Shown: positions 1 through 64,000 of the stretch, in pieces
Position numbering within the stretch: the first letter of the stretch is position 1
How the letters are laid out: the number at the start of each line of letters is the position of its first letter
Position numbers and translations under genes: made by a program
NCBI GenBank assembly: GCA_017619675.1
Contig: JAFZRX010000004.1
Location: 181,208-245,207, forward strand
Length of the DNA: 64,000 bases
Origin: Bacteroidales bacterium
GTDB lineage: Bacteria; Bacteroidota; Bacteroidia; Bacteroidales; UBA932
Direction: 5' to 3'
Notes under the pieces: generated by a model
The model's input: the letters and a program-made list of their open reading frames with translations, nothing else
What the model was told of the DNA's origin: nothing
Databases searched by the model: none

Positions 1-1127
1 TATTTGAACAGAAGCGGTGCGAAGTTGTTGAGGTAGATCCTCCAGTTGGACCATGTGTGGCCTCCAGAAGACTGAAAGAAGATATGGTCGAGGCCGTTCT
101 TGGTGAGGGTGGCGTCCAGGGTCTGGGAGCCTTCGTACAGGAAGTCTGAGGTTCCGCAGGCAAGGAAGTAGAGTTTCACGCCCGCCTTCTTGAGGGCCTG
201 GATCTGCTCGTCATTGGCTGAACCGGCAGCCGAGAGAGGGCAGATGTAGTCGAACAGTTCGGGATAAAGTGTAGAAGCGGTGATGGTGTGTCCGCCGCCC
301 ATTGAGAGGCCTGCGATAGCGCGTGAAGCGGGCTTCGCGATTACCCTGTATTCCTTCTCGATGAAAGGTACTATCTCCTCGCAAAGGCTTCTTACATAGG
401 CATTTGCGTTAGCGGGGTCGCGGAAGTTGCGGCCTGACTCGGGAAGGCCCAGGGTTACCGCGGCCTGCTGGCCGGGATTGCCGTTGGGCATTACCACGAT
501 CATTGGCACTGCCTTGCCCTGCTGGATGAGGTTGTCCAGGATCTGGGCGGTGCGGCCCATGCTGGTCCAGGCCTCCTCGTCTCCACCGGCTCCATGGAGC
601 AGATACAGAACGGGATATTTCTGCTTTGTGTTCTTCTCGTATCCGTAAGGTGTGTAGACGGTAAGGCGCCTGTTTATTCCAAGGATCTTGCTGTCATACC
701 ACTTGTAGCTTACGGTTCCTCTCTGGTCGGCCTCAAAGTAGTTTGCGGTGAGGTCTCCCGGAACCATGAGCATGTTCAGGTAACGGGTTCCGTCCCTCTG
801 TACCATGTAGTTCTGGGGGTCGTTCACGGAAACGCCGTCAACCACAAAGTTGTAGGTGTAGATATCCGGAGTGGGAAGGTCGATGGTCACGGACCATACG
901 CCGTTCTCCTTGGTCATGGGGATTCCTCCCCTTTCGGTGATCCAGTTTCCGGAAAGGGTCACTACGGTGGCGTAATCCGCGGCAAGGCGGAAGGTTACCT
1001 GTCCGTCAGCGATTTCGGGAGAGACAATTCTCTGGCGTCCGCCGTTCTGGAAATTCTGGAGTTCCTGGGCGTGAGCGGCTCCTGCACACAGAAGGACCGC
1101 TGCGACTATTGCAAATATCTTTTTCAT
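1..1127 (-). CDS. CE1-like secreted esterase, 3' end at window edge
   Basis: Read on the minus strand from the ATG at 1127, this gives 375 residues ending LLFK, followed by bases 'ta', so the stop codon probably lies one base outside the window. A signal peptide covers about residues 1-20 and ends AHA. Residues about 40-125 resemble the early-set/CBM48-like beta-sandwich that precedes many Bacteroidetes feruloyl esterases. The alpha/beta hydrolase domain follows, with oxyanion motif LLHGAGG (about 176-182), nucleophile elbow GLSMGG (Ser275) and a C-terminal GGHTW that supplies the catalytic His. The family (putative esterase, CE1-like) removes feruloyl or acetyl groups from xylan side chains; the exact substrate is inferred. 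A paralogue with the same architecture lies at 62428-63603. Upstream (1128-1219) is AT-rich without a clear promoter match. Confidence 0.85.
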   Translation of the reverse strand, partial: MKKIFAIVAAVLLCAGAAHAQELQNFQNGGRQRIVSPEIADGQVTFRLAADYATVVTLSGNWITERGGIPMTKENGVWSVTIDLPTPDIYTYNFVVDGVSVNDPQNYMVQRDGTRYLNMLMVPGDLTANYFEADQRGTVSYKWYDSKILGINRRLTVYTPYGYEKNTKQKYPVLYLLHGAGGDEEAWTSMGRTAQILDNLIQQGKAVPMIVVMPNGNPGQQAAVTLGLPESGRNFRDPANANAYVRSLCEEIVPFIEKEYRVIAKPASRAIAGLSMGGGHTITASTLYPELFDYICPLSAAGSANDEQIQALKKAGVKLYFLACGTSDFLYEGSQTLDATLTKNGLDHIFFQSSGGHTWSNWRIYLNNFAPLLFK

Positions 1128-1219
1128 AATACGTGGAGTTATCTTTAATGTTGCAATTTACAAATTTTAAGAGCATTTCCGTATATTAGCGAAGACAATT
1201 TTAAACAATATCCCAGTCT

Positions 1220-1426
1220 ATGAAACGTTTTTTTATTCTGTTGCTCGCCCTCCTGCCGGAACTGGTGGCCTGGATCAGGCGCACCGCCCCTCAGGCACAG
1301 GTTATATTCCACCAGACCTGGGCATATTCCCAGACTTCCACGCACCAGGAGTTCCCCAACTACGATTCGGACCAGATCACAATGTACTATGCCATCCAGG
1401 ACGGCGAACATCACGCAAAGGCATAA
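1220..1426 (+). pseudogene. relic of a DUF4886-type SGNH hydrolase
   Basis: This short frame encodes 68 residues: a signal-peptide-like start (MKRFFILLLALLPEL) joined directly to a segment reading VIFHQTWAYSQTSTHQEF and MYYAIQDG. The second part resembles the interior of DUF4886-type SGNH hydrolases, which normally have more than 200 residues. The GDS-type nucleophile block and the C-terminal Asp-His block are both missing, so the gene looks internally deleted and cannot encode an active esterase. It stands alone between a minus-strand esterase and the thioesterase gene. The family match is from memory of the motif, not a search. It could instead be a small secreted protein, but the HQTWAY motif argues against that. 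Confidence 0.5.
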
Positions 1427-1495
1427 CTTGCCGTGGCCGCAGCCGTCCACGGGCCGCTTCCCTTCGCGATATTTCAATAATCGCCGGGGGAATAG

Positions 1496-1503
1496 TATAT
1501 TTG
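1496..1503 (+). promoter_or_regulatory. -7 box TATATTTG for the thioesterase gene
   Basis: This is an exact match to the Bacteroidetes -7 consensus TAnnTTTG. Only 4 nt separate it from the ATG at 1508, so transcription should begin at or next to the start codon. No ribosome binding site fits in between. Confidence 0.6.
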
Positions 1504-1507
1504 CAGT

Positions 1508-2248
1508 ATGATTGAACCTAAATTATCCTATAAGTTGAGCATACCCTGCTATATGTTCGACAACCGCTCGCTGCTCAGGGCGGCGGCCTTCATGGACATA
1601 GCGCAGGAACTTGCAGTGCAGGGCTCATACCAACTGGGCTTCGCGGACAGGCAGTTGGCCAAATACAATGTGGTATGGATCCTGGCACGTATGTGCGTGA
1701 AATTCAACACCCTTCCTCCAATGTACAGCACCGCCACGGCGGAAACCTGGAGCCGCGGCCAGCAGGGCCTGTGCCATATAAGGGACTACAGGCTTGTGGG
1801 AGAAAACGGTGAATCCCTCATAGACGCCACAAGTTCCTGGGTCCTGATGGAGAAAACCAAGAGGGCAATAGTAAGGCCCAACAGCCTTGGCGAAGCGGTA
1901 GACGGCAGCCCCCAGAACACGGCTTTCGCCATTGAGGAACCCGCGGAGCGCATCCTCCTCCCCAAGGACTTCCCCCTTGAGGCCGTGGCTGAGCACCGCG
2001 TCATCTATTCTGACCTGGACTGCAACGGACACACAAACAACGCCAAGTATACCGTTTGGGCAATGGATTGCCTCCCGGGAGACCTGGTCAGGAATCACGA
2101 CATAAAAGAGATCACCATCAATTTCAACCACGAGGCCCTATACGGGGAGACCGTAACCCTGTACCATGCCGTCAAGGACGGCGCGCACATTGTCGAAGGC
2201 CGATGCGGAGACACCCAGATTTTCATCAGCAAACTCCTTTTCAAGTAA
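1508..2248 (+). CDS. acyl-ACP thioesterase
   Basis: A 246-residue cytoplasmic protein of the acyl-ACP thioesterase family (FatA/FatB-like, two hot-dog folds). It hydrolyses acyl-ACP to release free fatty acid. The first hot-dog covers about residues 1-125 and includes WSRGQQG and an SSWVLMEK strand. The second starts near 155 and carries the signature YSDLDCNGHTNNAKY (167-181), the region with the conserved Asp/Asn/His residues of the family. The length is normal for Bacteroidales members. The start is fixed by the -7 box 4 nt upstream, which leaves no room for a longer protein. The next gene begins 4 nt after the stop, so the two are probably co-transcribed although their functions look unrelated. 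Confidence 0.88.
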   Translation: MIEPKLSYKLSIPCYMFDNRSLLRAAAFMDIAQELAVQGSYQLGFADRQLAKYNVVWILARMCVKFNTLPPMYSTATAETWSRGQQGLCHIRDYRLVGENGESLIDATSSWVLMEKTKRAIVRPNSLGEAVDGSPQNTAFAIEEPAERILLPKDFPLEAVAEHRVIYSDLDCNGHTNNAKYTVWAMDCLPGDLVRNHDIKEITINFNHEALYGETVTLYHAVKDGAHIVEGRCGDTQIFISKLLFK

Positions 2249-2252
2249 ACAT

Positions 2253-3431
2253 ATGAAAGCTCTCAGGATCCTCAGGACAGCGGCCGTCGCAGCCGCGCTG
2301 GCTCTAATCTTCACAGGCAGCGCTTCCGCAAGGAAGTGGGTCACCACCTGGGCCACCGCCCAGCAGATAGCGGAACCTCACAACAATCCTCCCATCCCCC
2401 TGGCCGGGGAAACCCTCAGGCAGATAGTGCAGGTATCCATAGGAGGGAACGAAATAAGGCTGCGTTTCTCCAACCGCTTCAGCCAGGAAGACCTGGAGAT
2501 GCTCCACGTGGAGATTGCCCAGGCCAAGACCGAAGGCGCCAGCCCTGACGTCTTCCCCGGCACCGAAAGGACTTTGTCCTTTGGCGGGAAGGAATCCGTC
2601 ACCATCAAGGCGGGAGAGGAAGTCTACAGCGACCCCATACGCTTCAAGCTGAAGGAAAGGATGAACGTGGCCATTACCATCACGTACGGCAAGGCCCCGG
2701 CCAATACCATCACCAGCCATCCTGGATCAAGGACAACGTCCTATTTCCTTGACAAGGACGCCAAGACGGACCATTGGTATACAATTGAGAGCATAGACGT
2801 CAAGGCTGCCAACAAGGCCGCCTCAATAGCCGTCCTGGGAGACTCCATCACGGACGGCCGCGGAACCACCACCAACGGCCAGAACCGCTGGACGGACAAC
2901 CTGTCCAAGAGGCTCCTCCAAAACAGGCGCACCCGCAAGCTGGCCGTGCTGAACTTTGGCCTGGGCGGCAACTGCGTGCTGCGGGGAGGAAACGGTCCAA
3001 CCGTGACAAACCGCTACGAGCATGACCTCCTGGGATTCCCGTCAGTCAAATATATCATCATCTTTGAGGGAGTAAATGACCTGGGCACCACACGCAACGG
3101 TCCTGAAACCGCCGCAAACGTCATCGAAGTCTACAAGAACATCATCGCGCAGGCGCACGCAAAGGGAATAAAGGTCATAGGCGCCACCGTAATGCCGTTC
3201 AAGCACAACGGGTATTACAATGAGTCACGCGAGGAAGGCCGCCAGATCCTGAACAACTGGATCAGGACGGGCGGAGAGTTTGACGGGCTCATCGACTTTG
3301 ACGCCGAGATGAGCGGAAAAGAAGAGCCAGACGCCCTCAATCCAATTTATCTGTTCGAGAACGACTGGCTCCATCCAAATGCCCAGGGCTACAAGGCCAT
3401 GGGCGACTGCATAGACCTCAACCTCTTCTAG
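2253..3431 (+). CDS. secreted SGNH/GDSL-family hydrolase
   Basis: A 392-residue protein. I chose the ATG at 2253 because it gives a proper signal peptide (residues 1-26, ending SASA) and follows the thioesterase stop by 4 nt; a longer frame would overlap the upstream gene by 83 nt. An N-terminal beta-rich part (about 28-185) precedes the SGNH domain. Block I is GDSITDG (Ser198), block II GLGGN (237-240), block III GVND (273-276) and block V DWLH (Asp371, His374), so the catalytic set is complete. Relatives act as lipases, carbohydrate acetylesterases or rhamnogalacturonan acetylesterases; the substrate here is unknown. Its stop overlaps the stop of the convergent S9 peptidase gene by 4 nt through a shared CTAG. 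Confidence 0.85.
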   Translation: MKALRILRTAAVAAALALIFTGSASARKWVTTWATAQQIAEPHNNPPIPLAGETLRQIVQVSIGGNEIRLRFSNRFSQEDLEMLHVEIAQAKTEGASPDVFPGTERTLSFGGKESVTIKAGEEVYSDPIRFKLKERMNVAITITYGKAPANTITSHPGSRTTSYFLDKDAKTDHWYTIESIDVKAANKAASIAVLGDSITDGRGTTTNGQNRWTDNLSKRLLQNRRTRKLAVLNFGLGGNCVLRGGNGPTVTNRYEHDLLGFPSVKYIIIFEGVNDLGTTRNGPETAANVIEVYKNIIAQAHAKGIKVIGATVMPFKHNGYYNESREEGRQILNNWIRTGGEFDGLIDFDAEMSGKEEPDALNPIYLFENDWLHPNAQGYKAMGDCIDLNLF

Positions 3432-5881
3432 AGGTTCTTGGGACTGTATACGGCATCCCACCAGGAAGAATCATCCTGAAGCCATTTGGCGAACCATGCC
3501 CAGATGGTTTCCTGCCACTCCAGACGCTTCTGATAGTCCAGGATGTGGTGGTTCTGGTCCTTTACCGCAACGAAAGCAACCTCCTTGCCCAACAGTTTGA
3601 GCGCGGTGAACAGCTGCACGCTCTCGTTGAAAGGAACGTTGGTGTCAGCGTCTCCGTGCACGAGAAGGAGCGGTGTGTTTATCTTGTCAGCGCGGTACAG
3701 AGGGCTCTGCTTTACATAAAGGTCCTGATCCGACCATGGATAGCTGTTGGCCATGGAAACCTCGCTGTAAGAATATCCCCAGTAGCCGAAGCCCCAGTAA
3801 CTTGTGTGGTCGCTGATTCCCGCGTGGGAAACAGCGCAGGCAAAGAAGTCCGTGAGGGTTGGGATGTACTCCGACATGAATCCTCCGTACGAGGCGCCGA
3901 TGCATCCAACCTTGGAGGCGTCCACGAAAGGATGCTCCTGGCAGAACTTCTGGGTTCCCTCTATGATGTCCTGGGCGGGGCCGTCACCCGCGGTGTTCAC
4001 GTGGCGCGCTGACCATTCCTGGCCGAAGCCGGTTGCGCCGCTGGGACCCGCGACTACGTAGACCACGTATCCGAGGGACGCGTAAGCGTGCTGGGGATAG
4101 CGGCTCTCGAAGTTGCGGCTGGTAGGGCTGCATCCACCGTAGTAATTCACTATCACAGGGTATTTCTTGGCGGGGTCGAAGTCCGGCGGCAGGTAGAAGC
4201 GGCCGTATACGGTTTCGCCCTTGGAGTTCTTGAAGTTCCACTCGCGGCACTCGCCAAGGGCCACGTCCTTGAGGATCTCCGCGCTGAGGTCGTCCTTGAG
4301 CACGGTTTTCTTGGACTTGGTGTCATAGGTGTAGAGCCTGTCGGAATTGGACGCTCCCTGGCCGTAGTATGCCATCATGGGGGATTTTTCCGCAAGGGCC
4401 ATTCCGTTCACGAGGTCCTCCTTGGTCTCTATCTGGGTGATCCTGCCGTTGGAAGGATTCATCTGATAGAGGCTTATGTAATCCCTGTTCTCGGCAGTGA
4501 AATAGATCATTCCGTCATACCTGCTCCAGCGGGCGGAGGCCACGTTGGGATCGAAGTTCTTGGTCATTGGGGTGACCTTTCCGGACGCAAGGTCCATGAT
4601 GTACAGCTGCATGTCCTCCATGTTGGGGGTCTGGCCTTTCTTGACGTTCATTCCAATGCCATTGAGTGCCTCCGGAGAGCCCTGGAGAAGGATTTTCTTT
4701 CCATCCGGGGAGAACTGTCCGCCGCCCAGGAATCCGTCCTTGTCAACCAACATCTTTGCCTCGAGGGTCTCGAGGTTCAGGAGGTAGAGGGTGGATACGG
4801 AGGTGGGACGCTGGGTGAGCACGTCCTCATGGACTGACAGGAGGGCGTACTTTCCGTCAGGGGAAATGTCTCCGATACGGGAGTTGCGGTATCCGTATGT
4901 GAGCTGCTGCATCATTCCGGTTGCGATGTCGTACTTGGAAGAGTACGAACGGGTGCGCCAGCCGGGCTGACGGTCGTCCGGAGTGAGGATCTGGTAGATC
5001 TCCGGCCTTTCCGCCGGGCCTTGCTCGCTGAACATATAGATGAGGAAATCCTCGGTGGGAGCCATCCTGAAATTGCCCTGCGGCAGGTCCTCGACAATGA
5101 CCTCCTCTTCTCCGGTAGCGGGATCCACCACTATCAGCTGGGTCTTCTCCGCTCCCCTGCGGGTCTTGTAGTACTTGGGGGTCTTGGGCATCCAGGTGAG
5201 CCTGTCGGCGGTCTCGAAAAGTACGCGTCCGCTGTCAGTCTCTATCATCTTTGAAGTGGAAGTTGACCTTCCGCCATCCTGGGTAGTGGTATAGTTCACA
5301 ATCATGTATTTGCCGTCGGAGCTGAGGGAGACGCCGCCAAGGCGGGTTCCCAGGAGCACGTCGGACATGCTGTAAAGGTGCTTTCCGTCCGTCCTGAAGG
5401 AGATCTTGGCCTCATCGGGGGTGTCTATGGATACCGTGGGGACGGCGGCTTCGCCGGCAGGGGTGAAGTATTTGACGCGCACCCTGTGCGTGAAGGGCTG
5501 GAGCTTGAGGTTTGCCCCGCCGTCCTTTCCGTCCACGTTTATCTTGTAGTTCTTAACGCCTTCCACCTTGATTGTGGCGGTGGTGTATCCGCTGTTCTGG
5601 AAATCGAACTCCAGGAGATGGATGGCGTCGGACGCGGCAGTGGCCGGAAGGTCCGCCGCGGTGCTCACCCCGGCGCCCTTCAGGGCGTCCGTGGATATCG
5701 CGGCGTCCAGCAGGCCCGCTATGTCAAAGGCCTTGGACTTGACGTTGACGCTGTCTACTATGAAAGGAGTCTTTACCGGGAAAGGTCCGGCGTAACGGAA
5801 CTCGCGCACGGGGATGCTGTCCGCCATCGCGGCCGCTGCAAACGCCGCGGCGCAGAGAATAGTCAGGAAAAGCTTTTTCAT
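3428..5881 (-). CDS. secreted S9 family peptidase (prolyl oligopeptidase / DPP-IV type)
   Basis: An 817-residue protein with a signal peptide (1-20, ending AMA). The middle holds beta-propeller-like repeats with the recurrent 'SPDGKY' signature near residues 340-400, as in TolB/DPP-IV blades. The C-terminal alpha/beta hydrolase has GASYGGF (Ser664), HGDAD (Asp746) and NHH (His779), the full S9 triad in the expected order. The family cleaves short peptides, often after proline, in the periplasm. The length fits S9B/C-like exported peptidases. It is a single-gene unit with its own -7 box at 5904-5911 and ends tail to tail with the SGNH hydrolase gene. S9 subfamily cannot be fixed by eye. Confidence 0.9.
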   Translation of the reverse strand: MKKLFLTILCAAAFAAAAMADSIPVREFRYAGPFPVKTPFIVDSVNVKSKAFDIAGLLDAAISTDALKGAGVSTAADLPATAASDAIHLLEFDFQNSGYTTATIKVEGVKNYKINVDGKDGGANLKLQPFTHRVRVKYFTPAGEAAVPTVSIDTPDEAKISFRTDGKHLYSMSDVLLGTRLGGVSLSSDGKYMIVNYTTTQDGGRSTSTSKMIETDSGRVLFETADRLTWMPKTPKYYKTRRGAEKTQLIVVDPATGEEEVIVEDLPQGNFRMAPTEDFLIYMFSEQGPAERPEIYQILTPDDRQPGWRTRSYSSKYDIATGMMQQLTYGYRNSRIGDISPDGKYALLSVHEDVLTQRPTSVSTLYLLNLETLEAKMLVDKDGFLGGGQFSPDGKKILLQGSPEALNGIGMNVKKGQTPNMEDMQLYIMDLASGKVTPMTKNFDPNVASARWSRYDGMIYFTAENRDYISLYQMNPSNGRITQIETKEDLVNGMALAEKSPMMAYYGQGASNSDRLYTYDTKSKKTVLKDDLSAEILKDVALGECREWNFKNSKGETVYGRFYLPPDFDPAKKYPVIVNYYGGCSPTSRNFESRYPQHAYASLGYVVYVVAGPSGATGFGQEWSARHVNTAGDGPAQDIIEGTQKFCQEHPFVDASKVGCIGASYGGFMSEYIPTLTDFFACAVSHAGISDHTSYWGFGYWGYSYSEVSMANSYPWSDQDLYVKQSPLYRADKINTPLLLVHGDADTNVPFNESVQLFTALKLLGKEVAFVAVKDQNHHILDYQKRLEWQETIWAWFAKWLQDDSSWWDAVYSPKNL

Positions 5882-5903
5882 AAATCAATCTATTTCAGAT
5901 TAT

Positions 5904-5911
5904 CAAAGGTA
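5904..5911 (-). promoter_or_regulatory. -7 box TACCTTTG for the S9 peptidase gene
   Basis: Reading leftward, TACCTTTG matches TAnnTTTG and lies 22 nt before the ATG at 5881, giving a short normal leader. Confidence 0.55.
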
Positions 5912-5945
5912 ATAAAAATCCCGGATTATTGTGTAGAAGAGTTGA

Positions 5946-6031
5946 TTATGCTATAAACTTGACAAAGACATAGAAATAATGGGCACGATTGTCATTATTT
6001 AATAAAAAATACATATATTTAAGACACTTTA
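5946..6031 (+). promoter_or_regulatory. AT-rich control region upstream of susC with two elements shared with 63.7 kb
   Basis: The 272-nt gap before susC is AT-rich and has no gene. It holds TTATG (5946-5950) followed by TTGACAAAG (5959-5967), and further on TATATTTAAGACACTTTA (6014-6031). The same two elements recur in the same order upstream of the lipoprotein gene at 63811: a duplicated TTATGAATAATTTGACAAA and TATTTTTAAGTGTCTTTA. The central AAGACACTT here is the exact reverse complement of AAGTGTCTT there. I read this as a shared regulator site or promoter type; no exact TAnnTTTG box was found in front of susC. Confidence 0.4.
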
Positions 6032-6153
6032 TCATTTATATTGACATTCCCCATACTGATACCTACCTATGATTGACGGATACGCTAAGTAATTTGGCAT
6101 ACTACATATATTGCACTCACTATTCTAACCGTTTAATTTTATAACCATCAGGT

Positions 6154-9100
6154 ATGAGTAAAAACATTTTTAAAATGCTGGCAGTGACATTGATGTCATT
6201 CTGCCTGCTGGCTTCCCAGACAGCGTTTGCTCAGTCCAAGGTCAGGGTTTCCGGAACGGTCCTCGACCCCAACGCTGAGCCGCTTATCGGAGTCAATGTG
6301 ATGGAGCAGGGTACCACCAACGGTACAATGACCGACATTGACGGACACTGGGAGCTGGACGTTACCCCCGGCGCCACGATCGTGGCTTCCTGCATCGGTT
6401 TCTATACCCAGGAAATCGTTACAGTCGCCGGCCGCACCTCCTACCCTATCACCCTCGCGGAGGACACCACTGTCCTTGAAGAGGTAGTGGTAGTGGGATT
6501 TGGATCCCAGAAAAAGGTCAACCTCACCGGTTCCGTGGCAGTAGCCACATCGGATGAACTCGAGGCAAGGCCTGTAAACGACGTCCCAAGCGCACTGCAG
6601 GGACTTCTCCCTGGTCTCCAGCTCACTCACGCCGCCGGAGACATCAACACCACCATGAGCATCAAGGTCCGCGGTACAGGTACAATCGGCAGCGGATCTT
6701 CTGACTCTCCGCTCATCCTCATTGACGGAATGGTGGGAGACATCAACACCCTCAACCCTCAGGACGTGGAGAGCATCTCAGTGCTCAAGGACGCCGCCTC
6801 CGCATCAATCTACGGTGCGCGCGCAGCCTTCGGAGTAGTACTCATCACAACAAAGAAGGGCGCCGACGGCAAGGGAACTGTTTCCTACAACAACAACTTC
6901 CGTTTCTCAAGCCCTACCAACGTGCCCAAGCCAATGGACTCCTACACCTTTGGAGTTTACTTCAACGATGCGGCAAGGAACGCGGGCCAGAACCCCATCT
7001 TCACCAACGAAACCCTCCAGCAAATGCTTGACTTCCAGGCCGCGGGAGGCACCAGCAAGGGAGGACTCCTTCCTTCAAAGGACGGAAAATACTGGGGAAA
7101 GCCGGGCAACGACCCTTACACCACAGGTTACGCCAACACAGACTGGTACGCAGAGCTTTACAAGGACTACTCATTCTCACAAGAGCACAACGTAAGCCTC
7201 AGCGGCGGTACAAGGAACATCACCTACTACGCATCCCTTGGAGTCCTTGACAGCGACGGCCTCATCCGTTACGGAGAGGACCACACCCAAAGGATCAACC
7301 TGTCCGCCAATTTCAGCGCCGCGCTTGCAAGCTGGGCCACTTTCCGCTATTCCATCCGCTATGTGCGCCAGAAAAAGCACCAGCCGTCTTCCTATATCAC
7401 CAACAACTACGGAGACATAGGACGCCAGACCTGGCCCAACCTCCCCATCTATGACGAGAACGGATACTTCACGTCAAACGGTTCCGGAGGAAACATTGCG
7501 CAGAGGCTTGCCGAGAGCGGTTTCAACGACTCTCTCGCAGACCAGTACACACATCAGGCCTCGCTGGTTCTTGAACCTATAAAGAACTGGGTTACCCATA
7601 TCGAGTTCAACTTCAGGAACAACGTCAGCAACGGCTACAGGATGAACCTTCCCCTGCAGGATCACGACGTACAGGGCAACCTGGTTCCCACAACTTCAAG
7701 TTCTTACATCCAGAACTCAGAGAACAGGACGGACCACTACAACTGGAACATCTATTCTGATTACACCATGAGCCTGGCCCAGGCCCACAACTTCAAGTTC
7801 ATGCTCGGTTTCCAGACTGACGAAGAAATACTCAAAGCCTTCTCCGTACAGCGCAACGGCGTACAGGACCCCAACCTTCCCGTACTGAGCCTTACCACAG
7901 GCCTCAGCGGAACAGGCGCCGCCGCCAACCCCAGCATCTCAGGAACCGAGAACCAGTGGGCCACCGCAGGTTTCTTCGGCCGTATCAACTATGACTACAA
8001 GGGACGCTACCTGCTGGAAGGAAACCTCCGCTATGACGGAACTTCACGCTTCCGCCAGGCAAGCCGCTGGACCTGGTCCCCTTCAGTGTCCGCGGGTTGG
8101 AACATAGCACAGGAAGATTGGTGGGAGCCCTTCAAGGGCACCGTAAACATGCTCAAGCTCCGTGCTTCATTCGGTACCCTCTCTAACCAGAACACCACCG
8201 GATACTATCCTACTTACAGGACAATGACACTTGGAACCGCCAACGGAGCCTGGCTCCAGAACGGCACACAGCCCAATACTGCCCGCGTAGGCGGCCTCAT
8301 CTCCGCATCACTTACCTGGGAAAAGGTGGAGACTTACAACCTTGGTCTTGACTGGGGCGCGTTCAACAACCGCTTCACCGGTACAGTGGAAGGATTCCAG
8401 AGGTTCACTCACGATATGGTGGGACCCGCCCTTGACCTCCCAGCAACCCTCGGTCTCAGCGCGCCAAGCGCAAACAACTGCGACCTCAAGACAGTAGGTT
8501 GGGAAGTAAACTTCTCCTGGAGAGACCGTACTCCTTCAGGCTTCGGATACAGCATTTCCGCAAACCTCTCAGACTCCAGGACCATCATCCTCAAGTATCC
8601 TGACAACACCACCCACGCCATCAGTTCTTACAACGAGGGCCACGAGATGGGAGAAATCTGGGGATTCGAGACCGTAGGAATGGCCAAGACACAGGCTGAG
8701 ATGGACGCACACCTTGCAAAGGTAGACCAAAGCGCAATAGGTTCAATGTGGTCCGCCGGAGACATTATGTACGCAGACCTCAACGGTGACGGCAAGCTCA
8801 CCCGCGGCGCCCAGACCCTGGAAGACCACGGAGACCTCAAGGTGATCGGTATAAACGCCCAGCACTACTTCTTCGGAGTGAACCTCCAGGCAGACTACAA
8901 GGGCTTTGACGTAAGAGCAATGCTGCAGGGCGTTCTCCAGAACGACATCTTCATCTCCAACCAGAGCTTCTGGGGTGTTGTAAGCTGGATATGGAACTCC
9001 TGCGCTTTCCGCGAGCACGGCGACTATTTCCGCGCGGAGCCTACCGGACTTCCCGGACACGAGATTCCCGCAAACACTGACGCTTACTATCCCAGGCCTC

Positions 9101-9378
9101 TGTCAAATTCAAGCAAGAACCAGCAGACGCAGACCAAGTACCTCCAGGACGCTTCTTACGTACGTTTGAAGAACCTCCAGCTGGGATACACCATCCCTCA
9201 GCACATCACCAGCAAGATAGGCCTCTCAAGGGCACGCTTCTTTGCTTCCGCAGACAACCTCTGGACCGGAACCAAGCTGAACAAGCTCTTCGACCCCGAG
9301 ACCGTACGCGGCGGACAGGGAGGAAACGCTTATCCTCTTTCCCGCACCCTCTCATTCGGTGTTTCACTTACGTTCTAA
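6154..9378 (+). CDS. susC: SusC/RagA-type TonB-linked outer membrane transporter
   Basis: A 1074-residue protein that imports oligosaccharides across the outer membrane using TonB energy. A signal peptide (1-26, ending AFA) is followed by a carboxypeptidase-regulatory-like beta-sandwich (about 28-103). A TonB-box-like stretch LEEVVVVGFG (about 108-117) leads into the plug domain with the RGTGTIG and SPLILIDG signatures. The remaining ~850 residues form the 22-strand barrel, ending in an aromatic-terminated strand (SFGVSLTF). There is no STN domain before the plug, so it should not signal to an anti-sigma factor. SusD begins 18 nt downstream in the same operon. The ligand is probably a beta-linked plant or fungal polymer, judged from the GH16 and GH2 genes that follow. 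Confidence 0.95.
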   Translation: MSKNIFKMLAVTLMSFCLLASQTAFAQSKVRVSGTVLDPNAEPLIGVNVMEQGTTNGTMTDIDGHWELDVTPGATIVASCIGFYTQEIVTVAGRTSYPITLAEDTTVLEEVVVVGFGSQKKVNLTGSVAVATSDELEARPVNDVPSALQGLLPGLQLTHAAGDINTTMSIKVRGTGTIGSGSSDSPLILIDGMVGDINTLNPQDVESISVLKDAASASIYGARAAFGVVLITTKKGADGKGTVSYNNNFRFSSPTNVPKPMDSYTFGVYFNDAARNAGQNPIFTNETLQQMLDFQAAGGTSKGGLLPSKDGKYWGKPGNDPYTTGYANTDWYAELYKDYSFSQEHNVSLSGGTRNITYYASLGVLDSDGLIRYGEDHTQRINLSANFSAALASWATFRYSIRYVRQKKHQPSSYITNNYGDIGRQTWPNLPIYDENGYFTSNGSGGNIAQRLAESGFNDSLADQYTHQASLVLEPIKNWVTHIEFNFRNNVSNGYRMNLPLQDHDVQGNLVPTTSSSYIQNSENRTDHYNWNIYSDYTMSLAQAHNFKFMLGFQTDEEILKAFSVQRNGVQDPNLPVLSLTTGLSGTGAAANPSISGTENQWATAGFFGRINYDYKGRYLLEGNLRYDGTSRFRQASRWTWSPSVSAGWNIAQEDWWEPFKGTVNMLKLRASFGTLSNQNTTGYYPTYRTMTLGTANGAWLQNGTQPNTARVGGLISASLTWEKVETYNLGLDWGAFNNRFTGTVEGFQRFTHDMVGPALDLPATLGLSAPSANNCDLKTVGWEVNFSWRDRTPSGFGYSISANLSDSRTIILKYPDNTTHAISSYNEGHEMGEIWGFETVGMAKTQAEMDAHLAKVDQSAIGSMWSAGDIMYADLNGDGKLTRGAQTLEDHGDLKVIGINAQHYFFGVNLQADYKGFDVRAMLQGVLQNDIFISNQSFWGVVSWIWNSCAFREHGDYFRAEPTGLPGHEIPANTDAYYPRPLSNSSKNQQTQTKYLQDASYVRLKNLQLGYTIPQHITSKIGLSRARFFASADNLWTGTKLNKLFDPETVRGGQGGNAYPLSRTLSFGVSLTF

Positions 9379-9396
9379 TTTAAAAGCACGATCGAT

Positions 9397-11409
9397 ATGA
9401 AAAATATATTCAGCAAATTGTTTATTGCAGCGGCGGTGCTCGCCTTTGCAGCGTGCGATCCATTCCTGAACAGGGAGCCTATGTCCCAGATCTCTCCCGA
9501 AGGGTATTTCTCTACAGACGCCCAGGTCAACGCGGCCCTGATCAGGGAATACGCAAACATCCTTCCCGGAAACTCCGGAGGATACGGATACCTGGGGAAT
9601 GACGTGGACACGGACAACCAGATGGACGCCGGAATGGACAACAAGTTCCTCAACAATATGTGGAAGGTGCCCAACAGCAGCAACAACTGGAGCTTCACCG
9701 CACTGTACTATGTAAACTATATCCTGGAGCAGGTCGTTCCCAAATTTGAGGAAGGCAGGATTTCAGGCAACCAGGAAACCATCAAGCACTACATAGGAGA
9801 AACCTATTTCCTGCGCGCATACTACTATTACACCAAGCTCACCCGCTACGGAGACTACCCCATCATCAAGGAATGCCTTCCTGACGATATGGAGATCCTC
9901 CGCGAAGCCAGCAAGCGCTCTCCCCAGAACGAGGTTGCCCGCTTCATCCTTGAAGACCTTGACAAGGCTATAAGCCTGATGGGCGACAACAACATAGGGA
10001 CAACCCGCATCAACAAGGACGCAGCCCTTCTGTTCAAGTCAAGGGTGGCGCTCTTCGAGGGCACATGGCTGAAGTACCACAAGGGCACCGCAATGGTTCC
10101 CGGCGGGCCTGAATGGCCGGGCGGCTCAAGCTACAGCTATCCTGCGGGAAGCATAGACGCAGAGTCCACCTGGTTCCTGAACCAGGCCGCAGAAAGCGCC
10201 AAGGCCGTGGGTGACAAGTATGTTGACAAGCTGACCGACAACACAGGCTTCATGCAGCAGTGGGAATCTGACGCCCCCAACCCGTATTACAACATGTTCG
10301 CTTCAGTTGACCTGAACGGCTTCCCCGAGGTGATCATGTGGCGCCAGTATTCCATCACCTACTCAACCCACTCAGTTCCCCAGGCCGCCGGCCGCGGGAA
10401 CTATCTCCTTGGTCTCACCCGCGGATACGTGCAGAACTTCCTGATGCTTGACGGAAGCCCTATCTACACCCACGGAACCTACGCCGACGGTGACGGCTAC
10501 TATATGGGAGACAAGACCCTGGCCGACGTCAAGAAGAACAGGGACACCCGCCTTTCCATCTTCCTCAAGGCACCGGGCGAGCAGAACGTAGTCTATAACA
10601 TAGGAGACCCCAGAGGTACTGAGGTTGTAGTAACGGAGCCTTATCCTACCATCACTCTTGGAGACTCCGAGCGCGGTTACACCACAGGTTACGCCCTGCA
10701 CAAGGGAGGCGCCCTTGACTGCAACCACTACGCAAACTACGGAGGATACACCGGAGCCATCACCTTCCGCGCCGTGGAGGCCCTCCTCAACTATATGGAG
10801 GCCAGCTACGAACTCAGCGGAAACGTTGACGCCACTTCAGACAGATACTGGAAGGCAATCCGCAAGAGGGCCAAGGTAAGCGAGGACTATATGAACACCA
10901 TCAACCTCACCGACATGGCCAAGGAAGGCGAGTTCGACTGGGGCGCATACAGCGCTGGCAAGCTTATGACGGACAAGGTCCTCTACAACATCCGCCGCGA
11001 GCGCCGCACCGAGCTCCTCTCAGAAGGCTTCCGCAACGACGACCTCCGCCGCTGGAAATCATACGACTGTCTGCTTGACGGCGGTCCTCTTGCAGGTTTC
11101 CAGCCTGAGGGAATCCACCTGTGGAACACCCCTATGGAGGCCTGGTACGGAAGTTCTCTCATAGAGGGACCGGACAACCCCAAGGCCAACGTTTCAGGAA
11201 GGGTCAACAGCGAGTACCTCAGGGTATTCCAGACCGTTAGGACGGAGAACGGATATGACGGATGCCACTGGCACCTTGCCCACTACTTCGATCCAATCCC
11301 TATCAGCGAAATTCTCCTCAACTCGGAGGACGGCCTGACCGCTTCCTCTTCTACCATCTACCAGAATCCTTACTGGCCGGTAGAGGCGGACCTCAGCGCT
11401 ACCAAGTAG
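9397..11409 (+). CDS. susD: SusD/RagB-type starch-binding-like lipoprotein
   Basis: A 670-residue surface lipoprotein that caps the SusC barrel and binds glycan. The lipobox FAAC puts the lipid on Cys20. SusD hallmarks are YFLRAYYYY in the TPR-like N-terminal half and, near the C-terminus, RAVEALLNYMEASYEL, IRRERRTELLSEGFR and DDLRRWK. It is longer than most SusD proteins (about 500-580 residues), with the extra length in the middle ligand-facing part. It follows susC by 18 nt and precedes a strong terminator at 11427, so the two form a discrete transcription unit. Confidence 0.94.
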   Translation: MKNIFSKLFIAAAVLAFAACDPFLNREPMSQISPEGYFSTDAQVNAALIREYANILPGNSGGYGYLGNDVDTDNQMDAGMDNKFLNNMWKVPNSSNNWSFTALYYVNYILEQVVPKFEEGRISGNQETIKHYIGETYFLRAYYYYTKLTRYGDYPIIKECLPDDMEILREASKRSPQNEVARFILEDLDKAISLMGDNNIGTTRINKDAALLFKSRVALFEGTWLKYHKGTAMVPGGPEWPGGSSYSYPAGSIDAESTWFLNQAAESAKAVGDKYVDKLTDNTGFMQQWESDAPNPYYNMFASVDLNGFPEVIMWRQYSITYSTHSVPQAAGRGNYLLGLTRGYVQNFLMLDGSPIYTHGTYADGDGYYMGDKTLADVKKNRDTRLSIFLKAPGEQNVVYNIGDPRGTEVVVTEPYPTITLGDSERGYTTGYALHKGGALDCNHYANYGGYTGAITFRAVEALLNYMEASYELSGNVDATSDRYWKAIRKRAKVSEDYMNTINLTDMAKEGEFDWGAYSAGKLMTDKVLYNIRRERRTELLSEGFRNDDLRRWKSYDCLLDGGPLAGFQPEGIHLWNTPMEAWYGSSLIEGPDNPKANVSGRVNSEYLRVFQTVRTENGYDGCHWHLAHYFDPIPISEILLNSEDGLTASSSTIYQNPYWPVEADLSATK

Positions 11410-11426
11410 TCAATCATACTTTCAAG

Positions 11427-11468
11427 GAAAGGCTCCGCCCTCATGCGGCGGGCCTTTTCTTGTTTTTC
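11427..11468 (+). terminator. intrinsic terminator after susD
   Basis: The arms AAGGC..CCGCC and GCGG..GGCCTT form a GC-rich hairpin followed by a T-rich run. It lies 18 nt after the susD stop and separates susCD from the GH16-GH2 pair. Confidence 0.75.
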
Positions 11469-11517
11469 TTATAGAAAAAATCTATATTGAGAGGCTTTTA
11501 ACCACAAAAATCCACTG

Positions 11518-12432
11518 ATGCCCAGATTTTCAGGCCTGACAATCCTGACCTTTGCCTCTCTTCTGCTATGCAGTTGCGGCAAAGGGAAGGTTTCTGAATA
11601 CGAGCCCCTTCCCAAAGGGTCCGCCGTCACACAATATGACGGAATGGCCCTTGTCTGGCACGACGAGTTTGACATCGACGGGCGTCCGGGACCTGACTGG
11701 AGCTATGAGAAAGGCTTCGTAAGGAACCAGGAACATCAGTGGTATCAGGAGGACAACTGTTTCGTGGAAGGAGGCGCCCTTGTCATTGAGGCGCGCCAGG
11801 AAACGCTTCCTAACCCTGATTACAGCCCCGACGCGCCGCCAAGGGACTGGAAACGCTCCCGGGAGTTCGCCAGATACACATCGGGCAGCATAAACACACG
11901 CAACAGTTTCACTTTTAAGTACGGCAAGATAGAGGTCAGGGCCAAGATCTCCACGGAAAAGGGATCGTGGCCGGCTATCTGGATGCTGGGCAACCAATGG
12001 GGCTGGCCGTACGGCGGCGAAATTGACATCATGGAGTATTACCTTTACAGGGATACCCCTACAATCCTGGCCAACGTGGCCTGGGGGAATGACAGGGGCG
12101 GCGCTGAATGGCGCTCCTCGTACCATCCCCTCTCCCGCTTCCTGGATAAGGATCCGGAGTGGGTGGATAAATTCCATGTCTGGGCAATGGACTGGACGCC
12201 GGAACAAATTATCCTGAGCCTTGACGGAGAGGTGCTCAACACGGTTGACCTCTCTGAATCCGTAAACGGAGGCTTCAGGGGCAATTCCGAGAATCCATTC
12301 AGCAACACATATGAAGATTTTGCAGATTACATACTGCTGAATTACGCGATAGGCGGCCAGAACGGCGGAGATCCTGACGGGTCTTCCTGGCCTCAGCGAT
12401 ATTATGTGGACTATGTAAGAGTATATCAATAA
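11518..12432 (+). CDS. GH16 family endo-beta-glucanase/laminarinase-like lipoprotein
   Basis: A 304-residue lipoprotein with lipid Cys20 (LLLCSC). The GH16 active-site strand GEIDIMEY gives nucleophile Glu168, assisting Asp170 and acid/base Glu173, in the ExDxxE spacing of the laminarinase/agarase branch. Other family features are LVWHDEFD near the start, SGSINTRNSF and WPAIWML. The enzyme should cut internal beta-1,3 (or mixed 1,3/1,4) bonds at the cell surface, feeding oligosaccharides to SusCD. The GH2 gene follows 19 nt downstream, so the two are probably co-transcribed. Substrate cannot be fixed from sequence alone; porphyran or galactan activity is less likely but possible. Confidence 0.88.
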   Translation: MPRFSGLTILTFASLLLCSCGKGKVSEYEPLPKGSAVTQYDGMALVWHDEFDIDGRPGPDWSYEKGFVRNQEHQWYQEDNCFVEGGALVIEARQETLPNPDYSPDAPPRDWKRSREFARYTSGSINTRNSFTFKYGKIEVRAKISTEKGSWPAIWMLGNQWGWPYGGEIDIMEYYLYRDTPTILANVAWGNDRGGAEWRSSYHPLSRFLDKDPEWVDKFHVWAMDWTPEQIILSLDGEVLNTVDLSESVNGGFRGNSENPFSNTYEDFADYILLNYAIGGQNGGDPDGSSWPQRYYVDYVRVYQ

Positions 12433-12442
12433 ACCAACATAA

Positions 12443-15613
<3,171 letters not shown>

Positions 15614-15634
15614 GACAGCAGTTACAGAAAAGAA

Positions 15635-15667
15635 AAAGCCGACGCAAATGCGCCGGCTTTTTTTTGA
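15635..15667 (+). terminator. intrinsic terminator after the GH2 gene
   Basis: A hairpin with arms AAAGCCG-CGC and GCG-CGGCTTT around a short A-rich loop, followed by an uninterrupted T run. It sits between convergent genes and can serve the GH2 side. Confidence 0.8.
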
Positions 15668-15685
15668 TAGGGGCCCGTGAGGGCA

Positions 15686-16057
15686 TTAGAAGCCGCCAAA
15701 GCCTCCGCCTCCGAACTGCTCCATCATTTTGCGCTGATCCTCTTCGTACTTCTTGTACTGATCCTCAGTGAGGACGCTCTTGAGGAAGTCGGTCTGAGCC
15801 TTCATCCTCTTCTGCATGGCCTCCATGTCGAAGCCACCAAAGCCGCCACCCTGTGACATCTGCTCTGTCATCTCCTTCATGTCCTTAACGAAGTAATCAA
15901 CGATCTTCTTGTACTGACCGTCATCAACCTTGCAAACCTCCTTGATACGGTCTGCCTGCATCTTTGCCATGTCCTCCGGATTGAACTGTCCGAATCCCTG
16001 TGCAAAGGCGCCGGTTGTCATAATAAGGGCTGCGAGCCCAATCAAAAATTTTCTCAT
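15686..16057 (-). CDS. small exported Spy/DUF4890-like protein
   Basis: A 123-residue protein with a signal peptide (1-19, ending AFA). The mature part is helical and rich in Met, Lys and Gln, with RIKEVCKVDDGQYKKI and a later LTEDQYKKYEEDQRK segment that resembles the LTxxQ repeats of Spy/CpxP-type periplasmic chaperones and DUF4890 proteins. The C-terminus and a central stretch are glycine-phenylalanine rich (GGGFGGF). Its likely location is the periplasm, with a chaperone or stress role by analogy only. It is a single gene, convergent with the LacZ unit and divergent from the carboxylesterase. Confidence 0.7.
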   Translation of the reverse strand: MRKFLIGLAALIMTTGAFAQGFGQFNPEDMAKMQADRIKEVCKVDDGQYKKIVDYFVKDMKEMTEQMSQGGGFGGFDMEAMQKRMKAQTDFLKSVLTEDQYKKYEEDQRKMMEQFGGGGFGGF

Positions 16058-16185
16058 GATAACAATGATTAAAAAACGTTAACTGATATTTAGACACATT
16101 TTATGCCGTCAGGTAAAAAAATCATTGCAAAATATCTATATTCGTACAAGTACAATCTGACAAACAATCTAAATACCTGATAATT

Positions 16186-17625
16186 ATGCGCAAATCATTA
16201 TTGGCAATTGCAGTCCTGGCGGCGGCGCTGACGGGATGCAAGACAAAAAATCCGGTCCTTACCGTTGAAGGAGGACAGATCCAAGGCGTTGAAACCACCA
16301 TCAAGGGGGTATATGTTTATAAGGGAATCCCGTTTGCGGCACCGCCCGTGGGTGATTTGCGTTGGAAAGAGCCTCAGCCCGTGGTTCCATGGGAAGGAGT
16401 TAAGGTTGCCGACACCTTCAGCGCCGGCGCCGTCCAGTCTCCTCACGATTCATCCAACCCCTGGACCAGCGAATTCTACATGAACGACCCCGAGTTCAGC
16501 GAGGACTGCCTCTATCTGAACGTGTGGACCCCCGCCCCGGGACAGACGGACAAGAAACTCCCTGTTGCAATGTGGATCCACGGAGGCGGCTACACCGGAG
16601 GATGGAGCTGGGAGCCTGAGTTCGACGGAAAGTCTTGGGCTGACAAAGGCGTAGTGATGGTTACCATCAACTACCGCCTTGGCATATTCGGATTCCTGAC
16701 TCACCCGCTGCTCGCCGCTGAGAGCCCTCACGGCGTTTCGGGCAACTACGGAATCCTTGACCAGATTGCCGCGCTCAAGTGGATAGCGAACAACATAGAG
16801 CAGTTTGGAGGCGATCCCGACAACATCACCATCCTTGGCCAGAGCGCGGGCGCGGGCAGCGTAAAGACGCTTTGCGAATCCCCTCTCACCGGGAACCTCA
16901 TCAAGAAGGCAATCATCCAGAGCGGCGGCGGCATAAGCGAGCCGCGCCCAGCGACAGGCGCACAGCAGCCGCCGCAGGGCTTCAACATGCCCGCGGCGCC
17001 CACAGTGCAGGAGATCTTCGAGTGGGCCGGCTACGACACGCTTGAGAAGATGCGCGCCGCTTCTACCGAGGATATCTTCACCCTGGCATCAAGGTACAGC
17101 CAGGCCACGGGACGGCGAGCCAACATCAGCACACGGCCCAACATTGACAACTACGTCTCTACAAAGAGCTTCGATGCCGCAACGTTCGACGGCACAATCA
17201 AGAACATCCCTTATATGATCGGCTACACCCGCGACGACATGGGCAACGGAAGTCCAAAGGATGCGATAGACCTGTTCTGCGTCCAGAGGAACAAGCTTGG
17301 GACGCCTGTTTACGCATACCAGTTCGCCCGCCCTCTCCCGGATGACGAAGCCGGTTCACACGACATGAAGGGCGCGTTCCACTCTTCAGAGCTCTGGTTC
17401 ATGTTCAACTCACTGGAGCACTGCGACCGCCCCTTCACACCGGCGGACTATGCCCTTGCGGAGAGAATCATAACCCATTGGACCAACTTCGCAAAGACAG
17501 GAGACCCGGGCAACGGCTGGAAGGCCTTCACCCTGAGTGCTCCTGAATATATGGTATTCAAGGTAAGCGACGATGAAAAGAAAGATGCCTCCGCCATGGG
17601 TCAACCAGTGGCCAGGGGCATCTAG
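16186..17625 (+). CDS. type B carboxylesterase lipoprotein
   Basis: A 479-residue lipoprotein (LTGC, lipid Cys18) of the carboxylesterase type B / para-nitrobenzyl esterase family. Seen motifs: SEDCLYLNVW (105-114), oxyanion HGGGY (132-136), nucleophile elbow GQSAGAGS (Ser220) and GAFHSSELWF for the catalytic His. At the usual Glu position the sequence reads GYTRDDMG, so Asp seems to replace Glu in the triad. Relatives hydrolyse small carboxylic esters; in Bacteroidales many lie next to xylan or arabinoxylan genes. A paralogue of 499 residues is at 46618-48117 with the same triad change. It ends tail to tail with the aldo/keto reductase gene across a 23-nt pyrimidine-rich gap. Confidence 0.88.
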   Translation: MRKSLLAIAVLAAALTGCKTKNPVLTVEGGQIQGVETTIKGVYVYKGIPFAAPPVGDLRWKEPQPVVPWEGVKVADTFSAGAVQSPHDSSNPWTSEFYMNDPEFSEDCLYLNVWTPAPGQTDKKLPVAMWIHGGGYTGGWSWEPEFDGKSWADKGVVMVTINYRLGIFGFLTHPLLAAESPHGVSGNYGILDQIAALKWIANNIEQFGGDPDNITILGQSAGAGSVKTLCESPLTGNLIKKAIIQSGGGISEPRPATGAQQPPQGFNMPAAPTVQEIFEWAGYDTLEKMRAASTEDIFTLASRYSQATGRRANISTRPNIDNYVSTKSFDAATFDGTIKNIPYMIGYTRDDMGNGSPKDAIDLFCVQRNKLGTPVYAYQFARPLPDDEAGSHDMKGAFHSSELWFMFNSLEHCDRPFTPADYALAERIITHWTNFAKTGDPGNGWKAFTLSAPEYMVFKVSDDEKKDASAMGQPVARGI

Positions 17626-17648
17626 GAGGGTATTTTTTTCTTTTTTCC

Positions 17649-18620
17649 TTACGGCTTTAGGGCACCTACCACGTCATGCGCGCGGTAGGGCTCTTCAAGG
17701 TATGCGACTTCCTCATCGCTCAGAGTGAAGTCCAGGGCGTTGACTGCCGCATCGAAATGTGAAATCTTGGTGGCGCCCACGATGGGGGCGGTGACGCCCT
17801 TGCGGAACAGCCAGCCAAGGGCGACGTCCGTCATGGCGGCGCCGCGCTTCTCCGCGACTTCAGCCACGCGGGCTATGATCTGCATGTCATTCTCCTTTGC
17901 GTGGTCATACTTGCGCTTGAGGGTGAAGTCCGTCTCGCTGCGCGTACTGTCGCTGAACCATTCCTTGCGCGCCAGGTGGCCTCCGGCCAGCGGCGAATAA
18001 GGAATGAGCGCTACGCCGTACTGCTGCGCAACGGGGATGAGGTCGCGCTCGTCCTCCCTGTACAGGAGGTTATAATGGTTCTGCAGGGTTGAGAACTTGG
18101 TCCAGCCGTTCTTTTCGGCGCAGAGCTGCATGTTGTGGAACTGGTATCCGTACATTGCAGAGGCGCCCAGGGCCCTAACTTTTCCGCTTTTTACAAGGGA
18201 ATCCAGGGCCTCCATTGTCTCTTCTATGGGGGTGCCGTAATCAAAGCGGTGTATCTGGTAAAGGTCAAGGTAGTCGGTTCCCAGACGGGTAAGCGTTCCC
18301 TCTATCTCTCTCTTGATTGCCTTGGCGCTGAGATGGCCTTCGTTGAAATAAACCTTGGATGCTATCACGACATCCTCCCTTCTTACTCCAAGGGCCTTGA
18401 GCGTACTTCCCAGGTATTCCTCACTGGTGCCGTGCGCATACTCGTTTGCGGTATCAAAGAAATTGGCTCCAAGGTCAAGGGCGTGCGCCAGCATTACCTT
18501 TGTCTGCTCAGGATTCAGGGTCCAGGGCTGGAAATCAGCGAAACGAACGCCGAAGGACATACAACCCACACATATACGGGATACCTTTATTCCGGTATCG
18601 CCCAACTCTACATACTTCAT
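17649..18620 (-). CDS. aldo/keto reductase
   Basis: A 323-residue cytoplasmic NAD(P)H-dependent oxidoreductase. The aldo/keto reductase tetrad is visible: Asp56 (NFFDTANEY), Tyr61, Lys89 (IASKV) and His124 (YQIHRFD). The C-terminal cofactor region carries IVGATKISH. The length is normal. It is the second gene of a minus-strand pair: the GH2 stop is 5 nt upstream of this start. The pairing suggests handling of a sugar or aldehyde released by the GH2 enzyme, which is an inference. Such proteins are close to YajO/PhrYajO-like reductases, but the substrate is not predictable. Confidence 0.9.
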   Translation of the reverse strand: MKYVELGDTGIKVSRICVGCMSFGVRFADFQPWTLNPEQTKVMLAHALDLGANFFDTANEYAHGTSEEYLGSTLKALGVRREDVVIASKVYFNEGHLSAKAIKREIEGTLTRLGTDYLDLYQIHRFDYGTPIEETMEALDSLVKSGKVRALGASAMYGYQFHNMQLCAEKNGWTKFSTLQNHYNLLYREDERDLIPVAQQYGVALIPYSPLAGGHLARKEWFSDSTRSETDFTLKRKYDHAKENDMQIIARVAEVAEKRGAAMTDVALGWLFRKGVTAPIVGATKISHFDAAVNALDFTLSDEEVAYLEEPYRAHDVVGALKP

Positions 18621-18625
18621 CTATT

Positions 18626-20473
18626 CTATTTTAAAGCGTTAATAATCCTCAGATTTGCCTCCCTGACCTTCTGGACGTCAACCTTGACTTCATTGCGGTC
18701 ATAGGTCATCAGGCCGTTGACTTCTATCTCCACGTCGCTGGTCTGCGTATATACGGCGCCGCTGCAGCCGCGTCCCACCAGGTCCAGCAACTGGCCTGAA
18801 TAGCGCAGATAGGTCTCCGTCACCTCATCCTTTGACTTGTACTGGACATATCCCCAGTTGCGGTCTTCCTGCCAAAGATGGCCGGGCATGGCAAAGCCAA
18901 TTCCGCCGTACTCGCCAACCACGTTGGCCTCCGTGGGGCTCCAGAGGTATTGCTGGGGGTTAGGATAATGGTGGCAGTCAAGGATGTCACCGCAGTTCTC
19001 GTAATGGTTGCCTCCGGAAGCGGCGTTCACCAGGCGGGTGGGATCTTGGCGCTTTGTGAAGGCCACCACGTCGTATGTGTCGAACTGGCCCCAGGCCTCG
19101 TTGAATGGAACCCAAACCACTATGCAGTTGAAGCCCTTGCGGGCGGATATGATCTCAGACCACTCCTTGAAATAGTTTTCCCTCTCCCAGTCGTTTATCT
19201 TTGAGTCCGTTCCTGCGCCATAATCATTGTAGGACCATTTGCCGGAACCGCTGTCGTCCATTGACGGCATGTCCTGCCATACCACAATGCCAAGGCGGTC
19301 GCAGTACCAGTACCAGCGTGCTGGCTCAACCTTTATGTGCTTACGTATCATGTTGAATCCCAGCGCCTTAGTCATTTCCAGATCGTAGCGGAGCGCATCG
19401 TCAGTGGGGGCTGTATAGAGGCCGTCGGGCCACCAGCCCTGGTCAAGCGGACCATACTGGAACAGCGGCTTGTTGTTCAGGCCAAGGACGTTGAAACCCT
19501 TTGAGGATTTTACTATGGAACTCTTGCGGAAGGAGGTGTATCCGTATACGGTGTCAAGCGCCTTGCCTTTCTTGTCCAGAAGAGTGATGCGCAGGCCGTA
19601 GAGATAGGGCTCGTCCGGAGACCAGAGCCTTGGCGAGGCTACGCTGAGCCTTACCCGGTCTCCGGCGGCGGCGGAAGCCTCCGCGAGAACACGCGGATCC
19701 TGGGGGACAACGGACGAATCATAGCCGATGGCTCCTTCAAGGAGTTCAACCTTGACGGAGGCGGCGCCGCCCACGGCGTCCACATCCACTGAGAGCGTCC
19801 CTGCGTCAATGTCAGGCACCGCATAATAATGCTCTATGTGAGATGCGGGGGCGCATTCCAGCCACACGCTCTGCCATATGCCCGTGACAGGGGTGTACCA
19901 GATGCTTCCAGGATTTGTCACCTGCTTTCCGCGGGGTATCTTGGCGCCTTTGTCAGTGGTGTCCAGCACCTTGACTACAAGCTGCTGGGTGCCGCCTTTG
20001 ACATAGGGGGTGATATCAACCGCGAAAGGGGTGTATCCGCCGGTATGGGAAGCCACCAGAGTGCCGTTAAGATACACTTCCGCGGCCCAGTCTACAGCCT
20101 CGAAATGAAGCAGCGTGCGCTGGCGCCTCCAGGAAGAAGGCACGCTGAAAGAACTCCTGTACCACAGGGCGTTGTCCTCCCCCACGCGCTTCCCTACTCC
20201 GGAGAGAGATGATTCCGGTGCGAAAGGCACCAGGATCTGTCCGTCAAAAGAGCGGGGCTGGGCGGCATCCTTTTCAACTATGGCGTAGTCCCAGAGGCCG
20301 TTCAGGCTCTTCCAGTCTCCCCTGAGCATCTGGGGACGCGGGTATTCCGCATGGACGTTGGTCGGACTGACTTCTTCCGCCCATCTGGTGCGGAGCGGAT
20401 TGCCTACCGGATTCCAGGCCATGGCACAGACAGAGGCCAGTAGCATTACAAGGGTACAAAGGTATCTTCTCAT
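18626..20473 (-). CDS. secreted GH2 family glycosidase (short form)
   Basis: A 615-residue protein. I place the start at 20473 because it gives a clean signal peptide (1-19, ending AMA) and a longer frame would run through the divergent promoter. A sugar-binding jelly roll (about 45-210), an Ig-like domain (210-320) and a TIM barrel follow. The likely acid/base is Glu459 (PFNEAWGQ) and the nucleophile Glu521 (VGEYGGIG). This GH2 branch is shorter than LacZ and lacks the C-terminal domains; members include beta-galactosidases, beta-glucuronidases and uncharacterised types. It heads an operon with the aldo/keto reductase. Its promoter is interleaved with that of the thioredoxin-like gene. Confidence 0.87.
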
Positions 20474-20489
20474 ACTATTCGCATTTATA

Positions 20490-20497
20490 CAAAAATA
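20490..20497 (-). promoter_or_regulatory. -7 box TATTTTTG for the GH2/reductase operon
   Basis: It reads TATTTTTG leftward, 16 nt before the ATG at 20473. Only 3 bp separate it from the opposing -7 box at 20501-20508. Confidence 0.5.
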
Positions 20498-20500
20498 GAT

Positions 20501-20508
20501 TATATTTG
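20501..20508 (+). promoter_or_regulatory. -7 box TATATTTG for the thioredoxin-like gene
   Basis: An exact TAnnTTTG match, 5 nt before the ATG at 20514, predicting a leaderless or nearly leaderless transcript. It diverges from the box at 20490-20497. Confidence 0.55.
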
Positions 20509-20513
20509 TTAGT

Positions 20514-21101
20514 ATGAAAAGAATATTTGCCATAATTATTGGACTTCTTTGCCTTGGGACGGGTCTCAGGGCACAGACCGCCGTTCAGGAGGATCTTGAT
20601 CCCCAATACGCCGCAGACCTCATTGCCAAGGGTCAGGCGGTGCCGGATTTCACGCTCAATGACATTGACGGAAAGAGTGTAAAACTGAGCGATTTCCGCG
20701 GCAAGACCGTCCTGCTGCTCTTCTGGGCGTCCTGGTGTCCTGACTGCCGGGCGGAAATCCCCCAGATAAAGGCCATGAACACCCTTGCAAGTCCGGATAA
20801 AGTGGCATTCGTTTCCGTTTCCTTTGACAGGGATATCGACACCTGGAAGAAGTTCGTTCCGGAAAACTCCCTGCCCGGGGTTCAGTTGTTCGACCCGGAA
20901 GGAATGAAAGAATCCAAGATTGGTGAAGCATACCACATCAAATGGATTCCTTCAATGTATGTGATTGATCCTGAGGGTAAAGTGATCCTTGGGACGGTGA
21001 TGGCAGGCAAGGCGGCCGCCGCCCTGCTTGGAGCTCCGTCCACCGGAACGCGCTCCCTTTTCACCAACGACCTTTGCACAGACGAGAATTGCGAGAATTA
21101 G
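20514..21101 (+). CDS. exported TlpA/ResA-like thioredoxin-fold protein
   Basis: A 195-residue protein with a signal peptide (1-20, ending RAQ). A thioredoxin/AhpC-TSA fold follows with active site WCPDC (Cys75, Cys78) and [13 protein letters not shown] carrying the cis-proline. The role is thiol-disulfide exchange in the periplasm. The CPDC sequence differs from the CGPC of the longer TlpA-like protein at 50135. A short C-terminal tail with a Cys ([10 protein letters not shown]) is unusual. The reading frame overlaps the next gene (NnrD) by 28 nt if that gene starts at its TTG. Confidence 0.85.
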
Positions 21102-21922
21102 TTCCGGATTATCTGAGGCCGCTGCTCCTGCGGCGGAAGGACGATAGCCATAAGGGAAACTATGGCCATCTGCTTCTGGTATGCGGGAGCGACGCATACA
21201 GCGGCGCGGCGGTGCTGGCGACAGGCGCAGCCCTGAAATCAGGCTGCGGCCTGGTGACCCTGCACTCCCCCGCGCGCGCCCTGCAGGCCGCGGTGAACAG
21301 ATACCCTTCGGCCATGTTGTCAGAGGACCCCGCAGGGTGCTTCAGCGTGGTTCCGGAGCGGCTGGAAAGGTTTTCCGCGATAGCCGTAGGCCCCGGGCTG
21401 GGGCAGGCCCCGGAATCGCTTTCAGCGTTGCAGGGGCTCCTGCAGGCAGCCCGCGCCGCCGCCATCCCGATGGTCATTGACGCTGACGCGCTCAACCTCA
21501 TCGCCGCAAATCCCCAGCTGGCGGCCATGATTCCCGCCGGCTCCGTAATGACTCCCCACGCCGGGGAGTACAGGCGGCTCCTGCACAGGGATCCCCTTCC
21601 TGGGGAGTATGTAAGCCTGTGCGGATGCGTCACGGTCCACAAGGGCTGGCATTCGCACATCGTCACCCCATCGGGCGAAGCCTATATGAACACCACGGGC
21701 AACGCCGGAATGGCCAAGGGCGGCAGCGGAGACGTGCTCACCGGCCTCATAGGAGGCCTGCTCGCCCGCGGATACCCCGCCGCCCCCGCCGCCTTGCTGG
21801 GCACCTGGATCCACGGCTTTGCAGGCGACTGCCTCAGCCGTGAATGCACCCCCGAGGCCTACAGCAGCCTTGACCTGGTAGAAGCGCTGTACAAGGGATT
21901 CAAGGAATTATATCAACACTAA
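21074..21922 (+). CDS. nnrD: ADP-dependent NAD(P)H-hydrate dehydratase
   Basis: A 282-residue cytoplasmic repair enzyme that dehydrates damaged NADHX/NADPHX using ADP (or ATP). Family signatures: KGNYGHLLLVCGS near the start, VGPGLG, DADALNL, TPHAGEYRRL, and the nucleotide-binding motif NAGMAKGGSGDVLTGLIGG. The protein lacks the YjeF N-terminal epimerase domain that is fused to it in many bacteria. The best start in frame is a TTG at 21074, inside the end of the thioredoxin-like gene; no ATG fits before the conserved core. The overlap implies translational coupling. The start is uncertain by several codons. Confidence 0.88.
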   Translation: MHRRELRELVPDYLRPLLLRRKDDSHKGNYGHLLLVCGSDAYSGAAVLATGAALKSGCGLVTLHSPARALQAAVNRYPSAMLSEDPAGCFSVVPERLERFSAIAVGPGLGQAPESLSALQGLLQAARAAAIPMVIDADALNLIAANPQLAAMIPAGSVMTPHAGEYRRLLHRDPLPGEYVSLCGCVTVHKGWHSHIVTPSGEAYMNTTGNAGMAKGGSGDVLTGLIGGLLARGYPAAPAALLGTWIHGFAGDCLSRECTPEAYSSLDLVEALYKGFKELYQH

Positions 21923-21934
21923 AACTATACCGCC

Positions 21935-24148
21935 ATGTTACAAGAGTTTACCGTGTCCCAAGCAAAAAGCCAACTTCTTGCTGAGGGCGTCCAGTTCCAA
22001 CTGGTAAACGCCCACGTAGCCGCAATAAACGACCATGGATTCATCGCCGCCAACGATGAGGACATGAGCGACTTTATCTTTGTGAACACCCGTGTAAGGC
22101 CCTATTTCAAAGTCAATTACGTGGTTACCCTTAAGGGAACCAAGAAAATGATGGGGGATATCCCCGTAATTGAGGATGTCTCAGGTATGAAGGCCGTTTC
22201 AAACTGTTCGGACAACCGCTGGCCTGCCACAACAGTGTCTTTCTCTACCTATAAGCCGGATTCGATTAACCTGAAATCCGCAGATTTCTGTAAAGTCACA
22301 GGAAGGGTGGAAAAATCCGGGGAGCATTACTTTGTGAGATTGTACGGCACCCCTGAATACAAGTGCGATTGTAAGCGGCTTGTCAATATTGATGATCCTT
22401 TTTTTCAGACAATCGACAGGACAGAGACTGAATACACATCAATGGATGACTATGTAGGACACTTTGTTGAACTATACGGCTTCTGGAACGGCGTAACCAC
22501 AATAGGAAACCGTGAATGCATAAACATTGTCGCCAAACAGATATCAGACTTTGCGATGTACGACACCCCTTCCGGTTGGATGCGCACCTGCGACCAGCCT
22601 ATGTTCGTCAAGAACGCTGTAGTTGCCGCTAACGCACACAGTCCCGGACACGCCTATCAGATTGTCCTCTGGGATCCGGAAAAGGGAGGGCAGGTACAGC
22701 TGAAGTACACCCCGGATAATCGGAATGCAGATGTTCTCGTAAACTGCAAGGCCGGTGACAGATTCGATGTCATTTATTGTAATGTCCTCCATGAATCTTC
22801 AAAAGACGACGGCTCTTGGAGCATGAGGTCTTTGGATTATGAAAACTACTTTGAAGGTTATACTCCGGGCAACATAGTTCCAACCCATATTGATTACGGA
22901 ACTTTCACAAACTCTTCAGAATTCAAGAATAAATACAGTTCCGCCATTTATTTCTCGGTAGTAGGCACGGTTAATCCCAACAGCAACTGGCTGTATCTTT
23001 CTGACAATTACATGATTGTCGATTACCACCAGGGAGATTCCAGCCTATTGTATGGTAAAGAATACCGTACGGTGATTGCCAGCGGCTATTTCCTGTACCA
23101 TACCCCAGACCATACTCTCTGCATCTTTGACAAAGTGGAACCGTATGACCAGGCGGGATCCTTGACAATCCAGGACATCCTGAACCAGAAGGAAGGCACA
23201 CCTGTGAAGACCGGCCCGGTGACGGTTTCTTCTATCACGGCTGACGGATTCACGGTCTGGGAAGGCGGCACTGACGGCAAGGGCATCTATGTGGACCTGT
23301 CAGGAATGCCCGCAGGACAGTTGAAATCTTATAAACTCAGACCAGGTGACCGTGTTATAGTATCCGGCGTCAGGGATAATCTTGTCGACCCCACCGGACA
23401 GAGATTCGTTTACTTCAATGGAGCATGCATAGGAGGGAACAACGTCACGGTATCCAAGAAGGGCATAGATCCTAATTTTAACAAGTATTGGAAGCGTCAG
23501 GAAATTGACTGGCCAAAAGATTTCGAGAATCCAGGCAGGTTACTGTTCCGCGGAAGACTGGTAAAATCAGACGCATACTATCAAATTGAATATAACGAAG
23601 TTCCGTCTCAGTACATCAGGTTCTTCAAACCGGACGAAGAATTAAAGGCGATTCTGGATAAACTTCTGGGAATGTATGTGACTGTCGACGGATGCTACCT
23701 GGGCTACACCGGATCCATGACCCTGGCAAGTCCCCGCTACTGGTATTGGTCTGTTTGTTCCATCACTGAAGATTTCTCCAGCATCTATTCCATTGCCGAC
23801 GACAACTCGGGCGTACCTTTAAGGGACGAACGCGTAAAGGTGAACGGTTGGTCGAGAGTCCCTGTCACCATTTTCAACAAGGGCGCCGTTGGAGTTTTCA
23901 AATTACCCGCAAAACGGTCGTCACTATCTTTATACGCGGTATCGAACAAAAAAGTATCCTTCCATTTTGGTGGTTCCGTAAGGGAACTTCCTGCGTCGGA
24001 TACCCGTAAAGGACTTACAGTCGACGGCAGCAACATTATTAAGATGAACTGGACGGAAAAGGAGGAGGATTTCCCGGTATTATTCTCCTGGAAATCAAAC
24101 GAAGCAGAGCAGGAGGATATTGACGTCTACATCTTTGGAATAAGGTAA
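21935..24148 (+). CDS. multi-OB-fold protein of unknown function, no signal peptide
   Basis: A 737-residue protein not assigned to a named family. It appears to be a string of beta-barrel modules like the OB folds of Bacteroidetes surface lipoproteins: about 1-82 (HVAAINDHGFIAAN), 115-205, 222-287, 327-402, 409-503 (TIQDILNQKEGTPVK ... GDRVIVSG, the most typical) and 530-611. A beta-rich C-terminal part follows (about 625-737). Such proteins usually carry a lipoprotein signal, but this one starts MLQEFTVSQ with no signal, and 12 nt upstream is the nnrD stop. Base composition looks more AT-rich than its neighbours, which hints at transfer. The downstream cytochrome c assembly gene starts 4 nt after its stop. 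Function unknown; glycan or nucleic-acid binding are both possible. Confidence 0.65.
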   Translation: MLQEFTVSQAKSQLLAEGVQFQLVNAHVAAINDHGFIAANDEDMSDFIFVNTRVRPYFKVNYVVTLKGTKKMMGDIPVIEDVSGMKAVSNCSDNRWPATTVSFSTYKPDSINLKSADFCKVTGRVEKSGEHYFVRLYGTPEYKCDCKRLVNIDDPFFQTIDRTETEYTSMDDYVGHFVELYGFWNGVTTIGNRECINIVAKQISDFAMYDTPSGWMRTCDQPMFVKNAVVAANAHSPGHAYQIVLWDPEKGGQVQLKYTPDNRNADVLVNCKAGDRFDVIYCNVLHESSKDDGSWSMRSLDYENYFEGYTPGNIVPTHIDYGTFTNSSEFKNKYSSAIYFSVVGTVNPNSNWLYLSDNYMIVDYHQGDSSLLYGKEYRTVIASGYFLYHTPDHTLCIFDKVEPYDQAGSLTIQDILNQKEGTPVKTGPVTVSSITADGFTVWEGGTDGKGIYVDLSGMPAGQLKSYKLRPGDRVIVSGVRDNLVDPTGQRFVYFNGACIGGNNVTVSKKGIDPNFNKYWKRQEIDWPKDFENPGRLLFRGRLVKSDAYYQIEYNEVPSQYIRFFKPDEELKAILDKLLGMYVTVDGCYLGYTGSMTLASPRYWYWSVCSITEDFSSIYSIADDNSGVPLRDERVKVNGWSRVPVTIFNKGAVGVFKLPAKRSSLSLYAVSNKKVSFHFGGSVRELPASDTRKGLTVDGSNIIKMNWTEKEEDFPVLFSWKSNEAEQEDIDVYIFGIR

Positions 24149-24152
24149 TTGT

Positions 24153-25142
24153 ATGAGGAAGAACCCTTCTATCCTTCTCATACACATATCATTAGCCATT
24201 ATCCTGGCTGGCGGGATCATCTCCTTCTTTTGCCGGCGGGACGGTCAGGTGCGGCTGGACCCTGGCGTGACCGTCTCCCAATGGGTTATGGGAGACGGCA
24301 CCGTCAGGGAACTGCCGGAACTGATGACCCTGCAGGAGTTCGTCATTGAGAGATACCCCGGATCTGAAGTCCATAAGGACTACAGGAGCGTCATAACCTT
24401 GGGAACAGGGTCGGACGCCCGGCCCCTGGCCATTTCAATGAACCACATTGGAAAGGTCAATGGATACAGGTTCTACCAGTCTGGATACGACCGTGACTCC
24501 ACCATACTGATGGTGGTACGCGACCCCTGGGGTGTGGGCGTGACCTATGCGGGATATATCCTCATGCTGATAGGGATGATAGGGTTCCTCCTTTGGAAAG
24601 AAAGCGGATGGAGGGAGGCGCTGAGCCAGCGCTTCCCTCTGATCCTGCCATCGGGATTCCTGGTGGCAGTGCTGGCTGCCCTGATCTATTTCCTCACACG
24701 TTCCGGTTCCTCCCAACCGTTACCCGTACTGCGCTCCCCCCTCCTGCCCGTACACGTCATACCAATCATGATTTCATACTTCCTGTTCGCCGCAGTGGCG
24801 GTAGTAGGGATCATAGGATTATGCAGGAAGGACTCCGCCCAAAGACTGCGCCACCTCAGCCTGGCCATCCTCTACCCCGCCGTGTTCCTCCTTGCGTTCG
24901 GAACAATCGTCGGGGCCGTCTGGGCAAACAACTCCTGGGGAAGCTACTGGTCCTGGGACCCAAAGGAAACCTGGGCTCTCATAACCCTGCTGGTGTATGC
25001 GGCAACGCTCCATGGATCACGCATCAAGGCGTTCCGCAACCCCAGATTCTTCCATCTATACTGCATTCTAGCCATTCTGTGCGTCCTGTTCACCTACTTC
25101 GGTGTCAACCTTCTCCTTGGCGGGATGCACTCATATTCCTAG
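24153..25142 (+). CDS. compact CcsA-type cytochrome c biogenesis protein
   Basis: A 329-residue integral membrane protein with about seven membrane segments (near residues 9-27, 129-147, 165-182, 205-223, 235-256, 270-287, 302-322). The haem-handling tryptophan-rich loop of CcsA/ResC is intact (SWGSYWSWDPKETWALIT, 261-278), with candidate haem-ligand His201, His287 and His326. The N-terminal part (28-125) with its extracytoplasmic beta stretch looks like a much shortened ResB/CcsB region. Usual CcsBA fusions exceed 600 residues. The role is attaching haem to c-type cytochromes outside the inner membrane. The gene follows the OB-fold gene by 4 nt, and no cytochrome gene lies in the window. Confidence 0.82.
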   Translation: MRKNPSILLIHISLAIILAGGIISFFCRRDGQVRLDPGVTVSQWVMGDGTVRELPELMTLQEFVIERYPGSEVHKDYRSVITLGTGSDARPLAISMNHIGKVNGYRFYQSGYDRDSTILMVVRDPWGVGVTYAGYILMLIGMIGFLLWKESGWREALSQRFPLILPSGFLVAVLAALIYFLTRSGSSQPLPVLRSPLLPVHVIPIMISYFLFAAVAVVGIIGLCRKDSAQRLRHLSLAILYPAVFLLAFGTIVGAVWANNSWGSYWSWDPKETWALITLLVYAATLHGSRIKAFRNPRFFHLYCILAILCVLFTYFGVNLLLGGMHSYS

Positions 25143-25150
25143 GTTTTTGG

Positions 25151-25158
25151 TATCTTTG
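25151..25158 (+). promoter_or_regulatory. -7 box TATCTTTG for the lipoprotein gene
   Basis: A TAnnTTTG match 5 nt before the ATG at 25164, within the 21-nt gap after the CcsA-type gene. It predicts a separate, leaderless transcript. Confidence 0.5.
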
Positions 25159-25163
25159 CATAA

Positions 25164-25928
25164 ATGAAAAAGATAATGCTGGCACTTGCCGCTGCCGCCG
25201 TCCTGGCTTCCTGCGGCAACCATAATAATGATGACATACAGGTCATCTCCAATTTCTACGATGCAGTCCTGGGCAAGACGGAAATGACAGACGCCCTGTT
25301 GGAGAAAACCCTTTCCAAAGATATCCTGGAATCACTCTGGGAGGAGGAGTATATAGGCTCCTACTCTTTCTGGAAGTTCCGCACGGGCTTCCAGGACGGG
25401 CCTTCAAGCGAATCCCGCGTGGAAGACATCCAGCCTCTGGGTGACGGCTGGTATCAGGTCTCATATCAGGACCTGGGCATTCCAGGCGTCACTTCCGTAA
25501 AACTGGAACAAGGCAAGATAACGGACTACAGGCCTTTTGGGGTAACATACACCCTTGCGCATAATTATTTCAGGCGGAACGACGTGGAGGATGTGCTGCC
25601 TGTCAAGATCACTTCAGAGGAAGAATTGCTGAGATTCTTTGGATATGCGGCTTTCATGGGGCGTAACGGTGAACCCACAAAGATAGATTTTGACAAGTCA
25701 TTCGTAATTCCCATAATCCTTCCTGAGACTGACCTGGAGACGGAAATAATCATTGACGGACTGTACCATTCCAGGCCGGACCAACTGACCCTGGCCTTCA
25801 GTGCCGTCCGGGGAGAAGAGCCTATGACCTATACCATAGCGCCCTTCCAGCTTCTGATAGTGGACGCGATATACCGGGACAGCCGGATTGTCTTTGACAC
25901 AACAGAAAGCCCCTACTCAACTGAGTAA
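25164..25928 (+). CDS. lipoprotein of unknown function
   Basis: A 254-residue protein with lipobox LASC (lipid Cys17). The first half (about 25-115) resembles NTF2-like/DUF3828-type folds (VISNFYDAVLGK ... GWYQVSYQDLGIPG); the second half (about 130-245) is beta-rich and unassigned (FVIPIILPETDLETEI). Not recognised with confidence. Because Asp follows the third residue rather than the Cys, export to the outer membrane is probable. The stop codon lies within a strong terminator hairpin. Confidence 0.7.
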   Translation: MKKIMLALAAAAVLASCGNHNNDDIQVISNFYDAVLGKTEMTDALLEKTLSKDILESLWEEEYIGSYSFWKFRTGFQDGPSSESRVEDIQPLGDGWYQVSYQDLGIPGVTSVKLEQGKITDYRPFGVTYTLAHNYFRRNDVEDVLPVKITSEEELLRFFGYAAFMGRNGEPTKIDFDKSFVIPIILPETDLETEIIIDGLYHSRPDQLTLAFSAVRGEEPMTYTIAPFQLLIVDAIYRDSRIVFDTTESPYSTE

Positions 25929-25937
25929 GGGCTTTTC
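25906..25937 (+). terminator. bidirectional terminator containing the lipoprotein stop codon
   Basis: AAAGCCC (25906-25912) pairs with GGGCTTT (25929-25935), and TACTCA (25914-25919) with TGAGTA (25922-25927) inside it. An A run precedes and a T run follows, so it can stop both converging transcripts. The stop TAA at 25926-25928 is part of the stem. Confidence 0.8.
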
Positions 25938-25959
25938 TGATTCTTGTTAAAACTGATGA

Positions 25960-26463
25960 TTACTGCTCCTTTGGCGTTTCTGTCTTGGGGGCGCGGTGTA
26001 ATGTGTAAGTCGCGCTTTCCGACGCGCCCAAAGTAGTTCCTCCAACAGATGCCTTTGGCTGACGGAGTATCATCTTGTCTCCGTTAAGTTCAACATCGTA
26101 TACGCCAAGGAATACGATAGCCTTGCCGTTGTCACCTATGTCCAGGCCTTCCTTGAAGGTCAGTTTCTTGGTATTCTCATCATAGGTGAATGCTTCAATG
26201 TCCATCTTGAGATTATACCAGCCGGTCGCTATGTGGGATGTATCCAGAAGCAGACGGCAATAGTCGTTTGAGAAATCAGTAGTTGATGTATTTGTGATTG
26301 TCTCTCCGTTGACAGTCAATGAGGTCTCCACTTCCAGTTTATCCACTACCCAGAAACCATAGATGGTACCTGTGAAATCTTTTTCAGGATCCATTGTCTC
26401 GCAGGAATTGAATGCGAATGCGGCAAAAACGGCTAAAAGAACCGTACTGAAAAAACGTTTCAT
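25960..26463 (-). CDS. lipocalin-like lipoprotein of unknown function
   Basis: A 167-residue protein with lipobox FNSC (lipid Cys21). The mature part is a beta-rich domain beginning IYGFWVVDKLEV and ending in strands such as KMILRQPK, as in the small lipocalin-like lipoproteins of Bacteroidetes. The C-terminal RAPKTETPKEQ tail is disordered. It is a single gene, convergent with the lipoprotein gene at 25164. Its base composition appears lower in GC than the flanking genes. No substrate can be named. Confidence 0.7.
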   Translation of the reverse strand: MKRFFSTVLLAVFAAFAFNSCETMDPEKDFTGTIYGFWVVDKLEVETSLTVNGETITNTSTTDFSNDYCRLLLDTSHIATGWYNLKMDIEAFTYDENTKKLTFKEGLDIGDNGKAIVFLGVYDVELNGDKMILRQPKASVGGTTLGASESATYTLHRAPKTETPKEQ

Positions 26464-26524
26464 AATTCAATAAGTTTATGATGTCTGTATTATGACAGAC
26501 AGCAAGAAGCGTGCAAAACTGGTC

Positions 26525-27205
26525 TTATGGCAGGATCTTGATGGCGTTGATATTGCGGCCGCACTGGGTGCCTTCGCGCCTTGCGGAAAAGAAATCCGCA
26601 TTTGTAAAGGTATCTATATCAAACAGTTGGATATTGTCCGGAAGGACACCTGCCTGTTCAAGCAACCAGCGGTTGGCCTTGAACAGGTCTATGTGGTGGC
26701 CGCCGGACATGGGACTGCCGTCACCGGCGCCGCGGAAGGACCAGACATGGTCCATGGGGAAACCCGCGAGCTTGAACTTCTCCGCCACTTCTATGCCCAC
26801 CTGGAAACTTTCTGGGCCGATGGCGGGGCCTATGACGGCCTTGATATCGGCAGCGGAGCTGCCCAATTTCACGGCCATCACTTCCAGCACCTTCTGCGAG
26901 ACGCGGAGCACGGTGCCCTTCCAGCCGGCGTGCACGGCTGCGATTACCCGCTTCAGCGGGTCATAGAGCAGCACGGGCACGCAGTCAGCCGTGCGGACGC
27001 CTATGGCCACGCCGGGAAGGCTGGTCACGAAGGCGTCAAAGCCTTCGAGCTCTTCCCGCGTGAGACCCGGGCGGTCTATCACGGCCACCTTGCAGTTATG
27101 CACCTGGTGGCCCTGGGTTACCGGATACGGCAACACGGAATCCCTGCGGGTGGTGAATGCCTCCACACCCGCGCCCAGGTTGTATTTGAGCAATGCGTCT
27201 GACAT
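26525..27205 (-). CDS. pgeF: peptidoglycan editing factor / multicopper laccase-fold purine nucleosidase
   Basis: A 226-residue cytoplasmic protein of the YfiH/PgeF (Cu-oxidase_4) family. The zinc-binding set is visible: GHQVH (His33, His36 region), TADC (Cys75) and HAGWKG (His92). The C-terminal YfiH-like end reads FFSARREGTQCGRNINAI. Members edit peptidoglycan precursors in E. coli and show purine nucleoside phosphorylase activity in other bacteria; which applies here is unknown. The gene lies 1 nt downstream of a small conserved gene, so they form an operon. Confidence 0.9.
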   Translation of the reverse strand: MSDALLKYNLGAGVEAFTTRRDSVLPYPVTQGHQVHNCKVAVIDRPGLTREELEGFDAFVTSLPGVAIGVRTADCVPVLLYDPLKRVIAAVHAGWKGTVLRVSQKVLEVMAVKLGSSAADIKAVIGPAIGPESFQVGIEVAEKFKLAGFPMDHVWSFRGAGDGSPMSGGHHIDLFKANRWLLEQAGVLPDNIQLFDIDTFTNADFFSARREGTQCGRNINAIKILP

Positions 27206-27206
27206 A

Positions 27207-27413
27207 TTAGCGGAAAGGGCCTTCGTCAGGGTTCATACCCTCCTTCTTGGCCGCCTTGCGGTTGTAAACTTTCTTTGATTTATGCAGGACTTTACGGAAC
27301 GATACCTGCTTTCCATGCTCGTCTATTTCCTCCTGCCGGGCCGCCCTGCGGTTGGCCAGCATGAAATCCGCCACAGTGATACGCATATCCTTCAGTTTCT
27401 TTTTCCGTTTCAT
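27207..27413 (-). CDS. small basic conserved hypothetical protein
   Basis: A 68-residue, strongly basic cytoplasmic protein (MKRKKKLKDMRITVADFMLANRRAARQ...). I recall similar small proteins next to housekeeping genes in other Bacteroidales, with the shared core TVADFMLANRRA and SKKVYNRK, but have no function for it. The lysine-rich ends suggest RNA or DNA binding. Its stop is 1 nt before the pgeF start, indicating translational coupling. The divergent yqeY promoter lies upstream. Confidence 0.65.
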   Translation of the reverse strand: MKRKKKLKDMRITVADFMLANRRAARQEEIDEHGKQVSFRKVLHKSKKVYNRKAAKKEGMNPDEGPFR

Positions 27414-27448
27414 TGTTCCGTAAATTTAAATAAAAAAGCAGATATTCT

Positions 27449-27456
27449 TATATTTG
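27449..27456 (+). promoter_or_regulatory. -7 box TATATTTG for the yqeY operon
   Basis: An exact TAnnTTTG match. It lies 4 nt before an ATG at 27461 that opens an eight-codon frame, and 27 nt before the yqeY ATG at 27484. Confidence 0.55.
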
Positions 27457-27460
27457 TAAT

Positions 27461-27487
27461 ATGACAATTAAACCAAGAAAGACATGA
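27461..27487 (+). CDS. possible leader peptide ahead of yqeY
   Basis: An eight-codon frame reads MTIKPRKT and stops at TGA (27485-27487). That TGA overlaps the yqeY start codon in ATGA form, the classic arrangement for translational coupling. The -7 box lies only 4 nt before its ATG, so this would be the first codon of a leaderless message. No attenuator hairpin was seen. It may be fortuitous. Confidence 0.35.
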   Translation: MTIKPRKT

Positions 27488-27933
27488 CACTAGAACAGCA
27501 AGTCCAGGAAGACATCAAACAGGCAATGAAGGCCAAGGACACCGTAGCCATGAACGCCACGCGCGCAATCAAGGGGCAGATACTCCTTTTCAAGACCAGC
27601 GAGGGCGGTTCCAAGGAAGTTACTGACGGAGATATCCTCAACATGATACGCAAGCTGGTGAAGCAGCGCAAGGAGGCCGCGGAGCAGTATACTGCCGCCG
27701 GCCGCCAGGAACTGGCTGACAACGAGCTGGCGGAGGCCGCCGTGCTGGAGAAGTATCTCCCCAAGCAGCTTTCTGCCGATGAGGTAAAGGCAAAGGTGCA
27801 GGAGATCATAGCCCAGGTTGGCGCCACGTCCATCAAGGACATGGGCAAGGTCATGGGCGTTGCCAGCAAGGCGTTGGCAGGTCTTTCTGACGGAAGGGCC
27901 ATTTCAGCCGCAGTAAAGGAACTGCTGTCATAG
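27484..27933 (+). CDS. yqeY: GatB/YqeY domain protein
   Basis: A 149-residue cytoplasmic protein made entirely of the YqeY helical fold, which also forms the C-terminal tRNA-binding part of GatB. Seen features are the N-terminal helix with QVQEDIKQAMKAKD, the central KQRKEAAEQYTAAGRQELADNE repeat-like helices, LEKYLPKQLS and the end DMGKVMG...GRAISAAVKELL. It is thought to assist tRNA-related steps, but the stand-alone role is not settled. The GH3 gene follows 20 nt downstream with no promoter seen between. Confidence 0.9.
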   Translation: MTLEQQVQEDIKQAMKAKDTVAMNATRAIKGQILLFKTSEGGSKEVTDGDILNMIRKLVKQRKEAAEQYTAAGRQELADNELAEAAVLEKYLPKQLSADEVKAKVQEIIAQVGATSIKDMGKVMGVASKALAGLSDGRAISAAVKELLS

Positions 27934-27953
27934 ACAATTAAACAATACCCAAT

Positions 27954-30305
27954 ATGAAAAAGTTATTCAGTTTAGCGGCACTGGCCGTGCTGTGCGCCGC
28001 GTGCGCAGGCCCCAAGCCTGCGGAAAGCGCCGCAGACAAGGCCAGGGAGGCCGACAAGGCGTTTGAGTCGCAAGTCAACGCCGTTTACGACCGCCTCAGC
28101 GTGGAGGACCGCGCCGCCCAGCTCTTTGGACTCTATCCAACAGATCTCATGGTGGACGGAAAATTCTCAATCGAGAAGTGCCGTGAGGTCATTCCTTATG
28201 GCGCCGGCCACATTTGCCAGCTGTCCAGTTCCCTTGACCAGAACCCTGACCAGATCCGGCAGCTGATTGCCGATATCCAGAACTATCTGGTCAACGAGAC
28301 ACATGCGGGAATTCCCGCCGTAATCCATGACGAGTGCATTACCGGAGTGAACACAAAGGGAGCCACCGCATATCCCCAGCAGATGGCCGTGGCCTGCACC
28401 TGGGACCCTGACCTGCTCTACGTGAAGATGCAGCAGACAGCCCAGTCAATGCGTGACCTTGGCGAGCAGTTCGCCCTGTCACCCATGGTTGACATCATCC
28501 GCAGCCCGCACTGGTCCCGCGTAGAGGAATCCTATGGAGAGGACGGCTACCTTACCGCCACCTTGGGCACGGCCTTCGTCAAAGGCCTTCAGGCCAAGGG
28601 TTTCCGCGACGGAGTAGCCGCCACCACCAAGCACTTCCTTGGCTATGGCGGCGGCTCATCCCTCACTGAGAAGGAAATCTACGAGGAAGTTCTCTTCCCT
28701 CACGAGGCCATCATCCGCCAGGCTGGAAGCAGGAGCATCATGACCTGCTACGACAAGTTCCGCACGCAGTACGCCGTTTGCAGCGACACCCTCCTCACCG
28801 TTATCCTGAATGACTACCTGGGATATGACGGCATAGTTGTCAGCGACTACGGCTCAGTGCAGCAGGGCAGCCGCGACCGCAGCCCTGAATTCCTGAAACA
28901 GTGCGCCGTGGACGCCATCATGGCAGGAAACGACCTTGAATTCTGCTCCAACACCTCATACCAGTACATCCCTGAACTCCTTGCCGAAGGACGCATCACG
29001 GAAGAGGCATTTGAGCGTGCCGTCAAGCGCGCCCTGCTTGTCAAGGCCCGCTGCGGCCTCCTGGACCCCAATCCCAAGTACTATAAGGAAGGCAAGCTTG
29101 ACATGGACCCGGCCGAGAGCCGCCAGACAGCTTACGACCTGGCATCAGAATCCGTCGTATTGCTCAAGAACAACGGCGTTCTCCCTCTTGCCCCCGGCAA
29201 GAACATAGCCCTGGTAGGTCCTAACGTAAATTCCGTATGGAGCATGCTTGGAGACTACACCTACCCGGCCATGCAGCTGTTCTTCTTCCGCAAGGACGTG
29301 AATCCGGACGATCTTTATGTGCCTACCTTCCTGGAGTGCTTCCAGAAAAAGTACGACGGCAAGATAGAGTACTCCCGCGGAGTTGACTGGAGCACCCTGG
29401 CCGACATGGGCCTCTCCGAAGGCGGAGACCAGAGGGTACGTGCCCTCAACGTCAGGAAGATTGAATCCGACGACTACACTGACTGGGACGATGCCCTGAA
29501 GGTTGCCGCCCGCAATGACGTGATAGTTGCCGCCATGGGAGAGAACGTCTACCTGTGCGGCGAGAACCGCCGCCGCGTGGGCATCCGCCTCCCCGGCGAC
29601 CAGGAAGCCTTTGTCAAGGCTCTCATCGCCACCGGCAAGCCGGTCGTGCTCATCATGTTCAGCGGACGTCCTGAGATGATTGCCGATATCGCCGACGGAT
29701 GCGCGGCCATCCTCCAGGCGTTCTACCCAGGCGAGGAAGGAGGCAACGCCGTGAGCGACATCCTCACCGGCAAGGTGAACCCTTCCGGAAAGCTCTGCAT
29801 GACCATGCCTGCCACGGAAAGCACTGAGCAGTACTGTTATAACGAAGGCTATGACCCTGCGCGTGCGCTGTATCCTTTCGGATTCGGACTGTCATATACC
29901 AAATTTGAGTACAGTGACATCAGCGTCCAGCCGGAAGCCAAGACCAAGGGCGGCATGATTGAGGTGAGCTGCAAGGTCACCAACACCGGCGCCGTGAAGG
30001 GCGACGAGGTTGTCCAGTTATACATGTCTCCAAAGTCTGGCCAGCCGCTCAAGCCTGTCCAGTTAAAGGGATTCAAGAGAATCACGCTGGATCCGGGCAA
30101 GAGCGCCACGGTCAAGTTCACCGTATCGGCAGACCAGCTGGCATGGCATTCAGACGCAGGCTGGACCATCTCCCCGGGAGACTATGCCTTCAAGGTTGGA
30201 ACCTCCAGCAACGACCTGCCGCTGGAAGGCGTATGCACGCTCAAGGGCAAGCCGGTAGTTAAGGCTCTCCGCGACGTTTATTTCGCAGAGAACAGTGTTT
30301 TGTAG
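27954..30305 (+). CDS. GH3 family beta-glycosidase lipoprotein
   Basis: A 783-residue lipoprotein (CAAC, lipid Cys17). The order is a TIM-barrel GH3 domain (about 45-385) with nucleophile Asp298 in VVSDYGSV and substrate-site residues in TTKHFLGYGGG, then the alpha/beta sandwich (about 400-640, starting SVVLLKNNGVLPL), then a C-terminal fibronectin-type-III-like domain (about 685-770). These match beta-glucosidase or beta-xylosidase enzymes. It hydrolyses terminal sugars from oligosaccharides in the periplasm or at the surface. It follows yqeY closely and may share its transcript. Specificity is not predictable by eye. Confidence 0.9.
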   Translation: MKKLFSLAALAVLCAACAGPKPAESAADKAREADKAFESQVNAVYDRLSVEDRAAQLFGLYPTDLMVDGKFSIEKCREVIPYGAGHICQLSSSLDQNPDQIRQLIADIQNYLVNETHAGIPAVIHDECITGVNTKGATAYPQQMAVACTWDPDLLYVKMQQTAQSMRDLGEQFALSPMVDIIRSPHWSRVEESYGEDGYLTATLGTAFVKGLQAKGFRDGVAATTKHFLGYGGGSSLTEKEIYEEVLFPHEAIIRQAGSRSIMTCYDKFRTQYAVCSDTLLTVILNDYLGYDGIVVSDYGSVQQGSRDRSPEFLKQCAVDAIMAGNDLEFCSNTSYQYIPELLAEGRITEEAFERAVKRALLVKARCGLLDPNPKYYKEGKLDMDPAESRQTAYDLASESVVLLKNNGVLPLAPGKNIALVGPNVNSVWSMLGDYTYPAMQLFFFRKDVNPDDLYVPTFLECFQKKYDGKIEYSRGVDWSTLADMGLSEGGDQRVRALNVRKIESDDYTDWDDALKVAARNDVIVAAMGENVYLCGENRRRVGIRLPGDQEAFVKALIATGKPVVLIMFSGRPEMIADIADGCAAILQAFYPGEEGGNAVSDILTGKVNPSGKLCMTMPATESTEQYCYNEGYDPARALYPFGFGLSYTKFEYSDISVQPEAKTKGGMIEVSCKVTNTGAVKGDEVVQLYMSPKSGQPLKPVQLKGFKRITLDPGKSATVKFTVSADQLAWHSDAGWTISPGDYAFKVGTSSNDLPLEGVCTLKGKPVVKALRDVYFAENSVL

Positions 30306-30363
30306 TTGATGAAGTCAAACAGATATCACCTTTTATTGGGATTGACTGAGGTTACGGATTGAT

Positions 30364-30371
30364 TATGTTTG
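30364..30371 (+). promoter_or_regulatory. -7 box TATGTTTG deciding the start of the Rid-GNAT gene
   Basis: TAnnTTTG match 5 nt before the ATG at 30377. It overlaps an earlier in-frame ATG at 30365, which would then lie upstream of the transcript start. The spacing matches five other genes in the window, and so supports 30377 as the true start. Confidence 0.5.
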
Positions 30372-30376
30372 AGGCT

Positions 30377-31930
30377 ATGAAAAATTTCGCCATAATCAGT
30401 CCGGAACCCTGCGGTCAGTTTTCACAATCGCTGACATCGCTATTTGAAAAGATGTCGTCTTTCCTGGGCAGGGAGGCTCAGAAAGGGCGCAGGGCGGTGT
30501 TCGTGCGCTTCTTCCTGAGCGACGCCCAGAACCAGGCGGCGGCGCTGCGGAAGGCGCTGGAAACGGTGCCGTGGCCGGCTCCCGCCGGAGGCGGGGCCCT
30601 GCCGCCGGCAGTTTCCATCGTGGAGCAGCCGCCGCTGGACCGCAGCCGCGTTTCGGCGCTGGTGGAAACATCCCGGGACAATCCGTCCTGGTTGTTTCAC
30701 AGCCTGCGCCTCACTGAGGCGGAGGCCCGGGGCCTGGACTCCTACGCCCAGGCGCGCCTCCTGTTCGGCAAATATCTGGACATCATCGGCCCCATGGGCC
30801 TGGAACTGAAGACGCACTGCGTCCGCACCTGGATCTACGTACGCGACATAGACTCCAACTACGCCGGAGTGGTACGCGCCCGCAACGACGTCTTCGACCT
30901 GGAAGGCCTGAGCCACGACACCCACTACATTGCGTCTACCGGCATAGGCGGCGCCACCGAAGGGCGCAACGCCGTGGTAGCCATGGACTTCCTGACATAT
31001 CCCGGCATAGCGGAGGAGGACAAGACCTACCTGAAGGCGCTCTCACACCTCAGCCCCACCCACGACTACGGCGTGGCTTTCGAGCGCGGCGTAAAACTCA
31101 ACGACGGACAGATCTACATAAGCGGCACCGCCAGCATAGACAAACACGGCCATGTCCTCCATGAAGGCGATGTAATGGCCCAGACAGACCGTCTCCTGGA
31201 AAACATCTCCAAACTTCTGGAAGAAGGCGGCTCCAGCCTTGACAAAGTCCCGTATTACATAGTATACCTCAGGGACATCTCAGACTATGACACCGTGGAC
31301 GCATATATGCGTAACCGCTTCCCCACCACCCCATACGTCATCCTGGAAGCCCGCGTCTGCCGCCCCGCCTGGCTCATAGAGATGGAATGTGAAATCCCTG
31401 ACAGACCGATGGAAACTGACAGGATATTTCTGCGGCCCTGGCGGGAGAGCGATGCGGGGACGCTCTTCAAATATGCTTCGGACCCGGAGGTGGGCCCCAG
31501 GGCGGGCTGGCCTCCCCATATAAGCGAGGAGGAGAGCCTGAATGTCATCCGCAACGTATTCAGTGGAGAAGGCATGTGGGCGGTAGTTCTCAAGGAGACT
31601 AAGGAGCCGATAGGCTGCGTGGGATATCTGCCTGCTTCCCATTCAAATCTTGCAATAGAGGAAGACCAGTGCGAGGTGGGCTACTGGATTGCACGGCCGT
31701 ACTGGAATGAAGGCATCTGCACGGAAGCGCTGAGGCTGGTCATCGACCACTGCTTCAATGTCAAGGGGTTCAAAATGCTATGGGGAGACTATTTCCCCGA
31801 GAATCCGGCATCTGGAAGGGTCATGGAGAAATGCGGATTTGTGGATACCGGAAGGGAGACAATCTGCCCTAACCTTGAGGTGGGGGCAGACCGTCCCGTG
31901 AGGGTCCTAAGGCTGGAGAAGCAGGACTAG
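30377..31930 (+). CDS. fusion of a Rid/chorismatase-like protein and a GNAT acetyltransferase
   Basis: A 517-residue cytoplasmic protein starting MKNFAIISPEPCGQF. Residues about 1-225 form an N-terminal domain like that of chorismatase/FkbO-type proteins. About 229-338 is a YjgF/Rid-type domain (YISGTASIDKHGHVLHEGDV ... EARVCRPAWLIEMEC). From Met345 (METDRIFLRPW) a complete GNAT domain of the RimJ/RimL type follows to the end, with EVGYWIARPYWNEG and the acetyl-CoA loop region. GNAT proteins usually begin with exactly such a METERLxLRP stretch, so two genes seem fused in frame. No substrate is known. The next gene starts 16 nt downstream. Confidence 0.75.
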   Translation: MKNFAIISPEPCGQFSQSLTSLFEKMSSFLGREAQKGRRAVFVRFFLSDAQNQAAALRKALETVPWPAPAGGGALPPAVSIVEQPPLDRSRVSALVETSRDNPSWLFHSLRLTEAEARGLDSYAQARLLFGKYLDIIGPMGLELKTHCVRTWIYVRDIDSNYAGVVRARNDVFDLEGLSHDTHYIASTGIGGATEGRNAVVAMDFLTYPGIAEEDKTYLKALSHLSPTHDYGVAFERGVKLNDGQIYISGTASIDKHGHVLHEGDVMAQTDRLLENISKLLEEGGSSLDKVPYYIVYLRDISDYDTVDAYMRNRFPTTPYVILEARVCRPAWLIEMECEIPDRPMETDRIFLRPWRESDAGTLFKYASDPEVGPRAGWPPHISEEESLNVIRNVFSGEGMWAVVLKETKEPIGCVGYLPASHSNLAIEEDQCEVGYWIARPYWNEGICTEALRLVIDHCFNVKGFKMLWGDYFPENPASGRVMEKCGFVDTGRETICPNLEVGADRPVRVLRLEKQD

Positions 31931-31946
31931 CCATCGGCATAAGTAT

Positions 31947-32528
31947 ATGGAAGTCACCAACTTGCTGGACATACACACCAGGGAGGAACTCTATCAGTGG
32001 TATCTCCGGAATCACGCTGAAGCCAGTGATTTCTGGCTGCGCATAAACCGGGCGGCAGAGGCCTGCCCGGGGGTTGTGCGCTATGTGGACGCAGTGGAGG
32101 TGGCGCTATGCTTCGGGTGGATAGACAGCACCATGAAGCGCATCGACGATGGGAAACCCGTCCAGCATTTCACGCCTCGGCGCAAGGGCTGCAACTGGTG
32201 CGAGCAGAACCTGGAGCGGTGCCGGCGCCTTGTCAGGACCGGCGAGATGACTCCCGCCGGGCTGGCCGCGGCGCCGGACCTGGACCCCGCACGCTTTGTC
32301 TTCGAGGACTGGGTGACGGAAGCCATCCAGGCCGACAGCCAAGCCTGGACCAACTTCCTGTCGTTCCCTGAAAACTACCGGCGCATCAAGGTGGACCGCA
32401 TCCAGCATTATATGCATACCAATCGTCCCGAATATGCCCTCAGGACGCTCCAGCGCTTCATCAAGGATTGCCATGACGGCAAGATCCAGCCAGGCTGGAG
32501 CGACTTCGGGCGCCTGGAGAACTATTGA
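31947..32528 (+). CDS. YdeI/OmpD-associated family protein
   Basis: A 193-residue cytoplasmic protein of the YdeI/OmpD-associated family. Typical motifs: REELYQWYLRNHAEASDFWLRI at the start, YVDAVEVALCFGWIDS (about 46-61), HFTPRRKGCNWCEQN and the C-terminal FLSFPENYRRIKVDRI. Some members are annotated as bacteriocin-protection proteins, but the biochemical role is unclear. It follows the Rid-GNAT gene by 16 nt. Its stop overlaps the convergent creD stop by 7 nt. Confidence 0.85.
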   Translation: MEVTNLLDIHTREELYQWYLRNHAEASDFWLRINRAAEACPGVVRYVDAVEVALCFGWIDSTMKRIDDGKPVQHFTPRRKGCNWCEQNLERCRRLVRTGEMTPAGLAAAPDLDPARFVFEDWVTEAIQADSQAWTNFLSFPENYRRIKVDRIQHYMHTNRPEYALRTLQRFIKDCHDGKIQPGWSDFGRLENY

Positions 32529-33778
32529 GAAACCTCGCTCCCGTCGTCCTTGTTCAGGTTGCGGGTGAGGTACATGATGTACACCAGGAGGGCAAAGAGT
32601 ACCATTGTTCCTGCCAACAGGGCGTAAGTTTCCATCTGTAAGAGCACATAACTGAGAATGTAGGCAAGGGCTACCAGCGCGGTAAGGAGCCATGCCGAAC
32701 GGTCCCTCAGAATGCCGCGGAAGTACCCGAACAGCGCCGCTACGGTCATTACAGCGGCAATGGCGTAGGCCAGGGAGAAGTTCATGAATTCAGAGAAAGA
32801 AAGGACTATGGCATAGAAAAGCACCAGCGAGAGGCCTATTACCAGATATTGTACAATACTGATCTTTTTCTTCCCTACAAGTTCCACCGCCAGACCCGCA
32901 ATGAATACCAGCAATATCACCAGGATTCCATATTTGACAGAGCGCATAGTCTTCTGATACTGCGTCACACCATTTAGCAGGTTCACGCCAAAGGAAGTGT
33001 CGTCCGGCCGTCCGCGGTTTATCTCGGATACGGACCAATGGGCCGTAAAGCCGTCTTGCCTCACTTCCCTTTCAGAGGGCAGGAAGTCCCCTGTGAAGGA
33101 AGGATCCGGGCAATTGGAGTGCATCCTGACCTCCGTGGTTTCTCCGTAAGGCTTCACCATCAGGGAGGAAGATCCGCGGACCTTGTAGGTAAGCTGGAAC
33201 GGAATGACAGTTTCTCCATCCATCAACGCGGCGTCCAACTGGACAGGCTCCGTAAGCGAAACCATCCCGTTTTTATCGTCAGAGCCTGAATGGAAGGAAT
33301 ACGACTTCTCCCCCAGGGTTATCTCCACGGCACCGTCTATACCGCGCAGGTCGCTGAGCCCCACTGAAACTGACTGCCCGGTCAATTCCTTTTCACCATA
33401 TTCCGCAGGAATTATGAAATCTCCCTTGGCAACCACCTCAGCCCCATAAACCATTATGTCATAGATGGACCTATGCAGCGTCTGAGTAGGCAGGTTGATG
33501 TCATATGCGAGCGCCCGGGGGTATAAGGTGGCGCTTTCAGACCTGGTTACAGTCTTTTTATCGTTATCCATGACCTGGACATCATAGTAGAGTTTTAGAA
33601 CTGGGCCGGAGAGCGTCTGATCGCGCCCCCAACTGGCAGCCACTTCCCTCTGACTGGAGGAAGCGGCGGACTGGCGGTCATTGATCTGGATCTTGATCAA
33701 TGACAACGGTATCAGCATCAACAATGCAAGCGCGCCCGTCAGGGCAATCTTGGCTGTGAGAGAGTCTTTGAGTTTCAT
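32522..33778 (-). CDS. creD: CreD-family inner membrane protein
   Basis: A 418-residue membrane protein. The start at 33778 (MKLKDSLTAKI) is preferred; the longer frame begins within the operator-like repeat. One N-terminal membrane segment (about 11-30) is followed by a large extracytoplasmic domain (about 35-280), then a cluster of about five membrane segments to the C-terminus. The motif 'RGIDGAVEITLGEKSYSF' region and GVNLLNGVTQYQKTMRSVKYGILVI match CreD. CreD proteins are linked to envelope stress and beta-lactam response in Proteobacteria and Bacteroidetes. A wing-helix regulator often sits beside creD in this order but is missing here. Confidence 0.85.
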   Translation of the reverse strand: MKLKDSLTAKIALTGALALLMLIPLSLIKIQINDRQSAASSSQREVAASWGRDQTLSGPVLKLYYDVQVMDNDKKTVTRSESATLYPRALAYDINLPTQTLHRSIYDIMVYGAEVVAKGDFIIPAEYGEKELTGQSVSVGLSDLRGIDGAVEITLGEKSYSFHSGSDDKNGMVSLTEPVQLDAALMDGETVIPFQLTYKVRGSSSLMVKPYGETTEVRMHSNCPDPSFTGDFLPSEREVRQDGFTAHWSVSEINRGRPDDTSFGVNLLNGVTQYQKTMRSVKYGILVILLVFIAGLAVELVGKKKISIVQYLVIGLSLVLFYAIVLSFSEFMNFSLAYAIAAVMTVAALFGYFRGILRDRSAWLLTALVALAYILSYVLLQMETYALLAGTMVLFALLVYIMYLTRNLNKDDGSEVSQ

Positions 33779-33793
33779 AATTTGTGTGTAATT

Positions 33794-33844
33794 TTTACGC
33801 AAATATATAGCAATAATCGTGCACTTCCAAATATTTTGCGTAAA
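33794..33844. promoter_or_regulatory. perfect inverted repeat, putative operator of creD
   Basis: TTTACGCAAA (33794-33803) and its reverse complement TTTGCGTAAA (33835-33844) are separated by 31 bp. The centre-to-centre distance is 41 bp, about four helical turns. The left arm overlaps the creD -7 box. This is the arrangement expected for a looping or dimer-of-dimers repressor. The regulator is not identified. Confidence 0.5.
33800..33807 (-). promoter_or_regulatory. -7 box TATATTTG for creD
   Basis: It reads TATATTTG leftward, 21 nt before the creD ATG at 33778, overlapping the inverted repeat arm. Confidence 0.5.
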
Positions 33845-33886
33845 TTTTACATAAAATATTTTTCGCAGTTATTTAAAGGAGTTGAG

Positions 33887-33894
33887 TATATTTG
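33887..33894 (+). promoter_or_regulatory. -7 box TATATTTG for the TIR gene
   Basis: An exact TAnnTTTG match 8 nt before the ATG at 33903, giving a very short leader at most. Confidence 0.5.
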
Positions 33895-33902
33895 TAAAGA
33901 GT

Positions 33903-34874
33903 ATGGCCAAAGTATTCATCAGTTACGCCAAGAAGGACTACATTGCCGCGGACGGCAGCGCAGTCCCGGGCAACTGCGTGGACCCAATCCTGGATGCCTT
34001 CAGGCTGGAAGGAATCTCCTACTGGCTGGACCGGGAGGGACTGGCAGGAGGCGATACATACGCCGCCACCATTACTCAAAACATCAAGGACTGCGACGTA
34101 TTCCTGTTCCTGTCCTCACATGCGGCCAACGCTTCCGAATGGACCCGAAGGGAAATCAGCACCGCCGTTGCCAAAGGCAAGCGCATCATCCCCGTGCGGC
34201 TTGACAATTCTTCTTATGACGATGCCGTGAGCCTGTACCTCTCCCCCGTACAATATATTGACTGGAAGGAACTAGGCCGGGAAAAGGCCGTGGAGCGCAT
34301 CGTGGCTCTGGTCAAGCATCCTTCCATTGATGTAGCCAACGGCATAGAATACGGTAAACTCCCAAAGTTCACCACTGGAATCCTATATGCCGCCCTTGTG
34401 GTACTGACGGTCATCTACGCCTTTCTGACATACCTGTTCCTGTGGTCCAAGACCCTGCAGTCCAGCGAAGTGATCGGCGGCCTGATAGGATTCATCGGGG
34501 AGACCGGCCTGCTGCTGTCAATCTACTATGTCCTCAGGATGCTTCGGAAAAGGCGCTGCGTGTTCATTCTTCCTATCCTTCTTGTAGGCCTGTTCTTCTG
34601 CTCAGCCTTCCTTACAAACCGGCTGGACCTGTTCGTCTGCGCCGGTCTCCTTCTGCTGGGATGGCTCGCCCTGTTCCTCAGTTGCTTGGTAAAGACCCCT
34701 GGCAGGAAAAGTTTCTTTGAACAGATGAGCAAAGAACAGACAATGATGAAGCTCAACGATCCCGAGAACCTCATCATTGTCTATCTGGCGGTCAAATGCG
34801 CCATCGTTGTAATCGGGCACTGGTTCGAAGGCTTCATGAACCTCGCCCGCTTCCTGGAAAACTTCCGGTTCTAA
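33903..34874 (+). CDS. TIR-domain transmembrane protein
   Basis: A 323-residue protein. The start at 33903 follows the -7 box and begins MAKVFISYAKKD, the usual TIR opening. TIR covers about residues 1-140: box 1 VFISYAKKD, the loop YWLDREGLAGGDTYAATI, DVFLFLSS and W80-TRR-E84, the WxxxE motif carrying the glutamate needed for NAD cleavage in active TIR enzymes. Residues about 155-262 form four likely membrane segments (157-180, 189-211, 219-237, 243-262), with a possible fifth near 289-306. A membrane effector part joined to TIR is a known architecture of prokaryotic immune proteins, but no partner gene (STING, Thoeris, SIR2, CBASS) lies nearby. Defence function is therefore only a possibility. 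A REP array begins 23 nt after its stop. Confidence 0.78.
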   Translation: MAKVFISYAKKDYIAADGSAVPGNCVDPILDAFRLEGISYWLDREGLAGGDTYAATITQNIKDCDVFLFLSSHAANASEWTRREISTAVAKGKRIIPVRLDNSSYDDAVSLYLSPVQYIDWKELGREKAVERIVALVKHPSIDVANGIEYGKLPKFTTGILYAALVVLTVIYAFLTYLFLWSKTLQSSEVIGGLIGFIGETGLLLSIYYVLRMLRKRRCVFILPILLVGLFFCSAFLTNRLDLFVCAGLLLLGWLALFLSCLVKTPGRKSFFEQMSKEQTMMKLNDPENLIIVYLAVKCAIVVIGHWFEGFMNLARFLENFRF

Positions 34875-34896
34875 TTTTTCCCCCGCACGCAGTTTT

Positions 34897-34974
34897 CGTA
34901 CACCAGAGAGGGTTCTGGTGTACCAAATGGTTCTGGGAGGGCGTTTCGTACACCAAGAAGGCCTCTGGTGTACC
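34897..34974 (+). repeat. REP array A: two 28-bp palindromes, 50-bp period
   Basis: Two hairpins at 34897-34924 and 34947-34974 share the core GTACACCA and TGGTGTAC arms around a G-rich loop. Their starts are exactly 50 bp apart. The 22-bp linker (34925-34946, beginning AAATGG) resembles the linkers of array B at 46478-46605. The first copy has a longer stem; the second has mismatches beside the loop. The array lies in the 174-nt gap between the TIR gene and the sigma-54 regulator gene. The other end of that gap holds the regulator's promoter. Confidence 0.85.
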
Positions 34975-35013
34975 AAATATGCGTGGAGGGATTGGGAGTA
35001 TGGGAAAAAGTTG

Positions 35014-35036
35014 TAATTTTGTAAAGATTCTTTACA
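35014..35036 (+). promoter_or_regulatory. promoter plus operator-like palindrome of the sigma-54 regulator gene
   Basis: A TAATTTTG -7 box (35014-35021) runs into a perfect palindrome TGTAAAGATTCTTTACA (35020-35036, 8-bp arms, 1-bp centre). The ATG is at 35049. The palindrome would cover the transcription start, fitting autorepression by the regulator itself. Its half-site TGTAAAG recurs in the gap downstream of the kinase gene (37284-37330). Confidence 0.6.
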
Positions 35037-35048
35037 GTTTTTGGACCG

Positions 35049-36395
35049 ATGGCCTCTAAGATTGGGAAAATATTGGTAGTGGACGACAACGCTGGCATCC
35101 GCCGTGCGTTGGAAATCCTGCTGCCAGTTCACTTTGCTCAGGTGAAGACAATTCCTTCTCCGGCAACGCTGGTTTCAGAACTGGAACAGTTCCGCCCACA
35201 GGTGGTACTGCTGGACATGAACTTCAACACCAGCATCAATACCGGCAACGAAGGCCTCTACTGGGCGGGAGAAATAAAGAAGATGTCCCCTGAGGTGGAG
35301 GTAGTGCTGTTTACGGCATACGCCGATATTGCTCTTGCGGTGGAGGGAATGAAACGCGGCGCTTTCGACTTCATTGTGAAGCCCTGGGAGAATGACAAGC
35401 TGATTGAGGTGCTCACCGGCGCGCGCGACAAGGCGCTGAAGGCCATGCGGCCATTGCCTGGCATGGCCGAGGGCAACGTTGTCAGCGAAAGCGGAGACCA
35501 GATGTTCTGGGGCTCCTCCACTGCTATGAAAGCCATCCGCAAGACTCTGGAAAAGATCGCCCCTACCGATGCCACGGTGCTGATCACCGGAGAGAATGGA
35601 ACGGGCAAGGACGTGCTGGCGCGGGAAATCCACGCCCACAGTTTGCGCAAAGGCAAGCCAATGGTGGCAGTGGATGCCGGCGCCATCACTGAGACCCTTT
35701 TTGAAAGCGAACTCTTCGGCCACGTCAAGGGCGCCTTCACCGACGCGCACACTGACCACATCGGCAAGTTTGAGCAGGCCGACGGCGGCACGCTTTTCCT
35801 GGACGAGATCGGCAACATCCCGCCGCACCTGCAGGCTAAATTGCTGCGGGCTATCCAAAGCCGCAGCATTGTCCGCGTGGGCGGCTCGGAGGTCAAGCCT
35901 GTGGATATCAGGCTGATATGCGCCACCAACATGGACCTGGAGTCCCTGGTGCGCGAAGGCCGCTTCCGCGAGGACCTTTTCTACCGTATAAACACGGTGC
36001 ACATGGCGCTGCCGCCGCTGCGCGAGCGCAAGGAAGACATAGTTCCGTTGGCGGAACTGTTCCTTGGGCGCTTCGCGCAAAAGTACCACCGCCAGATGAT
36101 CGGGATATCCCCAGAAGCGGCAGAAGTGCTGAAAGGACACCGCTGGGGCGGAAACATCCGCGAACTTCAGAACTGCATAGAGAAGGCGGTGATCCTGTCC
36201 GACGGCAAGGAACTAACGGCCGAAGACATCCAACTGGATTCAAGGCCCGAGAATCCGCTCCGCAACGACGCGGAAGAAGAGAGGCTTGTGCGTGACGCAA
36301 TGCAGCGCAGCCGCGGCAACATTTCCGCGGCCGCCAAGCTGCTGGGCGTCAGCCGCCCCACCCTTTACGCAAAACTGAAAAAATACGGTCTATAG
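35049..36395 (+). CDS. sigma-54-dependent response regulator (NtrC family)
   Basis: A 448-residue cytoplasmic activator. The receiver domain (about 5-125) has acidic VVDDN, phospho-acceptor Asp56 (LLDMN) and VKPW Lys. The AAA+ sigma-54 interaction domain (about 150-385) has Walker A GENGTGKD, the sigma-54 contact loop GAFTDA, Walker B LFLDEIG and the arginine-finger region REDLFYRIN. A Fis-type helix-turn-helix ends the protein (NISAAAKLLGVSRPTLYAKL). It is followed by its kinase after 3 nt. Nearby DNA suggests it represses its own promoter and activates the efflux operon starting at 37431. Confidence 0.93.
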   Translation: MASKIGKILVVDDNAGIRRALEILLPVHFAQVKTIPSPATLVSELEQFRPQVVLLDMNFNTSINTGNEGLYWAGEIKKMSPEVEVVLFTAYADIALAVEGMKRGAFDFIVKPWENDKLIEVLTGARDKALKAMRPLPGMAEGNVVSESGDQMFWGSSTAMKAIRKTLEKIAPTDATVLITGENGTGKDVLAREIHAHSLRKGKPMVAVDAGAITETLFESELFGHVKGAFTDAHTDHIGKFEQADGGTLFLDEIGNIPPHLQAKLLRAIQSRSIVRVGGSEVKPVDIRLICATNMDLESLVREGRFREDLFYRINTVHMALPPLRERKEDIVPLAELFLGRFAQKYHRQMIGISPEAAEVLKGHRWGGNIRELQNCIEKAVILSDGKELTAEDIQLDSRPENPLRNDAEEERLVRDAMQRSRGNISAAAKLLGVSRPTLYAKLKKYGL

Positions 36396-36398
36396 AAT

Positions 36399-37274
36399 AT
36401 GCCTTTCTGGAGTATCATACTGATTGCACTGGCCACCGCGCTTCTGGCGTGGCTGGCCGCGTCCTTCCATACCAGGCGCAAGGACATCAAGAAGGTAGCC
36501 TATATGATGGACGCACTGGAAGACGGGGAACTCAACTTCCGTTTCCAGGACAAGAACAAGTTCAACCGTACGCTGAACCGTATCCGCACCATTTTCGAGA
36601 AACAACGCCAAGAGCACGAACAGGACTCCTGGACCAAACTCATACGCGTGCTCACGCACGAGATAATGAATACTGTCTCCCCTATCGCATCTCTTTCTGA
36701 CGCCATGGCAAAGTCCGTGGATGAGAACGGTCACAGCGAACTGGATATCAAAGCCGGCCTGGAGACAATCTCGGACAGTTCCAAGAACTTGATAGAATTT
36801 GTACAGACCTACCGCCAGCTCACAGGTGTCGCTAAGCCCATGCGCAAGGCCCTGGTACTCCAGGACCTTATGTCCAGTATTATAAGCCTTAACAGGGAAT
36901 TACTCGCTGCAAGCAATGCAGAATGTACCTTCAGCGCAGAGTCTCCGGACCTGATGATTTATGCCGATGAGGGACAGATATCCCAAATTCTTATCAACCT
37001 TATCAAGAACGCCCTGCAGGCTGGCGCCAGACACATAGAAGTGAGAGCCTCCATGAGCCCGGACGATGAAGTGATACTCCGCGTTGCAAATGACGGAGAG
37101 CCAATACCTGAATCGGCCCAAGAGCAGATATTTATCCCATTCTACACCACCAAGAAAGAAGGCTCCGGCATAGGGCTCTCCCTTGCCCGTCAGGTAATGC
37201 GAAACCACAACGGCTCAATTGAACTCCTGCACAGTGACGCAGATAAAACCGTCTTTGAACTACGCTTCCGTTAG
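36399..37274 (+). CDS. sensor histidine kinase without a sensor domain
   Basis: A 291-residue membrane-anchored kinase. One membrane helix (about 4-23) leads straight into a coiled linker and the dimerisation helix with phospho-acceptor His87 (LTHEIMN). The ATPase domain has N box NLIKNALQAG, G1 ANDGEP and G2 GSGIGLSLARQ. There is no periplasmic loop, PAS or GAF domain, so the input is probably a membrane-derived signal or a partner protein. It pairs with the regulator 3 nt upstream. The arrangement regulator-kinase-efflux is common in Bacteroidetes. Confidence 0.9.
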   Translation: MPFWSIILIALATALLAWLAASFHTRRKDIKKVAYMMDALEDGELNFRFQDKNKFNRTLNRIRTIFEKQRQEHEQDSWTKLIRVLTHEIMNTVSPIASLSDAMAKSVDENGHSELDIKAGLETISDSSKNLIEFVQTYRQLTGVAKPMRKALVLQDLMSSIISLNRELLAASNAECTFSAESPDLMIYADEGQISQILINLIKNALQAGARHIEVRASMSPDDEVILRVANDGEPIPESAQEQIFIPFYTTKKEGSGIGLSLARQVMRNHNGSIELLHSDADKTVFELRFR

Positions 37275-37283
37275 ACTGTACAC

Positions 37284-37330
37284 TGTAAAGTGTAAAGCCA
37301 AAAGTGTAAAGAACTGTAAAGACCTTTACA
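37284..37330 (+). promoter_or_regulatory. cluster of TGTAAAG half-sites, putative enhancer
   Basis: TGTAAAG occurs at 37284-37290, 37291-37297, 37305-37311 and 37315-37321, and its reverse complement CTTTACA at 37324-37330. The last pair forms TGTAAAG-AC-CTTTACA, nearly the same dyad as at the regulator promoter (35020-35036). It lies about 60-105 bp before the -24 element at 37387, a normal distance for an NtrC-family enhancer. Confidence 0.55.
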
Positions 37331-37337
37331 CTTTTTT
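37301..37337 (+). terminator. hairpin and T run after the kinase gene
   Basis: AAAGTGTAAAG (37301-37311) pairs with CTTTACACTTT (37324-37334), an 11-bp perfect stem, followed by T residues. It would end the regulator-kinase transcript and shares its bases with the half-site cluster. Confidence 0.6.
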
Positions 37338-37386
37338 GTTTTACAATTATCAGATAACCATCTGATTATCAATCTATTACTATAAG

Positions 37387-37401
37387 TGGCACGGCCAGTG
37401 T
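37387..37401 (+). promoter_or_regulatory. sigma-54 type -24/-12 promoter of the efflux operon
   Basis: TGGCACG at 37387-37393 is a perfect -24 element. After 4 bp the -12 element reads GTGT instead of TTGC, keeping one of the two conserved bases. The predicted start is near 37412, about 18 nt before the ATG at 37431. The neighbouring NtrC-type activator makes this match meaningful. Confidence 0.55.
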
Positions 37402-37430
37402 TACGATCTGTGGCGAATACGACTTTCGCT

Positions 37431-38795
37431 ATGATCAAAAGAATTAGATTGATGGTAATTTGTGCTGGATTCCTAGGGTCTGCCGCTATGGTGCAGGCCC
37501 AGGAGCCAGCGATGACCGGTCAAGCCGGCTATGACGGGCAGATGACGCTGCGGGAGTGTATGGAGTACGCCATTTCCAACTCCACCAAACTGCGCATCCA
37601 GCAGGCCGCGGGCAACGACGCCCGCATAGCCCGCCGGGATGCCGCGCTTGCCCTCTTTACCCCGGAGATCAGCGCCTCCACCTACTCTTACTACAACTTT
37701 GGCCGAAGCATCGACCCCCAGACAAACACATACTTCAATACCACCTCGTTCCACAACAATTACAGCGTGAGCGCAGGCTTTGACCTCTTCAACGGATTCA
37801 AGGCGGTGAACAACCTCAAGATTTCCAAGACGGGAATGCTTATCGCAGATTCTCAAGAGAAGCAGGCCGAGGCGGACATCTGCCTGGCCGTTATGGAAGC
37901 CTACTATAACGTGGTGTATTACAAGCGTTTGACTGATGTTTTCCTGGAGCAGGCCGCTACTGCCGAGCAGTCCCTCATAAAGGCCCGCCGCCAGGAGGAA
38001 CTGGGGCAGAAAGGCCATGCCGACGTGGTGCAGATGGAAGCCGACCTGGCTGACCGGCAGTACGACCTCACCAATACCTACAATATGTATCAGAGCCAGA
38101 AAATGACCCTTGCGGACCTTATGTTCTGGCCTCTTGACCAGGAATTGGATATTGTGACCGCGATGCCGCTCTGGGAAGTGGAACCGGTATCTACGGAGGC
38201 CGTAGTAGATTATGCCCTGGACCATAACCCTGCGGTGCAGATAGCCTCCTGGCAGGAGCAGAACGCCAGGCGCGAGCTGAGCACCGCCAAATGGCAGCTC
38301 CTGCCTTCCGTAGGCTTGTACGCCGGCTGGAGCACCAGCTACTATACCTACCAGGGTTCCCAGACCGCCCCATTCCAGAACCAGTTCCGCAACAACGGCG
38401 GCGAGTATGTGGAGATGAGCATCTCCATCCCTATCTGGGGCCGAATGAGCCGCGCTTCCAGGGTCTCCAAAGCCAGGAACGCCCTGACGCGCGCAAGCGC
38501 CGAGCTGGACCAGAAGCGCCGCGACGTGGAGAGCGAGGTGCGGCGCGCCATCCAGGACCGCGATGGCGCCGCGACGGCCTTCCAGCAGGCTCAGCGCAGG
38601 GCTGAGGTGCAGGAAGAGGCCTACACCCTGAATCTCAAGAAACTGGATCAGGGCCTGGTATCCCCTCTCGAGTTCCAGACAGCCAACAATAATTACCTAA
38701 AGGCCAAGGCCGACGAGATGAACAGCCTGTTCAACTACCTGATCAAGCAGGCCGTGGTTAAATATTACAACGGAATAGAATACATCAACCAATAA
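37431..38795 (+). CDS. TolC-family outer membrane efflux protein
   Basis: A 454-residue protein. The ATG at 37431 gives a signal peptide (1-24, ending VQAQ); an in-frame GTG at 37386 would place the start inside the promoter. The two OEP repeats are visible as alpha-helical stretches with 'LTLRECMEYAI' type start (TLRECMEYAISNS), 'AEADICLAVMEAYYNVVY' and, in the second half, DHNPAVQIASWQEQNARRELSTAKWQLLPSVGLYAGW. It forms the outer-membrane exit duct. It is the first gene of a five-gene operon with membrane-fusion protein, two FtsX-like permeases and one ATPase. Confidence 0.92.
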   Translation: MIKRIRLMVICAGFLGSAAMVQAQEPAMTGQAGYDGQMTLRECMEYAISNSTKLRIQQAAGNDARIARRDAALALFTPEISASTYSYYNFGRSIDPQTNTYFNTTSFHNNYSVSAGFDLFNGFKAVNNLKISKTGMLIADSQEKQAEADICLAVMEAYYNVVYYKRLTDVFLEQAATAEQSLIKARRQEELGQKGHADVVQMEADLADRQYDLTNTYNMYQSQKMTLADLMFWPLDQELDIVTAMPLWEVEPVSTEAVVDYALDHNPAVQIASWQEQNARRELSTAKWQLLPSVGLYAGWSTSYYTYQGSQTAPFQNQFRNNGGEYVEMSISIPIWGRMSRASRVSKARNALTRASAELDQKRRDVESEVRRAIQDRDGAATAFQQAQRRAEVQEEAYTLNLKKLDQGLVSPLEFQTANNNYLKAKADEMNSLFNYLIKQAVVKYYNGIEYINQ

Positions 38796-38797
38796 CT

Positions 38798-40054
38798 ATG
38801 GACAAGATTATTGAGAAGAAGACCGGTTGGAGGTCAGCGTTCACCAAAAAGGCCCTTCCATGGTGGCTGGGAGCGCTGCTGCTGGCGTTTGTGATTTACC
38901 TTATCGCACGTCCGAACAACAAGACCTTGCGCGTGGACAAGGATATCGTAACAATCTCCAATGCAGTCAAGGGCGAGTTCAATGACTACATCCGCCTAAG
39001 CGGACGCGTACAGCCTATGACCACCATCCAGCTGAGCCCGCAGGAGGGCGGCATCGTGGAGCAGATCCTCATAGAGGAGGGATCCCCAGTCAAGGCGGGC
39101 GATGCCATCCTGATACTGAGCAATGACAACCTTGACCTGTCCATCCTCAACTCCGAAGCCGAGCTCGCAGAGAAAGAGAACATCCTGCGCAACACGCAGA
39201 TCCAGATGGAACAGCAAAAACTGGACGTGCGCCAGAATGAACTTGAGTACGGAATCCAGGTGGAGCGCCTGCGCCGCGCCTATGAGCAGCAGAAGGCCCT
39301 CTACGAGGACAAGCTCATCGCCAGGGAAGATTATTTGAAAGCCGAAGAGGACTACAACCTAGCCCGCCAGAAATACGAGCTTATACGCGAGCGTTCAAGG
39401 CAGGACAGCCTGTACCGCGGCACCCAGATAGACCGTATGGAAGAGAGCCTGGAGAATATGCTCCAGAACATGCGCATGATTCGCCGCCGCAAGGAAGCCC
39501 TCATAGTGAAAGCGCCAATTGACGGCGAACTGGGCCTTCTGGACGTTGTACTGGGACAGAACATAGCCAGCGGAACCAAAATAGGCCAGATAAACTCCGT
39601 GGGCAACTACAAGGTTGAAGCCCAGATTGACGAACATTATATTGACCGCGTCACGGAAGGCCTGGAGGCCACTTTCGAGCGCCAGGGAGACACTTTCTCC
39701 ACCATTATACGCAAGGTATATCCGGAAGTCCGCGACGGCAAGTTCCAGGCAGATTTCCGCTTTGACGGCCAGCAGCCGGACAACATCCGCAGCGGCCAGA
39801 CCTACTACCTGAACCTCCAACTGGGCCAGCCGGAAGAGGCAATTATCATCCCCCGCGGCAATTTCTATCAAAAAACCGGCGGAAAATGGATATATGTGGT
39901 TAACAAAGAGGGCACAAAAGCCGTCAAGAGAGAGATACGTATTGGACGCCAGAATCCGCAATGCTATGAAGTACTGGAAGGTCTGGAGCCCGGCGAAAAA
40001 GTCATCACATCAGGTTATGACACATTTGGAGACAGTGACGTTTTAGTTTTTTAA
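38798..40054 (+). CDS. HlyD/MacA-type membrane fusion protein
   Basis: A 418-residue protein anchored by one membrane segment (about 21-37). The lipoyl/barrel-sandwich half-motifs flank a long coiled-coil: QLSPQEGGIVEQILIEEGSPVKAGD (about 75-100) and ALIVKAPIDGELGLLDVVLGQNI (about 230-252), with coiled-coil residues about 110-220. The beta-barrel and membrane-proximal domains follow. It bridges the ABC permease to the TolC-type protein. The start lies 2 nt after the previous stop. Confidence 0.92.
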   Translation: MDKIIEKKTGWRSAFTKKALPWWLGALLLAFVIYLIARPNNKTLRVDKDIVTISNAVKGEFNDYIRLSGRVQPMTTIQLSPQEGGIVEQILIEEGSPVKAGDAILILSNDNLDLSILNSEAELAEKENILRNTQIQMEQQKLDVRQNELEYGIQVERLRRAYEQQKALYEDKLIAREDYLKAEEDYNLARQKYELIRERSRQDSLYRGTQIDRMEESLENMLQNMRMIRRRKEALIVKAPIDGELGLLDVVLGQNIASGTKIGQINSVGNYKVEAQIDEHYIDRVTEGLEATFERQGDTFSTIIRKVYPEVRDGKFQADFRFDGQQPDNIRSGQTYYLNLQLGQPEEAIIIPRGNFYQKTGGKWIYVVNKEGTKAVKREIRIGRQNPQCYEVLEGLEPGEKVITSGYDTFGDSDVLVF

Positions 40055-40057
40055 GTT

Positions 40058-42388
40058 ATGAAGAGCTTTTGGAATTTTCTGAAAAAGAATAAGTTATATG
40101 GGGCAATCAACCTCCTTGGACTGACGGTCTCCATGGCTTTTGTGCTCTTGCTGGCAGCTTATGTCCAGCGACAGTTGTCCACGGATTCCTTCCAGAAGAA
40201 TGCGGACAGGATCTATGTGATTGCCAACGAGACTACTGTGACCATGGGCTATTGGCTGGACAAGCACCTTAAGAACAACTTTCCGGAAATTGAGAAAGGT
40301 TGCAGTGTTGCTATGATGTCAGCTGCCGCCCGTTATACAATTGGCGATGAAAGTGTCTATGGCAGCACTATGTCCGCGGACAGCACCTTCTTTGATATGT
40401 TCAGTTATGACCTGGTGGCCGGCAACAAAGCCGACTGGGCCGTCTCCTGGGACCGCTGCATGGTGAGCCAGGAATTCGCCAATGCACATTTTGGTGAGAA
40501 GGATCCCCTCGGACAGATTCTTACTTTAAAAGATGACGAAGGTTACGAGGATTTACAGCTGAGCATTTGCGGTGTCTATACGGATTTTGGAAACTCCATC
40601 CTCAAGGCGCCGGATGTGCTGGTCCGTGGCGAGTTGATGCCTAAAACAAACCCGGCTCACGATGAGTATATGAGCAATGCCGGAGGGGCTGTCTGTTTCG
40701 TCATGACCTACCCCGGAGCCGATCTCAATGCCAAGCATGGCCAGATTCTGGACTGGCTGGAAAACAACTTCTGGGTCTATGAGAGCAACTTCGACCAGGT
40801 CCGCATCATACCGCTCAGGGATGTGTATTTCCTGGAAAACGGGAACTACGACTGGACGGGAACGATCCATTTCGGCAACCGGGACCTCGTGAACCTGCTC
40901 CTGGCCATGTGCCTGTTGCTGCTGGCGTTCGCCGTGCTGAACTATATCAATATGACCACGGCGCTCACGGGCTTCCGTGCCAAGGAAATGGCAACCCGAA
41001 GGCTTGTTGGAGCCGACAAGAGGAGCATCTTCCTGAAAGTCATCTCTGAGAGCGCCCTCATCTGCGGTATTTCAATGCTGCTGGCCATCCTGTTGGCCGA
41101 AGCGCTCTCCCCGGCGGTTTCCCGCTTGCTGGAGTACCAGGTTTCCATCTTCAAGGCGGTTACGCCTGTCAATGTATTGCTGGTCCTTGGTTTTATCGTT
41201 GTGCTTGGACTCCTCTCGGGCATTGTCCCCGCACTGCTGATCCAAAAGGCACAGCCCATCGAGATCGTGCGCGGTTCGCTCCGGCTCAAGACTAAGACGG
41301 TCTATAGCAAGGTTATCATCATCGTTCAGAATGTAGTTACTGTCGTGATGCTTGTAAGTGCTTTCACAATGTGGCTTCAAATCCGTCATCTGGTCTCGTC
41401 GGATCTGGGATACAACACCAAGGACATCCTGGTGGTGAACAATGAATTCGGCACATCCTCCGACCTCCGTCCACTGCTGGACCGCCTGAGAGCTGAACCC
41501 TGTGTCGAAGAAGTGGGTCAAGGAAACGGCATTCCACTTGGAGGAACGAATAACATTACCATGGAAGTGAGCGCCGGGAACTGGGTGTCATATCAACAGA
41601 TTCAGGGAGATGACAAGTATTTCCAGATTCTGGGGTTGAAAGAAAAGCAGGACAACCATCAGAGCGGCTGGTGGCTCAACGAATATGCCTTCAAGCAGAT
41701 AGGCATCGAAGAATCGGAAATGGAATATGATACGGTTATGAGCGGGATCCTTCCTATCGGAGGTGTTTACTATGATTTCAAGGTGCGTCCGCTCGAATAT
41801 GCCCAAAGCGCAGCTCAGATTTTCAACTGGCATGAGAGCCCGGATGATAATATTCCCTGGGTGTTGCTGGTTAAGACGGTCGGAGACCACGCTTCAGCCC
41901 GCAAGCAAGTTGAGTCCATTACTGCAGAGTTTTTCCCCGACAGAATGTTCGATGCCAATTATATCGAGGAACAGATTGAAGAGGGTTTCAAAGATGAAAA
42001 ACGAGTGCTGGACATAGTATTTGTTTTTACGCTGCTCTCCGTTCTGGTTTCGGCCCTCGGGCTCTTTGCAATGAGCTCCTACTATATGCAGCAGGAAATC
42101 CGCAGCGTATCGGTGAAAAAGGTCTTCGGCGCCGAGTATTCAGGTGTGTTGAAGGAGCTGGTGATATCGTTTATGAAGATGGTGGGGATTGCCTTTGTGA
42201 TTGGAGTGCCTCTGGCCTGGTTCATTATGCACCGCTGGCTGAATGGCTTCGGCCACAAGATCAGCCTTCATTGGTGGATATTTGCACTAGCCGGTGTGCT
42301 TGTAGCTTTTATTGCCGCTGTCTCAGTTCTATACCAGAGTATCAAGACCGCCCGGACAAATCCAGCCGTAGCATTGAAGAAAGAATAA
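40058..42388 (+). CDS. MacB/FtsX-like ABC permease 1
   Basis: A 776-residue integral membrane protein. It opens with MKSFWNFLKKNKLYGAIN and a first membrane helix (about 20-35), a large periplasmic MacB core (about 45-270), then three helices with the FtsX signature (RAKEMATRRLVGADKR), and a repeat of that arrangement in the second half ending with SVSVKKVFGAEYSG. The fused double FtsX layout (about 780 residues) is typical for Bacteroidetes. It exports an unknown substrate by mechanotransmission with the ATPase below. The second permease (43087-45495) is a paralogue with the same opening. Confidence 0.9.
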   Translation: MKSFWNFLKKNKLYGAINLLGLTVSMAFVLLLAAYVQRQLSTDSFQKNADRIYVIANETTVTMGYWLDKHLKNNFPEIEKGCSVAMMSAAARYTIGDESVYGSTMSADSTFFDMFSYDLVAGNKADWAVSWDRCMVSQEFANAHFGEKDPLGQILTLKDDEGYEDLQLSICGVYTDFGNSILKAPDVLVRGELMPKTNPAHDEYMSNAGGAVCFVMTYPGADLNAKHGQILDWLENNFWVYESNFDQVRIIPLRDVYFLENGNYDWTGTIHFGNRDLVNLLLAMCLLLLAFAVLNYINMTTALTGFRAKEMATRRLVGADKRSIFLKVISESALICGISMLLAILLAEALSPAVSRLLEYQVSIFKAVTPVNVLLVLGFIVVLGLLSGIVPALLIQKAQPIEIVRGSLRLKTKTVYSKVIIIVQNVVTVVMLVSAFTMWLQIRHLVSSDLGYNTKDILVVNNEFGTSSDLRPLLDRLRAEPCVEEVGQGNGIPLGGTNNITMEVSAGNWVSYQQIQGDDKYFQILGLKEKQDNHQSGWWLNEYAFKQIGIEESEMEYDTVMSGILPIGGVYYDFKVRPLEYAQSAAQIFNWHESPDDNIPWVLLVKTVGDHASARKQVESITAEFFPDRMFDANYIEEQIEEGFKDEKRVLDIVFVFTLLSVLVSALGLFAMSSYYMQQEIRSVSVKKVFGAEYSGVLKELVISFMKMVGIAFVIGVPLAWFIMHRWLNGFGHKISLHWWIFALAGVLVAFIAAVSVLYQSIKTARTNPAVALKKE

Positions 42389-42406
42389 ATAATAAAAAAA
42401 CATATC

Positions 42407-43087
42407 ATGATTAAAGTAACTGATCTAAGCAAAATCTTCCGCACGGAAGAGATTGAAACCACCGCCCTCAATGGCGTTTCCTTCGAGATCAAGGACGGTG
42501 AGTTCGTAGCCATCATGGGCCCTTCTGGCTGCGGCAAGTCCACGCTGCTCAACATCCTTGGACTGCTAGACAATCCCACCAGCGGCTCGTATGAACTCCT
42601 TGGCACCGAAGTGGGCGGTCTGAAGGAGAAAGAGCGCACCAAATTCCGCAAGGGCAACATCGGCTTCGTGTTCCAGAGCTTCAACCTTATTGACGAACTC
42701 AATGTCTATGAGAATATTGAGCTTCCGCTCCGATACCTCAATATCAGCGCAGCAGAGCGCAAGCAGAAGGTCACGGACATAATGAAGCGTATGAACATCA
42801 GTCATCGCGCAGGGCACTTCCCGCAGCAGCTGTCCGGCGGACAGCAGCAGCGCGTGGCCATCGCCCGCGCCGTCGTGGCCGGCCCTAAACTGATTCTCGC
42901 GGACGAGCCCACCGGTAACCTTGACTCCAAAAACGGCAAGGAAGTGATGGACCTGCTGAAGGAACTGAACCAGGAAGGCACCACCATCGTAATGGTGACC
43001 CACTCCCAGAAAGACGCCGCCTGCGCCCAACGCACTATCGACCTCTTTGACGGCCAGATCGTCTCCGATGTCAAGAACGAACTTTAA
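42407..43087 (+). CDS. LolD/MacB-type ABC transporter ATPase
   Basis: A 226-residue cytoplasmic ATPase. Walker A GPSGCGKST (38-46), Q-loop VFQSFNLID, signature LSGGQQQR, Walker B LILADEPTGNLD and switch His VTHSQ are all present. It drives the FtsX-type permeases on both sides. Only one ATPase serves two permeases, so a heterodimeric permease is likely. Its stop overlaps the next start by one nucleotide (TAATG). Confidence 0.95.
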   Translation: MIKVTDLSKIFRTEEIETTALNGVSFEIKDGEFVAIMGPSGCGKSTLLNILGLLDNPTSGSYELLGTEVGGLKEKERTKFRKGNIGFVFQSFNLIDELNVYENIELPLRYLNISAAERKQKVTDIMKRMNISHRAGHFPQQLSGGQQQRVAIARAVVAGPKLILADEPTGNLDSKNGKEVMDLLKELNQEGTTIVMVTHSQKDAACAQRTIDLFDGQIVSDVKNEL

Positions 43088-45495
43088 TGAAATCCTACCT
43101 CAAGTTCCTATCCCGCAACAAGCTGTACACCGCCATTGAGGCGGTGGGGCTGGCCGTGAGCCTGGCGTTCGTAATCCTAATTGGATCGTACGTGGTGCAG
43201 CAATACCAGATGGCGCACGAGAATCCGGACTGGGAGCGAATCTATGTTCCCGGCAATGACAGCTATGCGGGTTTGGGCTTTTGGGATAAGGAAGAAATAG
43301 AAATGACCTTTCCCGAAGTGGAGAAGGCTACCAGGATGACCCTCCTTCAGTGCTCTGCCGTTGAATATGGAGGCCAGCTCTGCTCTGGTGTCGCCACCTG
43401 GGGATGGGAGGTTGATCCCGAGTTCTTTGACATCTATTCTTACCTGAAATGGGAGGCAGGATCCCCGGCTATGTTTGAAATCAAGGATGCCGTTGTTCTC
43501 AGCGAGCGGATGGCTATGCACCTGGCCCGGCAGAGTGGAGCCGACAATCCCGACCCATTCGGATCATTGATAGGAGAGTCCCTCAAAGTTGGCGACAACA
43601 GTTACCAGATTGTGGGTGTCGTCAATATTCCAGAGAACAGCATACTGCCCCAAATGGACATTATGGCGAATATTGCGTCTAATCACCAGGCCACTGACGG
43701 CAAGAATTTCAACAGTATAGGTAATGTCACCACTTTATGCCGCGTCCGGAAAGGAACGGACCGGACCGTTTTTGAAAAGAAAATACACGAACTCATAGTC
43801 AAGAATTATTCTCCTGTTTGGGGTGACCAGGTGCAAGGTTGGAAGATATGGCGGTCGGACGAATTGTTCTGGACGCCGGGTATAGCAAACAACGGTACCA
43901 ATAAGACAGGAAACAGACAGATGGTACAGCTGCTCACTGGCGTTGTGCTTCTCCTGCTGCTTTCGGCGATATTCAATTATATCAACCTCAATTTCGCACT
44001 CAGCGGGAAAAGAGCAAAAGAGATGGCTGTGCGTCGCCTGTTAGGGTCTGAACGCAGCGCCGTCCTGAGGAAGCATATAGGTGAGTCGGTGGCTTTCACG
44101 GCAGTGTGCTTTGCCGTTGCCTTGATTTTGGCAAAGTTGCTGGTGCCAATGATGAATCACCTCCTGACTACCCAGGATGACTGGCTTGCATTGGAAACGG
44201 ACATGAAGCTCCAGTTCCTGATGACACCGGGATACATCGCGGCTTATGTGGCCGGCATTCTGCTGCTTGGAACGCTCTGCGGGCTTCTCCCAGCCTTTAT
44301 GGCCGCCCGATACGAGCCAATAGACATCATCAAAGGTACGCTCCGTCGCAGGAACAAGATGGTGTTCAGTAAGGTGTGTATCATTGCCCAGAATGTCCTG
44401 GCAGTGTTCCTGATTGCAATGGCACTGGTGATGGAACTCCAGATGAAGCATATGCTGGGGAGGCCCACCAATTCGCAGGTGGACAACCGCTACTATATAG
44501 ACTACTACGCTACATCCTACGACCAGATGAAGCTGTTCAAGGACAAGGTGGAGAAGCTGCCGTTCGTGACAGGAGTCGGCGTCGGCCGCAATCTTCCGGG
44601 CTTCATAAACATGTCGGTAGGCGTCAAGCAGGAAGACGGCACAAGTCTCAACCTGCCGGTCATTCTGTGCGATACCGCCTATTTCCGCCTGATGGGTCTG
44701 GAAGTGCTGGAAGATTTCCATCACCCGCAATTGAACTCCATCTGGCTGGATGAAACGGCATTCAATACGGTGAGTGCTTCAGATAGTTCTTCATATTTCA
44801 GGAAGCGTGTGGGAATCAATGGGGCCAAAGTGGATTACATAGGTGGTGTAGTAAGGGATTTCCCTGTTGAATCGGCCTCATCCAGCGATGTTAAGACGCC
44901 CTATGCGGCCGTGATCATAACTCCTATGGAAGATATCTATTTCTCGCACGGCCTGCTCATAGGCACTGTTGGAGAAGACAAAGAGTATGAGCGGCAGATA
45001 ATGAAGGCTTATGAAGAATACCGCTTGGAGCAGACGGGTGTATATGAAGCACCCTGGAAGCACGGCTTTGTCCGCGACATTTACCGGCAGCAGCTGGATC
45101 CTGCAAGGCGAAGCCTGCGGCTTCTGGAGATTTTCACCGTCCTTGCGGTGCTTATCTCCCTGCTGGGCCTGCTGGCTATGAGCACCTATTTCGCCGATGA
45201 GAACACCAAACAGATAGCCATACGGAAGGTGTTTGGCTCGGATGTGTCTCAGGAAACCTGGCGTGCAGTTCGCAGTTATATGCTTATGGTGGGCGGAGCT
45301 TGCCTTGTCGGCATTCCGCTGGCCGTCTGGGCCTCCCGCATCTACCTGGAGCGCTTTGCCTATCGCGTTGAGGACTACGGATGGGTGTTTGTGGTGGCTG
45401 TGGCCATTTCGCTGGCCATTGCCTTTTGCACCGTCCTCTGGCAGACCCTCAAGGCCGCCCACACCAATCCGGCTGTAGAACTGAAAAAGGAATAA
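43087..45495 (+). CDS. MacB/FtsX-like ABC permease 2
   Basis: An 802-residue membrane protein parallel to permease 1: MKSYLKFLSRNKLYTAIEAVG opening, first helix about 19-38, periplasmic core, FtsX signature GKRAKEMAVRRLLGSERS, then the second half ending with IAIRKVFGSDVSQ and TLKAAHTNPAVELKKE. Both permeases share that closing motif (TNPAVxLKKE). The overlap with the ATPase gene shows translational coupling. It is the last gene of the efflux operon; the RAYT gene converges on it 19 nt later with no clear terminator between. Confidence 0.9.
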   Translation: MKSYLKFLSRNKLYTAIEAVGLAVSLAFVILIGSYVVQQYQMAHENPDWERIYVPGNDSYAGLGFWDKEEIEMTFPEVEKATRMTLLQCSAVEYGGQLCSGVATWGWEVDPEFFDIYSYLKWEAGSPAMFEIKDAVVLSERMAMHLARQSGADNPDPFGSLIGESLKVGDNSYQIVGVVNIPENSILPQMDIMANIASNHQATDGKNFNSIGNVTTLCRVRKGTDRTVFEKKIHELIVKNYSPVWGDQVQGWKIWRSDELFWTPGIANNGTNKTGNRQMVQLLTGVVLLLLLSAIFNYINLNFALSGKRAKEMAVRRLLGSERSAVLRKHIGESVAFTAVCFAVALILAKLLVPMMNHLLTTQDDWLALETDMKLQFLMTPGYIAAYVAGILLLGTLCGLLPAFMAARYEPIDIIKGTLRRRNKMVFSKVCIIAQNVLAVFLIAMALVMELQMKHMLGRPTNSQVDNRYYIDYYATSYDQMKLFKDKVEKLPFVTGVGVGRNLPGFINMSVGVKQEDGTSLNLPVILCDTAYFRLMGLEVLEDFHHPQLNSIWLDETAFNTVSASDSSSYFRKRVGINGAKVDYIGGVVRDFPVESASSSDVKTPYAAVIITPMEDIYFSHGLLIGTVGEDKEYERQIMKAYEEYRLEQTGVYEAPWKHGFVRDIYRQQLDPARRSLRLLEIFTVLAVLISLLGLLAMSTYFADENTKQIAIRKVFGSDVSQETWRAVRSYMLMVGGACLVGIPLAVWASRIYLERFAYRVEDYGWVFVVAVAISLAIAFCTVLWQTLKAAHTNPAVELKKE

Positions 45496-45514
45496 CCGTC
45501 CCTTTATTGTGGGG

Positions 45515-46447
45515 CTACTTGGCGCTCAGAGGGAAGAGGCTGTCCACCTCGTACTGGCTCAGGCCCAGCAATCGGCGGATCTGGCCGTTGGAGGAGCGGA
45601 AGTTGTAGTGAAGCGTTCGGGCGAGGTCCAACTTCTGAGCCTTGGACAACTCTCGGACGGAGGATATCCTGTAACGGTCGCGGATTATAGCGTGCACCTT
45701 GGAGAACATCTCGTCATCGGTCAGGAACTCCTGGTCATCCAATTCTTCGGCCAGCTCGCTATAGGCTTCAACGTTCTTTGTGAGTGCGCTGAAATAGTGG
45801 TGAGCGTCACGGAAAAGGCTCATTCCCAGCTTTATACTGCTATAAGCCGGAGGAGCGATGTAGCCGTCAATCATAGGCCAGTCTCCCGGCAACTCAGGAG
45901 CTCTCCCCCTGAACATCTGACGTTTGGGGCCCAGGAAAACATCGGAGTAACAATCTTTGAATGGAATATCATTGAAATAATACCTACCACTCCCCCAAGG
46001 ATAGCTGAACGGTGTGTGGCTGGGATTGGCGACATAGCCGTTACGGTTAGTATATACAATACAGTTCCTTATTGCAGATAGGTTCTCTAACGGCTTCAGG
46101 CTCAATTCCAGGTCCTTGACCCCGTCAATGGTTCTGGACAGACGTTTCCGGATGAAGGCAAAAAAAGCCTGGATGCTCTCTGGGTCTCCTACAAGAACAA
46201 AATGGAAGTGGTTATGCATTACCTCAAAGGCAATGATTACCACTCCACCACACCGACGTCCGGCTGGAGTATGGCGTGGACGGAATTCATATGCGGCCTG
46301 GGCGATGACGTTCATTACGAACGCCAGGTCTTCGGTCTTCACAAAAAGGACCGATGTGGTTTTTCCGGATGTGAATGCGTGCCAGTATGGGCCGTCCGCA
46401 TTGAAGATCAGTTCACATCCCCTTTCTTTGTCAATAAAGCTTTTCAT
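45515..46447 (-). CDS. REP-associated tyrosine transposase (RAYT, Y1/HUH)
   Basis: A 310-residue protein of the Y1/IS200-like single-strand DNA transposase family. The HUH motif is HFH (His80, Phe81, His82 in HNHFHFVL), and the best candidate for the catalytic tyrosine is Tyr132 (CIVYTNRNGYV). The C-terminus has a helix-turn-helix-like part (SVRELSKAQKLDLARTLHYNF...QIRRLLGLSQYEVD) seen in Bacteroidetes homologues. A longer frame reads through the adjacent REP hairpin, so I set the start at 46447 (or 46459). Unlike IS200 elements it has no terminal inverted ends of its own. Array B starts 30 bp upstream. It is expected to cut and join single-stranded DNA at REP hairpins. Confidence 0.82.
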   Translation of the reverse strand: MKSFIDKERGCELIFNADGPYWHAFTSGKTTSVLFVKTEDLAFVMNVIAQAAYEFRPRHTPAGRRCGGVVIIAFEVMHNHFHFVLVGDPESIQAFFAFIRKRLSRTIDGVKDLELSLKPLENLSAIRNCIVYTNRNGYVANPSHTPFSYPWGSGRYYFNDIPFKDCYSDVFLGPKRQMFRGRAPELPGDWPMIDGYIAPPAYSSIKLGMSLFRDAHHYFSALTKNVEAYSELAEELDDQEFLTDDEMFSKVHAIIRDRYRISSVRELSKAQKLDLARTLHYNFRSSNGQIRRLLGLSQYEVDSLFPLSAK

Positions 46448-46477
46448 AGTTCTAATCATTGTTGGTTCGGTATGTTT

Positions 46478-46605
46478 GGTACACCAGAGGGGGTTCTGGT
46501 GTACCAAATGGGTCCGGAGAGAGGTTTCGTACACCAGAGGGGGTCCTGGTGTACCAAATGGGTGCGGGAAGGGGGTTCGTACACCAAAGGGGGTTCTGGT
46601 GTACG
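46478..46605 (+). repeat. REP array B: three 28-bp palindromes, 50-bp period
   Basis: Hairpins at 46478-46505, 46528-46555 and 46578-46605. The first is a perfect 11-bp stem with arms GGTACACCAGA and TCTGGTGTACC around a GGGGGT loop; the others carry one or two changes. The starts are exactly 50 bp apart. The linkers (46506-46527, 46556-46577) both begin AAATGGGT and are purine-rich. Orientation matches array A. The array sits between the RAYT gene and the 3' end of the carboxylesterase gene. Confidence 0.9.
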
Positions 46606-46617
46606 AATAGCTGGGGG

Positions 46618-48117
46618 CTATTTGACAGGGCGGCCCATTTCGGAGGCTTCGGCGTCGGAGGCGTCAAGTTTGAAGACCATGAAGTTGTCGTTCTCCTTGG
46701 TGCAGGGGGTCCATTCGCCGCCGTCGGGGCCGTTGGGATCGCTGTACTTGGCGAAGTTGGTCCAGGCGGTAATCATCTTCTCCGAAAGGTCCCAGTCTCC
46801 CTGGGTCCAGGGGCGCCAGCAGTGCTGGAGGGACTTGAACACGAACCAGAGGTCCGATGAGTGGAAGGCGCCGGTGAGTTTGTCCTCCGGATGGGAGCCA
46901 TCGTCCGGGAGCGGGCGGGCGAACTCGTACGCCCAGGCCTTGCTCCCCTTCTCCTGGCGGTCCTGGCAGAACGCCGCGATTCCGGCGGACATATCGGCCA
47001 TGTCGTTCATGGTGTAGCCTATCATGTAAGGAACGTCGGCCAGGGTGCCGTCTGCGGCGGCATCGTCAAAGACTTCCAGGGAAACGTGGCCGTCGATGAT
47101 TGGAGTGATGGTGATGCCGGGCTTTCCGGTGGCCTGCGTGTAGAGGGTGGTGGCGGCATGGACTGTCTCCGTGGCCGCGGCGCGCAGTTGCTGCGCCGTG
47201 GTGAGGCCGGCCCAGTCCATGACGGCCTTGGCCTCAGCCTCGGCCTCCTGGAGGGTCTGGCCGCCGAACATCATCTTTATCATGGAAGGCGGAACCACAG
47301 GTCCGGCCGCCAGCCTGAACTGCTGGTTCTTGTCAACATTGAGGCCGTTGGCGCTCATGATGACAGCCTTGTGGAAGTAGGGCTTGGCCAGCGGTGAGGC
47401 GCAAAGCGCCCTGACGCTGCCGCCGCCCGCGCTTTGCCCGAATATCATCACGTTATCCGGATCTCCGCCAAACTGCGCTATATTCTTTTTCACCCATTTC
47501 AGGGACTCTATCTGGTCCAGGATGCCGTAATTGCCCGATACGCCGTACTCGCTCTCCGCGGAAAGCGCAGGATGAGCCATGAACCCGAAGATACCAAGGC
47601 GATAGTTGATGGACACCAGGACCACGTCCCTTGCGGCCCACTCCTGGGCGTCGAACTCCGGCTCGGAGCCCCAGCCCTCGCGGTATCCGCCGCCATGGAT
47701 CCACACGGCCACAGGGGCCTTGCGGTCCACCTGGCCCGGATACTTGGTCCACACGTTCAGGTAAAGGCAGTCCTCGCTGCACTGCTTCTCCTCCCCGTAT
47801 CCCCACTCTGTAAAGTAGTTGCCGGGATAATGCACGGCCTGATAGCTTGGATGGCCGAACTCATCGGCCTTGAGGACACCCTCCCAGGGCTTTACCGGCT
47901 GGGGTTCCTTCCAGCGCAGTTCTCCAATTGGAGGTGCGGCGTATGGGATTCCCTTGTATACAAATACACCCGGAAGGTCGGCCTTTACGCCCTGTACCTG
48001 TCCCCCTTCAATTGAAAGGACGGGACTGAGATTACTGACTTGTTCAACTGAACTGTTGCATGCGGCAAAAGACACTGCCAAAGCAACGAAAGCGAAGATT
48101 CTGATTAAGTTTTTCAT
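46618..48117 (-). CDS. type B carboxylesterase lipoprotein, paralogue
   Basis: A 499-residue lipoprotein (FAAC, lipid Cys20). It has the same motifs as the enzyme at 16186: SEDCLYLNVW, HGGGY (141-145), GQSAGGGS (Ser229), GAFHSSDLWF for His, and GYTMNDMA where the triad Glu would be, so an Asp is the likely third residue. The two proteins align over their length but differ clearly, so the duplication is old. It probably de-esterifies carbohydrate or small esters outside the inner membrane. A -7 box lies 5 nt before its ATG. The 3' end reaches the REP array. Confidence 0.87.
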   Translation of the reverse strand: MKNLIRIFAFVALAVSFAACNSSVEQVSNLSPVLSIEGGQVQGVKADLPGVFVYKGIPYAAPPIGELRWKEPQPVKPWEGVLKADEFGHPSYQAVHYPGNYFTEWGYGEEKQCSEDCLYLNVWTKYPGQVDRKAPVAVWIHGGGYREGWGSEPEFDAQEWAARDVVLVSINYRLGIFGFMAHPALSAESEYGVSGNYGILDQIESLKWVKKNIAQFGGDPDNVMIFGQSAGGGSVRALCASPLAKPYFHKAVIMSANGLNVDKNQQFRLAAGPVVPPSMIKMMFGGQTLQEAEAEAKAVMDWAGLTTAQQLRAAATETVHAATTLYTQATGKPGITITPIIDGHVSLEVFDDAAADGTLADVPYMIGYTMNDMADMSAGIAAFCQDRQEKGSKAWAYEFARPLPDDGSHPEDKLTGAFHSSDLWFVFKSLQHCWRPWTQGDWDLSEKMITAWTNFAKYSDPNGPDGGEWTPCTKENDNFMVFKLDASDAEASEMGRPVK

Positions 48118-48122
48118 GATAT

Positions 48123-48130
48123 CAAAAATA
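48123..48130 (-). promoter_or_regulatory. -7 box TATTTTTG for the carboxylesterase gene
   Basis: A TAnnTTTG match read leftward, 5 nt before the ATG at 48117. Confidence 0.5.
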
Positions 48131-48150
48131 CAAAAAAACTCAGTAATTGT

Positions 48151-48158
48151 TATATTTG
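48151..48158 (+). promoter_or_regulatory. -7 box TATATTTG for the DUF1080 gene
   Basis: An exact match 22 nt before the ATG at 48181, divergent from the box at 48123-48130. Confidence 0.5.
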
Positions 48159-48180
48159 GGAAACGCTAATAGATACTGTA

Positions 48181-48960
48181 ATGAAAAAGAGTTTGATTTG
48201 CTGCCTTTTTACAATAGCCGCCTTTTCCGTAAGCCTGTCCGCACAGGAGGCCAAGGAGTACCCCCAGCCTGAGCCTATGAGGCCTGAAATGACGGAGTAC
48301 TGGACCCCTCAGCCGCGGATTGTAACTCCGGGAACGCAGGCCACCGGCGGCGCCCCTTCCGATGCGATAGTGCTGTTTGACGGCACGGACCTTTCCGCCT
48401 GGGAGAGGGTGAACGGCTCCCCTGCCGGATGGACCGTCCACGACGGCGTAGTAACCGTGAACAAGCGGACGGGTGACATACGTACAAAAGAATCTTTTGG
48501 GAGTTTCCAGCTGCATATAGAGTGGTGCATTCCTCCGATGGATGCAAGTTTCACCAGCCAGAGCCGCGGCAACAGCGGCGTCTATCTGCAGGAAAAATAT
48601 GAAATCCAGGTCATGGACAGTTACAAAAACGAAACCTATGTCAACGGCCAGGCCGGTTCCATATACAAGCAGACTCCTCCGCTGGTAAACGCCATGCGCG
48701 CCCCGGGCGAATGGAATGTCTATGACATCATCTATACTGCTCCTGTTTTCAAGGAGGACGGCTCATATATGTATCCGCCGCGCGTGACTGTCCTGCACAA
48801 CGGTGTCCTGATCCAGAACAACACTGAAATCCAGGGAACAACGGAGTATATAGGCCTCCCCAAGGTCAGCCCCCACGGGGACGGCAAAATCCTCCTCCAG
48901 AGCCACGGCGACCCAAGTCCCGGTATCAGTTACCGGAACATCTGGATACGCCGCTTGTAG
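48181..48960 (+). CDS. secreted DUF1080 / 3-keto-disaccharide hydrolase-like protein
   Basis: A 259-residue exported protein with a signal peptide (1-22, ending LSAQ). A concanavalin-like DUF1080 domain (about 60-258) has AIVLFDGTDLSAW, DIRTKESFGSFQLHIEW, RGNSGVYLQEKYEIQVMDSY and a closing SYRNIWIRRL. Members of this family cleave 3-keto-glucosides formed by oxidation of disaccharides; that role is taken from relatives. No 3-dehydrogenase gene is beside it in the window. It ends 3 nt before the convergent hydE stop. Confidence 0.87.
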   Translation: MKKSLICCLFTIAAFSVSLSAQEAKEYPQPEPMRPEMTEYWTPQPRIVTPGTQATGGAPSDAIVLFDGTDLSAWERVNGSPAGWTVHDGVVTVNKRTGDIRTKESFGSFQLHIEWCIPPMDASFTSQSRGNSGVYLQEKYEIQVMDSYKNETYVNGQAGSIYKQTPPLVNAMRAPGEWNVYDIIYTAPVFKEDGSYMYPPRVTVLHNGVLIQNNTEIQGTTEYIGLPKVSPHGDGKILLQSHGDPSPGISYRNIWIRRL

Positions 48961-48963
48961 GCG

Positions 48964-50058
48964 CTATTTTCCCGCTTTCTTGGTGAATGCCAGGGAATCG
49001 CCCCAGGCGTTGTAGAGGATTCGGTGGCCGATGGCGGCGAGGCGGATGTCCAGGCAGGTCTGGCACTGTTCGGGCCGGTCCTTGACGCAGGCCTTGTCCG
49101 GGTAGATGAAATAGCTCTCGCGGTATTCGCCCGGAGTCAGGTTGGGCATGATGACATTGGCGCCGGCAGCGATAGCCTTTTCCCTGCCCTGTGGATCAAT
49201 GGTCTGGTTGGCGGTTGCCGCCACCATATTGATCTGGGGCATCATCATACGCAGTATGGCTATCATCTTGAGGGTCAGACTCATACGTTCCTCCGCAGGA
49301 GGAATGAGATCTTTGAGCTTATACAGCGGCGTGTCAGGATGCGGGATATAGGGACCAAGGCCCACCATGGCCACGTCCATTTCCTTGAAGAAGAGCAGGT
49401 CATCTGCAAGATGGTCAAGGGTCTGATACGGAAGGCCAACCATCACGCCGGTTCCGGTCTGATAGCCTATACGTTTCAGGGTCTCCAGGCAGTCCAGCCT
49501 TTTACGGAAACTGTGAAGGTCATTCCTGGGATGGATCTTATAGTATAGTTCTTCGTTCGAAGACTCTATGCGCAGCAGATAGCGGTGGGCACCGGCCTCG
49601 AACCACATACGGTATGTCTCTTCCGTCTGCTCCCCCAGGGAAAGGGTTATTCCCAGGCTGCCGCCGTCAATCTTCTTTATCTCCCGGACCAGATAGGCTA
49701 TTTTCCGGACGAAGTCGGGATCGCTGCGCTCGCCGCTCTGCAGGGCTACGGAGCCGTAGCCCTGCCCGTGCGCGAGCCGCGCGCAGGAGAGCACCTCCTC
49801 GTCGCTCAGGCAGTACCTCTCCACCTTGGCGTTTCCGCTTCTAAGGCCGCAGTACAGGCAGTTCTTCTCGCAGACGTTCTCGTATTCGATGAGCCCCCTC
49901 AGATGGACGTAATTGTCCAGATTGCTGAGCTTTACCTCCAATCCGCGCTTCAGAAGACGCTCCTGCTGCGGTCCCCTGGCAGAAAGGAGCACCTTTATGT
50001 CTTCCCTGTCAAGGTCCTGCTTGAGGAGTATGTCTTCAAATCCAAGGCTCATATCCAT
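48964..50058 (-). CDS. hydE: [FeFe]-hydrogenase maturation radical SAM protein HydE
   Basis: A 364-residue cytoplasmic radical SAM enzyme. The cluster motif CEKNCLYC gives Cys63, Cys67 and Cys70. Upstream RGLIEYENVC and downstream GLRSGNAKVERYCLSDEE match HydE rather than biotin synthase. Later motifs: GERSDPDF, LGITLSLGEQT and GLGPYIPHPDTPL. HydE helps build the dithiomethylamine bridge of the H-cluster. Neither hydrogenase nor HydF/HydG is in the window, so the gene is unlinked here, as often in Bacteroidales. An internal ATG at 50052 is an alternative start. Confidence 0.88.
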   Translation of the reverse strand: MDMSLGFEDILLKQDLDREDIKVLLSARGPQQERLLKRGLEVKLSNLDNYVHLRGLIEYENVCEKNCLYCGLRSGNAKVERYCLSDEEVLSCARLAHGQGYGSVALQSGERSDPDFVRKIAYLVREIKKIDGGSLGITLSLGEQTEETYRMWFEAGAHRYLLRIESSNEELYYKIHPRNDLHSFRKRLDCLETLKRIGYQTGTGVMVGLPYQTLDHLADDLLFFKEMDVAMVGLGPYIPHPDTPLYKLKDLIPPAEERMSLTLKMIAILRMMMPQINMVAATANQTIDPQGREKAIAAGANVIMPNLTPGEYRESYFIYPDKACVKDRPEQCQTCLDIRLAAIGHRILYNAWGDSLAFTKKAGK

Positions 50059-50074
50059 GCATCATAGGGCGTTC

Positions 50075-50082
50075 CAAATATA
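50075..50082 (-). promoter_or_regulatory. -7 box TATATTTG for hydE
   Basis: It reads TATATTTG leftward, 16 nt before the ATG at 50058. Confidence 0.5.
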
Positions 50083-50104
50083 GTTTTTTTAACGGAAGAA
50101 TCAT

Positions 50105-50112
50105 TATATTTG
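50105..50112 (+). promoter_or_regulatory. -7 box TATATTTG for the TlpA/M1 operon
   Basis: An exact match 22 nt before the ATG at 50135, divergent from the hydE box. Confidence 0.5.
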
Positions 50113-50134
50113 AGAACACAAATAGTTTCCGCCG

Positions 50135-51223
50135 ATGAAAAAGCTACCTATCCTTCTCCTTGCACTTTTTGTATCCGTTTCGTGTGACAACAGTACAGCA
50201 AAGTACTCTATAAATATCTCTGGCCTGGAGGACGGGGCCAGGGTCTATCTGATAGACCAGATAACCACGGAACCCATAAAAACCGGCGTCATAGAGAACG
50301 GCGTTCTTTCATTAAAAGGCAAGACGGAAAGGGACGCTTTTATGTCCATCGCCTCCGACGGCTCTGAGTGGGTGTTCCCCTTCTTCAATGACGGCAAGCC
50401 CATCCAGGTCAATTTCGAACAGAAGACCCTGAAGGGTTCCAGCCTCAACGACCGCCTGAACTTTTCCCATCACAAGAACAACGAGGCCTACGACAAATAT
50501 GACCAGTTTGTGGCGGAACTTGAGACTCTCCCTGAAGAAGAGATCATGGCCAGGCTGGAAGAATACCAGACAGTTCTGCAGAACTATTCCGATGTATATC
50601 TTGAGATAATTGAAGAGAACAAGGACAACATCATCCCCGTAGCCTTCCTCCAGCATGTCCCGCCGCCGGCGATGGACAGGGTGGAAGAACTCCTGGCTTC
50701 CGACGCGCCCGCCGCATCCCATCCTTTCGTCCTGGAACTTCAGCGCCAGAAGGAACTGTACGAGCTTCTCAGGAAAGCCCAGGCTGACAGCAAACAGGCA
50801 TTCATAGGACAGAAGTTCACGGACCTGGAAGAGAACGATCCTCTGGGCATCAGCCATAACCTGAGCGAATATGTGGGCCATGGCAAATGGGTGCTCGTGG
50901 ACTTCTGGGCCTCCTGGTGCGGCCCCTGCAAGGCAGAACTGCCTTACGTGGTTTCCGCCTACAAGAACTTCCACGGCAAGGGTTTCGACATTGTGGGTCT
51001 CTCCCTTGACAAGGAACTGGACCCGTGGGTAGATGCCATCGAAGAATGGGAGATGCCCTGGATCCACCTTTCGGACCTGAAGGAATGGGAGAGCCAGGTT
51101 GTGGAGGTCTATGGCGTCAACAGCATCCCCGACAACCTGCTCATCGACCCTGAAGGGACCATAGTTGCCCGCGGGCTCCGCGGCGAGGCCCTGGAAGCCA
51201 AGCTTGCAGAAATCTTCGACTAG
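50135..51223 (+). CDS. DUF4369-TlpA-like lipoprotein thiol-disulfide protein
   Basis: A 362-residue lipoprotein (VSVSC, lipid Cys17). Residues about 22-115 form a DUF4369-like beta domain (YSINISGLEDGARVYLID), about 115-215 is helical, and about 225-362 is a thioredoxin fold with WCGPC (Cys262, Cys265) and SIPDNLLIDPEG carrying the cis-proline. It should act in the periplasm on thiols, possibly in cytochrome c assembly or disulfide reduction. The M1 peptidase gene starts directly at the nucleotide after its stop, so translation is coupled. Confidence 0.88.
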   Translation: MKKLPILLLALFVSVSCDNSTAKYSINISGLEDGARVYLIDQITTEPIKTGVIENGVLSLKGKTERDAFMSIASDGSEWVFPFFNDGKPIQVNFEQKTLKGSSLNDRLNFSHHKNNEAYDKYDQFVAELETLPEEEIMARLEEYQTVLQNYSDVYLEIIEENKDNIIPVAFLQHVPPPAMDRVEELLASDAPAASHPFVLELQRQKELYELLRKAQADSKQAFIGQKFTDLEENDPLGISHNLSEYVGHGKWVLVDFWASWCGPCKAELPYVVSAYKNFHGKGFDIVGLSLDKELDPWVDAIEEWEMPWIHLSDLKEWESQVVEVYGVNSIPDNLLIDPEGTIVARGLRGEALEAKLAEIFD

Positions 51224-53635
51224 ATGAAATTATCCCGATACCTTGTCTGCCTGGCGGCGGTCCTGCTTTCCGGGTGCGCGAAAGCGCCCCTTGAAAGCGG
51301 AGTAAGCCGCGGCCTGGCCCTTGAAAGGGCCGCGCACATAGGCGATGTCCGATACGACCTGACCTTCCACCTGCCGGAAGAGAAGGCAGAGCCCGTCCAA
51401 GGGACCGAGGCCCTGACCTTCACCCTTGACGGCCGGAGGGAAGTCATGCTGGATTTCCGCGAGGGGGCAGACAATATCAAAAGCTTGAAGATCAACGGGA
51501 AAGATGCACCCATCAACTGGGAGAAAGAGCATATTCTGCTGGGAAGGCTCCCCAAAGGAGAGAACAGGATAGAGATTGATTTCATCTCCGGCAACCAAGC
51601 CCTCAACCGCAACGACGGCTACATGTACTCCCTGCTCGTCCCCGCCCTGGCGCGCACCGTCTTCCCCTGCTTTGACCAGCCGGACCTCAAGGCCGTCTTC
51701 TCCCTGAAACTGGACATCCCGGAGAAATGGGTGGCCGTGAGCGACGGAGGCCTACTCTCCCAGTCCGTCTCCGGAGACCGCAAACTGCTGGTTTTCAATG
51801 ATACCAAGCCCATAAGCACATACCTTTTCTCCTTTGTGGCGGGTGAATGGTCCGTAGCGGAAGACACCGTAGATGGAATCCCCCTCCATATTTACTACAG
51901 GGAAACCGATCCGGACAAGGTGGCGCAGATCCCGGAGGTATTCAGCCAGGTGGCCTCCGCCATACGCTGGATGGAAGATTATACCGGCATCCCATTCCCG
52001 TTTGAGAAATATGATTTCATAGCGATTCCAGGTTACCAGTTCGGCGGCATGGAGCATCCAGGGGCCGTCCAGTTCACGGACCGCAGGATATTCCTGGACC
52101 CTGACCCGTCAATGGACCAGTTGCTTTCCCGCTCGGAACTCATAGCCCACGAGACCTCCCACATGTGGTTCGGCGATGCCGTGACAATGCAGTGGTTCGA
52201 TGACGTCTGGACCAAGGAAGTCTTTGCAAACTGGTTCGCCGCCCAGATAACGGGACCGCGCTTCCCTGAGGTGGACACTCCCCTGTCCAACTTCAAGTCT
52301 TTCAACATACCGGCCTATGAGGAAGACCGGACAGAAGGGTCCAATGCCATTAAGCGCCCGCTTGGAAACCTGTCGGACGCCGGCCTCATATACGGAAACA
52401 TAGTCTATGACAAGGCCCCCGTGGTAATGGACATGCTGGCGGAAAAGATGGGCCCTGAAGCCTTCCGTGAGGGTCTCCGGGAGTACCTGGCCAAGTTCCT
52501 GTATTCCAATGCGGACTGGAGCGACCTGATTGCCATACTGGACCGGCACACTCCGGATGACCTGGCCTCCTGGAGCCACAGTTGGGTAACCGAGAAAGGA
52601 ATGCCTGAATACAGCGTGGACAGTGACGGGACCGTCCGGCAGCGCGATCCTTGGGACCGCGGGCTGGAATGGCCGCAGGAAGTGGAAGTGACAAAGATAG
52701 GTGATGTCAGGCTGCTTAACCTGTCTGGAAAGGGGTATGGTTTCTTTGCCCATGACGCGCAGTCACTGGACTATGCAATGGCGCACATACAGGATTTTGA
52801 ACGGCCTATAGAGCGTATCTCCATACTGGCCAACCTGTACGAGAACCATCTGGACGGCCGTATCCCGGCGCTTCGCCTTGCCGGTTTCATGGCAGGCTTC
52901 GCCGCCATTGAAAAGGAGCCCCTCCTGGTGTCCACCGCCCTCAGTTACCTCAGTTCACTGGCATATCATGGAGAGGCCGCCCTTTCTCCGGAGATTGAGG
53001 TACTGTTTGAAAAACTGGCCCGGAACACATCTCTGGGCAACGAGCAGTCCACCGCATTCAAATCCCTCATCCGTTTCTTCCAGAACCCGGAACTGGCAGA
53101 TGAATTATACAATATCTGGAAAGAACAGAAGCCCTGGCCAGGTGTGAAACTCAGCGAGAGCGACTATACCTCCCTGGCCTTCCAGCTGGCCATCCGGTTC
53201 CCGGAGCGCAGCGAAAGCATCCTGCGCGAACAGCGCGCAAGGATAAGCGGCGCTGACCGCCTCCGGGAATTCGACTTCGTCCGGCCGGCCGTCTCTCCGG
53301 ACAAGGCCGTCCGGGACAGCGTCTTCAACTCCCTGCTTCTGCCTGAAAACCGAAGGGTTGAACCCTGGGCGGAATCCGCCCTGGGATACCTCAACCACCC
53401 GCTGCGCCAGGCCCAGGCGCTGGGGTACATCCGTCCGGCCCTGGAGGCCCTGGAGGATGTCCAGCGCACCGGCGACATCTTCTTCCCAAAGAGATGGGTG
53501 GCTGCGACCCTGCAGGGGCATTCATCCCCTCAGGCCGATGCCATCGTAGATTCATTCCTGGAATCGCGGCCAAATTATCCTCCCCTCCTCAAGGACAAGA
53601 TACTCCAGGCCGCCGCCCACGGGCGCAGGCATTAA
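51224..53635 (+). CDS. M1 family aminopeptidase lipoprotein
   Basis: An 803-residue lipoprotein (LSGC, lipid Cys18). The zinc site is HETSH (His309, Glu310, His313) with Glu332 (TKEVFANWF) 18 residues later, as in M1. The exopeptidase motif reads GGMEH (274-278) instead of the usual GxMEN, so the last residue is His. The N-terminal beta domain (about 35-230), catalytic domain (230-470) and a helical C-terminal part (about 510-800) fit the family size. It should remove N-terminal residues from peptides outside the inner membrane. Its stop overlaps the convergent GH51 stop by 3 nt. Confidence 0.9.
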   Translation: MKLSRYLVCLAAVLLSGCAKAPLESGVSRGLALERAAHIGDVRYDLTFHLPEEKAEPVQGTEALTFTLDGRREVMLDFREGADNIKSLKINGKDAPINWEKEHILLGRLPKGENRIEIDFISGNQALNRNDGYMYSLLVPALARTVFPCFDQPDLKAVFSLKLDIPEKWVAVSDGGLLSQSVSGDRKLLVFNDTKPISTYLFSFVAGEWSVAEDTVDGIPLHIYYRETDPDKVAQIPEVFSQVASAIRWMEDYTGIPFPFEKYDFIAIPGYQFGGMEHPGAVQFTDRRIFLDPDPSMDQLLSRSELIAHETSHMWFGDAVTMQWFDDVWTKEVFANWFAAQITGPRFPEVDTPLSNFKSFNIPAYEEDRTEGSNAIKRPLGNLSDAGLIYGNIVYDKAPVVMDMLAEKMGPEAFREGLREYLAKFLYSNADWSDLIAILDRHTPDDLASWSHSWVTEKGMPEYSVDSDGTVRQRDPWDRGLEWPQEVEVTKIGDVRLLNLSGKGYGFFAHDAQSLDYAMAHIQDFERPIERISILANLYENHLDGRIPALRLAGFMAGFAAIEKEPLLVSTALSYLSSLAYHGEAALSPEIEVLFEKLARNTSLGNEQSTAFKSLIRFFQNPELADELYNIWKEQKPWPGVKLSESDYTSLAFQLAIRFPERSESILREQRARISGADRLREFDFVRPAVSPDKAVRDSVFNSLLLPENRRVEPWAESALGYLNHPLRQAQALGYIRPALEALEDVQRTGDIFFPKRWVAATLQGHSSPQADAIVDSFLESRPNYPPLLKDKILQAAAHGRRH

Positions 53636-55824
53636 TCCTGGGGCACAAGTTTCAGGACGCAGATAGAATTCTCCGGAATCAGCACCTGGAAAGATTTCCG
53701 TACGGTACCAAGATCCCTTGACTGAGGAACTACCGCCTCGGAGTAATCGACCTGACTGTATTCAGGATTGCCGGAGAAGTAGTCGGTATCTCCCTGGTTC
53801 TTCACCGAAGTGTCGTGGGCGGTTATGAAATCCAGGGTTGCAGAGTACCTGGCATTTGACCCGGTGTTGACGGTGAAGTTCTTGTCAACCCCCTCAGAAT
53901 TGACAATCTTCAGGTATATCTTTCCTGTATAGGTGTCTATGGTGGAAGATGTATAGACGGTTTTGTCCGCCTTGTTCCCGTTCATGACTGAGGAGGTGTC
54001 AAAGGTACGGTTTCCGCCCTCCTGGAAAAGATACTGATAATAGTAGTTGCAGGACCTCCACATGCCGCGGTTGTCAAACCATATGAAGTTGGAGTTCCAT
54101 TTGTTGAAGCCCTTCTTGCAGAAGAGAGGCGCATAGGTAGCCATCACAACCATATCAGAATTGCGCTCCAGGCCGGTCCAGTAGGCAGCTTCCGCAAGGG
54201 CTGAGGAGAAAGCGTTATTGGCATTGGCGTTGGCAAACTCACCTATGAACACGCGGGTAGGCTTCTTCCTGTCATATGTATGGCCTTCCTCTCCGCGGAC
54301 CTTGCCGGGATTGTACCTGTCAGTGTTAGCGTAGAACCAATCGTCCTCCTTGTAATAATGCTCGTCGACGATGGTATCCGGATACTTCGCATCAATCTGG
54401 GACATGTTGGCATTGAACATCCTTCCGGCCTCACCCGGTCCCGCCGTAGAAATCACAGTAATCTCTGGATGAGTCTCCTTGAGGGCATTGTAAATAATAT
54501 CGAAGCGTTCCCAGAACTCATCGCCACCGTTCTCGTTACCTATTCCCACGTATTTGAGGTTGAAGGGCTCGGGGTGTCCCATTTTGGCGCGCAACGCGCC
54601 CCACTGGGTATCCACCCCGCCGTTGCAGAACTCAATGAAGTCTATAGGGTTCTTTGCGTATATGCTGTAGAAGCGGTCGCGGTCTTCCTGCGTCTCAAGC
54701 GGGGCTGCATAGCCGGCGCGTCCGAACTGGCGGATGATGCCGTTGCCGAACACGGGCAGGGCTTCGGCGCCCAGGGATTCGGCCAGAAGCATATATTCGT
54801 AGAAGCCCACATACTGTGTGGAAAGGTAGCCCCAGTGGTTGCGGGACTGGATGCGCTCCTCGCGCGGCCCCACGGTGTTCTTCCAGAACACCTGGCTGCA
54901 GTACGCGTCGCCCTCCGCAGTACAGCCTCCGGGGAAGCGCAAGAACTTTGGATGGAGGTCCGCCAGGGCCTGGATCAGGTCCTTGCGGAACGGACCGTAC
55001 TTGCCGTCCATCCAGAGCTGCGAGGCCTCCGGCAGCAGGGTCACGAAGTCCAGCCAGAATGTGCCGGGGGCGTCAGCGACAATTGCCAGGCGGCAATCTA
55101 CGCTGCGCTCCGCCTTCAGGGAGGCCACGAACCTGGTCCAATCGTTCGTCAAATCCTTGATTGTGAGAACGTTGGAGTTGCGGTTGCCCTTGGCATCCTC
55201 AAGATATACGCTTATTGTGCCCATATAATTGTCCCCCTGCAGATAGAGGGAAAGGTCATAGCTTACATCCTTTACGGCAGGAATGGACGGAACCTGGGTA
55301 TTGAGCGAATAGTATGTATCCGGTTCCTTTCCATATTTGTCTATGCCGTAACCGTTGGCCGCAATGCCAAAACCGGCGCCCGGGTCCTGGATATCGAAAC
55401 GGACGGAGAACTGACGGTACTGAGCATCGTCGTCATGCTGGTCATTGGGGTCCCAGTCGTAAAGGGGCTTCAGGTCCTTCACCAGAGGTTTGTCCTGGAC
55501 CAGCCTTGCCGTACCCACTGCCTCATCCTTGCGTATTACAGTCCAGGAATAGAACGTAGTGTCTGAATAAGAGAACTCATACGGCTTGCTATCCGGAAAA
55601 TCGTATGCCTGGAAGGAGTAATTCTGGATCAATTGGGCGCAGATACCTCCGTCCAGGGACTGGTTCAGGTCCTCGAAGAAGATACCGGACAAGGTTGGGC
55701 TCACCTCGATTCCCAGTATATTTGGCCTTAGCGTGATGGAGCGGGACTCGGATTTGACAGCGGGCTGCGCGGACACCTGCATACATGACAGCAATAATGC
55801 CGCAATAATTATTCTCTTTTTCAT
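53632..55824 (-). CDS. GH51 alpha-L-arabinofuranosidase, single-domain form
   Basis: A 730-residue secreted enzyme. I use the ATG at 55824; a GTG 9 nt earlier is less likely because it falls in the promoter. The signal peptide ends SAQ near residue 20. A CBM-like beta-sandwich (about 80-265) precedes a TIM barrel with acid/base Glu431 (GIGNEN) and nucleophile Glu529 (FIGEFAN), then the C-terminal beta domain. It releases terminal arabinofuranose from arabinoxylan or arabinan. It is a paralogue of the GH51 part of the fusion at 58229; a 176-bp stretch is almost identical. Gene order here is divergent from the relic at 55900. Confidence 0.92.
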   Translation of the reverse strand: MKKRIIIAALLLSCMQVSAQPAVKSESRSITLRPNILGIEVSPTLSGIFFEDLNQSLDGGICAQLIQNYSFQAYDFPDSKPYEFSYSDTTFYSWTVIRKDEAVGTARLVQDKPLVKDLKPLYDWDPNDQHDDDAQYRQFSVRFDIQDPGAGFGIAANGYGIDKYGKEPDTYYSLNTQVPSIPAVKDVSYDLSLYLQGDNYMGTISVYLEDAKGNRNSNVLTIKDLTNDWTRFVASLKAERSVDCRLAIVADAPGTFWLDFVTLLPEASQLWMDGKYGPFRKDLIQALADLHPKFLRFPGGCTAEGDAYCSQVFWKNTVGPREERIQSRNHWGYLSTQYVGFYEYMLLAESLGAEALPVFGNGIIRQFGRAGYAAPLETQEDRDRFYSIYAKNPIDFIEFCNGGVDTQWGALRAKMGHPEPFNLKYVGIGNENGGDEFWERFDIIYNALKETHPEITVISTAGPGEAGRMFNANMSQIDAKYPDTIVDEHYYKEDDWFYANTDRYNPGKVRGEEGHTYDRKKPTRVFIGEFANANANNAFSSALAEAAYWTGLERNSDMVVMATYAPLFCKKGFNKWNSNFIWFDNRGMWRSCNYYYQYLFQEGGNRTFDTSSVMNGNKADKTVYTSSTIDTYTGKIYLKIVNSEGVDKNFTVNTGSNARYSATLDFITAHDTSVKNQGDTDYFSGNPEYSQVDYSEAVVPQSRDLGTVRKSFQVLIPENSICVLKLVPQD
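54943..55118 (-). repeat. near-identical tract shared with 59612-59787
   Basis: Within the GH51 coding sequence, 176 bp match the tract at 59612-59787 with only two differences seen by eye, while the flanks on both sides differ much more. This pattern is expected after recent gene conversion between the two GH51 copies. Confidence 0.8.
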
Positions 55825-55832
55825 AGCTATCA

Positions 55833-55840
55833 CAAAAATA
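55833..55840 (-). promoter_or_regulatory. -7 box TATTTTTG for the GH51 gene
   Basis: It reads TATTTTTG leftward, 8 nt before the ATG at 55824. Confidence 0.45.
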
Positions 55841-55899
55841 GTTCTTTTATTACAAATCTTTGTCTAAAGAAATCCTGTATTCATAAACTGATTTTAGAA

Positions 55900-56179
55900 A
55901 TGTGCAAGATTAGGAAGTTTTTGTTTTTAGGAGTTATTCTGGCAGCGTTGGTGTCCTGCACTTCCAGGACCAAGCCTTATGACATCTATCTGTGTATAGG
56001 ACAGAGCAATATGGCCGGAAGGGGCGACATGCTTCCCGGCGACACCTTTCGTGGCCGGCGAGGTATGCGTAGACGGACTGGGCATGCGTGAAGACGACAT
56101 ACACTTTACCCGGGATGCGCAGATCGAACTCGGGGAAAGGTATGCCGACGTCTTCCTGAAAAAAGAATACCGCAAGTAA
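55900..56179 (+). pseudogene. internally deleted sialate-O-acetylesterase-like gene
   Basis: The first 42 or so codons encode a lipoprotein signal (LVSC) and the SGNH block I motif IYLCIGQSNMAGRG. The frame then shifts by one base near 56045. In the new frame the DNA reads PFVAGEVCVDGLGMREDDIHF ... LGERYADVFLKK to a stop at 56177-56179, which is the normal C-terminal end of this esterase family with the Asp-His block (DDIHF). About 170-200 central residues and the reading frame are lost. The intact family member is part of the fusion at 58229. It lies between GH120 and GH51, so it probably belonged to this locus. Confidence 0.75.
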
Positions 56180-56190
56180 ATCCCTGCAGG

Positions 56191-58227
56191 CTACAATACC
56201 TTGATCTCTCCTGAGGCTTTGGCGAACGGTCCTGGCAGCACATCCGGCTCCCTGACGTTGCCGTTATAGTCCACATTGAAGGAGATAGGTGAACCGTCCG
56301 GGTTTTCGAACGCCTGGTCAGGCTCGAACGCCTTCCCAAGGCTTGCCGTGGTCACGGGCTCTCCCCTGAAAGAATCAATGGCATTGAACATGTCAGTCTT
56401 GAGATAGTATCCGCCGTCTTTCTCTACAAGTTCCACCTGAACCTGCCTGTCGCTGACAAGCTTTTCAGATTCCTTCTCCCAAGCCCTGGCTCCGCCCAGA
56501 TAGACATTGCCTGCGGCCCATACCGGAAGATGGTTGAAGTGCGGTTCCATGCAAAGATACATATCTGCAGGAGCCTCCATATGGAACTGCTTTATCCACT
56601 CCTCCCAGGTAGGATAGCCGTCAAATACGAATGTACCGGCCTTCAGGTTTATTTTCTGTTTCTCACCGCCAAGGTCTCCTGACGAATGGAGTTCCTCGGA
56701 AGGATAGTGCTGGATGAAGATGTTGTTGTAGAAGCGGTCGTCGCCGTGCAGGATGATCATGAAGCCCATGAGCTCGGTGCGGTGAGGTATGTGATACGGG
56801 GTATATCTCTCTTCCTTGTTGCCCTTAACCCAGAAGGCGGTGCCGGTACCTACGTCGGCAATCGAACCCAGGCAAAGGTTATGCACGAATGCCACGCCTT
56901 CTGTCGGCATGCGGATGGCGCACTTGGACAGCATGACATTGTTGTCTATGAGGGTTGGGCCGTGAGCCACTTCCACAAAGATATCCTGGTTTGCCATCAT
57001 GCTGCTGGCCTCCGGGCAGGAGTCGGGTATATGGTTGTCATGCAGCAGGTTGCATGTGATGCGGGTACCCTGGGCCTCCCAGTCGCACCAGATGCCCATG
57101 GTGCAATGGTGGATATGGTTGCGGCGGAAGGTCACATCAATTGCCGCATGCAGCTTGATGCCTGCGATCTCCGCTCCTCCAAGTTCCTGCATGTTGTTTA
57201 TGTTGTGGATATGGTTGTCCTCGATTGTACTGAAAACGCATCCCATCCTGCCCACGATACCCGTCTGCTCACAATGATGGATGTGGCAGCGGCGGACAAT
57301 ATGGTGTCCGATATTCTCCTTGAGCCATCCGTGATACTGGCCGCGGCAAACGGCGTCGCGTTCCATCTGGGTAGGGCTCTTTACATACTTGTAAGTAAAG
57401 AAATGCTCGTTCTCCGGATCAAGGTACTTGCCCAGCGATATGCCGCAGCACTTGCTGTCAGATATCTCGCAATCCTCAATGATCCAGTACTTTGACCAGT
57501 GAGGCCCTACCATTCCGTCCTGGAAGGCCGCGGGAGGGGCCCAGGTGGTGGCTGCCTTGCAGACCTTGAAACCGCTGAAGGTGATGTATCCCACACCGGT
57601 CTTTGACGGGAAGAAACACCTGCGGCGGACATTGATGTCAACCTTCTCCGCATTAGGGTCCTTTCCCTGGAAATTTGCATAGATCACCGTATTGTCCCCG
57701 TCCTGCTCCGTGTACCATTTATAGATGGACTGCCCGGGTTCCCAGGAAGGCTTGAACACCTCCCCTTCCAGGCACTGTTCAAGCGTGTCCGCCTCGTATA
57801 GCTGACGGTCGTTCAGGTATACAGCGCCCGTGTGTTTTGTAGGTGGCGCAAAATACCAGTCCCCACCAACGAAAGTAGTATATGGATTGTAATCCCCAAA
57901 GATAGCGTTGTCAACCCGGCATACCCAGACATTGTCCTGGAAATGCTTCCAGTCCTTGATTGTCTCGGCTCCCGTGATTTCCGCCCCAAGGGGCTCAGCG
58001 CTGCGGTAGGTTATGCGGGCGTCCTCCGTACCCGCATTCTTAGGGTCAACATACTCCCGATATATACCCGGAGCCACCAGCACCTCATCGCCCGGAAGAG
58101 CGACCTGTGCCGCGTCGTTTATATGCAGGAAAGGGTGTTCCCTGGAGCCGTCTCCTCCTGCAGGAGCGTTGATGTCAACGTAGATGGTCCTGGCCTGCCT
58201 TCCGCAGGCCGATGATGAAGAAGTCAT
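56191..58227 (-). CDS. GH120 beta-xylosidase-like right-handed beta-helix protein
   Basis: A 678-residue protein matching GH120. Characteristic stretches: HPFLHINDAAQVALPGDEVLVAPGIYREYVDPK (read in parts), GDYNPYTTF, TVIYANFQGKDPN, GPHWSKYWIIEDCEI and AGIKLHAAIDV. The likely nucleophile is Asp382 (CDWEAQGTR) and the acid/base Glu419 (FVEVAHGP), with an insertion of about 14 residues between them relative to the XylC type I recall. Repeated HIHxC strands form the beta-helix. It cuts xylose from short xylo-oligosaccharides. No signal peptide is visible (MTSSSSACGRQ), unlike its exported neighbours. It starts 1 nt after the fusion gene's stop, so translation is coupled. Confidence 0.85.
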   Translation of the reverse strand: MTSSSSACGRQARTIYVDINAPAGGDGSREHPFLHINDAAQVALPGDEVLVAPGIYREYVDPKNAGTEDARITYRSAEPLGAEITGAETIKDWKHFQDNVWVCRVDNAIFGDYNPYTTFVGGDWYFAPPTKHTGAVYLNDRQLYEADTLEQCLEGEVFKPSWEPGQSIYKWYTEQDGDNTVIYANFQGKDPNAEKVDINVRRRCFFPSKTGVGYITFSGFKVCKAATTWAPPAAFQDGMVGPHWSKYWIIEDCEISDSKCCGISLGKYLDPENEHFFTYKYVKSPTQMERDAVCRGQYHGWLKENIGHHIVRRCHIHHCEQTGIVGRMGCVFSTIEDNHIHNINNMQELGGAEIAGIKLHAAIDVTFRRNHIHHCTMGIWCDWEAQGTRITCNLLHDNHIPDSCPEASSMMANQDIFVEVAHGPTLIDNNVMLSKCAIRMPTEGVAFVHNLCLGSIADVGTGTAFWVKGNKEERYTPYHIPHRTELMGFMIILHGDDRFYNNIFIQHYPSEELHSSGDLGGEKQKINLKAGTFVFDGYPTWEEWIKQFHMEAPADMYLCMEPHFNHLPVWAAGNVYLGGARAWEKESEKLVSDRQVQVELVEKDGGYYLKTDMFNAIDSFRGEPVTTASLGKAFEPDQAFENPDGSPISFNVDYNGNVREPDVLPGPFAKASGEIKVL

Positions 58228-58228
58228 A

Positions 58229-61200
58229 TTATTGCACTGGGATTAGTTTCAGGACGCAGATTGAGTTCTCCGGAATCAGTACCTGGAATGATTTCTTTAC
58301 AGTACCGAGGTCCTTGGTGTGAGGCACCACGGATTCAGTGTATCTTACCTGGCGGCCGAACCTGGAAGCCATGTTCCTCATGGCGGGACGCTCCCCTGCA
58401 ACCGGGGCGGCCATGACTGGAGCCGCGAACTCCGGATTGCTGGAGTAATAGTCATTGTCTCCCTGGTTCTTCACTGAAGGATCGTGTGCCGAGATGAACT
58501 CAAGAGTAGCGGTGTACTTGGTGTTTGAGCCCGTATTTATCGTGAACGGCTTGTCCACGCCCTCTGAGTTGACCAGCTTGACGATCAGCTTTCCTGTCTT
58601 GGTGTCAATGGTAGAAGAGGTGTAGACCGTAGTGTCGGCCTTGCTGCCGTTCATCACAGAAGAAGTCTCGAAGGTGCGGTTGCCACTCTCCTGGAACAGG
58701 TACTGATAATAGTAGTTGCAGGACCTCCACATACCGCGGTTGTCAAACCATATGAAGTTGGAATTCCACTTGTTGATACCCTTCTTGCAGAACAGCGGAG
58801 CGTAGGTGGCCATAACGACCATGTCTGAGTTGCGCTCCAGACCAGTCCAGTAAGCGGCCTCGGATAGGGCGGACGAGAAAGCGTTATTTGAGTTGGAGTT
58901 AGCATACTCCCCTATGAACACGCGGGTAGGCTTCTTCCTGTCATAGGTATGGCCCTCCGAGCCGCGCACCTTGCCGGGGTTGTACCTGTCAAGGTTGGTG
59001 TAGAACCATTCGTCATTCTTGTAGTAATGCTCGTCCACAACGGTGTCAGGATATTTGCCGTCAATCTCTATCATGTTGGCGTCGAACTGCCTTCCGGCCT
59101 CGCCCGCGCCGGCGGAGGAGATGATGATAATCTCCGGATGCACGGCCTTGATTGCCTTGTACATGATGTCGAAACGCTCCCAGAACTTCTCTCCGGTGTT
59201 CTCATTGCCTATACCCACGTATTTGAGGTTGAACGGCTCCGGGTGGCCCATCTTGGCGCGCATGGCGCCCCACTCAGTGTCCACCCCGCCGTTGCAGAAC
59301 TCTATGAAGTCTATGGGATCCTTGCAGAAGATGCTGTAGAAGCGGTCGCGGTCCTCCTGGGTCTCAAGCGGGGCCACGTACTTCTGTCCTCCGAACTGGC
59401 AGGTCACGCCGTTGTTGAAGATTGGCAGCGGCTCGGCGCCAAGCGATTCGGCCAGGAGCATGTATTCGTAGAAGCCCACATACTGTGAAGCCAGGTGGCC
59501 CCAGTGGTTGCGGTACGGGATGCGCTCCTCGCGCGGGCCTACGCCGTTCTTCCAGAATACCTGGCTGAAGTAAACCGCACCTTCCGATGCGCAGCCGCCA
59601 GGGAAGCGCATGAACTTTGGATGGAGGTCCGCCAGGGCCTGGATAAGGTCCTTGCGGAACGGACCGTACTTGCCGTCCATCCAGAGCTGCGAGGCCTCCG
59701 GCAGCAGGGTCACGAAGTCCAGCCAGAATGTGCCGGGGGCGTCAGCGACAATTGCCAGGCGGCAATCTGCGCTGCGCTCCGCCTTCAATGAGGCGACGAA
59801 CCTGGTCCAGCCGTTGGCCAGGCCCTTGATGGTGAGCACGTTGGAGTTGCGGTTGCCCTGGGCGTCCTCCAGATAAACGGAGATATTGCCCATATAGTTG
59901 TCTCCCTGCAGATAGAGGGAAAGGTCATAGCTGACGTCCCTGACGGCAGGGATGGAAGGAACCTGGGTGTTCACGGCATAGTTGGCTCCGCGCTCCCTTG
60001 TATATGGGTCTATGCCGTAGCCGTTGGCGGCAATGCCGAAGCCTTCGCCCGGGTCTTCGATGTCAAACTTCACTGCGAACTGCCTGTAGCGCAGGTTATC
60101 GTCATACTCGTCGTGGGGATCCCAGTCATAAAGCGGCTTGAGGTCAGGAACCAACGGTTTGTCCTCCACCACGCGGGCGGCGCCCACGGCCCCGTCCTTG
60201 CGGATGACGGTCCAGGAATAGAAAGTGGTGTCTGAATAGGAGAACTCTGAAGCATTGCTCTCCGGGAAATCGTAGGCCTGGAAGGAGTAATTCTGTATCA
60301 ATTGGGCGCATATACCTCCGTCAAGGGACTGATTCAGGTCCTCGAAGAAGATGCCGGAAAGCGTGGGGCTCACCTCAACGCCCAATTTCTTGGGCTTGAG
60401 GGTGAGGGTGCGCTTCTCCGGCTTCACGAATCCCTGGAGTTCAAGCATCTTGTCAGCCATCCTGTATCCCATCAGGCGCATGCCCTCTGTATTGAAATGG
60501 AATTGGTCTCCCTGGCTCTGGCAGCCCAGGGAGGAGATTACATAGCCGTTGGACATTGTCTCTGGCAGATGCGACAAAACTACGTCATTGAACGCGGCGC
60601 ACACGCCACCCTCCTCAGCCTGCTTCAGCTCTCCGGCCAGGATAGGGATCTTGTCAGGGGCCAGGCCCAGGTCGTGGCAGAGGTCGTCGTGGATCTTCTT
60701 GAGGCGGCCGCACCAGAGTTCGTCATCGGGATTGGACTCGCCCTGATGGACCAGCATTCCCTTAATTACGCCTGATTGCTGGGCAATCTTTGCCACCTCG
60801 ACAATCCTTTCGTACGGGTTCATGCCATAGGCCTTGGCCATGTCTATGAGCCAGCTCCTGCTTGGATCCGCCGCCTCCATGGCCAGATAGTCCGCGCAGG
60901 CATCCTTGTCCCACAGTTCCAATTTTGCTCCGGCTACGGACACATTGATCACGCCCACCCTGTACTGGGCCGGGAGTTTCTCAATCATCTTACGGCCGAA
61001 GAAATCCACCGGGCCCATGTTGTTGCCTTCACGGCAGATGGGCGGTATGGCGGTGTACCAGTTGCCCTTGGTGCGGTTCATGGACGGCATGTCCACCGCG
61101 GCCATGAAACTGAACCGGGGATCGTCAAATCCCAGGTCCTGCTCCGCAGGGCGGGCTCCGGCCTCCATGTTGGACTGGCCAAAGCAGAGATAGATGAAGA

Positions 61201-61279
61201 AATTGGGGTCTGGTTTCTGGGCGAATGACTGCACGCACAACAGCAGTGCCGCCAACGCTGCGATGATTCTTTTACACAT
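58229..61279 (-). CDS. bifunctional SGNH acetylesterase-GH51 arabinofuranosidase
   Basis: A 1016-residue exported protein. A signal peptide (1-21, ending SFAQ) leads to an SGNH esterase domain (about 25-285) of the sialate/xylan acetylesterase type: GQSN (Ser36), VSVAGAK, HQGESN (about 178-183) and DQFHF (Asp258, His261). A GH51 module follows from about 292: CBM-like part about 340-525, TIM barrel with acid/base Glu693 (GIGNEN) and nucleophile Glu791 (FIGEYAN), then the C-terminal beta domain. This would remove acetyl and arabinose groups from arabinoxylan with one enzyme. It is the first gene of the minus-strand pair with GH120. A 39-residue proline/glycine-poor insertion near the end (APVMAAPVAGERPAM) is absent in the single-domain GH51. 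Confidence 0.9.
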   Translation of the reverse strand: MCKRIIAALAALLLCVQSFAQKPDPNFFIYLCFGQSNMEAGARPAEQDLGFDDPRFSFMAAVDMPSMNRTKGNWYTAIPPICREGNNMGPVDFFGRKMIEKLPAQYRVGVINVSVAGAKLELWDKDACADYLAMEAADPSRSWLIDMAKAYGMNPYERIVEVAKIAQQSGVIKGMLVHQGESNPDDELWCGRLKKIHDDLCHDLGLAPDKIPILAGELKQAEEGGVCAAFNDVVLSHLPETMSNGYVISSLGCQSQGDQFHFNTEGMRLMGYRMADKMLELQGFVKPEKRTLTLKPKKLGVEVSPTLSGIFFEDLNQSLDGGICAQLIQNYSFQAYDFPESNASEFSYSDTTFYSWTVIRKDGAVGAARVVEDKPLVPDLKPLYDWDPHDEYDDNLRYRQFAVKFDIEDPGEGFGIAANGYGIDPYTRERGANYAVNTQVPSIPAVRDVSYDLSLYLQGDNYMGNISVYLEDAQGNRNSNVLTIKGLANGWTRFVASLKAERSADCRLAIVADAPGTFWLDFVTLLPEASQLWMDGKYGPFRKDLIQALADLHPKFMRFPGGCASEGAVYFSQVFWKNGVGPREERIPYRNHWGHLASQYVGFYEYMLLAESLGAEPLPIFNNGVTCQFGGQKYVAPLETQEDRDRFYSIFCKDPIDFIEFCNGGVDTEWGAMRAKMGHPEPFNLKYVGIGNENTGEKFWERFDIMYKAIKAVHPEIIIISSAGAGEAGRQFDANMIEIDGKYPDTVVDEHYYKNDEWFYTNLDRYNPGKVRGSEGHTYDRKKPTRVFIGEYANSNSNNAFSSALSEAAYWTGLERNSDMVVMATYAPLFCKKGINKWNSNFIWFDNRGMWRSCNYYYQYLFQESGNRTFETSSVMNGSKADTTVYTSSTIDTKTGKLIVKLVNSEGVDKPFTINTGSNTKYTATLEFISAHDPSVKNQGDNDYYSSNPEFAAPVMAAPVAGERPAMRNMASRFGRQVRYTESVVPHTKDLGTVKKSFQVLIPENSICVLKLIPVQ
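59612..59787 (-). repeat. near-identical tract shared with 54943-55118
   Basis: Partner of the tract described at 54943-55118; same orientation, 176 bp, two differences counted by eye. Confidence 0.8.
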
Positions 61280-61354
61280 AGTTTTACGCTTTACTGGTCA
61301 CAAGTTACGAAAAATATGATATCTTTATAGCAACACTTCTATAATAACACTGCA

Positions 61355-62416
61355 ATGAAAGATAACAAACTCTCCAGAAGGACCTTTGTAAAAGCATCCT
61401 CCGCATCCCTTGCGGCCCTGTCGCTGCCCATGATACTGTCCGGGCATAACAATGACGCATCGGCCGCCGTCCCGGCCCCGGGCCCCGCACCTTTACCCGC
61501 CAGTCAAAACCAGTCTTCATCTGTTTCTAACGCCTGGGAAGCCGGCAGCTCAGATTCCTTTACCAGATACTTCTTCGACACCCTGATGGTGGAAACCCGT
61601 TACATGGACGCCGACCTTCCATCAACCAAACTGGACCTTTTTGGACATACTTTCGATACACCGATAATGACGGCAGCCCTTTCACACCAGAACAACCGTA
61701 ACGTAAAAGGAATGGTTGTCTACGCCCAGGCGGCCGCAAACTGCAACGCAGTCCACTGGATGGGCATGGGAGAAGACCAGGAACTTGAAGAGATCGTGGC
61801 AACGGGAGCAAAGACCGTAAAGGTTATCAAGCCCCACGAGAATAATGAAGAAGTGTTCCGCAAAATCCGCCACGCAGAAAGCACAGGCTGCTTTGCCGTG
61901 GGAATGGACATAGACCATCCATTCAACGGCAGGGGCGGCTATGACGTTGTCTACGGCCTCAGGATGAAGCCGAAGAGCACGGAAGAAATGAAGTCCTTCG
62001 TGAAAGCCACTCGCCTCCCCTTCATAGTAAAGGGAGTGCTCAGCGTCCACGACGCCAAAAGGTGCATGGAGGCCGGCGTAGCTGGAATTGTACTTTCCCA
62101 CCATGGCGGCAGGGTAAAATACTCCATCCCGCCGCTGATGGCCCTGGAGCAGATAGCAGATGTCGTGAAGGGAAAGATGAAGATATTCATCGACTGCGGC
62201 ATCGTGAGCGGAATGGACGCCTACAAGTGCCTCGCGCTTGGCGCCGATGCCGTATCCGTAGGCCGCCACCTCATGCCTCTGATCAGCCAGGGCGTTGACC
62301 AGGTTGCAAACAGGATGAAGGCAATGACTGCCGAACTGGCCGGCGTAATGTCCGCCACCGGCGTCAAATCCCTCAAGGAATTCGACCCCACGGTAATCCA
62401 CAGAACAATTTTATAA
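61355..62416 (+). CDS. Tat-exported FMN-dependent alpha-hydroxy-acid oxidase-like protein
   Basis: A 353-residue flavoprotein of the alpha-hydroxy-acid oxidising family. The N-terminus SRRTFVKAS with a following hydrophobic stretch is a twin-arginine signal, so the folded protein should be exported with FMN. FMN-barrel motifs: IVKGVLS (Lys226), the catalytic SHHGGR (His250, Arg253), DCGIVSGMDAYKCLALGADAVSVGR (phosphate-binding end). The usual sequence is SNHGGRQLD; here Asn is His and QLD is VKY, so the substrate may not be lactate or glycolate. It precedes an esterase gene by 11 nt and may share its transcript. Confidence 0.8.
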   Translation: MKDNKLSRRTFVKASSASLAALSLPMILSGHNNDASAAVPAPGPAPLPASQNQSSSVSNAWEAGSSDSFTRYFFDTLMVETRYMDADLPSTKLDLFGHTFDTPIMTAALSHQNNRNVKGMVVYAQAAANCNAVHWMGMGEDQELEEIVATGAKTVKVIKPHENNEEVFRKIRHAESTGCFAVGMDIDHPFNGRGGYDVVYGLRMKPKSTEEMKSFVKATRLPFIVKGVLSVHDAKRCMEAGVAGIVLSHHGGRVKYSIPPLMALEQIADVVKGKMKIFIDCGIVSGMDAYKCLALGADAVSVGRHLMPLISQGVDQVANRMKAMTAELAGVMSATGVKSLKEFDPTVIHRTIL

Positions 62417-62427
62417 ACAACTATACT

Positions 62428-63603
62428 ATGATTAAAAAGACTCTTACCGTAGCGATTTCGCTACTTTTTGCCTTGTCGGCTTTTGCCCAGCAGTCGAACG
62501 TAAACCTCAGCTATAACCCTCAGAAAGACACCGAGGGGTTAATCCCCTTCAGCGCGAACCTCAATTCGCCGCAGGTGAATGACGACCATACAGTCACCTT
62601 CCGGCTCAGGGCCCCTAAAGCAGAGTCCGTAGCCCTCTCAGGCGCAATGACCACGGTCATGGGTGCCCGTGGGAACATTCCTTTCACCAAAGGAGAAGAC
62701 GGCATCTGGACTCTCACCATCGGCCCTCTCCCGGTGGATATGTACCAGTACAACCTGGTCGTAGACGGAGTCAGCATGGCTGATCCAAACAATACATACG
62801 CCTCCTTTACGGCTATGCCTCCTTACAGCGAGCTCATCGTCCATGGTGACGGGCCGTCCTGGTGGGACGCCAAGGATGTGCCTCACGGAGCCGTCACACG
62901 CCACATCTATTACAGCCCTGTCACCCAAGGAGAGCGTGAGATCTATGTATATACCCCTCCTCAGTATGACCCTGACAAGGCTTACCCTGTCCTCTATCTC
63001 ATGGGCGGAAGCGGCGAACTTCCGTCAAACTGGATGTATGACGGACGCGTGAACTTCATCATGGACAACCTTCTCGCAGAGGGCAAAGCGGAACCGATGC
63101 TGATTGCTCTTGTCAACAACCAGGTCATCCACCGCAACCATCCCCAGCACGCGGATCTCACATTCGATATCATGGCCCGTGAATATCGTGAGGCCGTCAT
63201 CCCATTCGTGGACAGTCATTACAAGACCATCGCAAATCCCCATGGCCGTGCCATTTCCGGTCTCTCCATGGGTGGCCGTCACACTATCTTCGTAGGCCTT
63301 AAGAATCTTGACCTCTTCGCAAGCTTCGGTGTCCTGAGCGCAGGCGACAACACTCCCGAGCAGACCCTCGGAGAATTCCTCAACGACCCCAAGGCCAATG
63401 ACAAGGTAGATTATCTGTTCATTGGACAGGGCGGTGCAGAAGAGAAAGGCATGTTCAACGTACGCGTCAAGGGCCTGAGGGACGCCCTGGACCAGCACGG
63501 AATCAAATATGAGTACTTCTGCATAGGTGAAACCGGTCACGACTGGTCCACCTGGAGGCATCTCCTCTACTACGGATTCCTTCCCAAACTCTGGAAGAAA
63601 TAG
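62428..63603 (+). CDS. CE1-like secreted esterase
   Basis: A 391-residue exported esterase with a signal peptide (1-21, ending FAQQ). A beta-sandwich (about 48-140, with the motif VTFRLRAPKAESVALSG) is followed by the alpha/beta hydrolase. Nucleophile Ser280 lies in GLSMGG; the catalytic His is in GHDW near the C-terminus. The oxyanion region reads YLMGGSGE rather than LLHGAGG. It is a paralogue of the partial gene at 1-1127. Feruloyl or acetyl xylan esterase is the best guess. The gene ends before a strong terminator. Confidence 0.88.
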   Translation: MIKKTLTVAISLLFALSAFAQQSNVNLSYNPQKDTEGLIPFSANLNSPQVNDDHTVTFRLRAPKAESVALSGAMTTVMGARGNIPFTKGEDGIWTLTIGPLPVDMYQYNLVVDGVSMADPNNTYASFTAMPPYSELIVHGDGPSWWDAKDVPHGAVTRHIYYSPVTQGEREIYVYTPPQYDPDKAYPVLYLMGGSGELPSNWMYDGRVNFIMDNLLAEGKAEPMLIALVNNQVIHRNHPQHADLTFDIMAREYREAVIPFVDSHYKTIANPHGRAISGLSMGGRHTIFVGLKNLDLFASFGVLSAGDNTPEQTLGEFLNDPKANDKVDYLFIGQGGAEEKGMFNVRVKGLRDALDQHGIKYEYFCIGETGHDWSTWRHLLYYGFLPKLWKK

Positions 63604-63623
63604 ACCGGACCATATTTGAAGCA

Positions 63624-63671
63624 AAAATGACAGCGGGATAGGCAGTATTTGTCTATCCCGCTGTCATTTAT
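63624..63671 (+). terminator. long perfect hairpin after the esterase gene
   Basis: AATGACAGCGGGATAG (63626-63641) pairs perfectly with CTATCCCGCTGTCATT (63653-63668) around an 11-nt loop. It has an A run before and a short T-rich run after. It is probably a terminator that works in either direction. Confidence 0.75.
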
Positions 63672-63710
63672 TATGAATAATTTGACAAAGTTTATGAATA
63701 ATTTGACAAA
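63671..63710 (+). repeat. two direct copies of a 19-bp AT-rich element
   Basis: TTATGAATAATTTGACAAA is present at 63671-63689 and 63692-63710, a period of 21 bp, which places both copies on the same face of the helix. A related TTATG...TTGACAAAG element lies upstream of susC (5946-5967). It is a candidate tandem operator for the gene at 63811. Confidence 0.6.
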
Positions 63711-63748
63711 TTTCTTAATCAAATAATTAACTATAATATTAATATCTG

Positions 63749-63766
63749 TATTTTTAAGTGTCTTTA
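63749..63766 (+). promoter_or_regulatory. element shared with the susC upstream region
   Basis: TATTTTTAAGTGTCTTTA matches 14 of 18 positions of the susC element at 6014-6031. Its core AAGTGTCTT is the reverse complement of the AAGACACTT found there. It lies 44 bp before the ATG at 63811. Confidence 0.45.
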
Positions 63767-63810
63767 ATAGTAAAATTTGAATTTTAACACATATACTATT
63801 ATACTAAGCC

Positions 63811-64000
63811 ATGAAAAAATTTATTGCCATTATCACATTTCTGTGCCTTGCGGTGTGTACCACCAGTTGTAAGGGCTCTATGAAGAACCTTGGGAAGACG
63901 GACAACCCCGAAGGGAGTTATGCCAAGATAGATGTCAAAAAGCTTGACTATCCCCTCCCTTATATTCCGGTGGAGAAGCGCGCAACCATCCTGCCGAAGC
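63811..64000 (+). CDS. lipoprotein, 3' part outside the window
   Basis: The first 63 codons are visible: MKKFIAIITFLCLAVCTTSC gives a lipobox TTSC with lipid Cys20. The following residues (KGSMKNLGKTDNPEGSYAK...) are polar and do not match a family I can name. Its upstream region shares two elements with susC, so it may be under the same control. No function can be proposed. Confidence 0.6.
   Translation, partial: MKKFIAIITFLCLAVCTTSCKGSMKNLGKTDNPEGSYAKIDVKKLDYPLPYIPVEKRATILPK

Follow-up and report, generated by a model that had tools for sequence, protein, structure and literature searches.

A probable REP/RAYT-like system in Bacteroidales: a divergent Y1/HUH protein family beside head-to-tail hairpins with a step of 50–52 bp

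REP/RAYT systems have been described in gammaproteobacteria. According to the available text of PMC2817692, PMC3116915 and PMC8266576, their REPs have GT[AG]G at the foot and occur mostly in inverted pairs, the rayt gene is located between inverted REPs, and BIMEs have inter-REP segments of variable length. For REP multiplication, both the moving unit and the part played by the RAYT have so far been inferred mainly from genome patterns. A preliminary description of the locus studied here called REP/RAYT systems best known from Proteobacteria. This needs qualification, as RAYT-like proteins of Bacteroidetes were already known as TnpAY1 subclass 2.6 in the accessible part of PMC6006769. Fixed-period head-to-tail REP arrays were undescribed in the titles and abstract openings of the literature matches listed, and an earlier mention is possible.

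The window, i.e., the whole 64-kb stretch of Bacteroidales DNA that was analysed, contains the following features.

45515..46447, minus strand: RAYT-like Y1/HUH transposase, 310 aa from the ATG of MKSF...; HFH at residues 80–82 and Y132 in YTNRNGY
34898..34923, no strand assigned: REP-like hairpin, array 1 copy 1; a palindrome with arms of 10 bp around a 6-nt loop
34948..34973, no strand assigned: REP-like hairpin, array 1 copy 2; 50 bp after copy 1
46479..46504, no strand assigned: REP-like hairpin, array 2 copy 1; adjoins the RAYT start codon
46529..46554, no strand assigned: REP-like hairpin, array 2 copy 2; 50 bp after copy 1
46579..46604, no strand assigned: REP-like hairpin, array 2 copy 3; 50 bp after copy 2

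The sequence confirmed the earlier observation of five GTACACC…GGTGTAC hairpins in two arrays, with the same orientation and a start-to-start distance of exactly 50 bp in both. The hairpin itself stood, and its length of 28 bp was corrected to a core of 26 bp, with some copies extendable to 32–34 bp. Array 2 adjoins the Y1/HUH gene as described before, at 32 bp to the first hairpin. The linkers are conserved in part in both arrays. Array 1 is flanked by a TIR-domain gene (end 34874) on one side and a sigma-54 response-regulator gene (start 35049) on the other. A scan of the whole 64 kb for hairpins with a second copy of at least 75% identity 25–130 bp away revealed no arrays beyond these two.

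HFH at residues 80–82 and the candidate Tyr132 were found as previously stated. H80, H82 and Y132 were invariant in 29/29 aligned proteins, the window protein among them, and the conserved C-terminal region held the invariant residues Q289 and R292. A second in-frame ATG of the open reading frame, at 46459, is an alternative start. Judged from sequence, Y132 is the candidate catalytic tyrosine, and the HUH motif and single tyrosine of REP/RAYT proteins are present. The window protein had no match in Pfam and NCBIfam, and none to Bac_DnaA_C. Paralogues in the same genome matched PF01797 at roughly its cut-off. One of these (C16:123911-124645), related to the window protein with an E of 3e-17, scored 24.3 bits in one search and 22.9 in another, with the cut-off at 23. 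A PDB profile search returned only four matches, all of them Y1 transposases and all weak (best E 0.047), and the profile alignment with a single E. coli RAYT was correctly placed but weak (probability 2.4%). The protein is assigned to the Y1/HUH fold as a prediction from homology and motifs. No relatives were found on viral contigs. The earlier claim that a RAYT-like Y1/HUH protein is encoded next to hairpin arrays was supported.

The protein family was represented by 106 loci, or 101 after removal of five duplicates; four of 76 search hits (G144, G167, G134:C88 and G109) were left out of the homologue set. For four of the 101 loci, which had no complete open reading frame, estimated gene ends were used, and these were omitted from the tree. 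Tandem hairpins within 500 bp of the gene were present at 36 of the 101 distinct loci and at 0 of 159 control segments located 1,000–1,500 bp from homologue genes. The shortest spacing was 50–52 bp at 33 of the positive loci, 102 bp at one, 41 bp at L126 and 65 bp at L132. L126 and L132 were excluded from the step counts, the period labels on the tree and the linker and foot analyses, and steps of at least 220 bp were ignored in the counts. The other 34 loci, with differing hairpins, showed 31 steps of 50 bp, 96 of 51, 23 of 52, one of 53, three of 102 and one of 204, i.e., 150 of 155 steps measured 50–52 bp, and of the remaining five, four were multiples of 51.

A hairpin-blind test gave the same period. 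At 61/101 loci, autocorrelation of the sequence flanking the gene was best at a lag of 50–52, compared with 5/159 distant segments (Fisher p 3e-26) and 8/303 dinucleotide shuffles of the same flanks. Coding DNA is probably more frequent in the distant segments than close to the genes, which makes the shuffles and the loci of PF01797 genes the better controls. Flanks of 500 bp were used for autocorrelation in the RAYT family and 900 bp for PF01797 loci. Among loci with strong repeats (28 of 40 or more), the lag was 50–52 at 45 of 60 RAYT-family loci and 100–104 at seven more, compared with 50–52 at 1 of 13 loci beside PF01797 genes. Where other Y1 genes had tandem repeats next to them, the period was mostly a different one. 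The period of 50–52 is not exclusive to this family, since a repeat of exactly 51 bp, accompanied by a short palindrome, occurs at L158, a PF01797 locus with a different Y1 type. Further loci from the genus agreed with a lag of 50–52 in six of eight cases, after L191, L194 and L195 were removed as duplicates of L087, L076 and L075. Tandem hairpins were not detected at 65 of the 101 loci, and the hairpin-blind signal was lacking at 40. On a tree of 97 proteins, the period changed 6 times, compared with a mean of 11.8 in shuffles, and 0/200 shuffles were as low. The period follows the protein tree, and the spacing is a trait of the protein family, common to many different hairpins.

The unit length of the arrays is constrained. 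Only 5 of 136 steps were off the mode, by 1–2 bp. These step deviations, the linkers and the orientation were analysed in 22 of the 34 loci, the remaining 12 having two to four copies. Neighbouring linkers differed at 655 of 2189 sites (30%), and L115 showed approximately 16 differences per 23-nt linker, yet 14 of its 16 steps were exactly 51. A total of 138 units were on the same strand and 12 on the opposite strand, 11 of the latter in L081. In 10 loci, mean column identity was 0.95 in the arms versus 0.82 in the linkers. The arm pairs of these 10 loci comprised 4 compensated, 45 G-T and 92 broken cells of 1029; with 4 compensated against 92 broken, covariation gave no evidence for kept pairing in these arms. 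In this family of gut bacteria, numerous variants of the putative single-strand DNA-cutting enzyme occur, many with a short hairpin of their own nearby that recurs in a single direction every 50–52 bases; this suggests a system whose length is kept while sequence changes.

Copies of the window hairpin were also present elsewhere in its genome. A covariance-model search, in which 150 of 317 candidates were scored, found nine copies at five loci. Outside the two window arrays, contig C7 carried two copies, and C14 and C6 a single copy each. The hairpins are thus not confined to the two window loci, and the 50-bp spacing recurred in the C7 pair. The many intergenic copies anticipated in the preliminary description were not found among the scored candidates; with nine copies at five loci, the window hairpins are probably a low-copy REP family. 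Under stricter filters, the hairpin model matched 1 of 199 sampled family genomes, namely its own. That result agrees in part with the anticipated restriction of the hairpin to genomes with this RAYT. However, G199, a genus member outside the sample, holds a decayed pair of the window-type hairpin, 50 bp apart, and a RAYT 66% identical to that of the window with a different flanking hairpin. G114 contained 37 distinct hairpin places on eight contigs, and in G172 all 10 hairpins were at the enzyme locus. Dispersed hairpin copies are present in two genomes. Arrays that lie apart from the enzyme yet show the same step were located at 34898 in the window, on C7, and on contigs C4, C49 and C52 of G114. 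In an empty-site test for the array at 34898, the strings GTACACC and GGTGTAC were absent from the locus surrounding the orthologous response-regulator gene in 7/7 relatives; the two genes flanking the array sit on different contigs in G215 and G291, so that this comparison gives no clean empty site.

These data probably reflect a divergent Bacteroidales family of Y1/HUH enzymes that forms a REP/RAYT-like system, in which head-to-tail palindromes form a hairpin-plus-linker unit held at 50–52 bp and the steps would be set by the enzyme. Both the fixed period as a notable feature and the hairpin-plus-linker unit, as put forward in the preliminary description, were borne out. A model for the mechanism was borrowed from IS200/IS605 elements, whose ends are two hairpins on one strand. 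Most likely, a RAYT dimer would bind two hairpins that follow each other on the same single-stranded DNA, cut both at the same relative place and join the ends, by analogy with the left and right ends of IS200/IS605. One unit would thereby be removed or copied in. The enzyme would dictate how far apart the two bound hairpins lie; under this proposal, arrays would grow and spread in fixed steps, and hairpin sequence and enzyme specificity would change together. Nicking and enzyme-driven array growth are predictions from sequence comparison. A more specific version is put forward tentatively. The enzyme could be a length-measuring HUH recombinase, whose dimer would accept hairpins only as a head-to-tail pair separated by about five helical turns, and would move or copy fixed units of 50–52 nt, e.g., via a single-stranded circle of one unit. 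If this were true, tandem repeats would be built with length as the conserved signal and with sequence free to vary.

Arrays could instead grow by replication slippage or unequal crossing-over, with a period that simply goes back to an ancestral unit of 51 bp and with the RAYT as a bystander or occasional mover, which we regard as rather unlikely. Adjacent units in L047, L056 and L040 are close copies including the linker, and alternating units of L081 recur as 102-bp pairs, as expected from unequal exchange. The differing periods of tandem repeats next to other Y1 genes also indicate that no fixed length is needed there. However, slippage would tolerate other unit lengths, yet nearly all steps fall at 50–52 bp across differing hairpins, and heavily substituted linkers such as those of L115 hold their length. 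The chances are lower still that the length is kept for binding and not for mobility, with successive palindromes occupied by the RAYT or another protein along one face of double-stranded DNA, serving autoregulation or the control of genes nearby. The start of the window array 32 bp from the RAYT start codon would suit such a role, as would a period that presumably corresponds to about five helical turns. Arrays that are variously upstream, downstream or on both sides of the gene, the dispersed hairpin copies and the intact HUH/Tyr centre of the protein argue against it. Regular hairpins with short linkers look at first sight like a repeat array that is transcribed and processed, CRISPR-like or attenuator-like, but this is very improbable. 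A CRISPR array was ruled out by linkers that are similar to one another within the compared arrays, unlike CRISPR spacers, and by the absence of a cas-like family from the ten neighbouring proteins scanned. Identity with an Rfam RNA was ruled out, with no match in window positions 33000–48000 at E up to 1.

Under the preferred reading of a REP/RAYT-like system with enzyme-set steps, dozens of enzyme–hairpin pairs with nearly one spacing point to a unit of hairpin plus linker of 50–52 nt. Assays of binding, nicking and spacing could draw on these naturally occurring pairs. With this family, the range of RAYT-like systems also grows to include proteins missed by the Pfam Y1_Tnp model and palindromes without a GT[AG]G foot.

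With IS200/IS605 (IS608, ISDra2), the system shares probable Y1/HUH homology, but its enzyme gene lies outside the repeat unit. TnpAY1 subclass 2.6 (RAYT group 5) is similar, according to the available text of PMC6006769, in its occurrence in Bacteroidetes, its flanking palindromes without GT[AG]G and its copies elsewhere. It differs in a median length of 179 aa and the motif YIH[QN]NP, compared with 310 aa and YTNRNGY here (same source). The main text of PMC6006769, as distinct from its supplementary table, does not contain the words spacing, tandem or head-to-tail. Subclass 2.1.2 is likewise composed of long proteins with a C-terminal extension, characterised by a Bac_DnaA_C or HTH domain in the accessible part of PMC6006769. 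Three paralogues from the genome of the window (L018–L020; 287 aa, NHVH, YVQMN) may, by their sequence features, be closer to this subclass. For subclass 2.1, no REP-like sequence was found according to the same part of PMC6006769, whereas tandem hairpins with a spacing of 52 bp are present at L018 and L019. As in the gammaproteobacterial REP/RAYT systems (TnpAREP, REPtron), a Y1/HUH gene is flanked by its own palindromes with copies elsewhere, and several RAYTs occur per genome, each with its own palindrome (available text of PMC2817692, PMC3116915 and PMC8266576). This flanking was found at the window gene and at 36/101 loci versus 0/159 controls. In contrast to those systems, GT[AG]G was present at the hairpin foot in only 3 of 33 loci (random background 6.7%; L037, the remaining one of 34, gave no hairpin). 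The units are arranged head to tail, 138 against 12, and not in the inverted order of BIMEs and REPINs, and the step is 50–52 bp where inter-REP length varies in REP/RAYT. The system is read as a new variant of REP/RAYT, with head-to-tail units, a fixed period and no GT[AG]G foot.

All five hairpins that the preliminary description had assigned to two arrays were present in the window, with starts exactly 50 bp apart within each array and in a single orientation:

34898-34923, hairpin, first array
34948-34973, hairpin, first array
46479-46504, hairpin, second array
46529-46554, hairpin, second array
46579-46604, hairpin, second array

Beyond these two arrays, no paired hairpins (second copy at least 75% identical and 25-130 bp off) were found in the whole 64 kb. 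The first array was flanked by a TIR-domain gene and a sigma-54 response-regulator gene, and the second by the transposase gene and a carboxylesterase gene. The TIR-domain protein adjoining the first array (33882-34874) matched PF13676 and, more weakly, ThsB_TIR PF08937. Its C-terminal half, judged by eye, looked membrane-bound.

The transposase of the window (window RAYT, 310 aa) had no match in Pfam or NCBIfam. A PDB profile search yielded only four matches; all were Y1 transposases, and their E-values, from 0.047 to 0.27, were weak. Across an alignment of 29 proteins, M77, H80, H82, Y132, N136, G137, T145, P146, F147, Y149, P150 and W151 were invariant, as were Q289 and R292 near the C-terminus. 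Affiliation with the Y1/HUH superfamily is taken as well supported; close membership of a published subclass was not found. The same genome, G000, encoded five homologues with 25-40% identity, of which the one at C16:123911 scored 24.3 bits against PF01797 in one search and 22.9 in another (cut-off 23). Homologues were present in 44 of 199 family genomes at E <= 1e-20 and in 43 of 101 genus genomes at E <= 1e-30, and none was found in the viral contigs searched. A genome-contig collection contributed 31 loci named Bacteroidales, Bacteroidia, Rikenellaceae, Candidatus Cryptobacteroides or Candidatus Cacconaster.

The hairpin scan covered 101 distinct homologue loci, with 500 bp on each side of the gene and a second copy on the same strand 25-130 bp off. 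Tandem hairpins were detected near the gene in 36 loci, compared with none of 159 segments located 1,000-1,500 bp off. The closest copies lay 50, 51 or 52 bp apart in 33 of the 36 and 102 bp apart in one; spacings of 41 and 65 bp in two loci were taken as chance. Without these two, the steps between successive copies in 34 loci were 50 bp (31 times), 51 (96), 52 (23), 53 (1), 102 (3) and 204 (1). In a hairpin-blind test, autocorrelation was computed for lags of 30 to 130, and the best lag was 50-52 near 61 of 101 genes, against 5 of 159 distant segments (p 3e-26) and 8 of 303 sequences obtained by dinucleotide shuffling of the same RAYT flanks. Six of eight additional non-duplicate genus loci showed a best lag of 50-52, and one more a lag of 102. 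The period is a property of the protein family. Two more distant RAYT paralogues of G000 (C15:47865-48710 and C16:123911-124645; 287 aa, NHVH, YVQMN) were each accompanied by tandem palindromes of their own with a 52-bp step; the spacing therefore extends beyond the subfamily of the window.

Since coding DNA probably makes up more of the distant segments than of the near flanks, 30 PF01797 gene loci from the same family of genomes were added as a control. Here, the hairpin scan detected tandem hairpins in three loci, at 71-72, 91/110 and 118 bp, and none at 50-52 bp; the best autocorrelation lag was 50-52 in two of the 30. Strong repeats (28/40 or more) occurred in 13 of the 30, with lags from 33 to 118 and one of the thirteen at 50-52, compared with 60 of 101 RAYT-family loci, 45 of them with a lag of 50-52 and another 7 with one of 100-104. 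Among the 159 distant segments, three nonetheless held strong repeats, with lags of 51, 102 or 103. At the E. coli rayT locus, the hairpin scan found one match, at 101 bp. In the PF01797 locus L158 (G050:C217, about 690-840), an exact 51-bp tandem repeat containing the short palindrome CCGTCCC-TGA-CGGGACGG lay directly after a 153-aa Y1 gene. The tyrosine motif of this protein, YIINQSEHHKK, resembled that of subclass 1.2, which is reported without REPs in the available excerpts of PMC6006769. Regular repeats are a common feature next to Y1 genes in these genomes, and the fixed 50-52 period marks the RAYT family, though not wholly exclusively, as L158 shows. A further regular array, with a period unlike that of the RAYT family, was seen in the 2.5-kb locus L166 (G063:C175) around a canonical PF01797 gene, where several CCGCAGGTC palindromes followed at 71-72 bp steps.

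The hairpins themselves varied by locus, examples being GTACACCAGA in the window, TTGTGCAGG in L047, CGAGCAGGTT in L056 and CCGTCCAT in L040. Some shared a GTGCAAA-like core, so not all are unrelated. A covariance model of the window hairpin, built on seven copies (five from the window, two from contig C7), had nine matches in the 2.04-Mb genome G000: five in the window, two on C7, again 50 bp apart, and one each on C14 and C6; the next-best match elsewhere had E = 4.5 (150 of 317 candidates scored). An exact pattern match at C6:8099 was absent from the model matches and was taken as chance. At C14:400-600, a single window-type hairpin had beside it what appeared, by eye, to be decayed versions of the C4 paralogue's hairpin, two REP classes sharing one site. 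With stricter filters, the model matched in one of 199 family genomes. The hairpin of L040, a RAYT locus on contig C12 of G114, occupied 37 distinct places in that genome (43 matches, six being the same place on both strands). Twenty flanked the RAYT on both sides and the remaining 17 were spread over seven further contigs, where 51-bp steps recurred on C4, C49 and C52. In G172, 10 of 10 hairpins were at the RAYT locus. The L040 and G172 patterns were each found in one of five genomes searched. The genus member G199 carried, at the end of a contig (C54:12172-12284), a decayed window-type pair with 50-bp spacing, and its RAYT was surrounded by arrays of a different hairpin type. The G199 case speaks against perfect enzyme-hairpin pairing, and the decayed pair may be a relic.

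Length was conserved while sequence changed. A RAYT 66% identical to that of the window had a very different hairpin and an identical 50-bp step. On a 97-protein tree made by quick search, the period required 6 changes; shuffling gave 11.8, and none of 200 shuffles went that low. The clade of the window had a period of 50 in most members and included a 51-bp group (L031, L066, L068); outside it, 51 prevailed, with 52 in five and one distant 50 (L125). Across 22 loci, 5 of 136 steps departed from the mode of their own array, by 1 or 2 bp, and neighbouring linkers differed at 655 of 2189 sites. Conservation in 10 loci was 0.95 for arms and 0.82 for linkers, and compensation of arm changes was infrequent: of 1029 cells, 4 were compensated and 92 broken. 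Orientation was the same for 138 units and opposite for 12, 11 of these in L081 (CACYZM010000037.1). There, about 1.37-1.93 kb upstream of the RAYT, two different hairpin units alternated as A-B-A-B, giving a close-copy period of 102 bp, yet successive hairpins were 51 bp apart.

Plain slippage on an inherited unit would account for the close copies, but leaves the constancy of length during linker and hairpin change unexplained. On the most likely reading, a dimer of the RAYT would bind two consecutive hairpins of the same strand and process the unit lying between them, which would permit one productive spacing only. The dinucleotide-shuffle control supports this reading, and L158, together with two duplicates in the follow-up set, counts slightly against it; on balance its likelihood was left unchanged. 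A circularised module was proposed for BIMEs by Nunvar and colleagues in the portion of PMC2817692 available; in the present system, such a module would consist of one unit. That 50-52 bp approximates five helix turns is a numerical remark only and carries no evidential weight.

In the sections available of PMC2817692, PMC3116915 and PMC8266576, REPs have a GT[AG]G foot and are mostly arranged in inverted pairs, and BIMEs have inter-REP segments of variable length. Subclass 2.6 from Bacteroidetes is described, in the part of PMC6006769 at hand, as without the GT[AG]G foot and with atypical structures. Of 33 RAYT-family loci, 3 had GT[AG]G at the hairpin foot, where the background rate is 6.7%. 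Because the RAYT-family system resembles REP/RAYT systems overall, yet lacks two of their usual features, it is regarded as a new variant.
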